Assembly: GCF_012767755.2 (NCBI RefSeq)
Contig: NZ_AP023189.1
Span: forward strand, 620,001 to 684,000
DNA length: 64,000 nucleotides
Direction: 5' to 3'
From: Pseudomonas tohonis
GTDB taxonomy: Bacteria; Pseudomonadota; Gammaproteobacteria; Pseudomonadales; Pseudomonadaceae
The notes under the pieces are model-generated. The model was not told where the DNA came from and ran no database searches. It saw nothing but the letters and a program-made list of their open reading frames with translations. The translations under genes and the position numbers were made by a program. Below, one piece after another: positions 1 to 64,000 of the stretch (position 1 is the first letter of the stretch; the number at the start of each line of letters is the position of its first letter).

Positions 1-1
1 G

Positions 2-1393
2 AAGCGCTTCGAAGCCTACGGCTGGCAGGTGATCCGCAATGTCGACGGCCATGACGCCGACGAGATCCGCACCGCCATCGAGACCGCCCGCAAGAGCGCG
101 CAACCGACCCTGATCTGCTGCAAGACCATCATCGGCTTCGGTTCGCCCAACAAGCAGGGCAAGGAAGAGTGCCACGGCGCTGCCCTGGGCAACGACGAGA
201 TCGCCCTGACCCGCGCCAACCTGGGCTGGAGCCACGCGCCCTTCGAGATCCCGGCCGACATCTACGCCGAGTGGAGCGCCAAGGAAGCCGGCGCCGCTCG
301 TGAAGCCGCCTGGAACGAGCGCTTTGCCGCCTACGCCGCCGCCCACCCCGAGCTGGCCGCCGAATTCCAGCGCCGCATCAAGGGCGAGCTGCCTGCCGAC
401 TTCGCCGAGCAGGCCGCCGCCTACATCGCCGATGTCGCCGCCAAGGGCGAGACCATCGCCAGCCGCAAGGCCAGCCAGAACGCCCTGAACGCCTTCGGCC
501 CGCTGCTGCCCGAGTTCCTCGGCGGCTCCGCCGACCTGGCCGGCTCCAACCTGACCCTGTGGAAAGGCTGCAAGGGCGTCTCCGCCGAGGATGCCGCCGG
601 CAACTACCTGTTCTACGGCGTCCGCGAGTTCGGCATGAGCGCCATCATGAACGGCGTTGCCCTGCACGGCGGCTTCATCCCCTACGGCGCGACCTTCCTG
701 ATCTTCATGGAATACGCCCGCAACGCCGTGCGCATGTCCGCGCTGATGAAGCAGCGCGTGCTCTATGTCTTCACCCACGACTCCATCGGCCTGGGCGAGG
801 ACGGCCCGACCCACCAGCCCATCGAGCAACTGGCCAGCCTGCGTTCGACCCCGAACCTGGACACCTGGCGCCCCGCCGACGCGGTGGAATCCGCCGTGGC
901 CTGGAAGGCTGCCATCGAGCGCAACGACGGCCCAAGCGCGCTGATCTTCTCCCGCCAGAACCTGCCCCACCAGGCGCGCGATGCGGCCCAGCTGGCCAAC
1001 ATCGCCCGTGGCGGCTACGTGCTCAAGGACTGCGACGGCGAGCCCGAGCTGATCCTCATCGCCACCGGCTCCGAAGTCGGCCTGGCGGTACAGGCCTTCG
1101 AGCAACTGAGCGCCGCCGGCCGCAAGGTGCGCGTCGTCTCCATGCCGTCCACCAGCCTGTTCGACCAGCAGGATGCCGCCTACAAGCAATCCGTGCTGCC
1201 GCTGGAAGTCGGTGCGCGCATCGCCATCGAAGCCGCCCACGCCGACTACTGGTACAAGTACGTGGGCCTGGAAGGCCGCGTGATCGGCATGACCAGCTTC
1301 GGCGAATCCGCCCCGGCCCCGGCCCTGTTCGAACACTTCGGCTTCACCGTCGAGAACATCGTCGCCACCGCTGAAGAATTGCTGGAGGACTGA
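2..1393 (+). CDS. tkt: Transketolase, 3-prime part (5-prime end outside window)
   Basis: Thiamine-diphosphate transketolase of the non-oxidative pentose phosphate pathway, moving two-carbon ketol units between sugar phosphates in the cytosol. The open frame runs in from the window edge (codons from base 2), so the start is missing; about 463 residues remain of a usual length near 665, i.e. the end of the TPP-binding domain, the pyrimidine-binding domain and the C-terminal domain. The visible landmarks are [13 protein letters not shown], then [15 protein letters not shown], then a C-terminal domain with [10 protein letters not shown]. It heads the tkt-epd-pgk-fba order known in Pseudomonas. 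The gap to epd is filled by a hairpin repeat. Identification is secure; only the 5-prime end is unseen. Confidence 0.97.
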
Positions 1394-1395
1394 CG

Positions 1396-1482
1396 CCAGC
1401 TGCAAGCTGCAAGCCTCAAGCGGCAAGCGAGAGCCCCTCTGCCGCCGCCTGACTTGCAGCTTGCCGCTTGCGGCTTGCGGCT
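1396..1482. repeat. Hairpin intergenic repeat (GCAAGC family), copy 1
   Basis: The whole tkt-epd gap is built of GCAAGC/GCTTGC units. The left arm (about 1398-1428) carries GCTGCAAGCTGCAAGC and the right arm (about 1452-1482) carries its imperfect complement. The central part contains GAGCCCC and GCCGCC. A second copy with the same arm and loop words lies at 43763-43856. It would form a long hairpin in the tkt-epd transcript. The right arm ends directly at the epd start codon. Confidence 0.8.
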
Positions 1483-2550
1483 ATGTCCAATCCTCGTTTC
1501 CGCGTTGCCCTGAACGGCTACGGCCGTATCGGTCGTTGCGTCCTGCGTGCGCTGCATGAGCGTGGCGGGCGTGATGGCTTCGAGATCGTCGCCCTCAATG
1601 ACCTGGCCGACCAGGCCAGCATCGAGTACCTGACGCGCTTCGACTCCACCCATGGCCGCTTCCCGGGGGACGTGAAGGTCGACGGCGATTGCCTGCACAT
1701 CAACGGCGACTGCGTGAAGGTGCTGCGCAACCCGGCGCCCGAGGGCATCGACTGGGCGGCGCTGGGCGTCGACCTGGTGCTCGAGTGCTCCGGCCAGTAC
1801 ACCAACCGCGCCCAGGCCGAGCGCTTCCTGCGCGCCGGCGCGCCACGCGTGCTGTTCTCCCAGCCGATGGCCAGCGAGGCGGACATCGACGCCACCATCG
1901 TCTACGGCGTCAACCAGGACAGCCTCCTCGGCACCGAGACCCTGGTCTCCAACGCCTCCTGCACCACCAACTGCGGCGTGCCCTTGCTGAAACTTCTCGA
2001 CGAGTCCGTGGGTCTGGAATACGTCTCCATCACCACCATCCACTCCGCGATGAACGACCAGCCGGTAATCGACGCCTATCACCACGAGGACCTGCGCCGC
2101 ACGCGCTCGGCCTTCCAGTCGGTGATCCCGGTCTCCACCGGGCTGGCCCGGGGCATCGAGCGCCTGCTGCCGGAACTGACCGGGCGCATCCAGGCCAAGG
2201 CCATCCGCGTGCCGACGGTGAACGTGTCCTGCCTGGACATCACCCTGCAGACCGCCCGCGACACCAGTGCCGCCGAGATCAACCGCGTGCTGCGCGAGGC
2301 CGCCGAAAGCGGCCCGCTCAAGGGCCTGCTGGCCTACACCGAGCTGCCCCACGCCAGCTGCGATTTCAATCACGATCCCCATTCCGCCATCGTCGACGGC
2401 AGCCAGACCCGCGTGTCCGGGCCGCGCCTGGTCAACCTGCTGGCCTGGTTCGACAACGAGTGGGGCTTCGCCAACCGCATGCTCGACACCGCAGGCCACT
2501 ACCTGCGGGTTTCCGCTGTTTCCACAACATCCAGCCCCGTGAAGGACTGA
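1483..2550 (+). CDS. epd: D-erythrose-4-phosphate dehydrogenase
   Basis: GapA-like NAD-dependent dehydrogenase that oxidises erythrose 4-phosphate to 4-phosphoerythronate for pyridoxal phosphate synthesis. The N-terminal Rossmann motif is [10 protein letters not shown] and the catalytic cysteine sits in NASCTTNC; the C-terminus has [12 protein letters not shown]. It is 355 residues from the ATG at 1483, which gives MSNPRF; an in-frame TTG at 1468 lies inside the repeat. No good Shine-Dalgarno precedes the ATG because the GCTTGC repeat abuts it. It sits between tkt and pgk, with only 4 bp to pgk, so it is in one operon. An ordinary glyceraldehyde-3-phosphate dehydrogenase is the alternative, but the pgk-adjacent position and length favour Epd. 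Confidence 0.9.
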
Positions 2551-2554
2551 CCCC

Positions 2555-3718
2555 ATGACCGTGTTGAAAATGACCGACCTCGACCTCCAGGGTAAGCGCG
2601 TACTGATCCGCGAAGACCTCAACGTCCCGGTGAAGGACGGTGTCGTGAAGAGCGATGCGCGCATCCTCGCCTCCCTGCCGACCATCAAGCTGGCACTGGA
2701 GAAGGGCGCGGCGGTGATGGTCTGCTCGCACCTGGGTCGTCCCACCGAAGGCGAGTTCTCCGAGGAGAACAGCCTCAAGCCGGTCGCCGACTACCTGGCC
2801 AAGGCCCTGGGCCGCGACGTGCCGCTGGTGGCCGACTACCTGGACGGCGTCGACGTCGCCCCCGGCCAGGTGGTGCTGTTCGAGAACGTGCGCTTCAACA
2901 AGGGCGAGAAGAAGAACGCCGACGAGCTGGCGCAGAAGTACGCCGCGCTGTGCGACGTGTTCGTGATGGACGCCTTCGGCACCGCCCACCGCGCCGAGGG
3001 CTCGACCCACGGCGTGGCCAAGTTCGCCAAGGTCGCCGCCGCCGGCCCGCTGCTGGCCGCCGAACTGGACGCCCTCGGCAAGGCCCTGGGCAATCCGGCC
3101 CGCCCGATGGCCGCCATCGTCGCCGGCTCCAAGGTCTCCACCAAGCTCGACGTGCTCAACTCCCTGAGCCAGATCTGCGACCAGCTGATCGTCGGTGGCG
3201 GCATCGCCAACACCTTCCTCGCCGCGGCCGGCTACAAGGTCGGCAAGTCGCTGCACGAGGCCGACCTGCTGGATACCGCCCGCGCCATCGCCGCCAAGGT
3301 CAGCGTGCCGCTGCCGGTGGACGTGGTGGTCGCCAAGGAATTCGCCGAGACCGCCGAAGCCACCGTCAAGGCCATCGCCGACGTCGCCGACGACGACATG
3401 ATCCTCGACATCGGCCCGCAGACCGCCGCCCAGTTCGCCGAGCTGCTGAAGTCATCGAAGACCATCCTCTGGAACGGCCCGGTCGGCGTCTTCGAGTTCG
3501 ACCAGTTCGGCAACGGCACCCAGGTGCTGGCCCAGGCCATCGCCGAGAGCCCGGCCTTCTCCATCGCTGGCGGTGGCGACACCCTGGCGGCCATCGACAA
3601 GTACGGCGTCGGCGAGCGCATCTCCTATATTTCCACTGGCGGCGGCGCTTTCCTCGAGTTCGTCGAGGGCAAGGTCCTGCCGGCCGTGGACGTGCTGGAA
3701 CAGCGCGCCAAGGCCTGA
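2555..3718 (+). CDS. pgk: Phosphoglycerate kinase
   Basis: Cytosolic glycolytic/gluconeogenic enzyme that transfers phosphate between 1,3-bisphosphoglycerate and ADP. The protein is 387 residues, the normal bacterial length. The N-domain shows [11 protein letters not shown] and [24 protein letters not shown] is the substrate-site block. The C-domain ends with [10 protein letters not shown] and [13 protein letters not shown] (nucleotide binding). It starts 4 bp after the epd stop and is probably translationally coupled. Nothing is odd. Confidence 0.98.
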
Positions 3719-3786
3719 AATAGCGGCTAAACCATGGCGGCGGCCCGTGGTCCCTTGAACAGGACCCGAGAAAAGGAGTTGCCGCC

Positions 3787-3981
3787 ATGCGTACCAACCT
3801 GATCCTGCTGTCGTTGTTCGCGATGCTCACCGGTTGTGCGGGTGGTTCTTCCCCCGCCACTTGCGAGGTGTTGAGCCCGCCCCAGGTCGTCCTGCCGCAA
3901 TCCCAGGACGACCAGCGCGTCGAGGCCCAGAGCAGCGGTGATCCGACCGTCAACGGCAGCCAGGAACGGCACTGTCCATGA
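3787..3981 (+). CDS. Small lipoprotein, function unknown
   Basis: A 64-residue product with a short hydrophobic signal and a lipobox LTGC at about residues 14-17, so it is likely lipid-anchored. The mature part is only about 47 residues and contains two further cysteines (in ATCEV and at ERHC). A strong AAAAGGAG ribosome site lies about 10 bases before the ATG. It lies between pgk and a second small lipoprotein gene and may be co-transcribed with it. I recognise no family. Confidence 0.7.
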   Translation: MRTNLILLSLFAMLTGCAGGSSPATCEVLSPPQVVLPQSQDDQRVEAQSSGDPTVNGSQERHCP

Positions 3982-4023
3982 CCCTCGATGGGTGAACGGC
4001 CTTCTGGCCAAGGGAGTGAAGGG

Positions 4024-4341
4024 ATGAAAGGCATGTTCGCCCTTGCGGCGCTGTTGGCGCTGGGCGGTTGTGCGGGCGCTCAGGCGCCGGCTGACGACTG
4101 GACCCGCTGGGTCTGCGACAGCCAGGCCGAGGTGCTGTGGCGCTTCGTCGACGCCGACCGGGAGCAAGTGGACCTGCGTCTGGGTGGCGGCGATATCGTC
4201 TACCGCCTCAAGCAAGAACCTTCGGGGTCCGGCGCGCTCTATAGCGACAGCCGCCTGGCCTTCCACACCAAGGGTGACGAGGGGCTGGTGTACTGGGTCG
4301 CCACCGATGACCTGATCGGTCGCGGCTGCAAGGCGCCCTGA
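4024..4341 (+). CDS. MliC-like lipoprotein (putative C-type lysozyme inhibitor)
   Basis: A 105-residue protein with signal and lipobox (LGGC at about 13-16), preceded by AGGGAGTGAAGGG. After the anchor comes a single small beta domain: WVCDSQAEVLWRF, then YRLKQEPSGSGALYSDSRL and FHTKGDEGLVYW. The last two blocks match the MliC signature (S-x-S-G-A-x-Y-x-D then F-x-x-K-G-x-E-A). MliC proteins sit in the outer membrane or periplasm and block C-type lysozyme. Two cysteines (in WVC and RGC) can form the usual disulfide. The family call rests on motif memory only; a longer frame exists upstream, but the ATG at 4024 has the ribosome site. Confidence 0.7.
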   Translation: MKGMFALAALLALGGCAGAQAPADDWTRWVCDSQAEVLWRFVDADREQVDLRLGGGDIVYRLKQEPSGSGALYSDSRLAFHTKGDEGLVYWVATDDLIGRGCKAP

Positions 4342-4360
4342 ACCGGCGCCGATGATTGCA

Positions 4361-4391
4361 CCGGGCCGGCGTCATCGCCGGCCGGTTTTTA
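4361..4391 (+). terminator. Rho-independent terminator
   Basis: The stem GGCCGGCG (4364-4371) pairs with CGCCGGCC (4376-4383) across a TCAT loop, followed by GGTTTTTA. It closes the pgk/lipoprotein transcript ahead of fba. Confidence 0.85.
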
Positions 4392-4491
4392 CGGGAGGAC
4401 GCTCGCCGTCCTTCATGGAACTTGAACCTGGCCTGCCCCTGCGGCAGGCTTCGCATTTCGAATGCCCACCCACTCGGGAGACTGAAACACC

Positions 4492-5556
4492 ATGGCACTC
4501 ATCAGCATGCGCCAGATGCTGGACCACGCCGCCGAATTCGGCTACGGCGTACCGGCCTTCAACGTCAACAACCTGGAACAGATGCGCGCCATCATGGAAG
4601 CGGCCGACAAGACCGATTCCCCGGTGATCGTCCAGGCTTCCGCCGGTGCCCGCAAATACGCCGGCGCGCCTTTCCTGCGCCACCTGATCCTGGCGGCCAT
4701 CGAAGAATTCCCGCACATCCCGGTGTGCATGCACCAGGACCACGGCACCAGCCCGGACGTCTGCCAGCGCTCCATCCAGCTGGGCTTCTCCTCGGTGATG
4801 ATGGACGGTTCCCTGCGTGAAGACGGCAAGACCCCGGCCGACTACGAATACAACGTCCGCGTGACCCAGCAGACCGTGGCCTTCGCGCACGCCTGCGGCG
4901 TGTCGGTGGAAGGCGAGCTGGGCTGCCTGGGCAGCCTGGAAACCGGCATGGCCGGCGAGGAAGACGGCGTCGGTGCCGAGGGCGTGCTGGACCACAGCCA
5001 ACTGCTGACCGACCCGGAAGAGGCCGCGGACTTCGTCAAGAAGACCCAGGTCGACGCCCTGGCCATCGCCATCGGCACCAGCCACGGCGCCTACAAGTTC
5101 ACCAAGCCGCCGACTGGCGACGTGCTCTCCATCGAGCGCATCAAGGAGATCCACAAGCGCATCCCCAACACCCACCTGGTGATGCACGGCTCCTCTTCGG
5201 TGCCGCAGGAGTGGCTAAAGGTGATCAACGAATTCGGCGGCGACATCAAGGAGACCTACGGCGTGCCGGTCGAGGAGATCGTCGAAGGCATCAAGCACGG
5301 CGTGCGCAAGGTCAACATCGACACCGACCTGCGCCTGGCCTCCACCGGTGCCATCCGCCGCATGATGGCCGAGCAGCCGAGCGAGTTCGACCCGCGCAAG
5401 TTCTTCGCCAAGACCATCGTCGCCATGCGTGATATCTGCATCGCCCGCTACGAAGCCTTCGGCACCGCCGGCAACGCCTCGAAGATCAAGCCGATCTCCC
5501 TCGAAGGCATGTACCAGCGCTACGCCAAGGGCGAGCTGACCGCCAAGGTCAACTGA
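4492..5556 (+). CDS. fba: Class II fructose-bisphosphate aldolase (Calvin-cycle subtype)
   Basis: Zinc-dependent aldolase interconverting fructose 1,6-bisphosphate with dihydroxyacetone phosphate and glyceraldehyde 3-phosphate. It is 354 residues, full length for this subtype. Metal and substrate motifs: MHQDHGTS near residue 80 (zinc histidine), [23 protein letters not shown] and [11 protein letters not shown]. It stands alone between a terminator upstream and a strong terminator downstream. In Pseudomonas this gene commonly follows pgk, as here. It serves gluconeogenesis in an organism that uses the Entner-Doudoroff route for sugars (known for the genus). Confidence 0.97.
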
Positions 5557-5575
5557 GTTCTGGCGCTGTAAACGG

Positions 5576-5603
5576 AAAGCCCCGCATTCGCGGGGCTTTC
5601 TGC
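5576..5603. terminator. Rho-independent terminator, probably bidirectional
   Basis: AAAGCCCCGC (5576-5585) and GCGGGGCTTT (5590-5599) form a 10-bp stem with an ATTC loop. It lies between the convergent fba and PL7 lyase genes and can serve both. Confidence 0.93.
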
Positions 5604-5635
5604 TTTCCGGGGCCTGGAACCCGCATGCGGCGTCC

Positions 5636-6325
5636 TTACTGGGCGGTGCTGCTTGCCAGGGCCCGGTGCTCGAGCTTCAGGTTGTAGAAGGTGGCGCTGC
5701 CGGCTTCGGTGGCCTCGCCGACGTTGTCCTGGGCATAGACCCCGGCCTTGAAGTACAGCGGCTTGGGCGCCCAGGTGGGGTCCAGCTGCTGGGTGAACAT
5801 CGTGCTGTTGACCAGGATGCTCAGCTGCCCGGTGGGCGACATGTTGATGACGTAGGTGAAGCGCTGGTTGAGCTTCACGCCGCTGAGCAGGGTGACCACC
5901 GCACCGGCCTCGTCGCTCGGGGTGTTGCGCACCTTGGCGACGATGTTGCCGGTGCCGGTCTTGGTCTTGAACTGGTACTCCAGCTTGAGCAGCGGACTGG
6001 TGCTGCCGTAGGCATGGATCTGGCCGATCACGATCTTGCCCGTGGACGGGACCTGGCCCACCGCCAGGTTGGCGCTCATGTAGTTGTCGGCGGCACCGTA
6101 GGTCCAGTTGCGCAGCTTGCCGTCGGCGTAGGTCTCGCGCAGCTCGCTGCGCGGGTAGACGGCGTTGGCGGTGGCGCTGCCGTTCACCGGGGTCCAGAAG
6201 AACAGGGTGCCGTTGGCCGCCTTGAAGTAGTTGTCCTGATAGCCACCCATCAGGGCGGGGGTTTCGATGGTCACCGAAGGGCTGCCGACGGGGATGGTGA
6301 GGTTCCAGGTTCCGAGATCGATCAT
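5636..6325 (-). CDS. Polysaccharide lyase family 7 alginate lyase
   Basis: Single-domain PL7 lyase of 229 residues, which cleaves alginate by beta-elimination. The three family signatures are present in order: RSELRE at 59-64, QIH at 102-104 and YFKAGVY at 191-197, which supply the catalytic Arg, Gln, His and Tyr. There is no signal peptide: the protein begins MIDLGTWNLT directly at the fold. That matches the leaderless PL7 lyases known in Pseudomonas, so the route to the substrate is unclear. No alginate genes surround it. A 7-bp inverted repeat sits just upstream of the start codon (see 6334-6350). Confidence 0.88.
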   Translation of the reverse strand: MIDLGTWNLTIPVGSPSVTIETPALMGGYQDNYFKAANGTLFFWTPVNGSATANAVYPRSELRETYADGKLRNWTYGAADNYMSANLAVGQVPSTGKIVIGQIHAYGSTSPLLKLEYQFKTKTGTGNIVAKVRNTPSDEAGAVVTLLSGVKLNQRFTYVINMSPTGQLSILVNSTMFTQQLDPTWAPKPLYFKAGVYAQDNVGEATEAGSATFYNLKLEHRALASSTAQ

Positions 6326-6836
6326 TTTGACTGAGTTCTCTAAGAGAACTTTCAGTCGGGTGCTATCTCATCCACGAGACGTAATCACTTACTGCGGCAT
6401 CCGGCCAACTGCACACGAACTAAAAGTGAAAGCTAGGTAGTGGCAGGGGGGGGCTGCCGTGTCGTCCGAAGGCATTTACGCCGTCTCGCGGAACGCTTTA
6501 TAGGGCTGCGCAAGCCCCTTGTTAATCACCGATCGTCGCCGTCGGGCCTGTCAAAAAGCCGTCTGGAACGGGCTTTGCCATCAAGGTGCAATCGCCAAAA
6601 CTAACCAGGTGGTTCATGTCCGGAATGCCGCCCTCAGGTGGAATGCGGCTTGCGCCGAATCATTGGCGTCATTTTTCCGTAAGCGCAGCGGCAGCCCCGT
6701 TCCGCTGGGGGCGGGCAGGTGCTTCGAGGGCATCCGATGAACGGTCGCCGGGCGTCTGCCGCTGCGCTGACAGGCTGCGTCGCAAACTGTCACCGGCGGT
6801 AGAATGCGGGCTTTCCCCCGGCCGCACCGATCCCCC
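6326..6836. other. Intergenic region without a supported gene
   Basis: About 510 bases between the divergent PL7 lyase and YgjP-like genes. It holds the lyase-leader inverted repeat and an 8-G run in GGCAG-G7-CTGCC (6442-6458), but no open frame with a ribosome site and coding-like composition. Promoters for both flanking genes must lie here. Confidence 0.6.
6334..6350 (-). promoter_or_regulatory. Inverted repeat in lyase leader
   Basis: AGTTCTC (6334-6340) and GAGAACT (6344-6350) are perfect arms with a 3-base spacer, 9 bases from the lyase start codon. It could be an operator or a hairpin that covers the ribosome site. The role is inferred from position only. Confidence 0.45.
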
Positions 6837-7337
6837 ATGAACCCGCTCCGCTACATCCGGTCCTACCCCGTCCACCTGCAGGAGCAGATTCGCCTGCTGG
6901 TCGAGCAGCGCCGCCTGGGCGAATACCTCGCCAAGCGCTACCCGGATCGCCATGAGGTGCAAAGCGACAAGGCCCTCTACGGCTACACCAATGCCCTGCG
7001 CCAGGAGCACCTGCGCAATGCGCCGGCCATCGACAAGGTGGTCTACGACAACAAGCTGGACGTCGTGCAGAAGGCGCTCGGGCTGCACACGGCGATCTCC
7101 CGGGTGCAGGGCGGCAAGCTGAAGGCGAAGAAGGAGATCCGCGTGGCCTCGCTGTTCAAGGAGGCGGCGCCGGAGTTCCTGCGGATGATCGTGGTGCACG
7201 AGCTGGCGCACCTGCGCGAGCGCGACCACAACAAGGCGTTCTACCAGCTCTGCGAACACATGCTGCCGGGTTATCACCAGCTGGAGTTCGACCTGCGCCT
7301 GTACTTGATCCAGCGTGAGCTGGAGGCGGGGAACTGA
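6837..7337 (+). CDS. YgjP-like (DUF45/WLM) zinc metallohydrolase
   Basis: A 166-residue cytosolic protein of the YgjP/DUF45 gluzincin group. The zinc motif HELAH is at 121-125 (IVVHELAHLRERDH) and a third ligand is probably H131 in DHNKAFY, the usual arrangement for this family. The N-terminal half is helical and charged. The family is predicted to be peptidase-like; substrates are unknown to me. The ATG at 6837 gives MNPLRY; the upstream in-frame ATG at 6804 only adds a short arginine/proline-rich stretch. It is monocistronic. Confidence 0.85.
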   Translation: MNPLRYIRSYPVHLQEQIRLLVEQRRLGEYLAKRYPDRHEVQSDKALYGYTNALRQEHLRNAPAIDKVVYDNKLDVVQKALGLHTAISRVQGGKLKAKKEIRVASLFKEAAPEFLRMIVVHELAHLRERDHNKAFYQLCEHMLPGYHQLEFDLRLYLIQRELEAGN

Positions 7338-7583
7338 AGGGGAATGGCTGGGGGAGGGAGGGAGAGTGTCATGCCCAACCCCAGCTGTGGAGGGCTGCAG
7401 GATGAGCGCAGTCCTGAGGCGGGCATGACGGGACCGACTATACCCATGCGCCCCGGGTGGTCGATGTAGGCCCCATCCCAAAGGCTCCGCCGAATGCTCC
7501 GGCGAGGCTCCCCGTACCTGCTCGCGTACGCCGGAAAAAGCCTGCTAGGCTCTCCCCATCCCTGTCGTCGAGTATTCGCGGGC

Positions 7584-8336
7584 ATGAGCCGCTACCTACG
7601 GATGTTGTGTCCAGTGCTGCTGTGCCTGGCGTTCGCGCCATCCGCGCCGGCCCGCGAATGGCTGGCCGTGGGGGCCGAGTTCCCGCGCCTGTTCGGGCAG
7701 ACGGTGGAAGGTCGTTACATCGGCCTCGGCCCTGACGTGCTGCGCGAGGTGGTGCAGCGCATGGGCGACTCGGTGCGCTTCGAGGTCTACCCCTGGGCCC
7801 GGGCGCAGAAGATGGTGGCGCAGGGGCGCGCAGACATCCTCATCGGCCCCTATCGCACGCCGGAGCGCGAGGGGCTGTTCCTCTTCAGCCAGCGTCCCTT
7901 CTACCGCGACCGCATCGTGTTCTTCGCCCGTTCCGGCCTCGCTCTCGCGTGGCAGGGCGACTACGCCAACCTGGCCGGCAAGCGCATCGGGGTCATCCGT
8001 GGCTGGACCTACGGGCCGAGCTTCGACCAGGGCCGCGAGGCGATGGACCTGCACAGCATCGAGAGCGTCGACAACGCGATACGCATGCTGGTGATGGGCC
8101 GCATCGACCTGCTGGCGAGCAACGAACGCAACACCCGGCCACGCATCGACGCCCTCGAGCATGGGGCGGTCAGCCAGCTGCAGCCGATCATCGATACCCA
8201 GGACGGCTACTTCGCCTTCCCCAGGACCGACGAGCATGCCGCCTTGCGCAAGGACTTCGACCGCGCCTTCGCCGGCCTGGTCGCCGAGGGGCGCCTGAGC
8301 GTGCTTGCCCTGCGCCAGGGCGTCACCATCCCCTGA
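7584..8336 (+). CDS. Periplasmic SBP_bac_3-type protein
   Basis: A 250-residue secreted protein of the amino-acid-binding (ABC family 3) fold. The signal peptide is MSRYLRMLCPVLLCLAFAPS followed by APA and the mature start REWLAVG. Typical blocks follow: GLGPDVLREVVQRMG, PWARAQKMVAQGRADILIGPYRTPERE, and LAGKRIGVIRGWTYG. There is no permease or ATPase nearby, as is common for the many orphan family-3 proteins in Pseudomonas. A longer in-frame start at 7494 lacks a signal sequence; the ATG at 7584 is preferred for that reason although its ribosome site is weak. The ligand cannot be told. Confidence 0.8.
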   Translation: MSRYLRMLCPVLLCLAFAPSAPAREWLAVGAEFPRLFGQTVEGRYIGLGPDVLREVVQRMGDSVRFEVYPWARAQKMVAQGRADILIGPYRTPEREGLFLFSQRPFYRDRIVFFARSGLALAWQGDYANLAGKRIGVIRGWTYGPSFDQGREAMDLHSIESVDNAIRMLVMGRIDLLASNERNTRPRIDALEHGAVSQLQPIIDTQDGYFAFPRTDEHAALRKDFDRAFAGLVAEGRLSVLALRQGVTIP

Positions 8337-8342
8337 GGGGCG

Positions 8343-8600
8343 TCAGGGCGCGATACGTGGCGGGGCCTGGAACTGCGCGTCGATGTCCCGCTTCAGGCGC
8401 TGGACCAGATGCAGCGCCTCGGCCTTGCCGCAGGTGGCGGAGAAGGGGATGCCGGCGGTTTCGAGGATGGTCTTGCGGGTGCGCTGGTCGTAGATGAGCA
8501 CATGCAGGCTGCGATCGCTGTCCATGTGCCCGGAGAACCCCAGTGGCAGCAACTGGGTACGCATGAAGTCCAGGGTCCTGGACAGTCGTTCGGTTTCCAC
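8343..8600 (-). CDS. Small conserved-looking protein, possibly DUF1652-like
   Basis: An 85-residue cytosolic protein read from a GTG at 8600, with GAGG eight bases upstream. The order is: helix RTLDFMRTQLLP, strand segment DRSLHVLIYD, then TAGIPFSATC and a C-terminal helix EALHLVQRLKRDI. That plan resembles the Pseudomonas-specific DUF1652 proteins, but I cannot confirm membership. It ends 6 bp from the convergent SBP gene and is divergent from the HDOD gene. Confidence 0.55.
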   Translation of the reverse strand: METERLSRTLDFMRTQLLPLGFSGHMDSDRSLHVLIYDQRTRKTILETAGIPFSATCGKAEALHLVQRLKRDIDAQFQAPPRIAP

Positions 8601-8774
8601 GGGGATGGCCTCGGTGCTGTGGGGGGAAGGTGGACGCTACCCACCCATGGAGTGGAACGTGCCGGCGGGCGTTCGGTTCCCCGCACCTGCGTGTCGCTCG
8701 TCGGCGGAGTGGTGCGGCACTGTCTGCCGGCAGCGCCGATGGCTACACTGGCACAAGGCCATGTGGGGACTGTC

Positions 8775-9635
8775 GTGAGTACTGAAGAGTCGGGTTATTC
8801 GATCTATAGGCGTCTGGTTTCGCAATTGATGAACGGTGAAGAGCAGCTCCCCAGCCTGCCCATGATCACCATGGAGATCCGCCGGGCCCTGGCCAATCCG
8901 GATGCCAGTACCTCTTCCCTGGCGCGGGTCATCAACAAGGATCCGGCGCTCAGCGCAACGCTGGTCAAGCATGCGGCCAGCACGCGCCTGCGCACCGCCT
9001 TGCCGCCCAAGACCCTGGAGGACGTGATCCGCACCCTGGGCATGCTGGAGGTGGACCGCATCACCATGGTCCACAGCATCAAGAGCCTGTTCACCCTGCA
9101 CAGCGCCTCGCACAAGAAACTCTTCGTCGACACCTGGAGCCGCCTGGCCCGGCGCGGCAGCATCAGTGCCGTGCTCGCGCGCCTGCTCGGGCACGCCTCT
9201 TCCGAGCACGTGCTGCTGGCCAGTGTGCTCAGCGACATCGGTGCCCTGGCGATCCTTTCCGCGTTCAAGGACGCCCAGCAGATCCCCTCGCCCGAGCTCT
9301 ACTCGCGCCTGTGCCGGGAGTACGGCAAGTCCCTCGGCGTCATCGTCCTGAAGAAGTGGGCGGTGGACGACAGCTATATTGCAGTGGTGCGCGGCCTGGG
9401 CGCCTGGGACGGATCCAGCGGCCCCGGCGTCGAGCTCGTCGACCTGATCAACCTCGGCCTGTTCCACGCGCTCCGCGAGGCCGGGCCCACCGCCCTGCTG
9501 CCGCCCCTGCGGGAGTTGGCTGCCTATCGCAAGTTGCAGCCGCCCCTCAACGCCCTGGACCCCAGCGGCAATGGCCTGGCCCTGGTAGCCAGCCAGCGCG
9601 CCGAGATCCAGCGGGTGGAGTCGCTGCTCCAGTAG
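8775..9635 (+). CDS. HDOD domain protein
   Basis: A 286-residue single HDOD-domain protein without catalytic additions. The domain spans about residues 20-215: LPSLPMITMEIRRALANPDAS, then LARVINKDPALSATLVKHA, then LEDVIRTLGMLEVDRI. HDOD proteins are regulatory, HD-fold proteins often linked to motility, chemotaxis or c-di-GMP signalling, and the next gene is a chemoreceptor. I chose the GTG at 8775 (MSTEESGYSIY): the frame is open far upstream, but that part reads as non-coding arginine/glycine-rich sequence overlapping the opposite gene. The start is the least certain point. Confidence 0.8.
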   Translation: MSTEESGYSIYRRLVSQLMNGEEQLPSLPMITMEIRRALANPDASTSSLARVINKDPALSATLVKHAASTRLRTALPPKTLEDVIRTLGMLEVDRITMVHSIKSLFTLHSASHKKLFVDTWSRLARRGSISAVLARLLGHASSEHVLLASVLSDIGALAILSAFKDAQQIPSPELYSRLCREYGKSLGVIVLKKWAVDDSYIAVVRGLGAWDGSSGPGVELVDLINLGLFHALREAGPTALLPPLRELAAYRKLQPPLNALDPSGNGLALVASQRAEIQRVESLLQ

Positions 9636-9825
9636 TTGCACCGTTCGGGTGCGTTGCCTTCCCGTCGCAGGGCCGCTGCGGGGTTCCGCTGGCCGGAGAG
9701 CCTCGTAATGCGCCGTGCGCAGCCTTCCCGGCGCATCGGCGTTCTTGGGTACCACCCCGGGTTCGGCTTTTGCATGATGCAGGCTTTCGGCCTACCCGCC
9801 GATCCGGGTCCAATGAGGTGTCGTC

Positions 9826-11853
9826 ATGACAGCATTACTCACGCCGGGCGTGCGCCTGCTCGAAGGGTTCAGCTTCGCGCGCAAGTTCCAGCTGCTCTTC
9901 CTCCTGTTCATCCTGCCGCTGGGCTATGCCCTGTGGGTGATCACCGCGTCCTACCTGGACCGCCTCGGCCTGGTCGATGGCGAGCTCAGCGGCATGCGGG
10001 TGATCGCCACCCTGGCCGACGCCCAGCACGAAGTGGGCGCCCAGCGCCTGCTGCTGGCCCGCTGGAAGGGCACCGAGGATGCCGCCAGGGCGCAGCTCGA
10101 ACAACGGGGCGGCCGCCTACAGGAAGCCCTGGCCAGGGTCGAGGCGCAGTTGCAGGCGGAGGGGCTAGGCGAGCAGAGCCGCAAGCTGTTAGAGGAGGCC
10201 CGTTCGCGCAGCGAGCGCATCGGCTTCCAGGCCCTGGCGCCGCTGGCCCTGCCCGATGCCCTGGAGCGCTTCCAGGACGTGTTGCAAAGCCTGCAATCCC
10301 TGCGCGAGCAGGTGGCCACCGAGACCGGCCTCATCCTCGACCCGGGGATGGACACCTACCTGATGATGGAGCAGCTCACCTACGTGCAGCCGCGCGCCCA
10401 GGAGCTGCTCGGCAGCTTCGCCGCCAATGCCCATGGCGCCGTGGTGTCGCAGCACTTCACCCTGCAGAGCCGGGTCGCCGTGCGTGACCTGCGCCGCGCC
10501 CTGGACGACACCGCGCGGCAACTGCGCAAGGCCCAGGACGCCATCGCCCAGGCGTCCGACGTCAACGCCGCGCTGGACGGCCCGTTCCGCCAGGCCGACC
10601 AGGCCATGAGCGATTTCCTCGCCCGGGTCGACAAGGGCATGTTCGAGGCCAACCCCTTCACCCTCGGCACCGCCGAATTCGTCCAGCAGGTCGAGCGCCT
10701 CGATGGGCAACTGGTGGCGCTGCAAACGGCACTGACCGAACGCTTCCAGGCGCGCCTCGGCGACTTCCGCAGCCAGGCGCTGCGCAACATGGTCCAGGTG
10801 ATCGGCGCCTTCAGCCTGCTCACCCTGCTGGCCCTGTACATGCTGCTGTGCCTGAACGCCGCCATCCGCCGTGGCACCGCTGCCATCACCGAGGCCGCCG
10901 AGGGCCTGCGCGCCGGCGACCTGCGCGTCGCCGCCCAGGTCCATGGCCGCGACGACCTGGCGCAGATCGCCGAGGCACTCAACGCCGCCCTGGTGCAACT
11001 GCGCGGTTCGCTGGCCGGGGTCAACCAGGAGAGCAACCAGCTCGGCGGCACCGTGCTGCAGCTCAATGCCCAGGCCCAGGACACCCTCACCTCGGTGGAG
11101 CAGCAGCAGGGCCAGGTCAGCCAGATCGCCGCGGCCGCGCACGAGTTGGCGGCCACCGCCCAGAGCGTGGCCGAGAGTTGCGAGGGGGCGGCCCAGGATG
11201 CCCAGCAGACCCGTGAGATCGCCATGCAGAGCAACCAGCGCAGCGCCCGCACCGGAGCCAGCATGCGCGAACTGAGCACGCGCCTGGGCGACACCGTCTC
11301 CGCGTTGCAGCAACTGCGTGACCAGGCGCAGCAGATCAACCGCGTGGTGGACGTGATCAAGGGCATCGCCGAGCAGACCAACCTGCTGGCGCTCAACGCC
11401 GCCATCGAGGCGGCGCGTGCCGGGGAGCAGGGCCGTGGCTTCGCCGTGGTGGCCGACGAGGTGCGCAGCCTGTCGCAGCGCACCCAGGACTCCACCAAGG
11501 AGATCGGCGACACCGTCGCCAGCCTGCAGGGCGTGGTCGGCCAGGCGGTCGCCCTGATGGAGGCCGCCTTCAAGCAGGCCGAGGGCGACGTGGGCAGCGT
11601 GCTGAGCATGGGCGAGGACCTGTCCGGTATCGCCGATGCGGTGCAGCGGGTCAGCGACCGCCTGGCGCAGATCGCCACCGCCGCCGAGGAACAGGCCGCA
11701 ACGGCGGACGAGGTCAGCGGCAATATCCAGCAGGTCGACCAGGCCGCCAGCCTGCTGTTGCAGGGGGCCCAGTCGGTCCAGGCCGCCGCCGAGCAGCTGC
11801 ATCGCGGCAGCCAGGCACTGAACCAGAACACCTCGCGCTTCCGCCTGGCCTGA
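9826..11853 (+). CDS. Methyl-accepting chemotaxis protein
   Basis: A 675-residue inner-membrane chemoreceptor. TM1 is at about residues 20-43, then a periplasmic helical ligand domain of about 280 residues, TM2 at about 326-346, HAMP to about 400, then the cytoplasmic coiled coil. The conserved tip [20 protein letters not shown] lies near 515-535. There is no CheR-tethering pentapeptide at the C-terminus (it ends TSRFRLA). The mostly helical sensor, rich in Q and L and with [14 protein letters not shown], suggests a four-helix-bundle type domain; the ligand is unknown. It stands alone, 190 bp after the HDOD gene. Confidence 0.95.
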
Positions 11854-11864
11854 TCGCCGGGCAA

Positions 11865-11886
11865 CCGGCCGCCTGCGGGCGGCCGG
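11865..11886. terminator. Hairpin between convergent genes
   Basis: CCGGCCGCC (11865-11873) and GGCGGCCGG (11878-11886) pair around a TGCG loop. There is no U tract, so it may be a weak or Rho-assisted end for both the chemoreceptor and the DUF1127 gene. Confidence 0.55.
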
Positions 11887-11892
11887 CCTCGC

Positions 11893-12126
11893 TCAGAGCT
11901 TCCAGAACGGTTTCAGCGCCTCATCGCGCGCCTGTTCGCGGGTCAGGCCGATGTCGCGCAGTGCCTGCTCGTCCAGGTCCAGCAGCGCCTTGCGCGTCTG
12001 CAGGCGGCGCCAGAAGCGATGCCAGCGGCCATCTCCCGCGGAGCGGGTGCTCGCGTGGACGCGCAGGTGGTCCAGCTCCAGCTCTTTCGCGTGGAGGCTC
12101 AGCCGCGTATCGCTCAGGCCGTTCAT
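11893..12126 (-). CDS. DUF1127 (YjiS-like) small protein
   Basis: A 77-residue basic protein ending in the DUF1127 signature: WRRLQTRKALLDLDEQALRDIGLTREQA. The ATG at 12126 (MNGLSD) is preceded by GAGGAG; an upstream frame to 12177 has no ribosome site. Small DUF1127 proteins of this length are linked to RNA/phosphate and stress metabolism in alpha-proteobacteria (known), but the role here is open. It is divergent from a MocR-type regulator 179 bp away, an arrangement that suggests regulation by it. Confidence 0.85.
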   Translation of the reverse strand: MNGLSDTRLSLHAKELELDHLRVHASTRSAGDGRWHRFWRRLQTRKALLDLDEQALRDIGLTREQARDEALKPFWKL

Positions 12127-12184
12127 GTCGATCTCCTCGTGCCGGGGTGTATGGAGGACATGATGCGCGGCGGGCAAAAAGCAT

Positions 12185-12265
12185 TACAGATTCAAGGCGT
12201 GGGTATTTTTTTCATACAGATTGCGCGATGGATCGTCTGAATCCACAATTTGCCCGTCATCTGTA
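12185..12265. promoter_or_regulatory. Candidate MocR operator: TACAGATT direct repeats
   Basis: TACAGATT occurs at 12185-12192 and again at 12215-12222, exactly 30 bp apart, with an inverted ATCTGTA at 12259-12265. The sites lie in the gap between the DUF1127 gene and the MocR gene. MocR/PdxR regulators are known to bind direct repeats, often with an extra inverted site. The assignment is inferred. Confidence 0.55.
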
Positions 12266-12305
12266 CCGGTCCGTGCAAAGCGGGCTCCGCGCAAGGGGAA
12301 CTGTC

Positions 12306-13745
12306 ATGAAGCTCTACACCCAGCTCGCCGAAACCCTCGCCGCTCGCATCGAGCAGGGCTACTACCGGCCCGGCGACCGCCTGCCCTCGGTCCGCGCCCT
12401 GAGCCAGGAGCACGGCGTCAGCCTCAGCACCGTCCAGCAGGCCTACCGCCTGCTGGAGGATGGCGGCCTGGCCGTGCCCCGGCCCAAGTCCGGCTACTTC
12501 GTGCCGCCCCGTCGCGCGGCCCCGGCGCTGCCGGCCATGACCCGCGCGGCGCAGCGCCCGGTGGACGTGTCGCAATGGAGCGATGTGCTGGAGCTGGTCA
12601 AGCGCGGCGCCCGCGACGGCCTGGTGCAACTGGGCCGGGGCATGCCCGATGTCACCAGCCCGACCCTGCGACCGCTGCTGCGCAGCCTGGCGCAGGTCGC
12701 CCGGCGTCCCGACCTGGGCGGCCTGTACTACGACGCCATCCAGGGCTCGCTGCCCTTGCGCGAACAGATTTCCCGGCTGTTGGTGGATGCGGGCTGCCAG
12801 ATACCCGCCAGCGACCTGATCATCACCACCGGCTGCCACGAGGCGCTGTCCGCCTCCATTCGCGCCATCTGCCAGCCGGGGGACATAGTCGCGGTGGATT
12901 CGCCGAGCTTCCATGGCGCCATGCAGGCGCTGAAGGGCTTCGGCATGAAGGCCCTGGAGCTGCCCACCGACCCGATCAACGGCATCAGCCTGGAGGCGCT
13001 GGAGATGGCCCTGGAGCAGTGGCCGATCAAGCTCATCCAGCTCACCCCCAACTGCAACAACCCGCTGGGCTACATCATGCCGGAGGCTCGCAAGCGCGCC
13101 CTGCTGACCCTGGCCCAGCGCTACGACGTGGCGATCATCGAAGACGACGTCTACGGCGACCTGGCCTACCGCTACCCGCGCCCGCGCACCATCAAGTCCT
13201 TCGACGAGGACGGCCGCGTGCTGCTGTGCAGCTCCTTCTCCAAGACCGTGGCGCCCGGTATCCGCGTCGGCTGGATCGCCCCCGGTCGCTACTTCGACCG
13301 GCTGCTGCACATGAAGTACATCTCCACCGGCGCCACCGCCACCCAGCCGCAGATCGCCCTGGCCGAATTCCTCGCCAGCGGCGCCTACGAGCCCCACGTG
13401 CGGCGCATGCGCAGCCAGTACCAGAACGGCCGCGACCAGATGATCGACTGGGTGATGAAGTACTTCCCCGAAGGCACCCGCGCCAGCCGGCCCCAGGGCG
13501 GCTTCATGCTCTGGGTCGAGCTGGACGAGGGCTTCGACACCCTGCGCCTGAATCGCGCCCTGCTCGACAAGGGCGTACAGATCGCCTCCGGCAGCCTGTT
13601 TTCCGCCTCCGGCAAGTACCGCAGCTGCCTGCGCATGAACTACTCGCGCAAACCCGACGCCGAACAGGAAGCCGCCGTGCGCAAGGTGGGCGAGACGGTG
13701 AAGGCGTTGATGGCGGAGATGGCAGGCATGCAGGCAGAGGCCTGA
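12306..13745 (+). CDS. MocR-family GntR regulator with aminotransferase domain
   Basis: A 479-residue fusion regulator. A GntR winged helix fills residues 1-70 (YRPGDRLPSVRALSQEHGVS, STVQQAYRLLEDGG). A fold-type I aminotransferase domain follows from about 110: TTGCHEALSASIRAICQPGD, then NCNNPLG, then SSFSKTVAPGIRVGWI with the PLP lysine at about 313. MocR proteins act as PLP- or amino-acid-responsive regulators rather than enzymes. The ATG at 12306 has AAGGGGA upstream and follows a non-coding leader. It is divergent from the DUF1127 gene, a plausible target. Confidence 0.93.
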   Translation: MKLYTQLAETLAARIEQGYYRPGDRLPSVRALSQEHGVSLSTVQQAYRLLEDGGLAVPRPKSGYFVPPRRAAPALPAMTRAAQRPVDVSQWSDVLELVKRGARDGLVQLGRGMPDVTSPTLRPLLRSLAQVARRPDLGGLYYDAIQGSLPLREQISRLLVDAGCQIPASDLIITTGCHEALSASIRAICQPGDIVAVDSPSFHGAMQALKGFGMKALELPTDPINGISLEALEMALEQWPIKLIQLTPNCNNPLGYIMPEARKRALLTLAQRYDVAIIEDDVYGDLAYRYPRPRTIKSFDEDGRVLLCSSFSKTVAPGIRVGWIAPGRYFDRLLHMKYISTGATATQPQIALAEFLASGAYEPHVRRMRSQYQNGRDQMIDWVMKYFPEGTRASRPQGGFMLWVELDEGFDTLRLNRALLDKGVQIASGSLFSASGKYRSCLRMNYSRKPDAEQEAAVRKVGETVKALMAEMAGMQAEA

Positions 13746-13748
13746 CCC

Positions 13749-13801
13749 TGTAGGGGCGATGTAGGGGCGACTTCAGTCGCCCAGCAGCCCACCGGGCTGC
13801 C
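13749..13801. repeat. REP element (two-hairpin type), upstream partner of RAYT
   Basis: TGTAGGGGCGA occurs twice in tandem (13749-13759, 13760-13770). The second runs into the palindrome GGCGACT-TC-AGTCGCC (13766-13781), followed by a second hairpin GCAGCCC-ACC-GGGCTGC (13784-13800). The RAYT stop codon (13773-13775) lies inside the first palindrome. Confidence 0.9.
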
Positions 13802-14258
13802 AAGGTCCCCACACCCACACCGCATCCCAGTGCGAATACAGGCGAACGCTCCTGGCCAACCCGGCCCGCAGCGGGTTGGCTACTATGTAGCGCGCCACCT
13901 GCTGCAGATCCTCTTCTCTGCGCAACGCCCGGTCATGGAAGCCCCGCTGCCAGACCCTCCGGCCCGTGCCGAGCCGCTCGCCCAACCGCTTCGACGAGCG
14001 CCCCTTCAGCAGCTTGATGACCTGGGAGAGTGATAGGGGGCCTTGCAGGCGGATCAGCCAGTGCAGGTGGTCGGGCATCAGTACCCAGGCCAGCGATTCA
14101 AGCAAGCGCTGATCCTGGAGGCGGCGCATTTCGCCGATCACCAGCCGTGCACAGGCCAGATCGGCGAAGAGCGACTGTCGCCCTTCAGTGGTGACGGTGA
14201 TGTGGTAGAGGCGGCCGGGGGCCGAGAAGCGGCCGATACGCAGATCGTCTCGAGACAT
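13773..14258 (-). CDS. REP-associated tyrosine transposase (RAYT)
   Basis: A 161-residue Y1 single-strand transposase of the IS200/IS605-related RAYT group, which acts on REP sequences. The N-terminal part is RLYHITVTTEGRQ; the metal-binding HUH-type motif appears as PDHLHWLI; the nucleophile is probably the tyrosine in ARYIVANPLRAGL. Start: the ATG at 14258 (MSRDDLRIG) follows GAGG. REP elements in opposite orientation flank it (13749-13801 and 14359-14401), the classical REPtron layout. The last codons and the stop are encoded by the REP hairpins themselves. Confidence 0.92.
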   Translation of the reverse strand: MSRDDLRIGRFSAPGRLYHITVTTEGRQSLFADLACARLVIGEMRRLQDQRLLESLAWVLMPDHLHWLIRLQGPLSLSQVIKLLKGRSSKRLGERLGTGRRVWQRGFHDRALRREEDLQQVARYIVANPLRAGLARSVRLYSHWDAVWVWGPWQPGGLLGD

Positions 14259-14358
14259 GTCCCTGTCCTCGTTTATCGGGATAGGGGAATGTATCGGGGT
14301 GGCGTGGGGGCTGCGGCGCTTCGTGGGGTGGGAGGGGGCTGTATTTGCTGGGAGATGT

Positions 14359-14401
14359 GGGACCACTGCGTGGTCCCTGGGCGAATGAATTCGCCCCTAC
14401 A
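14359..14401. repeat. REP element, inverted partner of the RAYT-flanking pair
   Basis: The hairpin GGGACCAC-TGC-GTGGTCCC (14359-14377) is followed by GGGCGAAT-GA-ATTCGCCC (14379-14396) and CTACA. On the minus strand this reads TGTAGGGGCGAATTCATTCG, the same head as the copy at 13760 in reverse orientation. Confidence 0.9.
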
Positions 14402-14451
14402 GGTGGTGCCCAAGGAGGGCGGTGCTGGCCCGGAGGATCATCACCGTGTCC

Positions 14452-16629
14452 TCACCCCACCTTCTTCCCACTCGCCAGGTGCGCCGCCAGGGTGCGCAGG
14501 GCGCCGAGCTGGCGGCAGATCAGGCCGAGCTCGGTCTGCACCAGGCGGGCGCGTTCGTCCATGTCCTCGGGGAGCTGTTCCAGCTCCTTGGCCAGGGCTT
14601 CCTCGCTGTCGCTGTGGATGGTCACCGGCTTGCGCGCGGCGAGGTCGGTGGCGATCTCTTCCAGGGTCGTGGCGATGCGTTCGGCGGCATCGCCCAGCAG
14701 GCTGCCTTCCAGCGCCATGGGTTCGCTTGCGCGATGCGCGCCGAGGGCAGAGAGGTAGCTGAGCAGGGTGTGGGAGAGCACCAGGAAGCGGAAGCCGATG
14801 TCCGCTTCTTTACGGAAGTGGCCCGGTTCCATGAGCATGTTGGCCAGCGTCGTGGACAGCGCCGCATCGGCGTTGTGGGCGTTGCGCCGGGCCAGGCGGT
14901 AGGCCAGGTCGTCGCGCTTGCCGGCGTTGTACTGCTGCACCAGCTGGCGCAGGTAGCGGGCGTTGCAGGCCAGGGTGTTGGCCACCACGCGGTGCAGGCC
15001 GCGGCCCTGCCAGTCGGGGAGGATGAAGATCACCGCCAGCGCGGCGATCAGGCTGCCCAGCAGGGTGTCCACCAGGCGCGGCACGAAGAGGCCGTAGCTG
15101 TCGCCGATCTGGTTGAAGCAGAACAGCACCATCAGGGTGATCGACGCCGTCGCCAGGGTGTAGCGGGTGGCCCGGTTGGCGAAGAAGATCACCCCGGCGA
15201 CCACGGCGAACAGCGATTGCACCAGGGCGCTGGGGAACAGGTCGAACAGCGCCCAGCCCAGGGCCAGGCCGATGACGGTGCCGATGATCCGCTGCACCAG
15301 CTTGCGCCTCGTGGCGCCGAAGTTCGGCTGGCAGACGAAGACCGTGGTGAGCAGGATCCAGTAGCCCTGGCTGGGGTGGATCAGGTGCAGCACGCCGTAG
15401 CCGACGCACAGGGCGATGGCCATGCGCAGGGCGTGGCGGAACACCAGGGAGGTCGGGGTGACGTTCTGCTTCAGGCGTTCCCAGACGTCCTTCAGGCCCT
15501 TGGGCGAGCGATCCAGCAGGCTGCTGTCCTGGGCTTCGGCGAGGGCGTCGGGGTTGCTGGCGTCGGTCAGCAGGCGATCGAGGGTGGAGAGGTTGCCGGC
15601 CAACGCGTTGAGCGAACGCAGCAGGCCGCGCCAGGCCGGGTTGCTCTGGATGCGCAGGTGCTCCAGGGAGCGGTGCAGATCGTCCAGGGCCTGGGTGCCG
15701 TCGTTGTAGTCGAACGGCTGGCGCATCTGGATGGCCTGGCCGAGCGCCTGGCAGGCGCCCCCCTGCTGGCGCAGCAGGCGCTGGCAGCGGAACAGCACGT
15801 CGCTGTGGAAGAACGCCTCGGCCAGCTGGTTGTACGGATAGTGGGAGGAGCTGGCGCGTTCGTGGATGTCCTGGGCGAGGAAGTACAGCTTCAGGTAGCG
15901 GCTCACCTTGGGGCCGGGACGGGCGTTGCCGACGCGGTGCAGGATGATTTCCTTGGCCGCGTTCAGCGCCGCCACCACCTTGCCGTTCTGCTGTGCCAGC
16001 TCCAGTCGCTTGGCCTCCACGTCCAGCTCGCGCAGCGGCTCGAAGAGGTTGGCCTTGAGCTTGAGGTAGCGCCCCAGCTCACGGTACAGCCGGGCGAGGC
16101 TCTGCTGCACCGGCTGGTGGGTGAACAGCGCCTGCCAGATCACCGAGAGCAGGCCGTACCAGGCCGCGCCGCCCACCAGCAGCGCCGGCTCGCGCCAGAG
16201 GTCGTGGCCGACGCCGTCGCGCTGGTCGACGCCGATCATGCTGTAGATCGACAGGATCAGGGTCGCCGACGCGATGGTGGCGTAGCGCTCGCCGAGGGCA
16301 CCGAGCATGGTCAGGCCAAAGGCTGCCAGCGCCAGGGCGCAGACGAACAGCCAGGGATAGGGGAACAGCAGCTCCACCGAGAAGGAGGCGATGCTGAAGC
16401 AGCCCAGGGTGACCAGCAGCGCATTGAGGCGGCCCTGCCAGCTGTCGTCGGTCTCGGCCAGGGCGCTGGCGATGATGCCGAGGAACAGCGGGATCAGCAG
16501 CTCCATGCGGTCCTGCTGCCAGCAGAGCGCCATGCTGCCGGTGAGGGCGACGAACACCCGCAGGCTGTAGCTGAACTTGTCCTGGGCCCAGAGGCGGCGC
16601 AGGGAGTGACGGAGCGAGGTCGATGGCAT
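14452..16629 (-). CDS. yccS: YccS/YhfK-family (FUSC-type) membrane protein
   Basis: A 725-residue inner-membrane protein with the duplicated FUSC plan: a first hydrophobic block at about residues 20-170, a cytoplasmic region (about 175-390), a second membrane block (about 390-520) containing SQGYWILLTTVFVCQPNFGA, then a long helical C-terminus. Full length for YccS. Relatives form efflux-type pores for aromatic acids, but the substrate of YccS is not established. It is the only large gene between the RAYT and the HI0933-type flavoprotein. Confidence 0.88.
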   Translation of the reverse strand: MPSTSLRHSLRRLWAQDKFSYSLRVFVALTGSMALCWQQDRMELLIPLFLGIIASALAETDDSWQGRLNALLVTLGCFSIASFSVELLFPYPWLFVCALALAAFGLTMLGALGERYATIASATLILSIYSMIGVDQRDGVGHDLWREPALLVGGAAWYGLLSVIWQALFTHQPVQQSLARLYRELGRYLKLKANLFEPLRELDVEAKRLELAQQNGKVVAALNAAKEIILHRVGNARPGPKVSRYLKLYFLAQDIHERASSSHYPYNQLAEAFFHSDVLFRCQRLLRQQGGACQALGQAIQMRQPFDYNDGTQALDDLHRSLEHLRIQSNPAWRGLLRSLNALAGNLSTLDRLLTDASNPDALAEAQDSSLLDRSPKGLKDVWERLKQNVTPTSLVFRHALRMAIALCVGYGVLHLIHPSQGYWILLTTVFVCQPNFGATRRKLVQRIIGTVIGLALGWALFDLFPSALVQSLFAVVAGVIFFANRATRYTLATASITLMVLFCFNQIGDSYGLFVPRLVDTLLGSLIAALAVIFILPDWQGRGLHRVVANTLACNARYLRQLVQQYNAGKRDDLAYRLARRNAHNADAALSTTLANMLMEPGHFRKEADIGFRFLVLSHTLLSYLSALGAHRASEPMALEGSLLGDAAERIATTLEEIATDLAARKPVTIHSDSEEALAKELEQLPEDMDERARLVQTELGLICRQLGALRTLAAHLASGKKVG

Positions 16630-16784
16630 AACGGCCTTGTGGGCGTGCGGTCCGGGGGCTCGGCCCGCGCGGGTGTGCGTGGGCCGATGGCGAAAGGTTA
16701 CCGCTTGGATGCCGCCCGGGCGAGGCGGGTTACACCCGCTGGCGTGAATGCGCAGGCGCTGGCGCCGTCAGGCATGCCGTCGCC

Positions 16785-17957
16785 TCAGGCGAACTGCGCG
16801 GCGGCGTGCGCCGAGGCCCAGGCCCACTGGAAGTTGAAGCCGCCGAGGTGGCCGGTGATGTCCAGCACTTCGCCGATGAAGTACAGCCCGGGGGACTTCT
16901 GCGACTCCATGGTCTTGGACGAGACCTCGTGGGTGCTGACGCCGCCCAGGGTGACTTCGGCGGTGCGATAGCCCTCGGTGCCGGACGGGGTCACCTGCCA
17001 GTCGCTGAGGGCTTCGGCGATGGCCTGCAGCTCGGCCAGGCTGTACTGCTTCATCGGCCGCGAGACGAACCAGCGCTCGGCCAGCAGGCCGGCGAACTTG
17101 CGGGTGAACAGCTCGCCCAGCAGGGTCTTCAGCTCGGCATTGGGGCGCTCGCCCTGCTGCTGCACCAGCCAGGCGGGCACGTCGAGATTGGGCAGCAGGT
17201 TGATCGACACCGTGTCGCCCGGGTTCCAGTAGGAGGAGATCTGCAGGATGGCCGGGCCGCTGAGGCCACGATGGGTGAACAGGATGTTCTCGCGGAAGCT
17301 GGCGCCGTTGCAGCTCACGAGGGCGTCCACCGAGGTGCCGGAGAGCTCGGTGCACATCTCCTTGAGCTGGTCGGTGATGGTGAAGGGCACCAGGCCGGCG
17401 CGGGTCGGCAGCACTTCGTGGCCGAACTGGCGGGCGACCTGGTAGCCGAAGCCGGTGGCGCCCAGGGTGGGGATCGACAGGCCGCCGGTGGCGATCACCA
17501 GGGACTGGCAGCGCACCGGGCCGATGCCGGTCTGCAGCGTGTAGCCGGCGTCGTCGCGGGCGATGTCGGTGACGGCGGTGTCCAGGCGCAGGTCGACGCC
17601 GTGTTCGTCGCACTCGGCCAGGAGCATGGCGAGGATGTCGCTGGCCTTGTGGTCGCAGAACAGCTGGCCGAGCTTCTTCTCGTGGTAGGCGATGCCGTGC
17701 TTGTTGACCAGCTCGAGGAAGTCCCACTGGGTGTAGCGGGCCAGGGCCGACTTGCAGAAATGCGCGTTGGCGGAGAGGAAGTTGGCCGGCTCGGTGTAGA
17801 GGTTGGTGAAGTTGCAGCGCCCGCCGCCGGACATGAGGATCTTCTTGCCGGCCTTGTTCGCGTGGTCGAGCAGGAGCACCTTGCGTCCGCGCGCGGCGGT
17901 CTTGGAGGCGCACAACAGACCGGCGGCGCCGGCCCCGATAATCACCACGTCAGTCAC
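16785..17957 (-). CDS. HI0933/YhiN-family FAD flavoprotein
   Basis: A 390-residue NAD(P)/FAD-dependent oxidoreductase-like protein. The FAD Rossmann motif is VVIIGAGAAGLLCA at the N-terminus, followed by the family hallmark KKILMSGGGRCNFTN, then IATGGLSIPTLGATG and C-terminal GEVLDITGHLGGFNFQWAW. The function of the family is not settled. I chose the GTG at 17957 (MTDVVIIG), which has GAGGGTGG upstream; the ATG at 17993 would add 12 residues. It is divergent from the SBP gene at 18117. Confidence 0.88.
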   Translation of the reverse strand: MTDVVIIGAGAAGLLCASKTAARGRKVLLLDHANKAGKKILMSGGGRCNFTNLYTEPANFLSANAHFCKSALARYTQWDFLELVNKHGIAYHEKKLGQLFCDHKASDILAMLLAECDEHGVDLRLDTAVTDIARDDAGYTLQTGIGPVRCQSLVIATGGLSIPTLGATGFGYQVARQFGHEVLPTRAGLVPFTITDQLKEMCTELSGTSVDALVSCNGASFRENILFTHRGLSGPAILQISSYWNPGDTVSINLLPNLDVPAWLVQQQGERPNAELKTLLGELFTRKFAGLLAERWFVSRPMKQYSLAELQAIAEALSDWQVTPSGTEGYRTAEVTLGGVSTHEVSSKTMESQKSPGLYFIGEVLDITGHLGGFNFQWAWASAHAAAQFA

Positions 17958-18116
17958 GAACAAGAAACCACCCTCAGAAGTCGAATCGGCCAAGGCGCGC
18001 GCCGGTGGCGAAGTCTACCCTATGGAGGTGCCGCGACCAGCGCTCTCCGCTGGCTGGCAAGGGAAATGCGTGCAGTCCGGCGATGCCGACCGTCCCAGCC
18101 CCAGTGGAAGCCATGG

Positions 18117-18851
18117 ATGAAAAAGACCTGCAGTGTCCTGTTGTTGCTCGTTCTGCTGTGCTCGGGCCCGCTGCGTGCCGAGCACCTGCGACTGGTGGCC
18201 AACACCTGGCCGCCGTTCACCGATGCGAGCCTGCCCGAGGGCGGCCTGGCGGTGGACCTGGTGGTCACGGCACTGAAGCGCGCCGGGCACAGCACCGAAT
18301 ACGTCGAGGTTCCCTGGGCGCGGGCACTGCGCGGGCTGGAGGTGGGCGACTACGACGTGGTGATCAACGCCTGGTATGACCAGGCCCGCGCCGTCTATGG
18401 GCTCTATTCCAGGCCCTACCTGGTCAACCGCGTGCGCTTCCTCCGCCACCGCGGCGCCAAGGTCGACTTCCAGACCCTGGCCGACCTGCGCCCCTACAGC
18501 ATCGCCGTGGTGCGCGGCTATGCCTACTCAGCGGAGTTCGACCAGGACCCCACCCTCGACCGGGTGCCGGTGATGGGCTTCGAGATGGGCGCGCGCATGC
18601 TCGCCGCCGGGCGCGTGCAGCTGACCCTGGAGGACGAGCTGGTGGCGCGCTATCACCTCAACCGCGAGCTGAAGGAGCTCAAGGGCCAGCTGGAGTTCCT
18701 GCCGCGCCCGCTCAGCGAGAACGACCTGGCGATCCTGGTACGGCGCAGCCACCCGATGCATCGCCAGGTGGTGGAGGACTTCGACCGGGCGATGCAGTCG
18801 ATGCGCGATGACGGGACCTACCAGCGCATCTTCGCCCGCCACGGTTTCTAG
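18117..18851 (+). CDS. Periplasmic SBP_bac_3-type protein
   Basis: A 244-residue secreted protein with signal peptide MKKTCSVLLLLVLLCSGPLR (cleavage near A21/E22). Mature blocks are RLVANTWPPFTDASLPEGG, VPWARALRGLEVGDYDVVINAW, LRPYSIAVVRGYAYS and a C-terminal DGTYQRIFARHGF. These are the usual family-3 landmarks, and no transporter genes are near. Its last 4 bases overlap the stop end of the convergent GGDEF gene. The start is the ATG at 18117; an overlapping ATG at 18113 is in another frame. Confidence 0.82.
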   Translation: MKKTCSVLLLLVLLCSGPLRAEHLRLVANTWPPFTDASLPEGGLAVDLVVTALKRAGHSTEYVEVPWARALRGLEVGDYDVVINAWYDQARAVYGLYSRPYLVNRVRFLRHRGAKVDFQTLADLRPYSIAVVRGYAYSAEFDQDPTLDRVPVMGFEMGARMLAAGRVQLTLEDELVARYHLNRELKELKGQLEFLPRPLSENDLAILVRRSHPMHRQVVEDFDRAMQSMRDDGTYQRIFARHGF

Positions 18852-20086
18852 CGGTTGGCGATGGTCCGCCCGCGGCCCTCGTGCTTGGCCTGGTAGAGGC
18901 GCTGGTCGGCCTCGTGCAGCAGGCTTTCCAGATCCTCCGGTATGCCCTGGTAGACGCCGGCGCTGAATGACAGCGGTGGTGCATCGGCAGCGTACTTCAG
19001 GCGGGCGCAGTTGCGCCGCAGCTGGTCGAGCGCGGCCTTGACGGTGGGCGCGTCGCCCTTGCTGACCAGGGCGAACTCCTCGCCGCCGAGCCGGCCCAGC
19101 AGGGCGTCGGGGAAGGCGTGTGCCAGGACCCGCGAGAACATCACCAGGGCGGTGTCGCCGCTGGCGTGGCCGAACTTGTCGTTGATCTGCTTGAAGAAGT
19201 CGAGGTCGAGCATCGCCACGCTCAGTTCCTGGCCGGCGCGCTGGGCCTGCTGGAACAGCTGCAGGCCCTGCTCGTAGAAGGCGCGGCGGTTGTAGAGGTT
19301 GGTCAGCGAGTCGAACAGCGCCGCCTGCTTCAGCGCGCGCATCAGGTCGCGGCGCTCCAGGGTCGACATCACCCGGCAGTTCAGTTCCTCGGTGCAGAAG
19401 GGCTTGCGCAGGAAGTCGTCGGCGCCGTGCTTGATGAACATGGCGCTGAGCGAGCCTTTCTGGTCCGCCGAAAGGCCGAGGATGATCAGCTCGGTGCGGT
19501 GCAGTTTCTGTCGCAGCATCTTCACCAGGTCGAAGCCGCTGATGCCGGGCATGCCGTGGTCCACCAGCAGCAGGTCGATGTCCGGCTGCTCCTGGAGGAT
19601 GTGCAGGGCTTCGTCGCCGTCGCGGGCCTCGATGATCTGGTAGAGGTGCGGGGTCAGCACGCGGCGCACGAAGTTGCGCGTGGCCTCGGAGTCCTCGGCC
19701 ACCAGGATCTTCACCCCGCAGTTGCGCACCAGGCGGTGCAGCAGGCGGAAGACGTACTCGTAGGAGTGCTGGCTTTCCTTGAGCACGTAGTCGACCACGC
19801 CCTTGAGCAGGAGCTCGTCGCGGCGCTGCTCCTTGTAGGAGCCGGAGAGCACCACGCAGGGCAGTTCGTAGCGCAGCACCAGGTCGACGATCTCGCCGTC
19901 GGGCGCGTCCGGCAGGTTGAGGTCGACGATGGCGGCGAAGAACAGGGCGGCGGAGGTTTCCAGCAGCACCTCGGCTTCGGCGCAGGAGGCGCAGAACACG
20001 GGCTGCAGGTCCGGCTCCTGACGGAACAGGTGCTCGAGGATCTTCAGGACCAGCGGGCTGTCTTCGACGACCAGAATATTGCGCAC
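18848..20086 (-). CDS. Response regulator, REC-REC-GGDEF diguanylate cyclase
   Basis: A 412-residue cytosolic protein. REC1 has phospho-acceptor D55 (AIVDLNLPD) and REC2 has D176 (LLLVDHGMPG). The GGDEF domain starts near residue 255 (FDSLTNLYNRRAF) with active-site GGEEF at 334-338, so it should make c-di-GMP from GTP. The RxxD product-inhibition site expected just before GGEEF is missing: the sequence there is FPDALLGRL. REC-REC-GGDEF proteins are known in Pseudomonas. No cognate kinase is adjacent. It converges on the SBP gene with a 4-bp overlap. Confidence 0.93.
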   Translation of the reverse strand: MRNILVVEDSPLVLKILEHLFRQEPDLQPVFCASCAEAEVLLETSAALFFAAIVDLNLPDAPDGEIVDLVLRYELPCVVLSGSYKEQRRDELLLKGVVDYVLKESQHSYEYVFRLLHRLVRNCGVKILVAEDSEATRNFVRRVLTPHLYQIIEARDGDEALHILQEQPDIDLLLVDHGMPGISGFDLVKMLRQKLHRTELIILGLSADQKGSLSAMFIKHGADDFLRKPFCTEELNCRVMSTLERRDLMRALKQAALFDSLTNLYNRRAFYEQGLQLFQQAQRAGQELSVAMLDLDFFKQINDKFGHASGDTALVMFSRVLAHAFPDALLGRLGGEEFALVSKGDAPTVKAALDQLRRNCARLKYAADAPPLSFSAGVYQGIPEDLESLLHEADQRLYQAKHEGRGRTIANR

Positions 20087-20156
20087 GACCTACTCCATTG
20101 CTGCGTGGCGGGTGTCCCCGCCTGCGCTGTCATACAGGACGAACCTTTCCGGGGCG

Positions 20157-21539
20157 TTACTGGAGTGCCCGCACCTTGAACGAGCGACCCTTGATCTTGC
20201 CGTCGCTCAGGCGCTTGAGGGCCTGTTTGACGATACTCCTGTCCACGGCCACGAAGGCCTGGAAATCGAAGATGGCTATCTTGCCAACCTGCGCCCCCGG
20301 AATACCAGCTTCACCGGTCAGGGCGCCGAGGATGTCGCCCGGGCGAACCTTCTCCTTGCGCCCGCCACTGATACATAGCGTAGCCATCGGCGGCACCAAG
20401 GGGTCGCGATTGCGCAGCACCAGTTCGTCCAGACGCTGCCAGTTCAAGGGGGCCTTCTGCAGGTCCTCGATGGCCTGGGCGCGGCTGGCCTCGGCGGGGG
20501 CCACCAGGCTCAGGGCCAGGCCCTTCTCGCCGGCGCGGCCGCTGCGGCCGACACGGTGCACGTGGATTTCCGGATCGCGCGACAGCTCGACGTTGATCAC
20601 CGCCTCCAGGCCGGCGATGTCCAGGCCGCGCGCCGCCACGTCGGTGGCCACCAGCACGCTGCAGCTGCGGTTGGCGAAGAGGGTCAGCACCTGGTCACGC
20701 TCGCGTTGTTCCAGTTCGCCGTGCAGGGTCTGTGCCGAGATACGGTTGGCCTGCAGGTGCTCGACCAGTTCCTGGCACTGCTGGCGGGTGTGGCAGAAGG
20801 CGACGCTGGACTGCGGGCGGTAGTGCAGGAGCAGGTGGACCACGGCGTCCATGCGCTGGGCCGGGTCGATCTCGTAGAAGCGCTGTTCGATCTGGCTGTC
20901 GTCGTGCAGGGCCTCGACCTTCACCTGCTGCGGGTCGCGCAGGAAGCGCCCGGCCAGCTCGGCGATGCCCTTGGGGTAGGTGGCGGAGAACAGCAGGGTC
21001 TGCCGCTTGGTCGGGGTCTGCTCGATGATCTCGGCGATGCTGTCGTAGAAGCCCATGTCGAGCATGCGGTCGGCTTCGTCCAGTACCAGGGTGTTGAGCC
21101 CGTCGAGCTTCAGGGTGCCCTTGCGCAGGTGCTCCTGGATGCGTCCCGGGGTGCCGACGATGATGTGGGCGCCGTGCTCCAGCGAGCCGATCTGCGGGCC
21201 GAAGGGCACGCCGCCGCAGAGGGTCAGCACCTTGATGTTGTCGGCGGCGCGGGCCAGGCGGCGGATTTCCTTGGCCACCTGGTCGGCCAGTTCGCGGGTC
21301 GGGCACAGCACCAATGCCTGGCAGCCGAAGAAGCGCGGGTTGAGCGGGTCGAGCAGGCCGATGCCGAAGGCCGCCGTCTTGCCGCTGCCGGTCTTGGCCT
21401 GGGCGATCAGGTCGCGGCCCTTGAGGATCACCGGCAGGCCGAGGGCCTGGATGGGGGTCATCTCGTGGTAGCCGAGGGCATCGAGGTTGGCCAGCATGGC
21501 GGCCGACAGGGGCAGGGTGGAGAAGGCGTTGGTGGTCAC
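20157..21539 (-). CDS. dbpA: ATP-dependent RNA helicase DbpA
   Basis: A 460-residue DEAD-box helicase that acts in 50S ribosome assembly through hairpin 92 of 23S rRNA (known). Motifs in order: Q-motif region MTPIQALGLP, Walker A AKTGSGKT, PTRELADQ, TPGRI, DEAD in VLDEADRMLD, SAT in LFSATYP, and HRVGRSGRAG. The C-terminal 75 residues (MATLCISGGRKEKVRPGD to KIKGRSFKVRAL) form the DbpA-specific RNA-recognition domain, which separates it from RhlE or SrmB. Monocistronic. Confidence 0.96.
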   Translation of the reverse strand: MTTNAFSTLPLSAAMLANLDALGYHEMTPIQALGLPVILKGRDLIAQAKTGSGKTAAFGIGLLDPLNPRFFGCQALVLCPTRELADQVAKEIRRLARAADNIKVLTLCGGVPFGPQIGSLEHGAHIIVGTPGRIQEHLRKGTLKLDGLNTLVLDEADRMLDMGFYDSIAEIIEQTPTKRQTLLFSATYPKGIAELAGRFLRDPQQVKVEALHDDSQIEQRFYEIDPAQRMDAVVHLLLHYRPQSSVAFCHTRQQCQELVEHLQANRISAQTLHGELEQRERDQVLTLFANRSCSVLVATDVAARGLDIAGLEAVINVELSRDPEIHVHRVGRSGRAGEKGLALSLVAPAEASRAQAIEDLQKAPLNWQRLDELVLRNRDPLVPPMATLCISGGRKEKVRPGDILGALTGEAGIPGAQVGKIAIFDFQAFVAVDRSIVKQALKRLSDGKIKGRSFKVRALQ

Positions 21540-21622
21540 GGGTGGGGCCTGGCAATCGGATTGGCGCGCAGTTTAGCAGGATGGCGCGCGGCCACCCTGC
21601 CGTCCCGGTGTCGCAGCGACGG

Positions 21623-23038
21623 TTATTCCTCCATATCGCCGGGCACCCGACGCACGGCGCGCCCGCTGTCCGGGGGCAGCTGGAAGAAGATCGCCGCCGC
21701 CAGCAGGGTGAGGGTGCCGACGCACAGGTAGGTGGCCTGGAACGCCGCCAGCACGCTGGGCGTATCGGGCTTGCCGAAGCCGCCGAGCAGGGCGGCGGCC
21801 ACCGCCACGCCCAGGCTCATGGACAGCTGCATGACCACCGAGAGCAAGCTGTTGCCGCTGCTGGCCTGGTGGTCGTCGAGGTCGAGCAGGGTGACGGTGT
21901 TCATCGCGGTGAACTGCATGGAGTTCACCGCCCCCAGGGCCGCCAGGTGCAGGAGCAGCAGCGGATAGGGCGTGTCGCCGTCGATCAGGCCGAGGCTGGC
22001 GATCATCGCGCCCAGCAGCAGCGTGTTGCCGAGCAGCAGGCGGCGGTAGCCGAGGCGGTCCAGCAGCGGCTTGGCCAGGGGCTTGGCGATCATCGCCGAG
22101 AGCGCGAGCGGGATCATGGTCATCCCCGCTTGGGCCGGAGGGAAGCCCAGGGCCACCTGCAGCAGCAGGGGCGTGAGGAAGGGCAGGGCGCCGCTGCCCA
22201 GGCGCGAGAAGAGGTTGCCGAGGATGCCGGCGGCGAAGGTGCGGGTACGGAACAGCGAGGGCGCGAACAGGGGCTGCTCGACCTGCACGGCATGCAGCCA
22301 GTAGGCGGCGAGGCAGGCGAGGCCGCCGAGCAGCAGGAGCATCACCCGCACGTGGGGCAGGCGCAGCTCGCCCAGGCCTTCCAGGGCGATGGTGATCAGC
22401 ACCATGGCGGTGCCGAACAGCAGGAAGCCGTAGACGTCCAGGCGAACCGGGCCGCTGCTGCGCAAGTCGGGCATGAAGCGCCAGGCGGCCCAGCCGCCGA
22501 TCAGGCCGACGGGCAGGTTGATGAGGAAGATCCAGTGCCAGCTGGCGTATTCCACCAGCCAGCCGCCGAGGGTGGGGCCGATCAGCGGGCCGAACAGGCC
22601 GGGCAGGGTGATGAAGCTCATGATCCGCACCAGCTCGGTTCGCGGGTAGGCGCGCAACACCACCAGGCGCCCCACCGGCATCATCAGCGCGCCGCCCAGG
22701 CCCTGCACCACGCGGGCGGCGACCAGTTGCGGCAGGGTGGCGGAGAGGGCGCAGAACAGCGAGCCCAGGCTGAACAGGACGATGGCGCCGAAGAATATCC
22801 GCCGGGTGCCGAAGCGATCGGCGATCCAGCCGGAGGCGGGGATCAGCAGGGCCACGGTGAGCATGTAGGCGATGATCACCGACTGCATGCGCAGCGGGTC
22901 TTCGGCCAGGTCGCGGGCCATGGCGGGCAGGGCGGTGTTGAGGATGGTGCCGTCGAGGGCCTGCATGAAGAAGGCGACGGCCACCAGCCAGGGCAGCAGG
23001 CGGGCGGTACGGGCGTCCAGGCTGGGCAGGTCGGGCAT
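21623..23038 (-). CDS. MFS drug exporter of the DHA2 (EmrB/MdtD) type
   Basis: A 471-residue proton-driven multi-pass inner-membrane exporter. Landmarks are the N-terminal TM1 motif ALDGTILNTALPAMARDL (the DHA2 motif D1), WIADRFGTRRIF (motif A) and RVVQGLGGALMMPVGRL (motif B/C region), followed by repeated hydrophobic segments to the C-terminus. It most resembles MdtD. There is no membrane fusion partner next door, so it likely works alone; its substrates are unknown. It is divergent from the TorT-like gene. Confidence 0.88.
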   Translation of the reverse strand: MPDLPSLDARTARLLPWLVAVAFFMQALDGTILNTALPAMARDLAEDPLRMQSVIIAYMLTVALLIPASGWIADRFGTRRIFFGAIVLFSLGSLFCALSATLPQLVAARVVQGLGGALMMPVGRLVVLRAYPRTELVRIMSFITLPGLFGPLIGPTLGGWLVEYASWHWIFLINLPVGLIGGWAAWRFMPDLRSSGPVRLDVYGFLLFGTAMVLITIALEGLGELRLPHVRVMLLLLGGLACLAAYWLHAVQVEQPLFAPSLFRTRTFAAGILGNLFSRLGSGALPFLTPLLLQVALGFPPAQAGMTMIPLALSAMIAKPLAKPLLDRLGYRRLLLGNTLLLGAMIASLGLIDGDTPYPLLLLHLAALGAVNSMQFTAMNTVTLLDLDDHQASSGNSLLSVVMQLSMSLGVAVAAALLGGFGKPDTPSVLAAFQATYLCVGTLTLLAAAIFFQLPPDSGRAVRRVPGDMEE

Positions 23039-23156
23039 GGGATTCCTCGGGCGTCAGACCCTGCGGACTTTAGGCGCAGGCGGGCGGGCTGTCACCCCGC
23101 CGTCACCTGTCGCCGGCTGCTAGGCTGTGCTCACTCCCCTTGCTCCTCGTTGCGGA

Positions 23157-24197
23157 ATGGCCTCTATGCGGATCTGCTGTGCGCTGCTGCTCTCCCTGCT
23201 GGCCCTGGTGCCCTGCCATGCGACGGAGTGGTTCCCGGTGCCGGTGTTCGCCGATGGGAAGGCCCGTGACTACGTGCCCCTCGCGCATGCCAGCCGCCCC
23301 TGGCGCATCTGCACGCTGCTGCCCCATGGCATCGACCGCTACTGGTGGGGCGTCGCCTGGGGGCTGGACGAGGAAGCCCGGCGCCAGGGCGTCCAGCTGG
23401 GCATCTACGAGGCCGGTGGCTACCAGTTCCCGGCGATGCAGCGCGCCCAACTGGCCCGCTGCATCCAGCTCGGCGCCGACGCCTTCGTCATCGGCGCCAT
23501 CGAGGCGCGCGGGCTCTGCCATGAAATCGACCAGCTGAAGCAGCGCGGCACGCCGGTGATCGACCTGGTCAACGGTATCGACTGCGCGGGCGTGACCGCA
23601 CATTCACGGGTGGATTTCGCCGATATGGCGCGCGAGGCCCTGGGCTTCATTCGCGAGCGGGCCGGGGGCGGCCCGATCAACCTGGGCTGGTTGCCGGGCC
23701 CCCGGGACGCCGGCTGGGTGCTGGACGCCGAGCGCGGGTTGCGCACGGCCATGGACGGCGCGCCGGTGCGCCTCGCCGACGGTGGCTACGGGCCGGTGGA
23801 TCGATCGACCCAGGCGGCCCTGGTCCGCGGGCTGCTGGGGCGCGAGTCGCGGCTGGACTATCTGCTGGCCAATGCCGAGGCGGCGGCTTTCGCCGGGCAA
23901 CTGGTCAGCGGCTCGCCGTCGCGCTTCCAGACGCAGGTGGTGTCGCTCTACGCCACCGAGCGGGTGGTGGAGGCGATCCGCCAGGGGCGGGTGCTGGCCG
24001 CGCCGACGGACTCGCCGGTGACCCAGGCGCGCATCGCCATCGACCTGGCGGTGCGGGCGCTGGAGCACAAGGGGGAGGCTTACTGGGTCAGCCCGCGCAT
24101 CCAGATGCTCGATCGGGCAAGCCTGGAGGATTTCGACATCAGCCGGCTGGTGCCGCCGGGTGGACACTGGATGATCCGCCAGGAGCTGCCGGAATAG
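23157..24197 (+). CDS. TorT-like periplasmic binding protein
   Basis: About 346 residues with a signal peptide (MRICCALLLSLLALVPCHA) and a type I periplasmic-binding fold: ICTLLPHGIDRYWWGVAWGLDEEARRQG, then the Cys-containing ARCIQLGADAFVIGAI, then IQMLDRASLEDFDISRLVPP. This pattern fits TorT, the protein that presents TMAO to the sensor TorS. No torS, torR or TMAO reductase gene is in the window, so it may serve a distant sensor. ATGs at 23157 and 23166 are both possible starts. Confidence 0.7.
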   Translation: MASMRICCALLLSLLALVPCHATEWFPVPVFADGKARDYVPLAHASRPWRICTLLPHGIDRYWWGVAWGLDEEARRQGVQLGIYEAGGYQFPAMQRAQLARCIQLGADAFVIGAIEARGLCHEIDQLKQRGTPVIDLVNGIDCAGVTAHSRVDFADMAREALGFIRERAGGGPINLGWLPGPRDAGWVLDAERGLRTAMDGAPVRLADGGYGPVDRSTQAALVRGLLGRESRLDYLLANAEAAAFAGQLVSGSPSRFQTQVVSLYATERVVEAIRQGRVLAAPTDSPVTQARIAIDLAVRALEHKGEAYWVSPRIQMLDRASLEDFDISRLVPPGGHWMIRQELPE

Positions 24198-24227
24198 CGC
24201 CGATGAGTCGCGGGCCCGGTGGGAGGC

Positions 24228-24249
24228 GGGGGCGGTGCGAACCGCCCCC
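24228..24249. terminator. Strong hairpin between convergent TorT-like gene and betA
   Basis: GGGGGCGGT (24228-24236) pairs with ACCGCCCCC (24241-24249) around a GCGA tetraloop of the stable GNRA type. No clear U run follows on either strand. Confidence 0.6.
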
Positions 24250-24254
24250 GGGGT

Positions 24255-25946
24255 TCAGCCGGCCTTGCGCTGCGGCTGGGTGCGTACCGGGGCGTCGCCG
24301 GCCACGTAGTAGCTGGCGGTGCTGCGGGGCAGCGGCTGGCGGCCACGGATCCGGTCGGCGATCTTCTCGGCGATCATGATGGTGGTGGCGTTGAGGTTGC
24401 CGGTGATGATCTCCGGCATGATCGACGCATCCACCACGCGCAGCCCCTGCATGCCGTGCACACGGCCCTGGCCATCGACCACCGCCATCTCGTCGCTGCC
24501 CATCTTGCAGGAGCAGGAGGGGTGGAAGGCGGTCTCGGCGTGGGTGCGGATGAACTCATCCAGCTCGGCATCGGTCTGCACGTGGGCACCGGGGCTCAGC
24601 TCGCGGCCACGGTACTTGTCCAGCGCCGGCTGCGCCATGATCTCGCGGGTGATGCGGATGCCGTCGCGGAACTCCTGCCAGTCCTGCTCGGACGCCATGT
24701 AGTTGAACAGGATGCTCGGGTGCTGGCGCGGGTCGCGGGACTTCAGGCGGATGCGGCCGCGGCTCGGCGAGCGCATGGAGCCCATGTGCGCCTGGAAGCC
24801 GTGCTCCTGCACGCCCTTGCTGCCGTTGTAGTTAATCGCCACCGGCAGGAAGTGGTACTGGATGTTGGGCCAGGCGAATTCGGGGCGGGTGCGGATGAAG
24901 CCGCCGGCCTCGAACTGGTTGCTGGCGCCCAGGCCCTTGCCGCGGAACAGCCAGTTGGCGCCGATGGCGGGCTGGTTCCACCACTTGGTGGCCGGGTAGA
25001 TGGAGACCGGCTCCTTGCAGGCGTACTGCAGGTAGAGCTCGAGGTGGTCCTGCAGGTTCTCGCCGACACCGGGCAGGTCGTGCACCACGGGGATGTCGAA
25101 TTCGCGCAACACGGCGCTCGGGCCGACGCCGGAGCGCTGCAGGATCTGCGGCGAGGCGATGGCGCCGGCGCACAGCAGCACTTCACGGCGGGCGTTGACG
25201 ATGATCGGCTCGTTGCCGTCGCCGTGCAGGTAGGCGACGCCGCTGGCGCGCTTGCCGCTGAAGAGGATGCGGTCGGTGGTGGCGTGGGTGACGATGGTCA
25301 GGTTGGGCCGGCCGCGGGCCTGGTCCAGGTAGCCGCGACCGGTGGCGGCGCGACGGCCTTGCGGGGTCACGGTGCGGTCCATCGGGCCGAAGCCTTCCTG
25401 CTGGTAGCCGTTGAGGTCTTCGGTACGCGGGAAACCGGCCTGTACACCAGCCTCGACCATGGCGTGGAACAGCGGGTTGTTGCCGTTCTTGGGCGTGGTG
25501 ACGCTCACCGGGCCGTCGCCGCCGTGGTAGTCGTTGGGGCCGATGTCGCGGGTCTCGGCCTTGCGGAAGTAGGGCAGGCAGTCGAGGTAGGTCCAGTCTT
25601 CCAGGCCGGGCGCCTTGGCCCAGTTGTCGAAGTCCAGGGCGTTGCCGCGGATGTAGCACATGCCGTTGATCAGCGAGGAGCCGCCGATGCCCTTGCCGCG
25701 ACCGCATTCCATGCGGCGGTTGTTCATGTGCGGCTCGGGGTCGGTCTCGTAGGCCCAGTTGTAGCGGCGGCCCTGCAGCGGATAGGCGAGGGCGGCGGGC
25801 ATCTGGGTGCGGAAGTCCAGGCGGTAGTCGGGGCCGCCGGCTTCGAGTAGCAGGACGCTGGTGCCGGCGTCCTCGGTCAGGCGGGTGGCCAGTACGTTAC
25901 CGGCGGAGCCGGCACCGATGATGATGTAGTCGAATTCTTGAGACAT
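24255..25946 (-). CDS. betA: Choline dehydrogenase
   Basis: A 563-residue membrane-associated GMC flavoprotein that oxidises choline to betaine aldehyde. The FAD motif is [14 protein letters not shown], then [18 protein letters not shown] (GMC signature 1), [15 protein letters not shown] (signature 2), HPSCSCKMG and C-terminal [20 protein letters not shown]. It lies 77 bp after betB and is surely co-transcribed with it; the gap contains a 10-bp inverted repeat. It is full length. Confidence 0.97.
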
Positions 25947-25975
25947 GAGGTTCTCTCTTTAAATGGCTGGGGGCT

Positions 25976-26007
25976 GGAAGCCAGGGCGCTTAAGGCTCCT
26001 GGCTTCC
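25976..26007. repeat. Inverted repeat in betB-betA gap
   Basis: GGAAGCCAGG (25976-25985) and CCTGGCTTCC (25998-26007) are perfect 10-bp arms with a 12-base loop. It would form an intercistronic hairpin in the betBA mRNA. Confidence 0.75.
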
Positions 26008-26023
26008 CGCTTCGGGCTGCCGT

Positions 26024-27496
<1,473 letters not shown>

Positions 27497-27801
27497 GGGG
27501 TTCGTCCTCTCAGGTCTCGTTTACGCAAGGCGGGCCGCGCTCGGGGCGGGCCCTTTGTCGGGGTTCCAGGCACGGTGGAGCCGCCCGGATGCATGAAAAC
27601 GAGCCTACTTTATTTTTATTGAACGTTCAAACAACAAAGAATAAGCTGCGCTCCATGAACGGGGCTGCGGCACATCGCCGCACCTCTTCAGGCCGCATTG
27701 CAGAGGCTTCGCCGGGTTACATGAGCGGGTCGGCAGGGCGGCGCGGGTCTGTCGTTGCGCCGTCAGGCGCGTGCTTTCACTGCCCTGGAGCTCTTCTCCA
27801 C
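27497..27801. promoter_or_regulatory. Divergent betB-betT regulatory region
   Basis: A 305-bp gap between the divergent betB and betT starts. The most AT-rich part (about 27605-27650) holds TTGAACGTTCAA (27619-27630), a perfect 12-bp palindrome that fits a BetI operator. Upstream frames of betT run through this region without a ribosome site and are not counted as coding. Confidence 0.75.
27619..27630. promoter_or_regulatory. Candidate BetI operator (betB/betT)
   Basis: A perfect palindrome TTGAACGTTCAA inside an AT-rich stretch. BetI, a TetR-family repressor, binds ATTGA-type inverted repeats at bet promoters (established for enterics and Pseudomonas). A related palindrome precedes betI at 30171. 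Confidence 0.7.
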
Positions 27802-29394
27802 ATGAGTACCGCTTCCCTTGCGCTGCATCCCGAGTCGCGTGCGCGGCTCAACCCCGTGGTGTTCTTCGGTTCCACCGCGTTGATCCTGATCCTCACCGTC
27901 GCCCTGATCCTCTTCCCCGAGGGGGCCGGGCTCTGGCTGAACAAGGCGCAGACCTGGCTCTCGCGCAGCTTCGGCTGGTACTACATGCTGGCGATCGGGG
28001 CCTACCTGTTCTTCGTGCTCTACGTGGCCTTCTCCCGCTACGGCAACCTGCGCCTGGGCGCGGATGGCGACCGGCCGGACTTCAGCTACGGCGCCTGGGC
28101 GGGGATGCTGTTCTCCTCGGGCATCGGCATCTCGCTGCTGTATTTCGCCGCGTCCGAGCCCATCGACCACCTGTACAACCCGCCGGAGGGCGAGGCAGGC
28201 ACCGAGCACGCGGCGCGCCAGGCGTTGCAGCTGACCTTCCTCCACTGGGGCGTGCACGGCTGGGCGATCTATGCGCTGGTCGGCCTGGCCGTCGGCTACT
28301 TCGCCTACCGCCACAAGCAGCCGCTGGCGCTGCGCTCGGCGCTCTACCCGCTGTTCGGCGAGCGCCTGATGAAGGGCTCGGTGGGCAACGCGGTGGATTG
28401 CTTCGGCATCTTCGTCACCCTGCTGGGCCTGGTGACCAACCTCGGCATCGGCTCGCTGCAGGTCTCCTCGGGCCTGGAGTACCTGTTCGGCTATCCGCAC
28501 AGCCAGGGCGCGCTGCTGACGGTGATCCTGGTGATGAGCGCGGTGGCGACGCTGGCCGCCGTGTCGGGGATCGAGAAGGGCATCCGCCGCCTGTCGAACC
28601 TCAACATCATCCTGTTCAGCGGCCTGCTGCTGTTCGTGCTGCTGGCCGGCGACACCCTGCACCTGCTCAATGGGCTGGTGCAGAACCTCGGCGACTACCT
28701 CAACGGCCTGGTGCTGAAGACCTTCGATCTCTACGTCTACACCGGCCAGTCCGGCAAGAGCGAGGCGTGGATGGGCCTGTGGACCCTGTTCTACTGGGCC
28801 TGGTGGATTTCCTGGGCGCCCTTCGTCGGCATGTTCATCGCCCGCATCTCCCGTGGGCGCACGGTGCGAGAGCTGGTGTGCGGCGTGCTGCTGATCCCGC
28901 TCGGCTTCACCCTGGCCTGGCTGTCGGTCTTCGGCAACAGCGCACTGGACCTGGTGATGGACCAGAACGCGACCGAACTGGGCAAGGCCGCGCTGGAGCA
29001 GCCGGCGATGTCCATCTACCTGCTGCTGGAGCACTACCCCTGGGCCAAGGCGGTGATCGGCCTGTCGATCTGCGTGGGCTTCGTGCTGTTCCTGACGCCG
29101 GCGGATTCCGGCTCGGTGATGCTCGCCAACCTCTCGCGCAAGGGCGGCGAGCTGGACGAGGACGCGCCCAACTGGCTGCGCATCTTCTGGTCGGTACTGA
29201 TCACCCTGGTGACCATCGGCCTGCTGTTCGCCGGCAACTTCACGGCGATGCAGACGGTGGTCGTGCTCGCCGGCCTGCCGTTCTCGGTGGTGCTGCTGCT
29301 CTACATGTTCGCCCTGCTCAAGGCCATGCGCATCGACATGGAGGCGCAGGAGATGAACCGGCACTCACCGGTGATCGCCCCCGGGCCCGTCTGA
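27802..29394 (+). CDS. betT: BCCT-family choline transporter, short form
   Basis: A 530-residue multi-pass secondary transporter for choline or a related betaine, driven by ion or proton gradient. The BCCT signature is the tryptophan-rich FYWAWWISWAPFVGMFIARISRGR; also GILFSS-type AGMLFSSGIGISLLYF and LTPADSGSVMLANLS. It is shorter than E. coli BetT, lacking the long cytosolic tail that gives osmotic activation, so it may be a substrate-uptake rather than an osmostress form. The ATG at 27802 starts MSTASLAL. It sits between betI and betBA on the opposite strand, unlike the contiguous betIBA of P. aeruginosa. Confidence 0.92.
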   Translation: MSTASLALHPESRARLNPVVFFGSTALILILTVALILFPEGAGLWLNKAQTWLSRSFGWYYMLAIGAYLFFVLYVAFSRYGNLRLGADGDRPDFSYGAWAGMLFSSGIGISLLYFAASEPIDHLYNPPEGEAGTEHAARQALQLTFLHWGVHGWAIYALVGLAVGYFAYRHKQPLALRSALYPLFGERLMKGSVGNAVDCFGIFVTLLGLVTNLGIGSLQVSSGLEYLFGYPHSQGALLTVILVMSAVATLAAVSGIEKGIRRLSNLNIILFSGLLLFVLLAGDTLHLLNGLVQNLGDYLNGLVLKTFDLYVYTGQSGKSEAWMGLWTLFYWAWWISWAPFVGMFIARISRGRTVRELVCGVLLIPLGFTLAWLSVFGNSALDLVMDQNATELGKAALEQPAMSIYLLLEHYPWAKAVIGLSICVGFVLFLTPADSGSVMLANLSRKGGELDEDAPNWLRIFWSVLITLVTIGLLFAGNFTAMQTVVVLAGLPFSVVLLLYMFALLKAMRIDMEAQEMNRHSPVIAPGPV

Positions 29395-29410
29395 CCGGCC
29401 CGCAATGAAC

Positions 29411-29440
29411 AACGCCCCGGGGGAAATCCCGGGGCGTTTT
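29411..29440 (+). terminator. Rho-independent terminator of betT
   Basis: AACGCCCCGGG (29411-29421) and CCCGGGGCGTT (29428-29438) form an 11-bp stem followed by TTCG and more T residues. Strong. Confidence 0.92.
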
Positions 29441-29465
29441 CGTTTGCGGCGGATGAAGGATGACT

Positions 29466-29507
29466 TGTAGCGGGCGATTTCAATCGCCAAGCGGCGCGCA
29501 GCGCCGC
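29466..29507. repeat. Solo REP element between betT and betI
   Basis: TGTAGCGGGCGATT leads into GGCGATT-TC-AATCGCC (29473-29488) and a second hairpin GCGGCGC-GCA-GCGCCGC (29491-29507). The two-hairpin plan and the TGTAG head match the REP beside the RAYT at 13760-13800. Confidence 0.85.
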
Positions 29508-29509
29508 CA

Positions 29510-30112
29510 TTACGCCCGTGAGTCGGTAGCCTTGGCCAATTGCAGGTCGAGGTAGTCATAGGCGATCTGCAGGGCCTGCCTGGCGTTGAAGGCATCGCCG
29601 GAGAGGGCGCTGCGCAGCCACAGGCCGTCGATCAGGGCGGCGAGGCCACGGGCGGCGGCGCGGGCGGCTTCCAGAGGCAGTTCCCGGCGGAATTCGCAGC
29701 ACAGGTTGGAGTAGAGGCGGTGGTCGTTGACCCGCTGCAGGCGGCGCAGGGCGGGCTGGTGCATGCTCGTGGCCCAGAACGCCAGCCAGGTCTTCATCGC
29801 CGGGCCGTTGACCTGGCTGTCGTCGAAGTTGCCGTCGATGATGGCGCGCAGGTGGGCCCGGGCGGAGTCGTCGACCAGGGCGGCGCGGCGCTCGCGCACG
29901 GCGGTGCTCAGGGCCTGCATCAGGTGGCGCATGGTGGCTTCGAGCAGGCCGTTCTTGTCCTGGAAGTAGTGGCTGATGATGCCGTTGGAGACGCCGGCGA
30001 GGCGGGCGATGTAGGCGATGCTGGCGTCGCCCATGCCGACCCGGTCGACGGCTTCGAGGGTCGCGTTGATCAGTTGCGAACGGCGGATCGGCTGCATTCC
30101 GACCTTGGGCAT
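29510..30112 (-). CDS. betI: TetR-family choline-responsive repressor BetI
   Basis: A 200-residue repressor of choline oxidation genes, released by choline. The N-terminal HTH is [19 protein letters not shown] followed by [15 protein letters not shown], the BetI pattern. The start is the ATG at 30112 ([11 protein letters not shown]). It is convergent with betT, separated by a terminator and a REP, and no longer adjacent to betB. It has its own ATTGATCGATCAAT palindrome upstream, suggesting autoregulation. Confidence 0.93.
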
Positions 30113-30170
30113 CAGTCACTCCAGATGGCGAATTCGAGCGAGGGAAAGCGCGCAGTCTAGGGCGTATCAA

Positions 30171-30184
30171 ATTGATCGATCAAT
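30171..30184. promoter_or_regulatory. Candidate BetI operator (betI autoregulation)
   Basis: ATTGATCGATCAAT is a perfect 14-bp palindrome 59 bases upstream of the betI start. It shares ATTGA half-sites with the one at 27619. Confidence 0.7.
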
Positions 30185-30316
30185 CAAGAAGGTCGCTTCA
30201 GGGATGACCTGTCGGTCAAAGGCATGCGCCGTGAAGCGCCGGGAAAGGCGGGATGCAGAACGAAAAACGGCGATGCGCACCGGGGGCACGCATCGCCGTG
30301 GCGGAGCCGCCAGCGC

Positions 30317-31174
30317 TTATTTAAGCCATTCGGCCACGCGCTCGGGGTTCTTGGCGATCCAGGCCTTGGCGGCCTCTTCGGGCTTGGCGCCCTCGCGGAT
30401 TGCCAGCATCACGGCGCCCACTTCCTCGCCGCTCCAGGAGAATTTCTTGAGGAAGGCGGTGGCTTCCGGCGCCTTGGTTTCCAGGCCCGGGTTGGCCACG
30501 GTGTCGACGTGCTCGTCGTCGCCGAAGACCTTCTTCGGGTCCTCGAGGAAGCGCAGCTTCCACTTGGCGAACATCCAGTGCGGGATCCAGCCGGTCACGA
30601 CGATGGGCTTCTGCGCCTTCTCGGCGCGGGTCAGCGCGGTGGCCATGGCCGGGCCGGAGCTGGGCATCAGCTTGATGTCGAGGTTGTACTGCTTGATGGC
30701 GTCCTCGGTGCGGCGCATTACGCCGGCGCCGGCGTCAATGCCGGTGATCTTGCCGTCGAAGTCCTTGCTGTAGGTGTTCAGGTCCTCGATGGACTTGGCC
30801 TGGACGTAGTCGGGCACGATCAGGCCGATCTTGGCGCCCTTGTAGTTGGAGCCGAGGACCACGACCTTGTCCTTGAGCTTCTCGAAGTACTCGCCGTGGG
30901 TGGCCGGCAGCCAGGCGGAGAGGGTGGCATCCAGGTCACCGCGGGCGATGCCCTGCCACATGATGGCGGGCTCCACCGGCTTGAGCTCGACGCCATAGCC
31001 GAGCTTCTCCTTGAGGATCTCGCCGGCGACGTGGGTGGCGGCGACGCTGTCGTCCCAGCCGTTGACGTAACCGATCTTCAGGGTGGGCTTGTCAGCGGCG
31101 TGGGCGCTGCCGAGGCCGATGGCCAGGGCGGCGATGCCGATGGATTGCAGACACAGGGACTTCAGCTTTCGCAT
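30317..31174 (-). CDS. Glycine betaine/choline ABC transporter substrate-binding protein
   Basis: A 285-residue periplasmic OpuAC/ProX-type protein with signal peptide MRKLKSLCLQSIGIAALAIG ending in SAHA. Mature landmarks are IGYVNGWDDSVAATHVAGEILKEK, IARGDLDATLSAWLPATHGEY, KITGIDAGAGVMRRTEDA and VTGWIPHWMFAKWKLRFLEDP, with aromatic residues suited to a cation-binding box. Last gene of the cbcVWX run on this strand, 132 bp after cbcX. Closest in plan to BetX-type proteins, which in P. aeruginosa work with the shared CbcWV core; ligand preference is not proven. Confidence 0.85.
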   Translation of the reverse strand: MRKLKSLCLQSIGIAALAIGLGSAHAADKPTLKIGYVNGWDDSVAATHVAGEILKEKLGYGVELKPVEPAIMWQGIARGDLDATLSAWLPATHGEYFEKLKDKVVVLGSNYKGAKIGLIVPDYVQAKSIEDLNTYSKDFDGKITGIDAGAGVMRRTEDAIKQYNLDIKLMPSSGPAMATALTRAEKAQKPIVVTGWIPHWMFAKWKLRFLEDPKKVFGDDEHVDTVANPGLETKAPEATAFLKKFSWSGEEVGAVMLAIREGAKPEEAAKAWIAKNPERVAEWLK

Positions 31175-31306
31175 ACGTAATGCTCCATCAGGTGGGATTG
31201 GCAGCTAGCTACGTTGGATGCCACGGGCCCGTTCTCGGGCGGGCTGGGTGGCGCTGCACGCCATGGCCCGGCTGGGCCATGGCAGCAGGAGACGGGAAGC
31301 GGAAAA

Positions 31307-32251
31307 TCAGAGGCCGACGTGTTTCTTCACGGCGGCGGCGCCGTCCTGGCCGTCGAGGGTGGTGACGCCTGCCAGCCACTTGTCGAGGATCGCCGGGTTG
31401 GCCTTGATCCAGTCCTTGGCGACCACCACCGGGTCTTCCTTCTTCAGGACGCGGTCCATCAGCTGGCTTTCGATCTCGACGCTGAACTGCAGGTTGTTCA
31501 GCAGCTTGCCGACGTTGCCGCAGCGCGCCTCGTAATCCGGCGGTACCACGGTGTAGACCTTGGCGGCGCCGAAGTCCGGGCCGAACACGTCATCGCCACC
31601 GGCGAGGTAGGTGATGTCGAACTGGGTGTTCATCGGGTGCGGGGCCCAGCCGAGGAAGACCACCGGCTCCTTCTTCTTCACCGCGCGCTGCACCTGGACC
31701 AGCATGCCGGCCTCGCTGGACTCGACCATGCGGAAGCCGCCGAGGCCGAACTGGTCGCCCTTGATCATCTTGTCGATCAGCAGGTTGCCGTCGTTGCCCG
31801 GCTCGATGCCGTAGATCTTGCCGCCCAGCTGGTCCTTGAACTTGGCGATGTCCTGGAAGCTCTTCAGGCCCGCTTCGGCGGCATAGGTGGGCACGGCGAG
31901 GGTGTACTTGGCGCCTTCGAGGTTGGCGGTCGGCAGCACCTTCACGCCGTTGTCCTTGGTGAAGGGCTCGATCACGGCGTCCATGGAGGGCGCCCAGTAG
32001 CCGAGGAACACGTCGATCTGCTTGTTCTTCACGCCGGTGAAGGCGATCGGCACCGAAGCCATGATCTTACGCGGGGTGTATCCCAGGCCCTCGGTGAGGA
32101 CCATCGCGACGCCGGTGGTGGCCGAGATGTCGGCCCAGCCGATCTCGGCGAAACGCACCTGTTTGCAGCTCTCCGGGTCCTGTGCCCACGCGCCTTGCAC
32201 CAGCGCGCAGGCCAGCAAGCCGGCACCCGCGATCTTCTTCATGTTCATCAT
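31307..32251 (-). CDS. cbcX: Choline ABC transporter substrate-binding protein
   Basis: A 314-residue periplasmic binding protein of the ChoX/CbcX type. The signal peptide runs to AWA, then QDPESCKQVRFAEIGWADISATTG, DVFLGYWAPSMD, YGIEPGNDGNLLIDKMI, VFLGWAPHPMNTQFD and a paired Cys (EARCGNVG) with the N-terminal ESC. I chose the ATG at 32251, with GGGAG six bases upstream; a TTG at 32257 is too close to it. It follows cbcW by 51 bp in the same operon, matching the cbcXWV set of P. aeruginosa. Confidence 0.9.
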   Translation of the reverse strand: MMNMKKIAGAGLLACALVQGAWAQDPESCKQVRFAEIGWADISATTGVAMVLTEGLGYTPRKIMASVPIAFTGVKNKQIDVFLGYWAPSMDAVIEPFTKDNGVKVLPTANLEGAKYTLAVPTYAAEAGLKSFQDIAKFKDQLGGKIYGIEPGNDGNLLIDKMIKGDQFGLGGFRMVESSEAGMLVQVQRAVKKKEPVVFLGWAPHPMNTQFDITYLAGGDDVFGPDFGAAKVYTVVPPDYEARCGNVGKLLNNLQFSVEIESQLMDRVLKKEDPVVVAKDWIKANPAILDKWLAGVTTLDGQDGAAAVKKHVGL

Positions 32252-32302
32252 CTGCAACTCCCTGCTACTGGAAAGTGATGGCTCTTGTTTTCTAGGTATG
32301 CG

Positions 32303-33193
32303 TCATTGCCGTTGCAGCTTGGCCCGTGCGCTCAGCCAGCCGAACAGGCGGCCGCGGGAGGCGGTCTGCGGGGTACCGAAGCTCTCGGTGATGCGGTCGA
32401 GGATGATCGCCAGCAGCACCACGGCCATGCCGCTCTCGAAGCCCAGGCCGATGTCCAGGCGCTGGATGCTGGCGAGCACGTCGTTGCCCAGGCCACCGGC
32501 GCCGACCATCGAGGCGATGATCACCATCGACAGCGCCATCATGATGGTCTGGTTGACCCCGGCCATGATCGAGGGCATCGCGTTCGGCAGCTGCACCTTG
32601 TATAGCAGCTGCCAGCTGGTGCAGCCGAAGGATTGCCCGGCTTCGACGATTTCCTTGTTCACCTGGCGGATGCCGAGGCTGGTCAGGCGCACCGCCGGGG
32701 GCATGGCGAAGATCACCGTGGCGATGATCCCCGGCACGCGGCCGAGGCCGAAGAGCATGGCGGCGGGAATCAGGTAGACGAACGCCGGCATGGTCTGCAT
32801 GAAGTCGAGGATGGGACGGATGATGTAGGCCACCCGCTCGCTCTTCGCCGCCCAGATGCCCAGGGGCACGCCGAGAAGCAGGCTGATCAGGGTCGAGGAG
32901 AAGGTCAGCCCGAGGGTCACCACCGTCTGTTCCCAGAAGCCGGTGAGCACGATGAGCACGAAGGCGGCGGCGGTGAACAGGGCGAACTTGACGCCGATGC
33001 GCCACAGCCCGAGGCCGACGAACACGGCGATCACCAGCCAGGCCGGCGGCCACATGAGGAAGCGTTCGATCAGCTCGGAAAAGCCGCTGACCACGGCGCC
33101 GATGTTCTCGAAGGCGCCGCTGTAGTTGTCCAGCAGGTGCTGGACGACATCGTTGACCCAGCTGCCCAGATCCAGTTTCTCGCTCATGGTCAT
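32303..33193 (-). CDS. cbcW: Choline/betaine ABC transporter permease
   Basis: A 296-residue ProW-type inner-membrane permease. Hydrophobic segments begin near residue 50 and the EAA loop reads VNKEIVEAGQSFGCTSWQLLYKVQLPNAMPSIMAG. It pairs with CbcV and moves choline, betaine or carnitine across the inner membrane. Its ATG overlaps the cbcV stop as ATGA (33190-33193), indicating translational coupling. Confidence 0.94.
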   Translation of the reverse strand: MTMSEKLDLGSWVNDVVQHLLDNYSGAFENIGAVVSGFSELIERFLMWPPAWLVIAVFVGLGLWRIGVKFALFTAAAFVLIVLTGFWEQTVVTLGLTFSSTLISLLLGVPLGIWAAKSERVAYIIRPILDFMQTMPAFVYLIPAAMLFGLGRVPGIIATVIFAMPPAVRLTSLGIRQVNKEIVEAGQSFGCTSWQLLYKVQLPNAMPSIMAGVNQTIMMALSMVIIASMVGAGGLGNDVLASIQRLDIGLGFESGMAVVLLAIILDRITESFGTPQTASRGRLFGWLSARAKLQRQ

Positions 33194-34386
33194 TCTCCCT
33201 GCAGGCGGCTAAGCAGGCGGCCCTTGCTGATGGCGCCGCAGTAATGGCCGTCCTGGTCGACGACTGGGATGGGACCTTCGTTGTCCACCAGGCGCTCGAT
33301 CACCTGCTCCAGGGGGAGGTCCTCGGGCACCGGCACGATGTGCTTGAGCAGTTCGGGCTCCAGGCTCCGGGTCTGGCCTTCCTCCACCAGCAGGGCGATC
33401 TTCTCCAGGCTGATGGAGCCGCGGAACTTGTTGTCCTCGTCGACGATGAAGGCGTAGTGCTTGTCCAGCGCCTGCAGCTCCTGGCACACCTGCTGGGCGT
33501 CGGGCGCCTTGCCGTTGTGCACGTACAGCGGGACGCTGTCGGCCTTGAGCTGGCCGGCGGTGAGGTAGCGGCTGGTGTCGACGGTGTCGAAGAAGTTGCG
33601 CACGTAGTCGTTGGCGGGTTTCTCGATCAGCTCCTGCGGGGTGCCGACCTGGACCAGCTTGCCGCCTTCCATGATGCCGATGCGGGTGCCGATGCGCATG
33701 GCCTCCTCGATATCGTGGGAGACGAAGATGATGGTGCGGCGGTGGGTCTTCTGCAGTTGCAGGAGCACATCCTGCATCTCGCGGCGCTTGAGCGGGTCGA
33801 GGGCCGAGAAGGCCTCGTCCATGATGATCATCGAAGGGTCGACCGCCAGGGCGCGCGCCAGGCCGACGCGCTGCTGCATGCCGCCGGACAGTTCGTGCGG
33901 GTACTTCTGGGCGAAGGGCGCCAGGCCCACCTGCTCCAGCACTTCCATGGCGCGGCGCTCACGCTCCTTCTTGCTCTTGCCGGCCACTTCGAGGCCGAAG
34001 GCGGCGTTGTCCAGCACCGTGCGCGAGGGCATCAGGGCGAAGGACTGGAAGACCATGCTCATGTCGCGGCGACGCAGGTCGATCAATTGCGCCTTGGGCA
34101 GCTTGGCGACGTTCTGCCCGTCGATGAACACGTCACCGGCGGTGGGCTCGATCAGGCGGTTGATCAGGCGGATGAGGGTGGACTTGCCCGAGCCGGAGAG
34201 GCCCATGAGCACGAAGATCTCGCCCTCCTCGACGCTGAACGACACGTCGCTGACGCCGATCACCGCGCCACGTTCGGCGAGGATCCTCTCCTTGCTCCAG
34301 CCTTGCTTGAGCAAGTCGATGGCTTCTTGTGGCTGTTGGCCGAAAACCTTGTAGAGGTTCTGGACCACGATTTTTCCAGACTGCAT
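33190..34386 (-). CDS. cbcV: Choline/betaine ABC transporter ATP-binding protein
   Basis: A 398-residue ProV-family ATPase. Walker A is GLSGSGKST, Q-loop MVFQSFALMP, signature LSGGMQQRVGLARAL, Walker B MIIMDEAFSALD and H-loop VSHDIEEA. The C-terminal third (about 280-398) holds two CBS repeats (YVHNGKAPDAQQV, then VVDQDGHYCGAISKGRL), which in relatives gate transport by ionic strength or nucleotide. It is the first gene of the cbcVWX run, with a long upstream leader region. Confidence 0.95.
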   Translation of the reverse strand: MQSGKIVVQNLYKVFGQQPQEAIDLLKQGWSKERILAERGAVIGVSDVSFSVEEGEIFVLMGLSGSGKSTLIRLINRLIEPTAGDVFIDGQNVAKLPKAQLIDLRRRDMSMVFQSFALMPSRTVLDNAAFGLEVAGKSKKERERRAMEVLEQVGLAPFAQKYPHELSGGMQQRVGLARALAVDPSMIIMDEAFSALDPLKRREMQDVLLQLQKTHRRTIIFVSHDIEEAMRIGTRIGIMEGGKLVQVGTPQELIEKPANDYVRNFFDTVDTSRYLTAGQLKADSVPLYVHNGKAPDAQQVCQELQALDKHYAFIVDEDNKFRGSISLEKIALLVEEGQTRSLEPELLKHIVPVPEDLPLEQVIERLVDNEGPIPVVDQDGHYCGAISKGRLLSRLQGE

Positions 34387-35058
34387 GGGATGGTTCCCCT
34401 TCAGTAGACATCCAGATCAGCTACACGGGACCCGGCGGGCGCCACGGAGACGCGCCGACAGGCGATGCCGACTGTTATTGCCTGTGTGGGTTTACTGGTT
34501 CCAGGGTGTGGCAGGGAGATCGCGCAACGGGCGGTGGGGGCGCGGCACAACACGGGTTCGGCGGTCCGCCATGACACCTCGGGTGTATGGACGACCGTTC
34601 GATTCCTTGAGTTCCTGACCTTCATTCCGCTGTATTGCAAACCGCTTTCCAAACCCTCTGGCAGTGCTACGAAACCCGATCCTTGGGTCGTTCAACACCT
34701 CGACCGGAGGTGCGCGTACATCCGAAATTTCTTGTAGGGCGGAGGCCTGTGACAGGGGGCTCCGCCGTTTTCTGTTCTTCGGTCCGGGGCTGAGGGCCCC
34801 GGTCTGTCAGTTCTGGCTTGAAGCGACAGCGACGAAATCGGCTGAGTCAACGATATAGCCTCGGTGGCCGGGCAATTGTCGGTTTACGACTCTGACGTGT
34901 TGGGCGACGACACCAGGCCGGTTGCCGAAAAAAACCATAACAGAAATTTCTTACCGGATAGAAATGCTGGAACCCGCGCGGGGCGCGGGTTTCAGGGGTT
35001 GACATGGCCATAGGCAAGAGCTGCCGGGGGCTTCAGCGTAATCGCAAAAAGGCGAAAT
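34387..35058. promoter_or_regulatory. Gene-free upstream region of cbcV with several hairpins
   Basis: About 670 bases with no convincing gene; the open frames are short and lack ribosome sites. It contains CACCTC-GACCG-GAGGTG (34696-34712), a compound hairpin GGCGGAG (34738-34744) with CTCCGCC (34760-34766) enclosing CCTGT-G-ACAGG and followed by GTTTTC, and CCGGGGC-GCCCCGG near 34785-34805. The cbcVWX promoter and activator sites should be close to 34390-34520. Confidence 0.55.
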
Positions 35059-35997
35059 TCATGGCGCTGCGGCGAGCCCGAGTGCGGCATTCGCCATTTT
35101 CCCGTCACGGGTGGTGACGCCGTCGAGCCACTTCTCCAGCTGCTCGGGGTGCGCCTTCAGCCAGGCCTTGGCTTCGCGCCGGCGGTTGGTGCTCTGGTTG
35201 AGGATCGCCCCCATCAGGTGGTTCTCCATTTCCAGGCTGAATTGCAGGTTGCCGAGCAGCCTCCCCAGGTTCGGGCATTCCTTGGCGAGGCCGGCGCGGG
35301 TGTTGGTGTAGACGGTGGCGCCGCCGAAATCGGGGCCGAAATAGTCGTCGCCTCCAGCCAGGTAATGCATCTGGAACTGGTTGTTCATCGGGTGTGGCTC
35401 CCAGCCCAGGAACACCACCCACTGCTTGAGGTGCTCGGCGCGCTTGACCTGGGACAGCATGCCGCTCTCGCTGGATTCCACCAGCTTGAAGTCGGCGAGG
35501 CCGAACGCCTTGTCGTCGATCATCTTCTGGATCAGCTTGTTGCCGTCGTTGCCGGGCTCGATCCCGTAGAGCTTCCCGCCCAGCTCGTTCTTGAACCGCG
35601 CCAGGTCGGCGAAGCTCTTCAGGCCCCCGTCATAGGCCGCCTGGTTCACCGCCAGGGTGTACTTGGCGCCCTTGAGGTTGGCGCCCAGGGTGTCCACCGA
35701 GCCGTTCTCGCGGTACGGCTTGATGTCGTTCTCCATGCTCGGCATCCAGTTGCCGAGGAACACGTCGATCTTCTTCTCCGACAGCGCCTTGTAGGTGTCG
35801 GGCACCGAGAGGCGCTTGACCTGCGTGCTGTAGCCCAGCTCGGTCAGCACGTAGCGGGTGACGGCGGTGGTGGCGGTGATGTCGGTCCAGCCGACATCGG
35901 CGAAACGGACGGTCTTGCAGGATTCCGGTTCTACGGCCTGGGCCAGCAGCGGGGTGCAGAGCGCTACGGCCAGGAACCGGTTGATCAATGGGTTCAT
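35059..35997 (-). CDS. Choline/betaine ABC substrate-binding protein (CbcX paralogue)
   Basis: A 312-residue periplasmic protein with signal MNPLINRFLAVALCTPLLAQ. It is a clear paralogue of the CbcX at 31307: EPESCKTVRFADVGWTDITATT, DVFLGNWMPSMENDI, YGIEPGNDGNKLIQKMID, VFLGWEPHPMNNQF. The start at 35997 has GGAAG at a good distance. It is a single-gene unit, divergent from sdaB, with no permease of its own, so it probably docks on CbcWV. In P. aeruginosa cbcX itself lies at this place between sdaB and the transporter, so this may be the positional orthologue of cbcX and the 31307 gene the extra copy. Confidence 0.87.
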   Translation of the reverse strand: MNPLINRFLAVALCTPLLAQAVEPESCKTVRFADVGWTDITATTAVTRYVLTELGYSTQVKRLSVPDTYKALSEKKIDVFLGNWMPSMENDIKPYRENGSVDTLGANLKGAKYTLAVNQAAYDGGLKSFADLARFKNELGGKLYGIEPGNDGNKLIQKMIDDKAFGLADFKLVESSESGMLSQVKRAEHLKQWVVFLGWEPHPMNNQFQMHYLAGGDDYFGPDFGGATVYTNTRAGLAKECPNLGRLLGNLQFSLEMENHLMGAILNQSTNRRREAKAWLKAHPEQLEKWLDGVTTRDGKMANAALGLAAAP

Positions 35998-36102
35998 GGG
36001 GACTTCCACAGCAGTGTCGAGGGTGGGCGATCGCCTGTCCGCGCGGCGAACGGACTGCTGCTGGCCGGTGCGGGTGCGCCCGGATCATGTGACGAAGTCG
36101 CG

Positions 36103-36121
36103 CCTGCTTCTACGAAGCAGG
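36103..36121. promoter_or_regulatory. Inverted repeat between SBP gene and sdaB
   Basis: CCTGCTTC-TAC-GAAGCAGG is perfect with 8-bp arms, in the 270-bp divergent gap. An operator is possible; its partner is unknown. Confidence 0.45.
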
Positions 36122-36266
36122 TCGCAAGCAGAAAGGTGCTGTCGCTTTTTTCGCCTGTGCGTCGCTACGACGTATTTGGACACGAGCGGGTCGGTGTGGG
36201 ACGTCGGGGGCGTCCGGAAATGCCGATCATGTGGCCGAAGCCCCACCACCTCTCGCGGAGACCATC

Positions 36267-37643
36267 GTGGCCATCAGCGTGTTCGACCTGTTCAAGATCG
36301 GGATCGGTCCCTCCAGCTCCCATACCGTCGGCCCCATGCGGGCGGCCGTGCTCTTCGTCGGCGCCTTGCGCGAGCGGCAGCTGCTGGAGCGGGTGACGCG
36401 CCTGGAGGTGAACCTCTACGGCTCGCTCTCCGCCACCGGCGTCGGCCACGGCACCGATCGCGCCGTGGTCATGGGGCTGATGGGCGAGTGGCCGGACCGC
36501 ATCGACCCCAGGCAGATCGCCCCGCGCATCGCCGAGCTGCTCGCCAGCGGGGTCCTGCCGCTCGACGGTCGCCTGCCGGTGCCCTTCGACTGGCAGCGCG
36601 ACATGCGCCTGCTCGAGGAGAACCTGCCGTATCACCCCAACGCCATGACCCTGGTGGCCTTCGGTGAGAGCGGCGAGCTGCACCGCGATACCTACTATTC
36701 GGTCGGCGGCGGTTTCGTCGTCGACGCCGAGCAGGCCGCCGCCGGCCAGCTCGACCAGGACCACACCCGGCTGCCCTACGACTTCTCCAGTGCCGAGGAG
36801 CTGCTGCGCCTGTGCAAGCGCCATGGCCTGCGCGTCTCCGAACTGATGCTGGCCAACGAGAAGGCCTGGCGCAGCGAGGCGGACATCCGCAGCGGCCTGC
36901 TGCGCCTGTGGGCGGCCATGCGCGAATGCGTGGACAACGGCCTGAGCCAGGAAGGCATCCTGCCCGGCGGGCTCAATGTCCGGCGCCGCGCCGCGCGGCT
37001 GCACCGCAGCCTGCTGGAGCTGGGCAAGCCCAACGTCATCGGCTCGACCATGAGCGCCATGGAATGGGTCAACCTGTTCGCCCTGGCGGTGAACGAGGAG
37101 AACGCCGCCGGCGGGCGCATGGTCACCGCCCCCACCAATGGCGCCGCCGGCATCATCCCGGCGGTGTTGCACTACTACATGAAGTTCAATCCGGAAGCCT
37201 CCGACGACGACGTGGTGAACTACCTGCTCGGGGCCGCCGCGGTGGGCATCCTGTGCAAGAAGAACGCCTCCATCTCCGGCGCCGAGGTCGGCTGCCAGGG
37301 CGAGGTGGGCTCGGCGTGCGCCATGGCCGCCGCCGGCCTGGCCGAAGTGCTCGGGGCCACCCCGGAGCAACTGGAGAACGCCGCCGAGATCGGCCTGGAA
37401 CACAACCTCGGGCTGACCTGCGACCCGGTGGGCGGGCTGGTGCAGGTGCCCTGCATCGAGCGCAATGCCATCGCCGCGGTGAAGGCCATCAACGCCGCGC
37501 AGATGGCCCTGCGTGGCGATGGCGAGCATTTCATCTCCCTCGACCGGGTGATCCGCACCATGCGGGACACCGGCGCGGACATGCACGACAAGTACAAGGA
37601 AACCTCGCGCGGCGGCCTGGCCGTCAGCGCCATCGAATGCTGA
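36267..37643 (+). CDS. sdaB: L-serine dehydratase (iron-sulfur type)
   Basis: A 458-residue single-chain L-serine ammonia-lyase that turns serine into pyruvate and ammonia, the last step by which glycine carbon from betaine reaches central metabolism. The GTG at 36267 gives MAISVFDLFKIGIGPSSSHT, the usual N-terminus, with GCGGAGA upstream; the ATG at 36231 would add 12 unusual residues. Cysteines for the 4Fe-4S cluster sit in GAEVGCQGEVGSACAMA and NLGLTCDPVGGLVQVPC. It is located just before gbdR, as in P. aeruginosa, where it belongs to the GbdR regulon. Confidence 0.94.
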   Translation: MAISVFDLFKIGIGPSSSHTVGPMRAAVLFVGALRERQLLERVTRLEVNLYGSLSATGVGHGTDRAVVMGLMGEWPDRIDPRQIAPRIAELLASGVLPLDGRLPVPFDWQRDMRLLEENLPYHPNAMTLVAFGESGELHRDTYYSVGGGFVVDAEQAAAGQLDQDHTRLPYDFSSAEELLRLCKRHGLRVSELMLANEKAWRSEADIRSGLLRLWAAMRECVDNGLSQEGILPGGLNVRRRAARLHRSLLELGKPNVIGSTMSAMEWVNLFALAVNEENAAGGRMVTAPTNGAAGIIPAVLHYYMKFNPEASDDDVVNYLLGAAAVGILCKKNASISGAEVGCQGEVGSACAMAAAGLAEVLGATPEQLENAAEIGLEHNLGLTCDPVGGLVQVPCIERNAIAAVKAINAAQMALRGDGEHFISLDRVIRTMRDTGADMHDKYKETSRGGLAVSAIEC

Positions 37644-37714
37644 CCCGCTTTCGCTCCCCGGCGCGTCCGCCTGCCAGCTTTTGGTGCGACGCCCGGGGAC
37701 GCGATGCGAACCCG

Positions 37715-37734
37715 GGGTGACCGATCGGTCACCC
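37715..37734. promoter_or_regulatory. 20-bp perfect palindrome
   Basis: GGGTGACCGATCGGTCACCC is fully self-complementary with no spacer, so it looks more like a dimeric regulator site than a terminator. It sits 72 bases after sdaB and 325 before gbdR. Confidence 0.6.
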
Positions 37735-37920
37735 GTCCTGCCGCTCGTCTGTTACGCCCGGTATTCCCGGATGTAGCGGGGTGACAACGGCACCGCCAGC
37801 AGGTGCTACCTAATGCCCCAGAGCCCACGAACCACGGGGCCTGGCGGTCGCTAACAGAATGTTTCTGTCGCTCTCGCCTAGCCCCGCTGGCATGGGGTTT
37901 GGATGCGCTTATGCATTTTT

Positions 37921-37938
37921 ATTGAACGCGCGAACAAT
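37921..37938. promoter_or_regulatory. BetI-box-like sequence upstream of gbdR
   Basis: ATTGAACGCGCGAACAAT, preceded by ATTTTT, resembles the betB/betT operator context (ATTTTTATTGAACGTTCAAA). The inner arms break the symmetry at four positions. It lies directly upstream of the sigma-54 element. Confidence 0.4.
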
Positions 37939-37941
37939 TTA

Positions 37942-37955
37942 GGCATGACCTTTGC
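37942..37955 (+). promoter_or_regulatory. Sigma-54 (RpoN) type promoter of gbdR
   Basis: GGCATG-N6-GC as GGCATGACCTTTGC gives the obligate GG-N10-GC spacing of -24/-12 promoters. In P. aeruginosa gbdR expression is known to need RpoN with NtrC/CbrB input. The predicted transcript starts near 37967. Confidence 0.65.
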
Positions 37956-38058
37956 CTCGTATCAGGGGCAACTCATCTGGGTCAGTCGCCGTACCAGAAC
38001 CATAAGAAGAGAACCTCGCAACGAAGGTTCACAGCGTGTTTAGCGTGAGGGTTTTCAG

Positions 38059-39159
38059 ATGTCACAGTCCAACCAGGGCTCCCAGCCCCAGAACCGCGCT
38101 CCCCAATCCATCGGCTTCCTGCTGCTGGACAACTTCACCCTGATCTCCCTGGCCTCTGCGGTGGAGCCGCTGCGCATGGCCAACCAGCTCTCCGGCAAGG
38201 AGCTGTACCGCTGGTTCACCCTGACCCAGAGCGGCCTGCCGGTGAGCGCCAGCGACGGCCTGCAGATCACCCCCGACGCCAGCCTGGAGAACGCCCCGGC
38301 ACTGGACGCGGTGATCGTCTGCGGCGGTGTCGACATCCAGCACAGCGTCACCCGCGAACACCTGCAGTGGCTGCAATCGCAAGCCCGCCAGGGGCGCCAG
38401 CTCGGCGCCGTGTGCACCGGCAGCTGGGCGCTGGCCAAGGCCGGGTTGCTCGACGGCTACGACTGCAGCGTGCACTGGGAGTGCCTGGCCGCGATGCAGG
38501 AGGCCTTCCCCCGCGCCGCCATCACCACCCGCCTGTTCTCCATCGACCGCAACCGCAACACCTCGTCCGGCGGCACCGCGCCGATGGACATGATGCTGCA
38601 CCTGATCGCCCGCGAGCATGGCCGCGAACTGGCGGCGGCGATCTCCGAGATGTTCATCTACGAACGCATCCGCAACGAGCAGGACCACCAGCGCGTGCCG
38701 CTCAAGCACATGCTCGGCACCAACCAGCCGAAGCTGCAGGAAATCGTGGCGCTGATGGAGGCCAACCTGGAGGAGCCCATCGACCTCGACGAGCTGGCCT
38801 GCTACGTCGACGTGTCGCGCCGCCAGCTCGAGCGGCTGTTCCAGAAGTACCTGCACTGCTCGCCCTCGCGCTACTACCTGAAGCTGCGCCTGATCCGTGC
38901 GCGCCAGCTGCTCAAGCAGACCGCCATGTCGATCATCGAAGTGGCCTCGGTATGCGGCTTCGTCTCCACGCCGCACTTCTCCAAGTGCTACCGCGAGTAC
39001 TTCGGCATCCCGCCGCGTGACGAGCGCGCCAACCAGAACGCCAACGTGGTGGCGCTGGTGCCCATGCCCGAGGACCTGATGCGGCCCTCGTCCTCCACCG
39101 CCATGGCGGCCCTCACCCGCGCCCAGGGCGAGTCGACCTTCGCCAGCGTGCGCTTGTAA
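38059..39159 (+). CDS. gbdR: GbdR, AraC-family activator of glycine betaine catabolism
   Basis: A 366-residue GATase1-like AraC regulator. The N-terminal DJ-1/PfpI-type ligand domain (IGFLLLDNFTLISLASAVEPLRMAN, GAVCTGSWALAKAGLLDG) is followed by two HTH motifs in the C-terminal 100 residues (DLDELACYVDVSRRQLERLF; SIIEVASVCGFVSTPHFSKCYREYF). It activates betaine and dimethylglycine genes in response to betaine and dimethylglycine (known for P. aeruginosa). The position after sdaB and before the convergent dgc operon supports the name. A strong hairpin ends the gene. Confidence 0.95.
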   Translation: MSQSNQGSQPQNRAPQSIGFLLLDNFTLISLASAVEPLRMANQLSGKELYRWFTLTQSGLPVSASDGLQITPDASLENAPALDAVIVCGGVDIQHSVTREHLQWLQSQARQGRQLGAVCTGSWALAKAGLLDGYDCSVHWECLAAMQEAFPRAAITTRLFSIDRNRNTSSGGTAPMDMMLHLIAREHGRELAAAISEMFIYERIRNEQDHQRVPLKHMLGTNQPKLQEIVALMEANLEEPIDLDELACYVDVSRRQLERLFQKYLHCSPSRYYLKLRLIRARQLLKQTAMSIIEVASVCGFVSTPHFSKCYREYFGIPPRDERANQNANVVALVPMPEDLMRPSSSTAMAALTRAQGESTFASVRL

Positions 39160-39167
39160 GCCTTGCA

Positions 39168-39196
39168 CCGGGGCCGCCTGGCGGCCCCGGTCATTT
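39168..39196 (+). terminator. Terminator hairpin of gbdR
   Basis: CCGGGGCCGC (39168-39177) and GCGGCCCCGG (39181-39190) pair around a 3-base loop, followed by TCATTTC. Confidence 0.8.
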
Positions 39197-39223
39197 CAAT
39201 CCCACCGCCGTGCCTCGGTTCTT

Positions 39224-39303
39224 CGCGGTTGAAACCGCTCCCACAAGGTGACGCCAATGCAGGGTGGCGGGCTCCAGTCTTGTGGGAGCGAATTCATTCG
39301 CGA
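39224..39303. repeat. Inverted pair of GTGGGAGCG-type REP elements
   Basis: On the minus strand 39224-39246 reads CTTGTGGGAGCGGTTTCAAC followed by CGC; on the plus strand 39280-39303 reads CTTGTGGGAGCGAATTCATT followed by CGCG. The two face each other across about 33 bases. This is a different family from the TGTAGGGGCG type at 13760, and is the P. putida-like kind. Confidence 0.88.
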
Positions 39304-39416
39304 TGCTTTTCGAGCAGCCCGGCCGGCGCCAGGGTCATGTCCGGGCCTGGAATCGATGGGTTTCGCTTCGCTCTACGCCATCCTGCGGGGCGTTGTGCAT
39401 CGCTTGACGGGCATGA

Positions 39417-39445
39417 AAAAAGGGCGCCATCGGCGCCCTTTCTCG
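39417..39445. terminator. Terminator of the dgc/etf operon
   Basis: AAAGGGCGCC-ATC-GGCGCCCTTT (39419-39441), flanked by A residues and T residues, works in both directions between convergent gbdR and the small ORF. Confidence 0.92.
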
Positions 39446-39456
39446 TTGCAGGTGGA

Positions 39457-39702
39457 TCAGCGCGGAACCAGCGCTGGCAACAGGGTACGGGAAATGGCCT
39501 CGCGCACGTTCGGCAGCAGGGTGGCGCTGCCGCCCAGCAGCTCCTCCACCAGGCGCCGCAGAGCCACGGCGCGTTCGGGGCTGAGGCCGCTCACGGCGTG
39601 CTCGCAGGCCTGCTCGGCGCTCACCCCCGAGGGAATGGCCAGCCCCAGCGCCACCAGGCGCTCGCGGAAATCTTCCTGGTCGATCAGATCGGCATGCATC
39701 AT
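39457..39702 (-). CDS. Small cytosolic protein at the end of the etf operon
   Basis: An 81-residue acidic protein: DLIDQEDFRERLVALGLAIP, then SAEQACEHAVSGLSPERAVALRRLVEELLGG. It begins with two adjacent ATG codons, 31 bp after the etfB stop, and is the last gene before the operon terminator. I do not recognise a domain. The operon position suggests a helper for the dimethylglycine/electron-transfer genes. Confidence 0.7.
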   Translation of the reverse strand: MMHADLIDQEDFRERLVALGLAIPSGVSAEQACEHAVSGLSPERAVALRRLVEELLGGSATLLPNVREAISRTLLPALVPR

Positions 39703-39733
39703 GGCCTGTCTCCTCCGGTCATCGGGCTGCGCG

Positions 39734-40513
39734 TCAGCGCAGCACTCCTTCTTCCATCAACAGCTTGAAGATAGCCTCGGCACCCTCGGCTGGCGACAGG
39801 TCCTTGAGCACCTTTCCGCCCCCGCCGGAAGCCTTGGCCGTGGCCGCCTTCATCCGCTCGGCGCCGGTCTTGGCCTTGATCACCTTGAGCCGCTTGGGCC
39901 TCGGCCGGGCCGGTTGCAAGCGTGCCTCGGCCAGCAGCGTGTCTTCAACCACTTCGACGTCGCAGGCCTCGAGCGTGCCGCGCCGGGCCGGGCCGAAGGC
40001 GCTCTGGCGCGCCGCCGGGGCGGCGTTGTCGACGCTGGCGAGGAAGGGCAGGCGCACCCGCAGGCGGCGCCGCTGGCCACGGGGCAGGGCCTGCAGCACC
40101 TGGGCCACGCCGTTCTCAACCTTTTCCACTTCCGCGAGCCCGACCACCAGCGGCCAGCCGAGTCTCTCGGCCAGCAGGAAGGGCAGCATCCCCGAGCCTT
40201 CGCCGGTTTCCGCCTGGCTGCCGGTGAGCACCAGCTGCGCGCCGGCTTCGGCGAGGTACTCCGCCAGTGCCGGCAGGGCGTCTGCCTGGGCGGGCTGTTC
40301 GAGCACGGCGATTTCCGCCAGGCCCATGCCCAGGTAGGCGCGCAGGGCTTCCTCGCGCGGGTTGCCGGCGTGCAGCACCTGCAGGCGATCGCCGCCCAGG
40401 CGCAGGCCCAGCTCGACGGCGCGGGCGTCCTGCTCCGCACGGCGGGCGCGGCCGGAGGTCGGGTGAGCGCCGACGGAGACCAGGGTGATGATGTTCAGTT
40501 CGTCATGCGGCAT
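39734..40513 (-). CDS. etfB: Electron transfer flavoprotein beta-type subunit
   Basis: A 259-residue EtfB-like protein, the likely partner of EtfA in taking electrons from dimethylglycine dehydrogenase. The N-terminus NIITLVSVGAHPTSGRARRAEQD is unlike classical EtfB (usually VxVKRV), while GSQAETGEGSGMLPFLLAERLGWP fits the AMP/adenine-binding block; the tail is rich in Lys and Gly. It overlaps the etfA end by 11 bp. In P. aeruginosa the gene at this place is annotated as a hypothetical or ETF beta-like protein of the same operon. Confidence 0.82.
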   Translation of the reverse strand: MPHDELNIITLVSVGAHPTSGRARRAEQDARAVELGLRLGGDRLQVLHAGNPREEALRAYLGMGLAEIAVLEQPAQADALPALAEYLAEAGAQLVLTGSQAETGEGSGMLPFLLAERLGWPLVVGLAEVEKVENGVAQVLQALPRGQRRRLRVRLPFLASVDNAAPAARQSAFGPARRGTLEACDVEVVEDTLLAEARLQPARPRPKRLKVIKAKTGAERMKAATAKASGGGGKVLKDLSPAEGAEAIFKLLMEEGVLR

Positions 40514-41735
40514 CGCGTGCGCCCCCCTGACGGTATGCGGTGATCCGCTCGATCAGCGCCGCGAGGATGGCGCCGGAGTCGCCGATCACCGAGAGGTCGG
40601 CGCGTTTGATCATGTCGCAGCCCGGGTCCATGTTCACCGCCACCACCTTGTCGCAGGCGCCGATGCCCTGCAGGTGCTGGATGGCGCCGGAGATACCCAC
40701 GGCCAGGTACACCCGCGCGGTGACCCAGGTGCCGGTGGCACCGACCTGGCGGTTGCGCGGCATGTGGCCGTCGTCCACCGCCACGCGCGAGGCGCCTTCG
40801 GTGGCGCCCAGGACCCTGGCGGCCTCGTGGAACAGCGCCCAGTCCTTCACGCCGTTGCCGCCGGAGAGGATGAACTCGGCCTCGGCCATGGGGATCTGCG
40901 CCGGGTCCACGGCCACTGCACCGAGGTCCTCGATGCGCGGCAGGCTGCGGGCGATGTTGGCTTGCAATTCGATGGGGCGGGCTTCGTGGCGGGTCTCGCT
41001 GACCGGCTCGGCGCATTCGGCGGCGGCCAGGATCAGCCGTGGCGTGGCGCGCACCAGGTCCTCGCGACCGGCACCGGCACGGCCGCTGCATTGCTCGCCG
41101 TCCACCTGCCAGACGCGTGTGGCCGGGCGTTCGCCGAGCTTGGCTGCCAGGCGCCGGCCCAGCTCGCCACCCCCGCTGCGGCTGTCGGGCAACAGCCAGT
41201 GGCGCGGGGCCAGCTGGCTTTCCACGGCGCTCAGGGCCAGCACCCGCGCTTCGGGCGCATAACCGTCGAAGGCCTCGCCCTGGATGCGCAGGATGCGGTC
41301 GACGCCGGCGTTGTCGAAGGCGGCTTCCTTGTCGTCGCCGAACAGCACCGCGACCACCGCGCCGCCCGATCCGGCAAGCCTGTTGGCCAGGCCGAGCAGG
41401 TCCTTGTCGTGGCTGCCGAGGCGGCCGCCGACCATGTCCGGCACCACGGCGATGTAGAAGGCCGGTTGCGCCACCACATGCAGCGGCAGTTGCACGGCCT
41501 CGCTGCTGCCACTGCGCTTGCCGGCGGTGCCCTGCTGGGCGCCGCTGCGGTCGATACGCTTGATGCCGGCAGGACCGATGAAGCCGGCGGCGATGGCATG
41601 GGGATTCTTGCGGATGACGCCGTTGGGCCCCATCCAGGTGGTCTGGCCCTGTTGCTGCAACGTGGCGTGCAGGGGGTGCAGGCGGTTGCGGGCGATACGC
41701 TCGGCGCGCGGGTCGCGGCGGATGATGTCGCTCAT
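40503..41735 (-). CDS. etfA: Electron transfer flavoprotein alpha-type subunit
   Basis: A 410-residue FAD-carrying subunit, longer than classical EtfA by an N-terminal extension of about 100 residues. The C-terminal FAD domain is complete: AEFILSGGNGVKDW, PRNRQVGATGTWV, AVGISGAIQHLQGI and VNMDPGCDMIKRADLSVIGD. The ATG at 41735 (MSDIIRRDPRAERIARNRLH) is the real start. The frame is open to 42038, but that stretch overlaps dgcB and is not coding. It lies 46 bp after dgcB. Confidence 0.92.
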   Translation of the reverse strand: MSDIIRRDPRAERIARNRLHPLHATLQQQGQTTWMGPNGVIRKNPHAIAAGFIGPAGIKRIDRSGAQQGTAGKRSGSSEAVQLPLHVVAQPAFYIAVVPDMVGGRLGSHDKDLLGLANRLAGSGGAVVAVLFGDDKEAAFDNAGVDRILRIQGEAFDGYAPEARVLALSAVESQLAPRHWLLPDSRSGGGELGRRLAAKLGERPATRVWQVDGEQCSGRAGAGREDLVRATPRLILAAAECAEPVSETRHEARPIELQANIARSLPRIEDLGAVAVDPAQIPMAEAEFILSGGNGVKDWALFHEAARVLGATEGASRVAVDDGHMPRNRQVGATGTWVTARVYLAVGISGAIQHLQGIGACDKVVAVNMDPGCDMIKRADLSVIGDSGAILAALIERITAYRQGGARDAA

Positions 41736-41781
41736 CGTTGAGTCTCCGTGCGAGAGGGGCGCTGGTGGCGAAGGCACTTCA

Positions 41782-43746
<1,965 letters not shown>

Positions 43747-43762
43747 GGATAACCACCTTGGC

Positions 43763-43856
43763 CGCAGCGGCAAGCGCCAAGCTTCAAGCTGCAAGCAAGA
43801 GCCGAGTCCCGCTCCGGCGCCTGCTTGTGGCTTGCCACTTGCCGCTTGCGGCTGCT
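43763..43856. repeat. Hairpin intergenic repeat (GCAAGC family), copy 2
   Basis: The left arm contains GCGGCAAGCGCCAAGC and the right arm GCTTGCCACTTGCCGCTTGC, with loop words AAGAGCC and GGCGCCTG shared with the tkt-epd copy at 1396-1482. It fills the dgcA-dgcB gap and ends two bases before the dgcA stop codon. Confidence 0.8.
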
Positions 43857-43857
43857 T

Positions 43858-45918
43858 TTAGAAGTCCTTGCACAACCGCAGGGCGTCGTAGATCGCCGCG
43901 TGCACGTTGCGCGGGGCGCCGCAGTCGCCGATGCGGAACAGCAGGTAGCCGTCGCCGGGTTCGGACAGGCAGGGTTGCGGCCTGATCTCGAACAGCGCGT
44001 CGACGTCGATCTGGCCCTTGTTGCGCGAGCCCTGCTTGAGTGCGTAGTACAGGCTCTCGTCGGGGCGCACGCCGTTCTCGATGACGATCTGGTCGACCAC
44101 GCGCTCCTCGCGGGCGCCGGTGTATTCGTTCTCCAGCACGGCCACCACCTTGTCGCCCTCGCGGTAGACCTTTTCCAGCATCAGGTCGCCGGTCATGATC
44201 ACGTCCTTCGGGTACATGCTGCGGTAGTAGGTGGGGAAGGTGGTGCCACCCATGGCGACGCCGGGCTTGGTGTCGTCGGTGACGATCTCCACCTGGGCGC
44301 CCTTCTCGGAGAGGTAGTCCGCCGCCGACATGCCGCCGAACTCGCAGATGGTGTCGTAGACCAGCACGTTCTTGCCGGGCTCGACCTTGCCTTCGAGGAT
44401 GTCCCAGGCGCTGACCACCAGGCCTTCTGCCGCGCCCCAGTGCTCGTTCTGCTCGATGAAGGGATGGCCGCCGTTGGCCAGCACCACGATGTCGGGCTTG
44501 AGGTCGAGGATGGTGTCGGTGTCGGCACCGGTGCCCAGGCGCAGGTCGACGCCGAGGCGGGCGATCTCCAGCTGATACCAGCGGGTGATGCCGGCGATCT
44601 GGTCGCGTTGCGGTGCCTTGGCGGCGATGCTGATCTGGCCGCCGAGCTGGTCCTTCTTCTCGAACAGGGTCACGTCGTGGCCGCGCTCGGCCGCCACGCG
44701 GGCCGCTTCCATTCCGGCGGGGCCGCCGCCGACGATCACCACCTTGCGCTTGACGCCGGTGGTCTTCTCGATGATGTGCGGCAGGCCCATGTACTCGCGG
44801 GTGGTGGCGGCGTTCTGGATGCACAGCACGTCCAGGCCCTGGTACTGGCGGTCGATGCAGTAGTTGGCGCCGACGCACTGCTTGATCTGGTCCACCTGGC
44901 CCATCTTGATCTTGGCGATCAGGTGCGGGTCGGCGATGTGGGCGCGGGTCATGCCGACCATGTCCACGTAGCCGCCTTCGAGGATGCGCGTGGCCTGGTT
45001 CGGGTCCTTGATGTTCTGCGCGTGCAGCACCGGGACGTTGACCACTTCCTTGATGCCGGCCGCCAGGTGCAGGAAGGGCTCCGGCGGGAAGCTCATGTTG
45101 GGGATGACGTTGGCCAGGGTGTTGTGGGTGTCGGCGCCGGAGCCGACCACGCCGATGAAGTCGAGCATGCCGGTGTCGCAGTAGTACTTGGCGATCTGCT
45201 TCATGTCCTCGTGGGACAGGCCGTCGGGGTGGAACTCGTCGCCGGAGATGCGCAGCCCGACGCAGAAGTCGGGGCCGACTTCCTCGCGCACGGCCTTGAG
45301 CACTTCCAGGCCGAACTTCATGCGGCCTTCGAAGGTGCCGCCCCATTCGTCGGTGCGCTTGTTGACGCGCGGGCTCCAGAACTGGTCGATCATGTGCTGG
45401 TGCACGGCGGAGAGCTCGACGCCATCCAGCCCGCCGGCCTTGGCGCGGCGCGCGGCCTGGGCGAAGTCACCGATGACGCGCCAGATCTCTTCCACCTCGA
45501 TGGTCTTGCAGGTGGCGCGGTGCACGGGCTCGCGGATGCCCGACGGCGACATCAGGGTCGGCCAGTTGAAGCCGTCCCAGCGCGAGCGCCGGCCCATGTG
45601 GGTTATCTGGATCATGATCTTGGCGCCGTGCTTGTGCATGGCGTCGGCGAGGTTCTGGAAGTGCGGGATGATGCGGTCGGTGGACAGGTTCACCGAGCTC
45701 CACCATTGCTGGGGGCTGTCGCTGGACACCACGGACGAGCCGCCGCAGATGGCCAGGCCGATGCCGCCCTTGGCCTTTTCCTCGTAGTACTTCACGTAGC
45801 GCTCGGTGGTCATGCCGCCATCGGTGGCGATGACCTCGGCGTGGGCGGTACTGAGCACGCGGTTGCGGATGGTCAGTTTGCCGATCTGGATCGGCTGGAA
45901 CATTGCTTCGAACGCCAT
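43858..45918 (-). CDS. dgcA: Dimethylglycine demethylase/dehydrogenase DgcA
   Basis: A 686-residue enzyme of the trimethylamine-dehydrogenase/old-yellow-enzyme family that demethylates dimethylglycine to sarcosine with DgcB. The N-terminal FMN barrel spans about 1-370: PIQIGKLTIRNRVLSTAHAE, HQHMIDQFWSPRVNKRTDEW. The Fe-S cluster loop is CVGANYC then LDVLC. The C-terminal part has two nucleotide folds (VIVGGGPAGMEAARVAAERGH; VYDTICEFGGMSAADYL). In the loop one usual Cys of CxxCxxxC is Ala. It is second or third in the dipeptidase-to-etf run, 16 bp after the DUF5943 gene. Confidence 0.94.
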   Translation of the reverse strand: MAFEAMFQPIQIGKLTIRNRVLSTAHAEVIATDGGMTTERYVKYYEEKAKGGIGLAICGGSSVVSSDSPQQWWSSVNLSTDRIIPHFQNLADAMHKHGAKIMIQITHMGRRSRWDGFNWPTLMSPSGIREPVHRATCKTIEVEEIWRVIGDFAQAARRAKAGGLDGVELSAVHQHMIDQFWSPRVNKRTDEWGGTFEGRMKFGLEVLKAVREEVGPDFCVGLRISGDEFHPDGLSHEDMKQIAKYYCDTGMLDFIGVVGSGADTHNTLANVIPNMSFPPEPFLHLAAGIKEVVNVPVLHAQNIKDPNQATRILEGGYVDMVGMTRAHIADPHLIAKIKMGQVDQIKQCVGANYCIDRQYQGLDVLCIQNAATTREYMGLPHIIEKTTGVKRKVVIVGGGPAGMEAARVAAERGHDVTLFEKKDQLGGQISIAAKAPQRDQIAGITRWYQLEIARLGVDLRLGTGADTDTILDLKPDIVVLANGGHPFIEQNEHWGAAEGLVVSAWDILEGKVEPGKNVLVYDTICEFGGMSAADYLSEKGAQVEIVTDDTKPGVAMGGTTFPTYYRSMYPKDVIMTGDLMLEKVYREGDKVVAVLENEYTGAREERVVDQIVIENGVRPDESLYYALKQGSRNKGQIDVDALFEIRPQPCLSEPGDGYLLFRIGDCGAPRNVHAAIYDALRLCKDF

Positions 45919-45934
45919 GATGCCGTGCCTCGCC

Positions 45935-46465
45935 TCAGAGGGGTTTCACGATGAACAGGCCATCGTCGTGGCCTTCTTCCGAGCCGCTGTAGACCTGCTC
46001 GGCGACGGTGCGGATGCTGCTGCCGCGGGCCTGGAGGATCTGGTCCATGGCCCCGGCGAACCAGCCGGTGAACATGTAGTCGACCTTGCGCCCGACCTTG
46101 CCGTAGACGTAGACGAAGGCGGAGTGCTCGAGCTTGACGCTGGCGGTGCCCTTGTCGAGGTCGATGTCCTGGATCTTGAACAGGCCCCAGCCGCGCTGGG
46201 ACAGGCGCTTCATGTAGTGCTCGAACACCGCCACGCCTTCCAGGCCGTGGCATTCGGCTTCCTTCTCGCACCAGTGCCAGGCGGACTTGTAGCCGGCCTT
46301 GTAGAGGATCTCGGCATAGGCGTCGGCACCCAGCACCTCCTCGATGCCGATGTGGTTGTTGACGAAGAAGTGGCGCGGCACATAGAGCATCGGCAGTGCG
46401 TCGGTGGTCCAGACGCCGGTCTCGCTGTCGACTTCGATGGGCAGTTCGGGGGCGTGTTTGGCCAT
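45935..46465 (-). CDS. DUF5943-type protein of the dimethylglycine operon
   Basis: A 176-residue cytosolic protein with no recognised active site; conserved-looking blocks are YVPRHFFVNNHIGIEEVLG, WHWCEKEAECHGLEG and YMFTGWFAGAMDQILQ. The same gene stands immediately upstream of dgcA in P. aeruginosa and is annotated as a domain of unknown function with 4-vinyl-reductase-like character. The ATG at 46465 (MAKHAPELP) follows GGAG. It is tightly linked to dgcA, so an accessory role in its assembly or activity is likely. Confidence 0.8.
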   Translation of the reverse strand: MAKHAPELPIEVDSETGVWTTDALPMLYVPRHFFVNNHIGIEEVLGADAYAEILYKAGYKSAWHWCEKEAECHGLEGVAVFEHYMKRLSQRGWGLFKIQDIDLDKGTASVKLEHSAFVYVYGKVGRKVDYMFTGWFAGAMDQILQARGSSIRTVAEQVYSGSEEGHDDGLFIVKPL

Positions 46466-46530
46466 GTGTTCAAGCTCCGGAATTCGCTTTGTTGATGGGG
46501 CGAAGCCCCGTCTCATGTTTGAAAGGTGCC

Positions 46531-46676
46531 GATGAATGCCTGTGGAGCCGTCGCGAGCGCGCCGAGAGCCAGGAGACCCGCAGCGACAGGCGAGAGCAGT
46601 ACGCATGTACGGCGAGCCTGTCGCGAGGACGCGACGCAGCTATCGGTGGGCGCAGCAGGCTCCGGGGGCATTCATC
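46531..46676. repeat. 146-bp terminal inverted repeat element
   Basis: The ends are GATGAATGCC-TGT-GGAGCC (46531-46549) and GGCTCC-GGG-GGCATTCATC (46658-46676), complementary over 16 of 19 positions. Inside, GCGACAGGC (46583-46591) pairs with GCCTGTCGC (46616-46624) around GTAC-GCAT-GTAC. The right end reaches the dipeptidase stop codon. No protein is encoded; it is MITE-like. Confidence 0.7.
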
Positions 46677-47652
46677 ATTCGCCCCAGACGTCCTTGAGGA
46701 CATTTACCCAGTTCTCGCCCATGATCTTGCGCACCACGCGTTCGCTGTGGCCGCGCCCCAGCAGGGTCTCGGTGAGGTTGGGGAATTCGCCCACGGTGCG
46801 GATGCCCAGCGGGTTGATGATCTTGCCGAAGTTGGTCAGGCGCCGGGCGTAGCCCTTGTCGTGGGTCAGGTACTCGAAGAAGTCCTGGCCGTGGCCCTGG
46901 GTGAAGTCGGTGCCGATGCCGATGGCGTCTTCGCCGACGATGTTCATCACGTATTCGATGGCTTCGGCGTAGTCGTCGATGGTGGAGTCGATGCCCTTGG
47001 CCAGGAACGGCGCGAACATGGTCACGCCGACGAAGCCACCGTGGTCGGCGATGAACTTCAGCTCCTCGTCGGACTTGTTGCGCGGGTGTTGCTTCAGGCC
47101 GGAGGGCAGGCAGTGGGAGTAGCAGACCGGCTTCTTGGATTCGAGGATGACTTCCTCGGAGGTCTTGGAACCGACGTGGGAGAGGTCGCACATGACGCCG
47201 ACGCGGTTCATCTCGGCGACGATCTCGCGACCGAAGCCGGAGAGCCCGCCATCACGCTCGTAGCAGCCGGTACCCACGAGGTTCTGGGTGTTGTAGCACA
47301 TCTGCACGATGCCCACGCCGAGCTGCTTGAACACCTCCACGTAGCCGATCTGGTCCTCGAACGCGTGGGCGTTCTGGAAGCCGAAGAGGATGCCGGTCTT
47401 GCCCTGTTCCTTGGCCTTGCGGATGTCGGCCGTGGTACGCACGGGCATCACCAGGTCGCTGTTCTCGCGGATCAGCTTCTGGCTGGCGGCGATGTTGTTC
47501 ACCGTGGCCTGGAAGCCCTCCCACACGGAGACGGTGCAGTTGGCCGCGGTGAGGCCGCCCTTGCGCATGTCTTCGAAGAGTTCGCGGTTCCACTTGGCGA
47601 TGATCAGGCCATCGATGACGATGCTGTCGGCGTGAAGTTCGGCTGGGCTCAT
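46675..47652 (-). CDS. Membrane-dipeptidase family (M19) protein of the betaine locus
   Basis: A 325-residue protein of the renal dipeptidase family, TIM-barrel metal hydrolases. Supporting blocks: ADIRKAKEQGKTGILFGFQNA, VQMCYNTQNLVG, VGVMCDLSHVGSKTSEEVI, and DAIGIGTDFTQGHG. The N-terminal HxD metal motif of M19 (usually DGHND) is replaced by IDGLIIAKWNRE, so metal binding must differ. The same atypical protein lies at this position in P. aeruginosa. The substrate is unknown; a peptide or N-acyl compound is only inferred. It probably heads the run to dgcA, although the repeat element may separate them. Confidence 0.87.
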   Translation of the reverse strand: MSPAELHADSIVIDGLIIAKWNRELFEDMRKGGLTAANCTVSVWEGFQATVNNIAASQKLIRENSDLVMPVRTTADIRKAKEQGKTGILFGFQNAHAFEDQIGYVEVFKQLGVGIVQMCYNTQNLVGTGCYERDGGLSGFGREIVAEMNRVGVMCDLSHVGSKTSEEVILESKKPVCYSHCLPSGLKQHPRNKSDEELKFIADHGGFVGVTMFAPFLAKGIDSTIDDYAEAIEYVMNIVGEDAIGIGTDFTQGHGQDFFEYLTHDKGYARRLTNFGKIINPLGIRTVGEFPNLTETLLGRGHSERVVRKIMGENWVNVLKDVWGE

Positions 47653-47722
47653 CAGGCTGTCCCCTTTGATTCTTGGTGCGCCGAATCTTCTGCCGGCGCT
47701 TTGAACCGAGCATATCGCCGGG

Positions 47723-47768
47723 GCTTTCGGCGCTATCGCGCAAAAACGACGGGGGGATTGCCGAAAGC
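47723..47768. promoter_or_regulatory. Inverted repeat upstream of the dipeptidase gene
   Basis: GCTTTCGGC (47723-47731) and GCCGAAAGC (47760-47768) lie 70-116 bases before the start at 47652. This is a possible activator site, given the place in the GbdR-type locus; not proven. Confidence 0.35.
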
Positions 47769-47870
47769 GTCAATGCGGGGTCGTGGATGGGTAAGCCGGG
47801 TGAGCGGTACGGCCGGCCGACAGGTGTCGGTATGTCGGATGGATCGGGTGTAAATGGCGGCTATCTGCGC

Positions 47871-48881
47871 TCAAGTTCTTTGATCCGAAGGTGATCGTGC
47901 GGGGGTACGCATGCGCGTTCCGGGCGGTGCCACATCGCCTGTGGGGTGTTCGTGGCGGTCCTGGCTGGGACAGGCGGCGAAGCGGTTGCGGTAGCAGCGG
48001 GAGAAGTAGGAGGAGGATTCGAAGCCGCAGGCGAGGCCGATCTCCAGCACGCTCATGTCGGTCTGGCGCAGCAGCTGGCGAGCCTTCTCCAGGCGCAGGG
48101 CCAGGTAGAAGCCCGATGGCGTGTCGTCCAGGTGCAGGCGGAACAGGCGCTCCAGCTGGCGCGGGGTGACGCCCACCAGGGCGGCCAGCTCACAGGAGCC
48201 GAGGGGTTGTTCGCAGTGGCGCTCCATCTCGCCGATCACCTGCACCAGCTTGCGGTTGTGCACGCCGTAGCGACGGGTGATCTGCATGCGCTGGTGGTCC
48301 TGGCGGGTGCGGATGCGACCGAGGACGAACTGCTCGGAGACCTCCACCGCCAGCTCGTCGCCGTGGTCGCGGCCGATCAGGGTGAGCATCAGGTCGAGGG
48401 TGGCGGTGCCGCCGGCGCTGGTGATGCGGCGGCCGTCGATCTCGAACAATTCCAGGGTCGGCAGCAGGCCGGGGTAGCGTTCCTGGAAGGCTTCGATGGC
48501 TTCCCAGTGCAGGGTCAGGCGCTGGCGGGCGAACAGGCCCGCCTCGGCGAGGACGAAGCTGCCGGTGTCGATGCCGCCCAGGGTGGCGCCGTCGAGGTCG
48601 GCGCGCTTGAGCCAGTGGGCCAGGCGTGGCGTGTAGCTGGCCAGCGGCTCGAAGCCGGCGACCACGAACAGGCTGTCGCCGGCGCCGGGGCGTTCCAGCG
48701 CGGCGTCGACGTTCAGCGACATGCCGTTGCTGCCTTCCACCGGGCCGCCTTCCAGGCTCAGCAGGCGCCAGCGGTAGAGCTCGCCGCGAAAACGGTTGGC
48801 CACGCGCAGGGGTTCGATGGCGGACATCAGGCCCATCATGGAGAAACCGGGCAGCAGGAGGAACCACAGGGTCTGGGGCAT
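47871..48881 (-). CDS. cdhR: CdhR, AraC-family activator of carnitine catabolism
   Basis: A 336-residue GATase1-like AraC regulator, the paralogue of GbdR in this window: N-terminal LWFLLLPGFSMMGLMSAIEPLRVANRF and GGIDTGSFVLAEAGL, then two HTH units (CELAALVGVTPRQLERLF; SVLEIGLACGFESSSYFSRCYRNRF). It is divergent from caiX-cdhCAB, and CdhR is the known carnitine-responsive activator of that operon. The ATG at 48881 (MPQTLWFLL) is chosen; the frame to 48935 lacks the family N-terminus. Confidence 0.92.
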   Translation of the reverse strand: MPQTLWFLLLPGFSMMGLMSAIEPLRVANRFRGELYRWRLLSLEGGPVEGSNGMSLNVDAALERPGAGDSLFVVAGFEPLASYTPRLAHWLKRADLDGATLGGIDTGSFVLAEAGLFARQRLTLHWEAIEAFQERYPGLLPTLELFEIDGRRITSAGGTATLDLMLTLIGRDHGDELAVEVSEQFVLGRIRTRQDHQRMQITRRYGVHNRKLVQVIGEMERHCEQPLGSCELAALVGVTPRQLERLFRLHLDDTPSGFYLALRLEKARQLLRQTDMSVLEIGLACGFESSSYFSRCYRNRFAACPSQDRHEHPTGDVAPPGTRMRTPARSPSDQRT

Positions 48882-48947
48882 GGGCAGGCGTCCTCGCGAA
48901 GGCGTCGCCACACTAGAAGGCAGGACGCGGCGCAAGGCAATGCAGGT

Positions 48948-48982
48948 GGTCGTTCTCGTTCAACATTCGGTCGTTTTAGTTC
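48948..48982 (+). promoter_or_regulatory. Candidate CdhR site: two GGTCGTTNNNGTTC repeats
   Basis: GGTCGTTCTCGTTC (48948-48961) and GGTCGTTTTAGTTC (48969-48982) are direct repeats exactly 21 bp apart, two helical turns, as AraC-family activators use. They lie in the cdhR-caiX gap, 140 bases before caiX. Confidence 0.65.
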
Positions 48983-49121
48983 GATTTGCCCCCGGGTGCG
49001 CTGCGTAATCTGGCTGCAACGGGTGCAACAGGGCCCGCGAACGGCGGGGCGTGACTGACCCCGGCACAACAACAGACGGGCCACGCGGCCCGATAACCGT
49101 ATGGCTGTAGGGGAGCATTCG

Positions 49122-50060
49122 ATGAAAGGTCTCAATGCATTCGCGGGTTGCTGTCTTCTCACCCTGTTCAGTTCCACCCTGATGGCGGCGGACGACGCCA
49201 GTTGCCAGAAGATCCGCATCGGCGCGGTCGGCTGGACCGACGTGGTCGCGACCACCGCCGTGGCTTCCGAGCTGCTGGCCGGCCTCGGCTACGAAACCAC
49301 CCAGACCCAGGCGTCGCAGCAGATCATCTTCGCCGGCATCCAGAAGAAGCAGGTGGACGTGTTCCTCGGCTACTGGAAGCCGATCATGGATGACAACATC
49401 CAGCCCTTCCTCGACAGCGGCTCGGTCAAGGTGGCGCCGCAGCCGTCCCTGGACGACGCCGTGGCGGTGCTGGCCGTGCCCACCTACACGGCGGAGGAGG
49501 GGCTCAGGACCTTCGCCGACATCGCCCGCTACAAGGACCAGCTGGGCGGCAAGATCTACGGCATCGAGTCGGGGTCCGGCGCCAACACGGCGATCAAGAA
49601 GATGATCGACGAGAACCAGTTCGGCCTCGGCGGCTTCAAGCTGGTGGAGTCCAGCGAGGCGGCGATGCTCACTGCCGTGTCGCGCGCGGTGAAGAACCAC
49701 AAGCCGGTGGTGTTCTTCGGCTGGAAGCCGCACCCGATGAACATCCAGATGCCGATCACCTACCTCACCGGCAGCAATGACGTGTTCGGCCCCAACGACG
49801 GCGCCGCCACGGTCTCCACTGTCACGGCGCCGGACTTCGCCCAGCGCTGCCCCAACGCCGATCGCCTGCTGACCAACCTGCGCTTTTCCAGCGAACAGGA
49901 GAGCCGCCTGATGCAGCCGATCATGGAGCGCGAGGCGCCGTCCAAGGTCGCCCGCGACTGGCTCAAGGCCAACCCCGAGGTGGTCAAGGCCTGGCTGGCC
50001 GGGGTGACCACCTTCGACGGCAAGGACGGCGCCGAGACGGTCATCGCTTCGCTCAAGTAA
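49122..50060 (+). CDS. caiX: Carnitine ABC transporter substrate-binding protein
   Basis: A 312-residue periplasmic protein with signal [20 protein letters not shown]. The CbcX-type body reads [56 protein letters not shown] and [18 protein letters not shown] of the choline paralogues is changed to GSGAN, consistent with a different ligand. AGGGGAG precedes the ATG at 49122. It is first gene of the cdh operon; in P. aeruginosa CaiX binds carnitine and uses the CbcWV core. Confidence 0.92.
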
Positions 50061-50094
50061 GTCCCGACGCTTCACCGCAGTCATCGACCCACGC

Positions 50095-50118
50095 CCGTGC
50101 GCGGTCCGCCGCGCACGG
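50095..50118 (+). other. Intercistronic hairpin caiX-cdhC
   Basis: CCGTGCGCGG (50095-50104) and CCGCGCACGG (50109-50118) form a 10-bp stem with a TCCG loop. It has no U tract, so it probably protects the caiX end or attenuates rather than terminates. Confidence 0.65.
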
Positions 50119-50151
50119 CACCCGATCGCCCCGAGAAAGGATGTTGCAACC

Positions 50152-51039
50152 GTGAACCATGAAGTCATCGTCACCTGTGCGGTAACCGGCGCCGGCGATA
50201 CCGTCGGCAAGCACCCGGCCATCCCGGTCACCCCGAAGGAGATCGCCGCGGCCGCCATCGAGGCGGCCAAGGCCGGCGCCACGGTCGCCCACTGCCACGT
50301 GCGCGACCCGCGCACCGGCAAGCCCAGCCGCGACGTGGCGCTCTACCGCGAGGTGGTCGAGCGCATCCGTGAAAGCGACACCGATGTGATCATCAACCTC
50401 ACCGCCGGCATGGGCGGGGACCTCGAGATCGGCAAGGGCGAGCAGCCCCTGGAGTTCGGCGCCGGCACCGACCTGGTGGGCCCGCTGGAGCGGCTCAAGC
50501 ACGTCGAGGAGCTGTTGCCGGAGATCTGCACCCTGGACTGCGGCACGCTCAATTTCGGCGATGGCGACTTCATCTACGTCTCCACCCCGGCGCAGTTGCG
50601 TGCCGGCGCCAAGCGCATCACCGAGCTGGGCGTGAAGGCCGAACTGGAAATCTTCGACACCGGCCACCTGTGGTTCGCCAAGCAGATGCTCAAGGAAGGA
50701 TTGCTGGACGACCCGCTGTTCCAGATCTGCCTGGGCATCCCCTGGGGAGCACCGGCGGACACCACCACCATGAAGGCCATGGCCGACAACCTGCCGCCGG
50801 GCGCCACCTGGGCCGGCTTCGGCATCGGCCGCTCGCAGATGCCGATGGTGGCCCAGGCCATGTTGCTGGGCGGCAACGTGCGCGTCGGCCTGGAGGACAA
50901 CATCTGGCTGGACCGTGGCGTGCACGCCAGCAACGGCCAGTTGGTGGAGCGCGCGGTGGAGATCATCGAACGCCTCGGCGGCCGCGCCCTGAGCCCGGCC
51001 GAGGGCCGCGAGAAGATGAACCTCAAGCGTCGCGGCTGA
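50152..51039 (+). CDS. cdhC: 3-dehydrocarnitine cleavage enzyme (BKACE family)
   Basis: A 295-residue beta-keto-acid cleavage enzyme (DUF849) with a zinc-binding HxH in VAHCHVRD. It cleaves dehydrocarnitine with acetyl-CoA to give betainyl-CoA and acetoacetate. Other family marks are [21 protein letters not shown] and [14 protein letters not shown]. The start is a GTG at 50152 ([17 protein letters not shown]) with AAGGA upstream. It stands between caiX and cdhA in the known carnitine order. Confidence 0.93.
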
Positions 51040-51053
51040 CGTTTCCCCCGTAG

Positions 51054-51071
51054 CCCGGGCTTCGGCCCGGG
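51054..51071 (+). other. Intercistronic UUCG hairpin cdhC-cdhA
   Basis: CCCGGGC-TTCG-GCCCGGG, a 7-bp stem with the very stable UUCG tetraloop. The form GTAGCCCGGGCTTCGGCCCG recurs widely in Pseudomonas gaps, so it may be a small dispersed repeat. Confidence 0.65.
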
Positions 51072-51103
51072 AACCCCATAGCGGATACAGACCAGGAGCC
51101 ACC

Positions 51104-52069
51104 ATGGCCTTCATCACCCACATCAGGACCTTCGCCGCCCTTGGCAGCGGCGTCATCGGCAGCGGCTGGGTCGCCCGTGCCCTGGCCCACGGCCTCGACG
51201 TTGTCGCCTGGGACCCGGCACCCGGCGCCGAGGCCGCCCTGCGTGCGCGCATCGCCAACGCCTGGCCGGCGCTGCAGAAGCAGGGGCTGGCGCCCGGCGC
51301 CTCCCCGGAGCGGCTGCGCTTCGTCGAGACGGTCGAGGAATGCGTGCGCGATGCCGATTTCATCCAGGAAAGCGCGCCCGAGCGGCTCGACCTGAAGCTC
51401 GACCTGCACGCCCGCATCAGCGCGGCGGCGCGCCCGGAGGCGATCATCGGCTCCAGTACGTCCGGGCTGCTGCCCAGCGACTTCTACGCCGACGCCGTGC
51501 ACCCGGAACGCTGTGTGGTGGGGCACCCGTTCAACCCGGTCTACCTGTTGCCGCTGGTGGAGGTGGTGGGGGGTGAGAAGACCGCGCCCGAAGCCGTGCA
51601 GGCGGCGATCGAGGTCTACACCGCACTGGGCATGCGCCCGCTGCACGTGCGCAAGGAGGTGCCGGGCTTCATCGCCGACCGCCTGCTGGAAGCGCTGTGG
51701 CGCGAGGCGCTGCACCTGGTCAACGACGGCGTGGCCAGCACCGGCGAGATCGACGATGCGATCCGCTTCGGCGCGGGGTTGCGCTGGTCCTTCATGGGCA
51801 CCTTCCTGACCTACACCCTGGCGGGCGGCAACGCGGGCATGCGCCATTTCATGGCGCAGTTCGGTCCGGCGCTGCAGTTGCCCTGGACCTACCTGCCAGC
51901 CCCGGAACTGACCGAGGCGCTGATCGACAGCGTGGTGGAAGGCACGCGCGAGCAGCAGGGTTCGCGCAGCATCGCCGAACTGGAGCGTTATCGTGATGAC
52001 TGCCTGCTGGCGGTGCTGGACGCGGTGAAGGCGACCAAGGAAAAACACGGCTTCGCCTTCGCCGACTGA
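51104..52069 (+). CDS. cdhA: L-carnitine dehydrogenase
   Basis: A 321-residue NAD-dependent dehydrogenase of the 3-hydroxyacyl-CoA dehydrogenase family that oxidises L-carnitine to 3-dehydrocarnitine. The NAD motif is [19 protein letters not shown]; the family blocks are [44 protein letters not shown] and [19 protein letters not shown]. There is no CoA-binding extension, as expected for a carnitine enzyme. It is third in the cdh operon. Confidence 0.94.
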
Positions 52070-52099
52070 GGTGCCAACCGCTTCCCGCCCTTACCCAAC

Positions 52100-52124
52100 G
52101 GCCCTCCCCTTCGCGGCGAGGGCC
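52100..52124 (+). other. Intercistronic hairpin cdhA-cdhB
   Basis: GGCCCTC (52100-52106) and GAGGGCC (52118-52124) pair around an 11-base loop in the 74-bp gap. It is the third hairpin in the same operon. Confidence 0.5.
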
Positions 52125-52143
52125 TATCGCCAGGAACCGCCCC

Positions 52144-52623
52144 ATGAGCCACGCCCTGACCACCCACAGCACCCTCATCCCCGTCGAGTGGGTGGACTAC
52201 AACGGCCACCTGCGCGACGCCTTCTACCTGCTGATCTTCAGCTACGCCACCGATGCGCTGATGGCGCGCATCGGCCTCGACGAGGCGGGGAGGGCTTCGA
52301 CCGGGCATACGCTCTACACCCTGGAGTGCCACCTCAACTACCTCGCCGAGGTGAAGCTGGGCGCACGGGTGGAAGTGCGCACCCAGGTATTGGCCAGCGA
52401 CGCCAAGCGCCTGCACATCCACCACGGGTTGTACTACCCCGGCGGCGATGAGCTGCTGGCGGCCAGTGAACAGATGCTGATGAACGTGGACAGCGAGAGC
52501 GCGCGTTCGACGCCCTTCGCCGAAGCGGTGGCCGGGTGTGTGGCGGGGTTGGTGGAGGCGCACCGGCAGTTGCCACTGCCGGTGCACGTCGCGCGGGTCA
52601 TCGGCTTGCCACCCGCGCGTTGA
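52144..52623 (+). CDS. cdhB: Betainyl-CoA thioesterase (hotdog fold)
   Basis: A 159-residue 4-hydroxybenzoyl-CoA thioesterase-like protein. PVEWVDYNGHLRDAFYLLIFSYATDAL carries the family Asp/Asn-Gly-His motif and helix, followed by YTLECHLNYLAEVKLGARVEV. It should hydrolyse betainyl-CoA to glycine betaine, linking carnitine to the betaine pathway. It is the last gene of the cdh operon, ending 15 bp from the convergent response regulator. Confidence 0.92.
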   Translation: MSHALTTHSTLIPVEWVDYNGHLRDAFYLLIFSYATDALMARIGLDEAGRASTGHTLYTLECHLNYLAEVKLGARVEVRTQVLASDAKRLHIHHGLYYPGGDELLAASEQMLMNVDSESARSTPFAEAVAGCVAGLVEAHRQLPLPVHVARVIGLPPAR

Positions 52624-52638
52624 GCACGGGCCGCCCGG

Positions 52639-53265
52639 TCAGACCGTGGGAAGGGCGTAGCGGCGGGCGAAGTCGATGAGGTCGACCAGGTTGCGGGTCT
52701 TCAGCTTGTCCATCAGGCGGGACTTGTAGGTGCTCACCGTCTTGTGGCTGATGAACAGCTGCTCGGCGATCTCCTTGTTGTTCTTGCCGTTGGCAAGGTT
52801 CTGCAGCACCGCGAGCTCCCGGTCTGACAGGCTGTCGAGCAGCTGGGTGTCCTCGCCGGCCTGGGACGGCACGGGCAGGTGCACGGTGCTGGGGAACAGG
52901 CTGTAGCCGGAAAGCACCGACTTGGTCGCGGCGATCAGGCTGACGGCCTGTTCCTGCTTGGACAGGTAACCGGTGGCGCCGGCCTGCAGGCAACGGTTGG
53001 CATAGAGCGCCGCGGGCAGCGAAGTCAGCACCAGCAGCTTGAGGTTGACGTCCATCGCCGCCAGGCGGGTGAGTACCTCCATGCCGTCCAGCTTGGGCAC
53101 GGCGATATCGAGGATGACCAGGTCCGGCCTGAGCGAACGGGCCAGGCTCAGGCCTTCCACGCCGTTCTCGGTCTCGCCGACGATGTCGTAGCCCTCACGC
53201 TCCAGCAGGACGCGTGTGGCGAAGCGGATCATGGGCTGGTTGTCGATAAGCAGGATCTTACTCAT
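52639..53265 (-). CDS. LuxR/BvgA-type response regulator 1
   Basis: A 208-residue REC-HTH regulator: acceptor D53 (LVILDIAVPKLDG), acidic pair near D8 in LLIDNQ (the second acid is Asn), then LuxR HTH from about 143 (LSDRELAVLQNLANGKNNKEIAEQLFISHKTVSTYKSRLMDKL). BvgA/EvgA/FimZ subgroup. The ATG at 53265 has AAGGAGA; the frame to 53340 is ignored. It is divergent from the BvgS-like hybrid kinase, a natural cognate, across a 461-bp AT-rich gap. It may act like RocA, controlling the nearby chaperone-usher genes. Confidence 0.9.
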   Translation of the reverse strand: MSKILLIDNQPMIRFATRVLLEREGYDIVGETENGVEGLSLARSLRPDLVILDIAVPKLDGMEVLTRLAAMDVNLKLLVLTSLPAALYANRCLQAGATGYLSKQEQAVSLIAATKSVLSGYSLFPSTVHLPVPSQAGEDTQLLDSLSDRELAVLQNLANGKNNKEIAEQLFISHKTVSTYKSRLMDKLKTRNLVDLIDFARRYALPTV

Positions 53266-53726
53266 CCGTTCATTTCTCCTTGGTGAGTTTCCCGTTGCTC
53301 CACGGCACGCACACAAAGCCGTTCGAAACAGGGTTGGCACTTCTTCCGATTGGATTTCTTGCTATTACCGGTAGAGGCGGCGCGAACAAGTTATCCATAG
53401 CCGGCGATAGTCCGTATCGGACTGTCCTTGCATATGGGATATTTCTTCAGAAGTTATGTTGATGTCGTTCAGACAATTCCTAATGTTTATTGCGTACGCC
53501 AAACGAGGCGACACGAGCTGCCATAGGCTTTTAGGCTTGGCCGCTCATGGAATTGGCTGAATATGTGAGGCGAGAAGTATATTCGCGGTGCGCGCCGTGA
53601 TCGGTTGTTTGGGAAGTTTCCTACAATTCATGTAGGCAAGTTTTTAGGCTTCCTCAGTCATTGAATATCAGTCACTTCCTGTAACGGGCATTGTTCCAAT
53701 CCAGCAGGCAGAAGGAGGTCGCCACG
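53266..53726. promoter_or_regulatory. AT-rich divergent regulatory region of the two-component genes
   Basis: A 461-bp gap that is clearly less GC-rich than the rest of the window. It has AGTCCG-TAT-CGGACT (53409-53423), ATTCCTA (53476-53482), TAGGCTT twice 8 bp apart (53524, 53532), and TTTCCTA (53617-53623) facing TAGGCAA (53633-53639), then TAGGCTT (53645). These look like repeated regulator heptads. No gene is supported in it. Confidence 0.65.
53617..53651. promoter_or_regulatory. Candidate BvgA-like heptad cluster upstream of the sensor gene
   Basis: TTTCCTA (53617) and inverted TAGGCAA (53633), with CCTACA-ATTCA-TGTAGG as the core (53620-53636), plus TAGGCTT (53645). BvgA is known to bind inverted TTTC(C/T)TA heptads. 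About 75-110 bases before the TTG start. Confidence 0.5.
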
Positions 53727-56700
53727 TTGCGCCGCATTTCGTGGTTTTGCGTATCCGCCCGGGCGCTCCTGCTGGGTCTCTTTCTGCTGTCACCGATGGC
53801 GGTCGAATCCGCCCCCGTGGGAGCTGCGCCCCTGCATCTGTCGAGCCAGTTGCAGGTCGACCAGCAGGAGCTGGCCATATCCGAGAGCGACTGGCACTGG
53901 TTGCGGCAGAAGCGCGACCTGGTGCTCGGGGTGGCCGGCGATGCCGAGGCGCCGATGGCGATGCTGCAGCGCGACGGCAGTTTCGAGGGCATCACGGCGG
54001 ACACCACCGCGCTGGTCGGGCAGATGCTGGGCATGCGCATCGTCCTGCGCGAGCTGCCGGACCAGGCCGCCCTCGCGCGGGCACTGGAGTCGGGCGAGAT
54101 CGACATGACGACCGCGTCCAGTCACGGCCTGCGCGGTGCCAGCGTGGCGCGCAGCCAACCCTTCGCCATCGAGCACGCGGCGCTGTTCCGACGCCAGGAG
54201 GACACGCGCGAGTTCCCCGCCGACCTGGCCGGGCTGACCGTGGTCACCACCACCGAGTACCTGGGCGACCCGGCCCTGCGCCGCGGATTTCCCGGCGCGC
54301 GCCTGGTGGCCGCGGATTCGGTGGACGGGGCGATGGCCGCAGTGGCCTTCGGCAAGGCCGACCTGTACCTCGGCGATGTGCTTGCCGCCTATTACCGGAT
54401 CAACCGGGGCTTCCACGGGATGGTGCGCTTCGAGCGCTTCGCCGAGCTCAAGGCCGATGGCGTGGCCTTCATCGTGCGCTCGGACGATGCCCCGCTGCTG
54501 CGCGGCCTGGACGCCACGCTCCATGCCCTTGGCCGCTCGCGCCTGGATGAGATCACCCGGCGCTGGATCGGCAGCGGCGTGATACCGGCGCTGGAGCCCC
54601 TGCCCCTGACGCAGGAAGAGCGCCGCTGGGTGGAGCGTCACCCGGTGGTGCGCCTGGTGATCGACGACGACATGGCGCCCATGGCCTTCTTCGATGCCCA
54701 GGGCCAGTTCCGCGGTATCACCGCCGACCTGCTGGAAATGACCTCCCTGCGCACCGGCCTGCGCTTCGAGGCGATCAGCCGTCGTGGTGGCTTTACCGAC
54801 CAGATCAGCAGCCTGCAGCAAGGCAGCGCCGACCTCGCGATCCTCAGCCAGGGGCGCGAACGCGAGGCGCTGCTGCGCTTCACCCGCCCGGTGATGACCA
54901 ACCCCTTCGTGCTGGTGGCGCCGCGCGGCGACGACGGCCTCGCCGAACCGCTCGACGGCATGGAGGGCAAGCGGCTCGCCATCGCCAGGGGGCACGTGGC
55001 GTTGGCGGAGGTGCGGGACACCTACCCCGGTGCCGAAATCGTCGAGGCGGGCTCGACGCTGGATGCGATGAACCTGGTCTACGGCGGCGGCGCCGATGCG
55101 GCCCTGATGTCGCTGCCCACGGCCCGCTACTACGTGGTCCGGCTGTTTCGCAATCGCCTGGCGGTGGCTGAGCTGGTGCCCATCGAGCCGGCCACGGCGA
55201 ACTTCGCCATGCGCCGGGCCGATGTCGAGCTGCAGTCGATCCTCGACAAGGCCCTGGCGAGCCTGGCACCGGACGAGCTGAACGCTGCCGCCAATCGCTG
55301 GCGCGGCAGCCCGGCCATGAGTGCGCAGACCTGGCGTGACTACAACCAGCTGATCCTGCAGATCGTGATCGGTGCGCTGGTGCTGCTGGCCCTGGCCCTG
55401 GCCTGGGGCCTTCGCCTGCGCCGCGAGGTGCGCAAGCGCATGACGGCGGAGCGGCAGCTGAACGACGAGCTGCGCTTCATCGAGACGCTGATCGATTGCA
55501 TGCCGCAACCGGTCTTCGTGCGTGATGTCGAGGGCCGCCTGCTGTCATGCAACCGCAGCTACCTGGACACCCTGGGGTTGGCGCGCGAAGACATCCTGGG
55601 GACGACGGCCCCGGAGCTGCCCCTGGCCTTCGAGGCGGCGCCGCTCTTCCACCAGGGCTACCTGCAGGCGATGGTCGACGGGCAACTGGTGCGTGGCGTG
55701 CACGAGTTGGAACTGGGCGGGCGCAGGCTGTGGATCGAGCATTGGACCCAGCCCTTCCAGGACTCGACCGGCGCGGTCAAGGGCGTGATCTGCGGCTGGA
55801 TCGACATCACCGAGCACCATCATCTGGTCCGTGAGCTGGAGGAGGCGAAGAACCTGGCCGACGACGCCAGCCGAGCCAAGACCGCCTTCCTCGCGACCAT
55901 GAGCCACGAGATCCGCACTCCGTTGAACGCGGTGATCGGCATCCTCGAATTGGCCCTCAAGCGCGCGGAGCACGGCCCGATCGACCCGGCCGGCATCCAG
56001 GTGGCCTATGGGTCGGCCCGCAGCCTGCTGACCCTGATCGGCGACATCCTCGACATCGCCCGTATCGAGGCGGGACGCCTGAGCCTGGCCCCGGCGCGCG
56101 CCAACCTGCGCGAGCTGGTGGAGTCGGTGGCCCGGGTGTTCGACGGCCTGGCCCGGCAGAAACGCCTGGAGCTGGTGCTGGAAATCGATTCGAGCATCCA
56201 GGGCGATGTGCTGGTCGATGCCATGCGCTTCAAGCAGATCCTCTCCAACCTGGTCAGCAATGCCATCAAGTTCACCCCTGAAGGGCGGGTCGGCGTGCGC
56301 GTCACGGGGGACCTCGCCGAGCCCGGGATGCTGCGGGTGGTGCTGGTGGTGGAGGACAGCGGCATCGGCATCGCGCCCGAGGACCAGGCGCGGCTGTTCC
56401 AGCCCTTCTCCCGGGTCGAGCAGGCCGATCAATTGACCGAAGGTACCGGCCTGGGCCTGGTCATCTGCCGCTCGCTCTGCACGATGATGGGCGGCCGGCT
56501 GGCCCTGGACAGCGAGCCGGGGCGCGGCACGCGGGTCGAGGTGGAGCTGCGCCTGCACCGCCTCGACCCCGTTCCCGAGCCCGTCCCCACGCCGGGCCCC
56601 CTGGCCGGCCCGGCAAGGCGCCTGCGGGTACTGGTGGTCGACGATCACCCGGTGAACCGGCAGATTCTCCAGCAGCAACTGGTCTTCCTCGGTCACGAGG

Positions 56701-57380
56701 CCGAGGAGGCGGCGGATGGCCAGGACGCCCTGCAACGCTGGCGCGCCCGGCACTTCGACGCGGTGGCCACCGATTGCCACATGCCCCGCATGAGCGGGGC
56801 CGAGCTGACGGCGGCGATACGCCGCGAGGAGCGCGATGGCGTGCGGCCTCGCACGCTGGTCCTCGGGCTCACCGCCGATGCGCAGGCCGACGAGATCGAG
56901 CGGGGCCTGGCTGCCGGGATGGACGAGTGCCTGGCCAAGCCCATCGGGCTCGCCGCCCTGCAGCGGGTCTTCGGTGTCGGCGAAGGGGAGCTGCTCGAGG
57001 CGGAGGGCCCTTCGGTCACCGGCTTGTTCGACCTGTCCCCGTTGCAACCCCTGACCGGCGGCGACCCGCTGCTGGTGCGCAACCTGCTCGGCGAACTGAT
57101 GGCCACCAACGGCAAGGACCTCGCCCTGCTCGGCATGTTGCTGGAGCGGGGTGATAGCGCGGGCCTGTCCGAGCTGGCGCATCGGTTGATTGGCGCAGCC
57201 CGCGTCGTGCGGGCCGAGGAGGTCGTCGCGGCGTGCCAGCGGCTGATGGCGGCCTGCGCGGTGCCCAGTGCCCCTGACGGCCTGCGCCGGGGTGTCGAAG
57301 ACCTGGTGCGCGCGCTGGAGCGTCTGCAACTGGAGTTGAGTGATTACCTGACCGAAGGGGCTGCGGCACCCGCGCCCTGA
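53727..57380 (+). CDS. BvgS/RocS-type hybrid sensor histidine kinase
   Basis: A 1217-residue inner-membrane sensor. It has a signal peptide (about 1-28), two tandem Venus-flytrap SBP_bac_3 domains (about 45-275 and 290-525), TM near 542-563, PAS near 588-700, HisKA with H727 in MSHEIRTPLN, HATPase (N box LVSNAIKF, G box EDSGIGIAPED), REC with D1016 (VATDCHMPRMSG), and HPt with H1152 (LAHRLIGAAR). This is the full BvgS/EvgS/RocS1 phosphorelay. The start is a TTG at 53727, eight bases after AAGGAGG; upstream frame codons lack a signal. It is flanked by two LuxR regulators and a REC-EAL protein. Confidence 0.93.
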   Translation: MRRISWFCVSARALLLGLFLLSPMAVESAPVGAAPLHLSSQLQVDQQELAISESDWHWLRQKRDLVLGVAGDAEAPMAMLQRDGSFEGITADTTALVGQMLGMRIVLRELPDQAALARALESGEIDMTTASSHGLRGASVARSQPFAIEHAALFRRQEDTREFPADLAGLTVVTTTEYLGDPALRRGFPGARLVAADSVDGAMAAVAFGKADLYLGDVLAAYYRINRGFHGMVRFERFAELKADGVAFIVRSDDAPLLRGLDATLHALGRSRLDEITRRWIGSGVIPALEPLPLTQEERRWVERHPVVRLVIDDDMAPMAFFDAQGQFRGITADLLEMTSLRTGLRFEAISRRGGFTDQISSLQQGSADLAILSQGREREALLRFTRPVMTNPFVLVAPRGDDGLAEPLDGMEGKRLAIARGHVALAEVRDTYPGAEIVEAGSTLDAMNLVYGGGADAALMSLPTARYYVVRLFRNRLAVAELVPIEPATANFAMRRADVELQSILDKALASLAPDELNAAANRWRGSPAMSAQTWRDYNQLILQIVIGALVLLALALAWGLRLRREVRKRMTAERQLNDELRFIETLIDCMPQPVFVRDVEGRLLSCNRSYLDTLGLAREDILGTTAPELPLAFEAAPLFHQGYLQAMVDGQLVRGVHELELGGRRLWIEHWTQPFQDSTGAVKGVICGWIDITEHHHLVRELEEAKNLADDASRAKTAFLATMSHEIRTPLNAVIGILELALKRAEHGPIDPAGIQVAYGSARSLLTLIGDILDIARIEAGRLSLAPARANLRELVESVARVFDGLARQKRLELVLEIDSSIQGDVLVDAMRFKQILSNLVSNAIKFTPEGRVGVRVTGDLAEPGMLRVVLVVEDSGIGIAPEDQARLFQPFSRVEQADQLTEGTGLGLVICRSLCTMMGGRLALDSEPGRGTRVEVELRLHRLDPVPEPVPTPGPLAGPARRLRVLVVDDHPVNRQILQQQLVFLGHEAEEAADGQDALQRWRARHFDAVATDCHMPRMSGAELTAAIRREERDGVRPRTLVLGLTADAQADEIERGLAAGMDECLAKPIGLAALQRVFGVGEGELLEAEGPSVTGLFDLSPLQPLTGGDPLLVRNLLGELMATNGKDLALLGMLLERGDSAGLSELAHRLIGAARVVRAEEVVAACQRLMAACAVPSAPDGLRRGVEDLVRALERLQLELSDYLTEGAAAPAP

Positions 57381-57393
57381 GCCGTCGAAGGCG

Positions 57394-58602
57394 TCAGGAC
57401 GAAAGCCGGGTGGTCGCTGGTGGGCGGGTATCGCCGATCCATCGACGGAAGGCCGACCCGTCCATGGGCCGGGCGAAGTAGTAGCCCTGGGCCTGCACGC
57501 AACCCAGCTCCATCAACAGTGTCTTCTGCTCCAGGGTCTCCACGCCCTCGACCACCAGGGAAATACCCATCGCCTCGGCCAGGGTCACGCTGCTGCGAAT
57601 GACGGCGCCGCAGCGGGGCTGGCTTTGCAGCTTGCGGATGAACGAGGCGTCGAGCTTGATCTGGCTGAAGGGCAGTGCACACAACCGGTCGAGCGAGGAG
57701 TAGCCGGCACCGAAGTCGTCCATGGCCAGGCCGCAGCCCATCAGGCGCAGGCGCACGAGGTTCTCCAGGCTGGTCGCCGGGGCGCGCAGCAGGCCCGTCT
57801 CGGTCACCTCGAAGGTCAGCCCCTCGCCGGGCAGGCCGCTGTCCATCAGGCGTCGTGCCACCCGCTCGACCATCTGCCGGTCGCCCAGCTGGATGGGCTG
57901 GATGTTGATGGCCAGCTCGACCTGCCGGCCCTCTTGCGCCAGTTCCTGCTGCACCGCCAGCCCCTGGTCCAGCAAGCGCCAGAACAGGCGATCCACCAGG
58001 CCGCTGGCCTCCATCTGCGGCAGGAACTGTGCCGGCGACAGGATGCCGTGCTGGGGGTGGCGCCAGCGAGCGAGCATCTCGGCGCCACGCAACGCACCGT
58101 CGCGCATGTCGACCTTGGGCTGGAACCACGCTTCGAACTCGTCGCGTTCGAAGCCTTCGGCTATCTCCGCCAGGGACGGCAGCTCCATCACTTCGGGGGA
58201 TGCGGGCAACTGCTCCTGCTCGGGCGCGAAGCCGCGCAGCAGGCGGGCGGCCCGGTTGATGTCGAACGGCTTGCCGAGATCGCCGAGGAATTCCACGCCG
58301 AGGCAGCGGATCATCGAGATGGTGGCCTGGCGCAGCACCGGCTCGACAGCGCTGGCGAGCATCACCGCGCGCAGCAGGCCCCGCTGGCTGGCATGGCGGA
58401 GGAAGGCCAGGCCGTCCATGCCGGCCATGCGCAGGTCGCAGAGCACGATGTCGACACCGCCGCAGGCTTGTAGCATGGCCAGCGCCTGGTCGCCGTCCTC
58501 CGCTCCATGGATCCGGTCCAGGCCCATTCTCTCCAGTGCGGCTATCGCCAGCAGGCGCTGGAAGGGTTCGTCTTCCAGCACCAGAATGCTTATGTTCTTC
58601 AT
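57394..58602 (-). CDS. RocR-like REC-EAL c-di-GMP phosphodiesterase
   Basis: A 402-residue response regulator. REC at 1-120 has acceptor D56 (IVLCDLRMAGMDG) and conserved K111. The EAL domain follows from about 150: FEAWFQPKVD, EML at 175-177 in place of EAL, AINIQP, FEVTETGL, MDDFGAGYSSL, IKLDASFI and VVEGVET. The metal and catalytic Glu/Asp residues are kept, so activity is likely. In P. aeruginosa RocR competes with RocA1 for the phosphoryl group from RocS1. It is convergent with the sensor (13-bp gap) and divergent from regulator 2. Confidence 0.92.
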   Translation of the reverse strand: MKNISILVLEDEPFQRLLAIAALERMGLDRIHGAEDGDQALAMLQACGGVDIVLCDLRMAGMDGLAFLRHASQRGLLRAVMLASAVEPVLRQATISMIRCLGVEFLGDLGKPFDINRAARLLRGFAPEQEQLPASPEVMELPSLAEIAEGFERDEFEAWFQPKVDMRDGALRGAEMLARWRHPQHGILSPAQFLPQMEASGLVDRLFWRLLDQGLAVQQELAQEGRQVELAINIQPIQLGDRQMVERVARRLMDSGLPGEGLTFEVTETGLLRAPATSLENLVRLRLMGCGLAMDDFGAGYSSLDRLCALPFSQIKLDASFIRKLQSQPRCGAVIRSSVTLAEAMGISLVVEGVETLEQKTLLMELGCVQAQGYYFARPMDGSAFRRWIGDTRPPATTRLSS

Positions 58603-58679
58603 CGGGTTTCGCTCGGCAGATGTGTGATGCCGGTCACGTTACTGAGGAGGCTCGGCAACGAGCTAGGCGAAGATTCCCG

Positions 58680-58698
58680 GAAATTTGTAGGAAATTTC
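58680..58698. promoter_or_regulatory. Inverted repeat upstream of response regulator 2
   Basis: GAAATTT-GTAGG-AAATTTC, perfect 7-bp arms, containing the heptad TAGGAAA (58688-58694), 72 bases before the regulator start and 78 before the divergent EAL gene. Confidence 0.5.
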
Positions 58699-58769
58699 AT
58701 CAGTGCTTGGGCGTGGCCATGGTTGCCGTGCTTCGGCGTAGAGCCCGCGTCGCCCCAGAAGAGACCGAC

Positions 58770-59405
58770 ATGAGAAGTGCCCTGATAGTCGACGATCATC
58801 CCGTCATCCGCCTCGCCGTGCGCATGCTGCTGGAACGCAATGGCATCCAGGTGCTGGCGGAGACGGACAACGGTGTCGATGCGCTGCAACTGATCCGCCA
58901 GCACGAGCCCGACATCGTCATCCTCGATATCGGTATTCCGCGCCTGGACGGGCTCAAGGTGATCGCCCGCATCCGCGCCCTGGGGCTCGACAGCCATGTG
59001 CTGGTGCTCACCTCGCAACCCGCCGAGAGCTTCTGCCAGCGCTGCATGCAGGCGGGCGCCAAGGGATTCGTCAGCAAGGAAGAGGACCTGCAGAACCTCG
59101 TCATCGCGATCAACTCGATCAGCGCGGGGTTTTCCTTCTACCCGGCCGATGCACTGCAGGCGGGCCAGACCGCGCTGACCAGCGAGGCCGAGCTGGTCGC
59201 ACGTCTGTCCAACCAGGAGCTGATGGTGCTGCAGTACCTGGCGGCGGGTCTCTCCAACAAGCAGATCGGCGACCTGATGCTGCTCAGCAACAAGACCGTC
59301 AGTACCTACAAGAGCCGCATCCAGCAGAAGCTCAACCTCGGCTCGTTGCTGGAACTGATCGAATTCGCCCGGCGCAACGACCTGGCCAACAGCACCGCTT
59401 CCTAG
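58770..59405 (+). CDS. LuxR/BvgA-type response regulator 2
   Basis: A 211-residue REC-HTH regulator with intact acid pocket (LIVDDHP) and acceptor D53 (IVILDIGIPRLDG). The LuxR HTH is LSNQELMVLQYLAAGLSNKQIGDLMLLSNKTVSTYKSRIQQKL. It is a close paralogue of regulator 1 at 52639, with the same length and D position. The ATG at 58770 is chosen; the frame upstream runs into the EAL promoter. It is co-directional with, and 302 bp upstream of, the chaperone-usher genes, so it is the most likely direct regulator. Confidence 0.91.
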   Translation: MRSALIVDDHPVIRLAVRMLLERNGIQVLAETDNGVDALQLIRQHEPDIVILDIGIPRLDGLKVIARIRALGLDSHVLVLTSQPAESFCQRCMQAGAKGFVSKEEDLQNLVIAINSISAGFSFYPADALQAGQTALTSEAELVARLSNQELMVLQYLAAGLSNKQIGDLMLLSNKTVSTYKSRIQQKLNLGSLLELIEFARRNDLANSTAS

Positions 59406-59707
59406 CCGGGCCCCTCCCTGGCGAAGGGCCTCCCCTGCGTACTCCCGCGCCCTGACTTTGCGCATCTCCGGATCCGACCCCTGCCTCATTTTTGGAGTTG
59501 ACGGCTTTTTCCTGGCTTTTTAAGGATTTTTCCTACGGTTTTTCCTGGCGCTCGATGCCGGATGGCGGGTGTGTCGCTCGATATCATCTTCCCCCTGGAA
59601 AAGGCGCGCCGCCACTGCGGCCCTCGTTCCCGCCTTCCCCGCCACGAATCAGGACCAATCGCCACCCGCCCGGCCCGCCCCGGGCGGCGGCCATTCAGGA
59701 AAAACCG
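59406..59707 (+). promoter_or_regulatory. Upstream region of the chaperone-usher genes
   Basis: A 302-bp gap. Heptad-like words are regularly placed: TTTCCTG (59508), inverted TAAGGAT (59521), TTTCCTA (59529-59535) and TTTCCTG (59541), spaced 21 and 12 bp. This is a promoter-scale cluster about 160-200 bases before the chaperone start. No gene is seen; any ribosome site in it is weak. Confidence 0.6.
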
Positions 59708-60442
59708 ATGCACCCCACCGCAAGGATCACCCGATTGATCGCCGCACTCTTCATCGCCTCCTTCCTGCCGAGCGTGCAGGCCGGCATGGTGGTGAACGGC
59801 ACCCGTTTCATCTATCCCGCCAAGCAGCAGGAAATCAGCGTGCGGGTGAGCAACGACGGTACGGAGCCGTCCCTGGTGCAGGCCTGGATCGATCGCGGCG
59901 ACCCGTCGAGCAAGCCGGAGCAGGCCGATGCGCCCTTTTTGCTCACGCCGCCGATCTTCCGCCTCGACCCGGGCAAGGGGCAGAGCCTGCGCCTGGCGTT
60001 CACGGGCGAGGCACTGCCCACTGACCGCGAGACGGTGTTCTGGCTCAACCTCCTGGATGTCCCGCCACAACCCGCGGCGGACAGCGGCAACTCCATGCAG
60101 TTCGCCATCCGCACCCGCCTGAAACTCTTCTATCGACCGTCCGGCTTGCCGGGCAGCGCGTCCGGAGCGGCCCAGCAGATCAGCTGGCGACTGGTGCAGA
60201 ACGGCGCGCAAAGCGTGCTGCGAGCGAGCAACCCCAGCGCCTTCCATGTGTCGTTCAGCGATGTCTCGCTGAATGTCGGCGGGCGGGCGCACCAGGCCGG
60301 CGATGGGATGGTGCCGCCGCTCGGAAGCCGCGACTTCCCCCTGCCGGGCGCGGTGCAGCGTGGAGCGGCCGCCACGGTGGTGACGAAGTGGATCAACGAC
60401 TACGGCTCATCCATTGGGCACGAGGCGAGGCTGGAGCCGTGA
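59708..60442 (+). CDS. Periplasmic fimbrial chaperone (PapD-like)
   Basis: A 244-residue immunoglobulin-fold chaperone that folds and delivers pilins to the usher. The signal peptide ends VQA; then MVVNGTRFIYPAKQQEISVRVSN (first strands), LVQAWID, LTPPIFRLDPGKGQSLRL and VFWLNLLDVPP. The ATG at 59708 has AGGAAA. It precedes the usher by 77 bp. No pilin gene lies before it, unlike many CUP operons. Confidence 0.93.
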   Translation: MHPTARITRLIAALFIASFLPSVQAGMVVNGTRFIYPAKQQEISVRVSNDGTEPSLVQAWIDRGDPSSKPEQADAPFLLTPPIFRLDPGKGQSLRLAFTGEALPTDRETVFWLNLLDVPPQPAADSGNSMQFAIRTRLKLFYRPSGLPGSASGAAQQISWRLVQNGAQSVLRASNPSAFHVSFSDVSLNVGGRAHQAGDGMVPPLGSRDFPLPGAVQRGAAATVVTKWINDYGSSIGHEARLEP

Positions 60443-60519
60443 GCAGGCGGCTCGTGCGCGAAAGGCGCTGATGCCGCTCGATCGTTCGCGCGCCATTCAT
60501 CGATGCGCCAGGTACGACT

Positions 60520-63162
60520 ATGAAAGCTCTTTCAGACAGGTATCCGGGATCGGCCACGCGTGGCGCTCGCAGGGTGCGTCTCGCGCCCCGAGGGGGACGG
60601 CTCAAGGTCATGGCCGTGGTCCTTGCCTCCCTGGCGCTCAGCGACTGGAGCCAGGTGGACGCGGACGAAGGCGTTTCCCCGGCCCGTTATGCCGTGTTCA
60701 ACCCGGCGTTCTTCGGTAGCGGTGCGGAGGAGGCCGTCGACCTGTCGCGCTTCGCCAACGCAAACGCCCTGCCTCCCGGCACCTATCTCCTGGATATCTA
60801 CGTCAACCAGACCTGGAGGGGGCGGCACGAGTTGCGGGTGCTCAGCGAGGGCGAGGGCGCTGCGGTCATCCAGCGCTACTGCTTCAAGCCCGAGCACGTC
60901 GGCACCTTCGGCATCGAGCTGGCGAACCTGCCGGACCCCCAGGCCGCTCGGCAGTCGATTACGGACAACGAGGATTGCGTCGAGCTGGATCGCCTGGTGC
61001 CCCAGGCGCAGGTCGAGGTCGATCTGTCCGAGCTGAGCGCCCAACTGAGCATCCCGCAGGCGTACCTGGGGCGACAGGCACGCGGGCACGTGGACCCCCG
61101 TGACTGGGATGCCGGGGTCACGGCCGGCTTCATCGGCTACAACGCCAGCGGCTACCGCAGCCACAGCGGCGGCGTCGGTTCGAACCAGCTGTCCCTGGGC
61201 CTTAACAATGGTCTCAACATCGGTGAGTGGCGCCTGCGCTCCAATGGCTACTACAACCGCTCCAGCCAGGATGGCGGCCCTACCCGCAGCCACTACAGCA
61301 ACGCCAGCACCTATGCCCAGCGCGACCTCACCGGCCTGCGCTCGCAGCTCACGGTCGGTGACTACTACACCCCTGGCGAGCTGTTCGAGAGCGTGCCTTT
61401 CAGAGGCGTGCAGATCAGTTCCGACGACCGCATGCTCCCCGACTCCCAGCGCGGTTTCGCCCCCGTGATCCGGGGCGTGGCGGAAACCAACGCCAAGGTC
61501 ACCGTGCGCCAGGGACAATCGGTGCTTTACGAGGCGACAGTGGCGCCCGGCCCCTTCAGCATCGACGACCTCTACGACTCGGGTTACTCCGGTGACATCG
61601 AGGTGACGGTGACCGAGGCCGATGGCCGCCAGCGCTCCTTCGTCGTGCCCTACGCCTCGGTGGCCCAGTTGCTGCGACCCGGTGTATCGCGCTTCAGCGT
61701 GACGGCCGGCGAGTACCGGGACCGCAGCCTGGACGCATCGCCGAAGTTCGTCATGGGCACCTACCAGCGCGGTGTGACCAACGCCTTCACCGGCTACCTG
61801 GGCAGCATCGTGGCCGAGAGGTACATGGCCGCCCAGGGCGGTGTCGCGATCAGCACCGAGCTTGGGGCCGTCGCGTTCGATGTCACCCGCTCGCATGTCG
61901 CCGAGCGTCCCGTCGCCGACTCCGCCCCCAGGAGCGGCCAAAGCTACCGGGTCACCTTCAGCAAGCTACTGGACAGCACCCAGACCAACTTCACCCTGGC
62001 TGCCTACCGCTTCTCCAGCGAGGGATATCTCGAGTTCGGCGACTACGCGCAGTCCGTCGGCAACCCGGAAAGCCGCCTCTACCGCCAGCGCAGCCGATTG
62101 CAGGCCAACATCAGCCAGCCCCTGGGGGCGAACTTCGGCAGCCTCTACCTGAGCGGGTCGGCACAGAACTACTGGAACGCCGGGCAGCGCAGCGACATGA
62201 CCTTCCAGGCCGGCTACTCCAACGGTTTCAGCTGGGGAACCATGAGCACCTCGGCAGGCCGGACGCGCATGGGCTCGGGATACGAAAACCAGTACCTGCT
62301 GTCCTTCAGCGTGCCCCTGGGGCGCGACGTGCGCTCGCCCTTCCTCAGTAGCTCGGTCAGCTACGCCGGCAAGCGCAGCAACACCCAGGCCAGCCTCAGC
62401 GGCGTCGCGGGCGAGCGCTCGCAGATGAACTACAGCCTCTACGGCTCGCGCAGCAGCGACCAGGGCGACCGGTCCAGCAGCGCCGGCGGCAGCGTCCACT
62501 ACTTCGCACCGGCGGCGTCGCTCAACGCCAGCTACAGCGAGGGCACCGGTTACCGCCAGCAGAGCGTCGGTATCGGTGGCAGCCTGGTGGCCCACCCAGG
62601 TGGGATCAACTTCACCCAGAGCCAGAGCGAAACCTATGCCGTCGTCGAGGCCAAGGGGGCGGAAGGGGCCTATGTCAGCAACGACATGAACGCCCGTGTC
62701 GGCAGCAACGGTTACGCGGTGGTCGGCGGCCTCGCCCCCTACCGCCACAACCAGGTGGCGATCGACCCGGTCGGCACCCTGCGCAACGTCGAGTTGCAGA
62801 TCACCGAGCAGGCGGTGGCCCCGCGCCATGGTGCCGTGGTGATGCTCAGCTACCCGACCATCACCGGCGTGCCGGTGTTGCTGCGCATCCTTCGCGAAGA
62901 TGGCCAGAACCCGCCGCTGGGCTCCGACGTCATCGATGCCCAGGGCGTGTCCCTGGCCATGGTGGGGCAGGGGGGGCGGGCATTCCTGCGCGGGCTCCCC
63001 CGTGAGGGCGTGCTGATCGTCCGTTGGGGCGAAGGGCCGGACAAGGCCTGCCGGGTCGACTACCAACTGCCGGAGCAGGACCCGGACGACCCCAGCTACC
63101 AACAGGTCGAGGTGCGCTGCGTCACACTCGGTGGGCGGACAGAAATCGCGCTAGCCGAATGA
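60520..63162 (+). CDS. Outer-membrane fimbrial usher (PapC/FimD-type)
   Basis: An 880-residue usher pore. The N-terminal domain begins YAVFNPAFFGSGAEEAVDLSRF and YLLDIYVNQTW; a large barrel with SQRGFAPVIRGVAETNAKV (plug region) and YDSGYSGDIEVTVTEADG follows; the C-terminal domains have GAVVMLSYPTITGVPVLLRI and a Cys pair. The first 30 residues before the hydrophobic signal (MAVVLASLALSDWSQVDA) are Arg-rich. The ATG at 60610, with AAGG upstream, may be the true start, leaving about 850 residues, close to usual. Confidence 0.94.
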   Translation: MKALSDRYPGSATRGARRVRLAPRGGRLKVMAVVLASLALSDWSQVDADEGVSPARYAVFNPAFFGSGAEEAVDLSRFANANALPPGTYLLDIYVNQTWRGRHELRVLSEGEGAAVIQRYCFKPEHVGTFGIELANLPDPQAARQSITDNEDCVELDRLVPQAQVEVDLSELSAQLSIPQAYLGRQARGHVDPRDWDAGVTAGFIGYNASGYRSHSGGVGSNQLSLGLNNGLNIGEWRLRSNGYYNRSSQDGGPTRSHYSNASTYAQRDLTGLRSQLTVGDYYTPGELFESVPFRGVQISSDDRMLPDSQRGFAPVIRGVAETNAKVTVRQGQSVLYEATVAPGPFSIDDLYDSGYSGDIEVTVTEADGRQRSFVVPYASVAQLLRPGVSRFSVTAGEYRDRSLDASPKFVMGTYQRGVTNAFTGYLGSIVAERYMAAQGGVAISTELGAVAFDVTRSHVAERPVADSAPRSGQSYRVTFSKLLDSTQTNFTLAAYRFSSEGYLEFGDYAQSVGNPESRLYRQRSRLQANISQPLGANFGSLYLSGSAQNYWNAGQRSDMTFQAGYSNGFSWGTMSTSAGRTRMGSGYENQYLLSFSVPLGRDVRSPFLSSSVSYAGKRSNTQASLSGVAGERSQMNYSLYGSRSSDQGDRSSSAGGSVHYFAPAASLNASYSEGTGYRQQSVGIGGSLVAHPGGINFTQSQSETYAVVEAKGAEGAYVSNDMNARVGSNGYAVVGGLAPYRHNQVAIDPVGTLRNVELQITEQAVAPRHGAVVMLSYPTITGVPVLLRILREDGQNPPLGSDVIDAQGVSLAMVGQGGRAFLRGLPREGVLIVRWGEGPDKACRVDYQLPEQDPDDPSYQQVEVRCVTLGGRTEIALAE

Positions 63163-63516
63163 TCCCGGCTACCGTGCGGCTCGCCATGCCTATGCGCGGG
63201 CGCTCGGGCCGGTGCTGATGCAACCCTGGTCAGCACGCGATCCCTGACACCTGGGGTTCCGAGTCGGCGGCCTCGCCACTCGATCGCAGGCGCGCCAGCC
63301 TTCATGGCGTCTAATGGACCATCCCCGCGCGGCCTCGACCGGCATGCAGGCAGGCCTGCCTCGGCAGGTCGATGGCCGCGGACTCCAGCTGTCGCGCCAG
63401 CTCGCTGCTCGATCAAGCGAATCCTTCCTGCCTTGCCGCCATGCACGACCCAGTGTGATGGCGGCTCGCAGTCCCGCGTACCGGATCGGTGTTCGCGGTG
63501 TGCTCGGCATGCGGCC
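63163..63516. other. Gene-free stretch between usher and pilin-like gene
   Basis: About 354 bases at the convergent junction. It holds a 14-bp palindrome AGGCAGGCCTGCCT (63348-63361) but no open frame with a ribosome site, signal peptide or fimbrial motif on either strand. A pilin gene expected here is absent. Confidence 0.5.
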
Positions 63517-63825
63517 TCAGTTGTAGACCACCGTGATGATCCCGGCGTCGCCCGTGCGGGAGGCGATGCTGGTCATGCTCACCGAGCTGGTTTCACCCAG
63601 GCCTGCGCAATGGCCGCGCCCGCTGGGCTCCGATCGGCCGATGGGGCTGAGGCCGCTACGGCGTCCTACATGTTCGAGCCAGGTGCTTGCAGGGGTATCG
63701 CAAAGGTCCTTGCAGATGCTTCCTACGAAAGTGATCTGTCCTAGGGCCGGTGACGCGTTTTCCGCTTGGGCCAGGCCGGCGACGCAGATGAGGGCGAGGA
63801 GGGGAATATTCAGTAGTCGTTTCAT
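63517..63825 (-). CDS. Short secreted protein, type 1 pilin-like
   Basis: A 102-residue protein with a clear signal peptide (MKRLLNIPLLALICVAGLAQ), preceded by AAGGAG seven bases before the ATG. The mature start GQITFVGSICKD, an early cysteine with CDTPASTW and a second CAGLGE, and a C-terminal GDAGIITVVYN with Tyr next to the end recall type 1 fimbrial subunits. It is much shorter than usual pilins (150-180), so it may be a minimal subunit or a regulator of assembly. It is convergent with the usher. Family is tentative. Confidence 0.65.
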   Translation of the reverse strand: MKRLLNIPLLALICVAGLAQAENASPALGQITFVGSICKDLCDTPASTWLEHVGRRSGLSPIGRSEPSGRGHCAGLGETSSVSMTSIASRTGDAGIITVVYN

Positions 63826-63865
63826 CTCAGCACTCCTTACAGGCTGAACTGAGTAAAAATCAGAT

Positions 63866-63925
63866 GGCTCCTACGATCCAGACTTTGGCGATCCGGATTT
63901 TTTGTAGGTTCTAACTGTAGGAGCC
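63866..63925. promoter_or_regulatory. Inverted repeat upstream of the pilin-like gene
   Basis: GGCTCCTAC (63866-63874) and GTAGGAGCC (63917-63925) are perfect 9-bp arms 42 bases apart; a further TGTAGG is at 63903. They lie 41-100 bases before the start at 63825. The TAGGA core recalls the heptads of the neighbouring regulators. Confidence 0.5.
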
Positions 63926-64000
63926 TGATGGTTTCGCATTATCCCGGTCCTTCGGCGCGAGGTTGTGAACCCGGTCCGGTTCGGTGGTGAGTCGGACTAA

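Follow-up and report, generated by a model that had tools for sequence, protein, structure and literature searches.

The regulator of cupC in P. aeruginosa is Roc1 (RocS1-RocR-RocA1, the same system as SadARS), and cupD is accompanied by PvrSR/RcsCB of PAPI-1; chaperone-usher systems in general are usually read as operons. We analyzed a locus of related composition in a window of 64,000 nucleotides from Pseudomonas tohonis, the window being the whole stretch of DNA under analysis, from whose first letter all positions are counted. The locus (Table 1) encodes a hybrid kinase, a REC-EAL protein and two response regulators (REG1 and REG2) next to a chaperone-usher pair and a small protein designated P102. 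We consider it quite probable that a Roc-type phosphorelay at a fixed chromosomal site controls a classical fimbria here, with a gene set that is split but behaves as one regulon.

Table 1. Features of the locus, with positions in the window and the evidence for each.
Feature	Position	Strand	Evidence
REG1, NarL/LuxR-type response regulator, 208 aa	52639..53265	-	Pfam Response_reg 1.1e-24, GerE 2.1e-23
Roc box at kinase promoter, inverted repeat TTTCCTACA-N5-TGTAGG	53617..53636	+	TGTAGG half kept in 12/14 genomes
RocS1/BvgS-type hybrid kinase	53691..57380	+	Pfam domains, BvgS/EvgS structure matches, motifs
RocR-type REC-EAL, c-di-GMP phosphodiesterase domain	57394..58602	-	RocR 3sy8 match 9.4e-146
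Roc box GAAATTTCCTACA between divergent REC-EAL and REG2	58686..58698	-	Box searches
REG2, RocA1/EvgA-type response regulator, 211 aa	58770..59405	+	Pfam; EvgA 5f64 1.1e-44
Chaperone promoter (predicted), TTCCTAC-N45-TATCAT	59530..59587	+	Arrangement shared with linked and orphan pilins
GC-rich hairpin, possible remnant of pilin-chaperone spacer	59655..59706	+	RNA fold z -2.03
PapD-type periplasmic chaperone	59708..60442	+	PapD_N 3.1e-45, PapD_C 6.9e-17
Classical outer-membrane usher, 880 aa	60520..63162	+	Usher 2.9e-156, PapC_N, PapC_C
P102, small secreted protein (predicted), 102 aa, weakly pilin-like	63517..63825	-	Genus-wide family
P102 promoter (predicted), CCTAC-N45-TTTTACT	63852..63908	-	Pattern in 12/18 genomes

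The gene positions proposed in a sequence-only reading of this DNA agree with the open reading frame (ORF) list and Pfam, and the main domains behind the gene identities that it proposed score above their Pfam cut-offs: a double-Venus-flytrap kinase with REC and HPt, two LuxR-type regulators (REC and GerE in both), a c-di-GMP phosphodiesterase (REC and EAL), and a chaperone (PapD_N and PapD_C) with its usher, whose PapC_N, Usher and PapC_C domains are those of the classical PapC/FimD type. Scans for RNA families (positions 48000-64000) and tRNAs (positions 45000-64000) gave no matches.

The kinase, which starts at a TTG codon as listed by the ORF tool, contains SBP_bac_3 (in two stretches), PAS, HisKA, HATPase, REC and HPt domains and so has the periplasmic flytraps, PAS, HisKA, REC and HPt of a Roc1-type kinase; the motifs SHEIRTP (HisKA), TDCHMP (REC) and AHRLIG (HPt) are present, and its structure matches include BvgS (4q0c, E 2.1e-77) and EvgS (9ilw, E 6.6e-47). 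Over 385 aligned residues REC-EAL shares 58% identity with RocR of P. aeruginosa. All 15 of the RocR positions checked are unchanged, with the EAL motif reading EML; among these are what we take to be the phospho-accepting Asp and the catalytic residues, which thus appear to be kept as in a Roc1-type REC-EAL. REG1 has an acidic pocket of Asp-Asn in place of Asp-Asp (IDN in 17 of 18 genomes) and is 83-99% identical across the set of 18 genomes (68% for an additional copy in G009). REG2 carries REC and HTH domains (Pfam, EvgA match), and the recognition-helix region is nearly alike in the two regulators.

The comparison set is 18 genomes of the genus, including the window's own (G000) and with no P. 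aeruginosa genome among them. In 16 of the 18 the four regulatory genes occupy the same chromosomal site, and the adjoining slot is exchangeable, holding different fimbrial operons in different species. Six genomes have a co-directional usher there. In three of these (G006, G014 and G002) pilin, chaperone and usher are clustered as a linked classical operon; in the other three (G000, G001 and G017) the slot has no linked pilin, and the ORF list places no pilin gene in the 302-base gap between REG2 and the chaperone at the window locus. The hairpin 5' of the chaperone is equalled by 9 of 200 shuffles, and RNA folding also gives hairpins 3' of six pilin genes, three of them linked and three orphan (z -1.4 to -6.4).

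The sequence-only reading stated that no standard pilin is present, which is correct for the window locus but does not hold genome-wide: G000 encodes three orphan pilin copies 2.56 Mb from the chaperone-usher locus, an equivalent promoter being present at that site. The orphan pilins of G000, G001 and G017 lie between the same neighbor genes, have the Fimbrial/FimA domain and conserved Cys pair of FimA-type subunits, and are 42-58% identical to the linked pilins of relatives, each of which is the sole match of the pilin search in its genome (G006, G014, G002). Pfam Fimbrial matches number five, three and three in G000, G001 and G017, respectively, and all are orphan pilins or adhesins (E up to 0.001). 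Two two-domain adhesins are encoded about 72 kb away, and the fimbrial genes lie at three sites; the adhesin model is nearest to CupB6 by E-value. The 'missing' subunit therefore appears to be relocated rather than absent.

A TTTCCTACA box, resembling BvgA/EvgA sites, marks the module's own promoters. The kinase box was read by eye in 14 genomes, 12 of which keep the TGTAGG half, and the exact 12-base form GAANTTTCCTAC has two matches in the 6.83-Mb genome, both within the module (none in the control). At the chaperone and pilin promoters the box lies 45 bases 5' of a TATCAT-like -10, and at the chaperone both box and spacing are kept in G000, G001 and G017. Scanning the chaperone promoter for sigma-70 elements gave no match, and its -10 is therefore placed by conservation only. 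With 44-46 bases allowed, the promoter pattern has three matches in G000—the chaperone and two orphan pilins—and at the third of these pilins the box is changed (TTCCCTAC). Over all 18 genomes TTCCTAC-N44-46-TATYAT has 11 matches, nine at chaperone or pilin promoters, against one for the reversed control, the genomes being related so that recurring boxes are not independent; the other two matches (G006, G011), where no known fimbrial gene lies, also have a 45-base spacing.

Looser forms are less discriminating. The 13-base box at two or fewer mismatches is near background (137 matches, 89 in the reversed control), and the chaperone box is itself a two-mismatch site. There are eight one-mismatch sites in G000, two of them at orphan pilins; the remaining six (three inside and three between ORFs, by rough ORF calls) were considered as fimbrial boxes and set aside, none being recognizably fimbrial from the ORF starts. 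TTCCTAC occurs four times in the window (1.26 expected), three times at module promoters. In the loci of 15 of the 18 genomes (those of G009, G005 and G007 are unannotated), 50 of 57 matches fall in 32.8 kb of intergenic sequence and seven in 171.5 kb of coding sequence, where gene borders are approximate, 'intergenic' takes in stretches of unlisted ORFs, and two of the seven coding matches (L048, L096) truly lie at the kinase promoter. Membership of the adhesins in the box regulon was also considered and is unsupported: the promoter design is absent upstream of them, one box lies near one adhesin in G000, and none was found upstream of those in G001, G017, G002 and G006, one G001 upstream region being cut by a contig end. 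From the location of the box only, we infer that REG1 and REG2 are linked to it. The Roc/CUP reading put forward from the sequence alone holds up at the sequence level, given the relatedness of REC-EAL to RocR and boxes common to module and fimbrial promoters.

We propose that the periplasmic flytraps of the kinase would sense a ligand and that phosphate would pass via REC and HPt to REG2 (perhaps also REG1) and to REC-EAL. Phosphorylated REG2 would bind the box and switch on the kinase, REC-EAL/REG2, chaperone-usher, P102 and remote pilin genes together, with REC-EAL competing for phosphate and lowering c-di-GMP, and the chaperone-usher pair would secrete pilins encoded in trans. Both the regulation of the fimbrial genes and the secretion of the pilins by this pair are what we infer from the genomes, and the pair could serve another substrate.

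Alternatively, the operon may be decaying, the chaperone and usher being leftovers of pilin loss and the remote pilins unrelated orphans. The linked pilin is absent in three genomes, and the G017 usher is matched in two frames close to its end, as decay would have it. However, the usher and chaperone genes of G000 and G001 are both open, and between these two genomes dN/dS is 0.096 for the usher and 0.19 for the chaperone; the usher thus looks to be under purifying selection, on an estimate made over a short evolutionary distance for a block that was possibly exchanged. (A 'stop' in the kinase in the same comparison is read as the true end of that gene, beyond which the alignment continued.) The conserved chaperone promoter and the remote pilins that share its design and resemble relatives' linked pilins also speak against decay, which we regard as improbable. 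Usher searches found one further usher each in G000, G001 and G017; that of G000 is of the Spore Coat U type, and no second classical usher was found there. There is, we judge, a still slimmer chance that this is an ordinary Roc locus beside independent fimbrial genes, with the box belonging to another regulator and the split coincidental. The regulators are tied to the box only by its location and its looser forms approach background, as such a coincidence would allow, but the exact box is confined to the module in this genome, and in the annotated loci TTCCTAC is found again and again at the same set of promoters.

A P102 relative occurs once in each of the 18 genomes, and P102 is therefore a real gene. 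No Pfam match, and hence no complete pilin domain, was found in any of the 18 family members; the family profile matches FimA (6y7s, E 1.1e-3) and the N-termini of two pilins (E 6-7e-4), and fimbrial-subunit models match up to six of the 18, the window's P102 not among them. The start of P102 resembles a signal peptide, the motif G-x-I-x-F-x-G...C after it is pilin-like, its AlphaFold model is poor (pLDDT 64), and its promoter pattern is found in 12 of 18 genomes with a spacing of 45 (nine) or 46 (three) bases. By these comparisons the family is genus-restricted and weakly pilin-like, with mostly similar promoter geometry. A role of P102 as a stand-in for the major pilin is unlikely, since relatives carry P102 together with full pilins and two loci (G011, G012) have it without chaperone-usher genes. 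For the pair now to export P102 as its main substrate, in a minimal fiber, is very unlikely, as these same occurrences, the lack of a full pilin domain and the poor model outweigh the secretion-like start, the pilin-like motif and a gene adjoining the usher. Rather speculatively, the Roc locus could be a fixed regulatory platform and P102 its accessory mini-pilin, capping, terminating or reporting on the slot's fimbria. Such a genus-specific mini-pilin might, just as tentatively, start like a donor strand and end in a strand resembling the last one of pilins, with no full immunoglobulin domain; its co-expression from the same promoter design, and possibly periplasmic signaling back to the kinase through its flytraps, are similarly doubtful.

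A pilin-less chaperone-usher pair is readily labeled a remnant. In this genome a promoter pattern searched genome-wide (box, 45 bases, -10) links the assembly genes again to pilins at a distance of 2.56 Mb, and we suggest the same approach for finding substrates encoded in trans for other fimbrial loci that look 'incomplete'. The locus suggests a natural case in which pilins (dN/dS 0.35-0.45 for the three copies against G001, a gbcA row of that comparison being left out for its wrong reading frame) evolve separately from their would-be assembly machine (0.10-0.19), and it offers a candidate binding site for Roc regulators that is open to testing.

Among known systems, the module resembles Roc1 in its BvgS-like kinase with HPt, REC-EAL phosphodiesterase and LuxR-type regulator, and differs from it in having REG1 as an additional regulator, strongly conserved but changed in its acidic pocket, in fimbrial genes that directly adjoin the module, and in pilins encoded in trans. 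With PvrSR/RcsCB-cupD it shares a REC-EAL protein, a hybrid kinase and a LuxR-type regulator adjoining chaperone-usher genes, but it has one kinase rather than two, and its REC-EAL scores 268 bits against the PvrR family (NF052596), far below the 580-bit cut-off. BvgAS and EvgAS provide the closest solved sensor domains, and REG2 is closest to EvgA; unlike those systems, this one has an EAL phosphodiesterase, two regulators and putative targets that are fimbrial. The pilins, chaperone, usher and two-domain adhesins are of the usual families of classical FimA/FimF-type fimbriae and CupB6, whereas their genes lie at three sites, not in the one cluster of classical chaperone-usher systems.

The best reading of this locus is a Roc-type module whose chaperone-usher regulon has been split; the DNA sequence itself shows the separated gene arrangement and the common promoter design. 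The window lies within the 6.83-Mb Pseudomonas tohonis genome (G000; 17 other genus genomes are G001 to G017), and all of the genes that the sequence-only reading placed at 52639-63825 were recovered by ORF listing and Pfam. Among named records, the closest relative found was 'Pseudomonas alcaligenes MRY13-0052' (L005), whose usher is 97% identical. These genes are flanked on the left by carnitine-type genes (OpuAC-family binding protein, beta-keto acid cleavage enzyme, 3-hydroxyacyl-CoA dehydrogenase, and a thioesterase-like ORF) and on the right by a NUDIX-like gene and further ORFs, which we take to be gbcA, gbcB, ltaA and glyA.

Locations of the module genes and of related features elsewhere
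Feature	Location	Strand
Window	G000:C1:620001-684000	forward
REG1, LuxR-type response regulator	window 52639-53265	-
BvgS-like hybrid kinase	window 53691-57380	+
REC-EAL, RocR-like protein	window 57394-58602	-
REG2, LuxR-type response regulator	window 58770-59405	+
Chaperone	window 59708-60442	+
Usher	window 60520-63162	+
P102, 102-aa predicted secreted protein	window 63517-63825	-
Two adhesins	G000 0.755-0.757 Mb	
Second chaperone-usher cluster (Spore Coat U type)	G000 1.17 Mb	
TTCCTAC boxes of that cluster	L004 4160, 4213	
Three tandem pilins	G000 3.2386-3.2409 Mb	
G017 usher, two-frame match	L038 12280-12474	
G015 separate cluster, TTCCTAC	L042 11839	
G002 adhesin genes	L177 7226-13291	
Promoter design at no known fimbrial gene	G006 6107792 (L186)	
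Promoter design at no known fimbrial gene	G011 5004395 (L184)	

The claim that no standard pilin is present holds for the REG2-chaperone gap of the window, but not for the genome, where a Pfam Fimbrial search identified three tandem pilins and two adhesins. The gap, about 300 bases, also lacks a pilin in G001 and G017; a pilin of about 175 aa occupies this position in G006, G014 and G002. Both G000 ushers are located away from the pilin and adhesin sites, and the pilins would presumably be assembled in trans. With one tandem pilin as query, the linked pilins are 58% (G002), 51% (G014) and 42% (G006) identical, and the single orphan pilins of G017 and G001, which share their merR-like and lysR-like neighbours with the G000 pilins, are 66% identical; weaker matches (28-35%) in G015, G009, G003 and G013 are other fimbrial genes. 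Among solved structures these pilins match PDB 10ss chain a best; it is named 'Ferrous iron transporter B', but by sequence it is a FimA-like pilin, and the name looks wrong.

Each G000 adhesin ends in a C-terminal Fimbrial domain and also gives a MrkD-like match, which falls below the curated cut-off in one. The nearest PDB entry by E-value to a predicted model of one adhesin (pLDDT 86) is the CupB6 tip adhesin; whole-chain TM-scores reach only about 0.3-0.4, and single domains match better. In G002, five adhesin genes form a cluster about 71 kb from its usher, and one of them is oppositely oriented.

The chaperone and pilin promoters share a TTCCTAC box, which the regulators would presumably bind, followed after 45 bases by TATCAT (once TATTAT). 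TTCCTAC-N44-46-TATYAT has 11 matches in the 18 genomes, versus one for the reversed control. Three are in G000 (chaperone and two pilins), G001 and G017 each have a pair (chaperone and pilin), and the linked pilins of G002 and G006 have one each; the remaining two, also with 45-base spacing, are not at any known fimbrial gene. Inspection by eye shows altered boxes at the same spacing in G014 (CTCCTAC) and at the third G000 pilin (TTCCCTAC). Upstream of P102, CCTAC is followed by a TTTTACT-type element starting 45 (nine genomes) or 46 (three) bases later in 12 of the 18; the window copies are CTCCTAC and ACCTAC rather than TTCCTAC. In G016, G015 and G003, CCTAC stands at that position together with CTTTACT, and no CCTAC lies within 130 bases of P102 in G011, G012 and G013.

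The box alone has 57 matches in 15 annotated loci (of 18), 50 between genes and seven within them. The 64-kb window contains four copies (1.26 expected; one shuffle in 100 gives as many): one at each of the kinase, REC-EAL/REG2 and chaperone promoters, and a fourth inside P102. The kinase promoter has the arrangement TTTCCTACA-N5-TGTAGG, and GAANTTTCCTAC occurs only twice in G000, there and between REC-EAL and REG2. Because two boxes precede its first pilin, the Spore Coat U-type cluster may belong to the same regulon. A separate G015 cluster, whose usher is 56% identical and which includes its own pilin and adhesin, has TTCCTAC about 150 bases before the pilin, without the 45-base -10 pattern. 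Pilin genes, linked or orphan, are followed by a GC hairpin, and the pilin-less chaperone is preceded by a comparable one (RNA fold, modest, z -2.03); relocation of promoter, pilin and hairpin as a unit, with a promoter and hairpin also staying behind, would fit.

The full set of four regulatory genes is matched at the site in 16 of the 18 genomes; of the other two, G007 matches REC-EAL over roughly its first 86 residues only, and G009 has just REG1-type genes. The carnitine and gbcA flanks are both seen in 15; in the stretches fetched, G016 and G009 have the gbcA side only and G005 the carnitine side. The slot adjoining REG2 is variable: six genomes have co-directional chaperone-usher genes there, eight have a convergent operon whose usher differs (35-37% identical), G005 and G009 have other arrangements, and G011 and G012 have no chaperone-usher genes at the site. 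Towards the 3' end of the G017 usher the match falls in two frames; the G000 and G001 copies are intact. P102 is present at all 18 sites. Among 148 family genomes (18 of the genus; up to 32 candidates scored in each), its only match outside the genus is weak, partial and contains a stop (G146, E 4e-4).

In close relatives (window 53691-58602 against G001/G017) the kinase and REC-EAL are 79% and 76% identical, versus 97-99% for REG1, REG2 and the usher, a mosaic history. Between G000 and G001, 20 non-regulatory, non-fimbrial genes have dS of 0.07-0.50: 14 lie at 0.23-0.40, the MOSC and thioesterase genes near 0.5, and the last four (NUDIX, monooxygenase, AraC-like and one more) at 0.07-0.13. 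The kinase (0.64) and REC-EAL (0.78) exceed all 20, REG1 is at 0.36, and REG2, chaperone, usher and P102 are at 0.04-0.14. This pattern would be explained if the block from REG2 to P102, perhaps with the NUDIX gene, had recently been exchanged and if the kinase and REC-EAL alleles had diverged or been replaced, but low dS is not confined to the block. The usher has a dN/dS of 0.10 and the chaperone one of 0.19, though neither lineage has a linked pilin; the ratio is 0.35-0.45 for pilins and 0.64-0.67 for adhesins.

REG1 and REG2 are 45% identical (91/202 aligned positions), with nearly the same recognition-helix region. REG1 has Asp-Asn in place of the usual response-regulator Asp-Asp in 17 of the 18 genomes, the exception being G009, whose site (L087) has two REG1 copies, both Asp-Asp, and two usher matches, and no match to kinase, REC-EAL or REG2. 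Second Roc-like loci occur in G009, G007 and G013 (L098, L099, L100; kinase about 42%, REC-EAL 42-43%, REG2 56-58% identical). The flytraps of the kinase are BvgS/EvgS-like; it also carries the His, Asp and His motifs through which phosphate would flow, and REG2 resembles EvgA. REC-EAL, with probable effects on c-di-GMP, is 58% identical to RocR (3SY8) over residues 1-385; 15 other full-length copies of this locus are 57-62% identical to RocR, and those of the second loci 42.5-44%.
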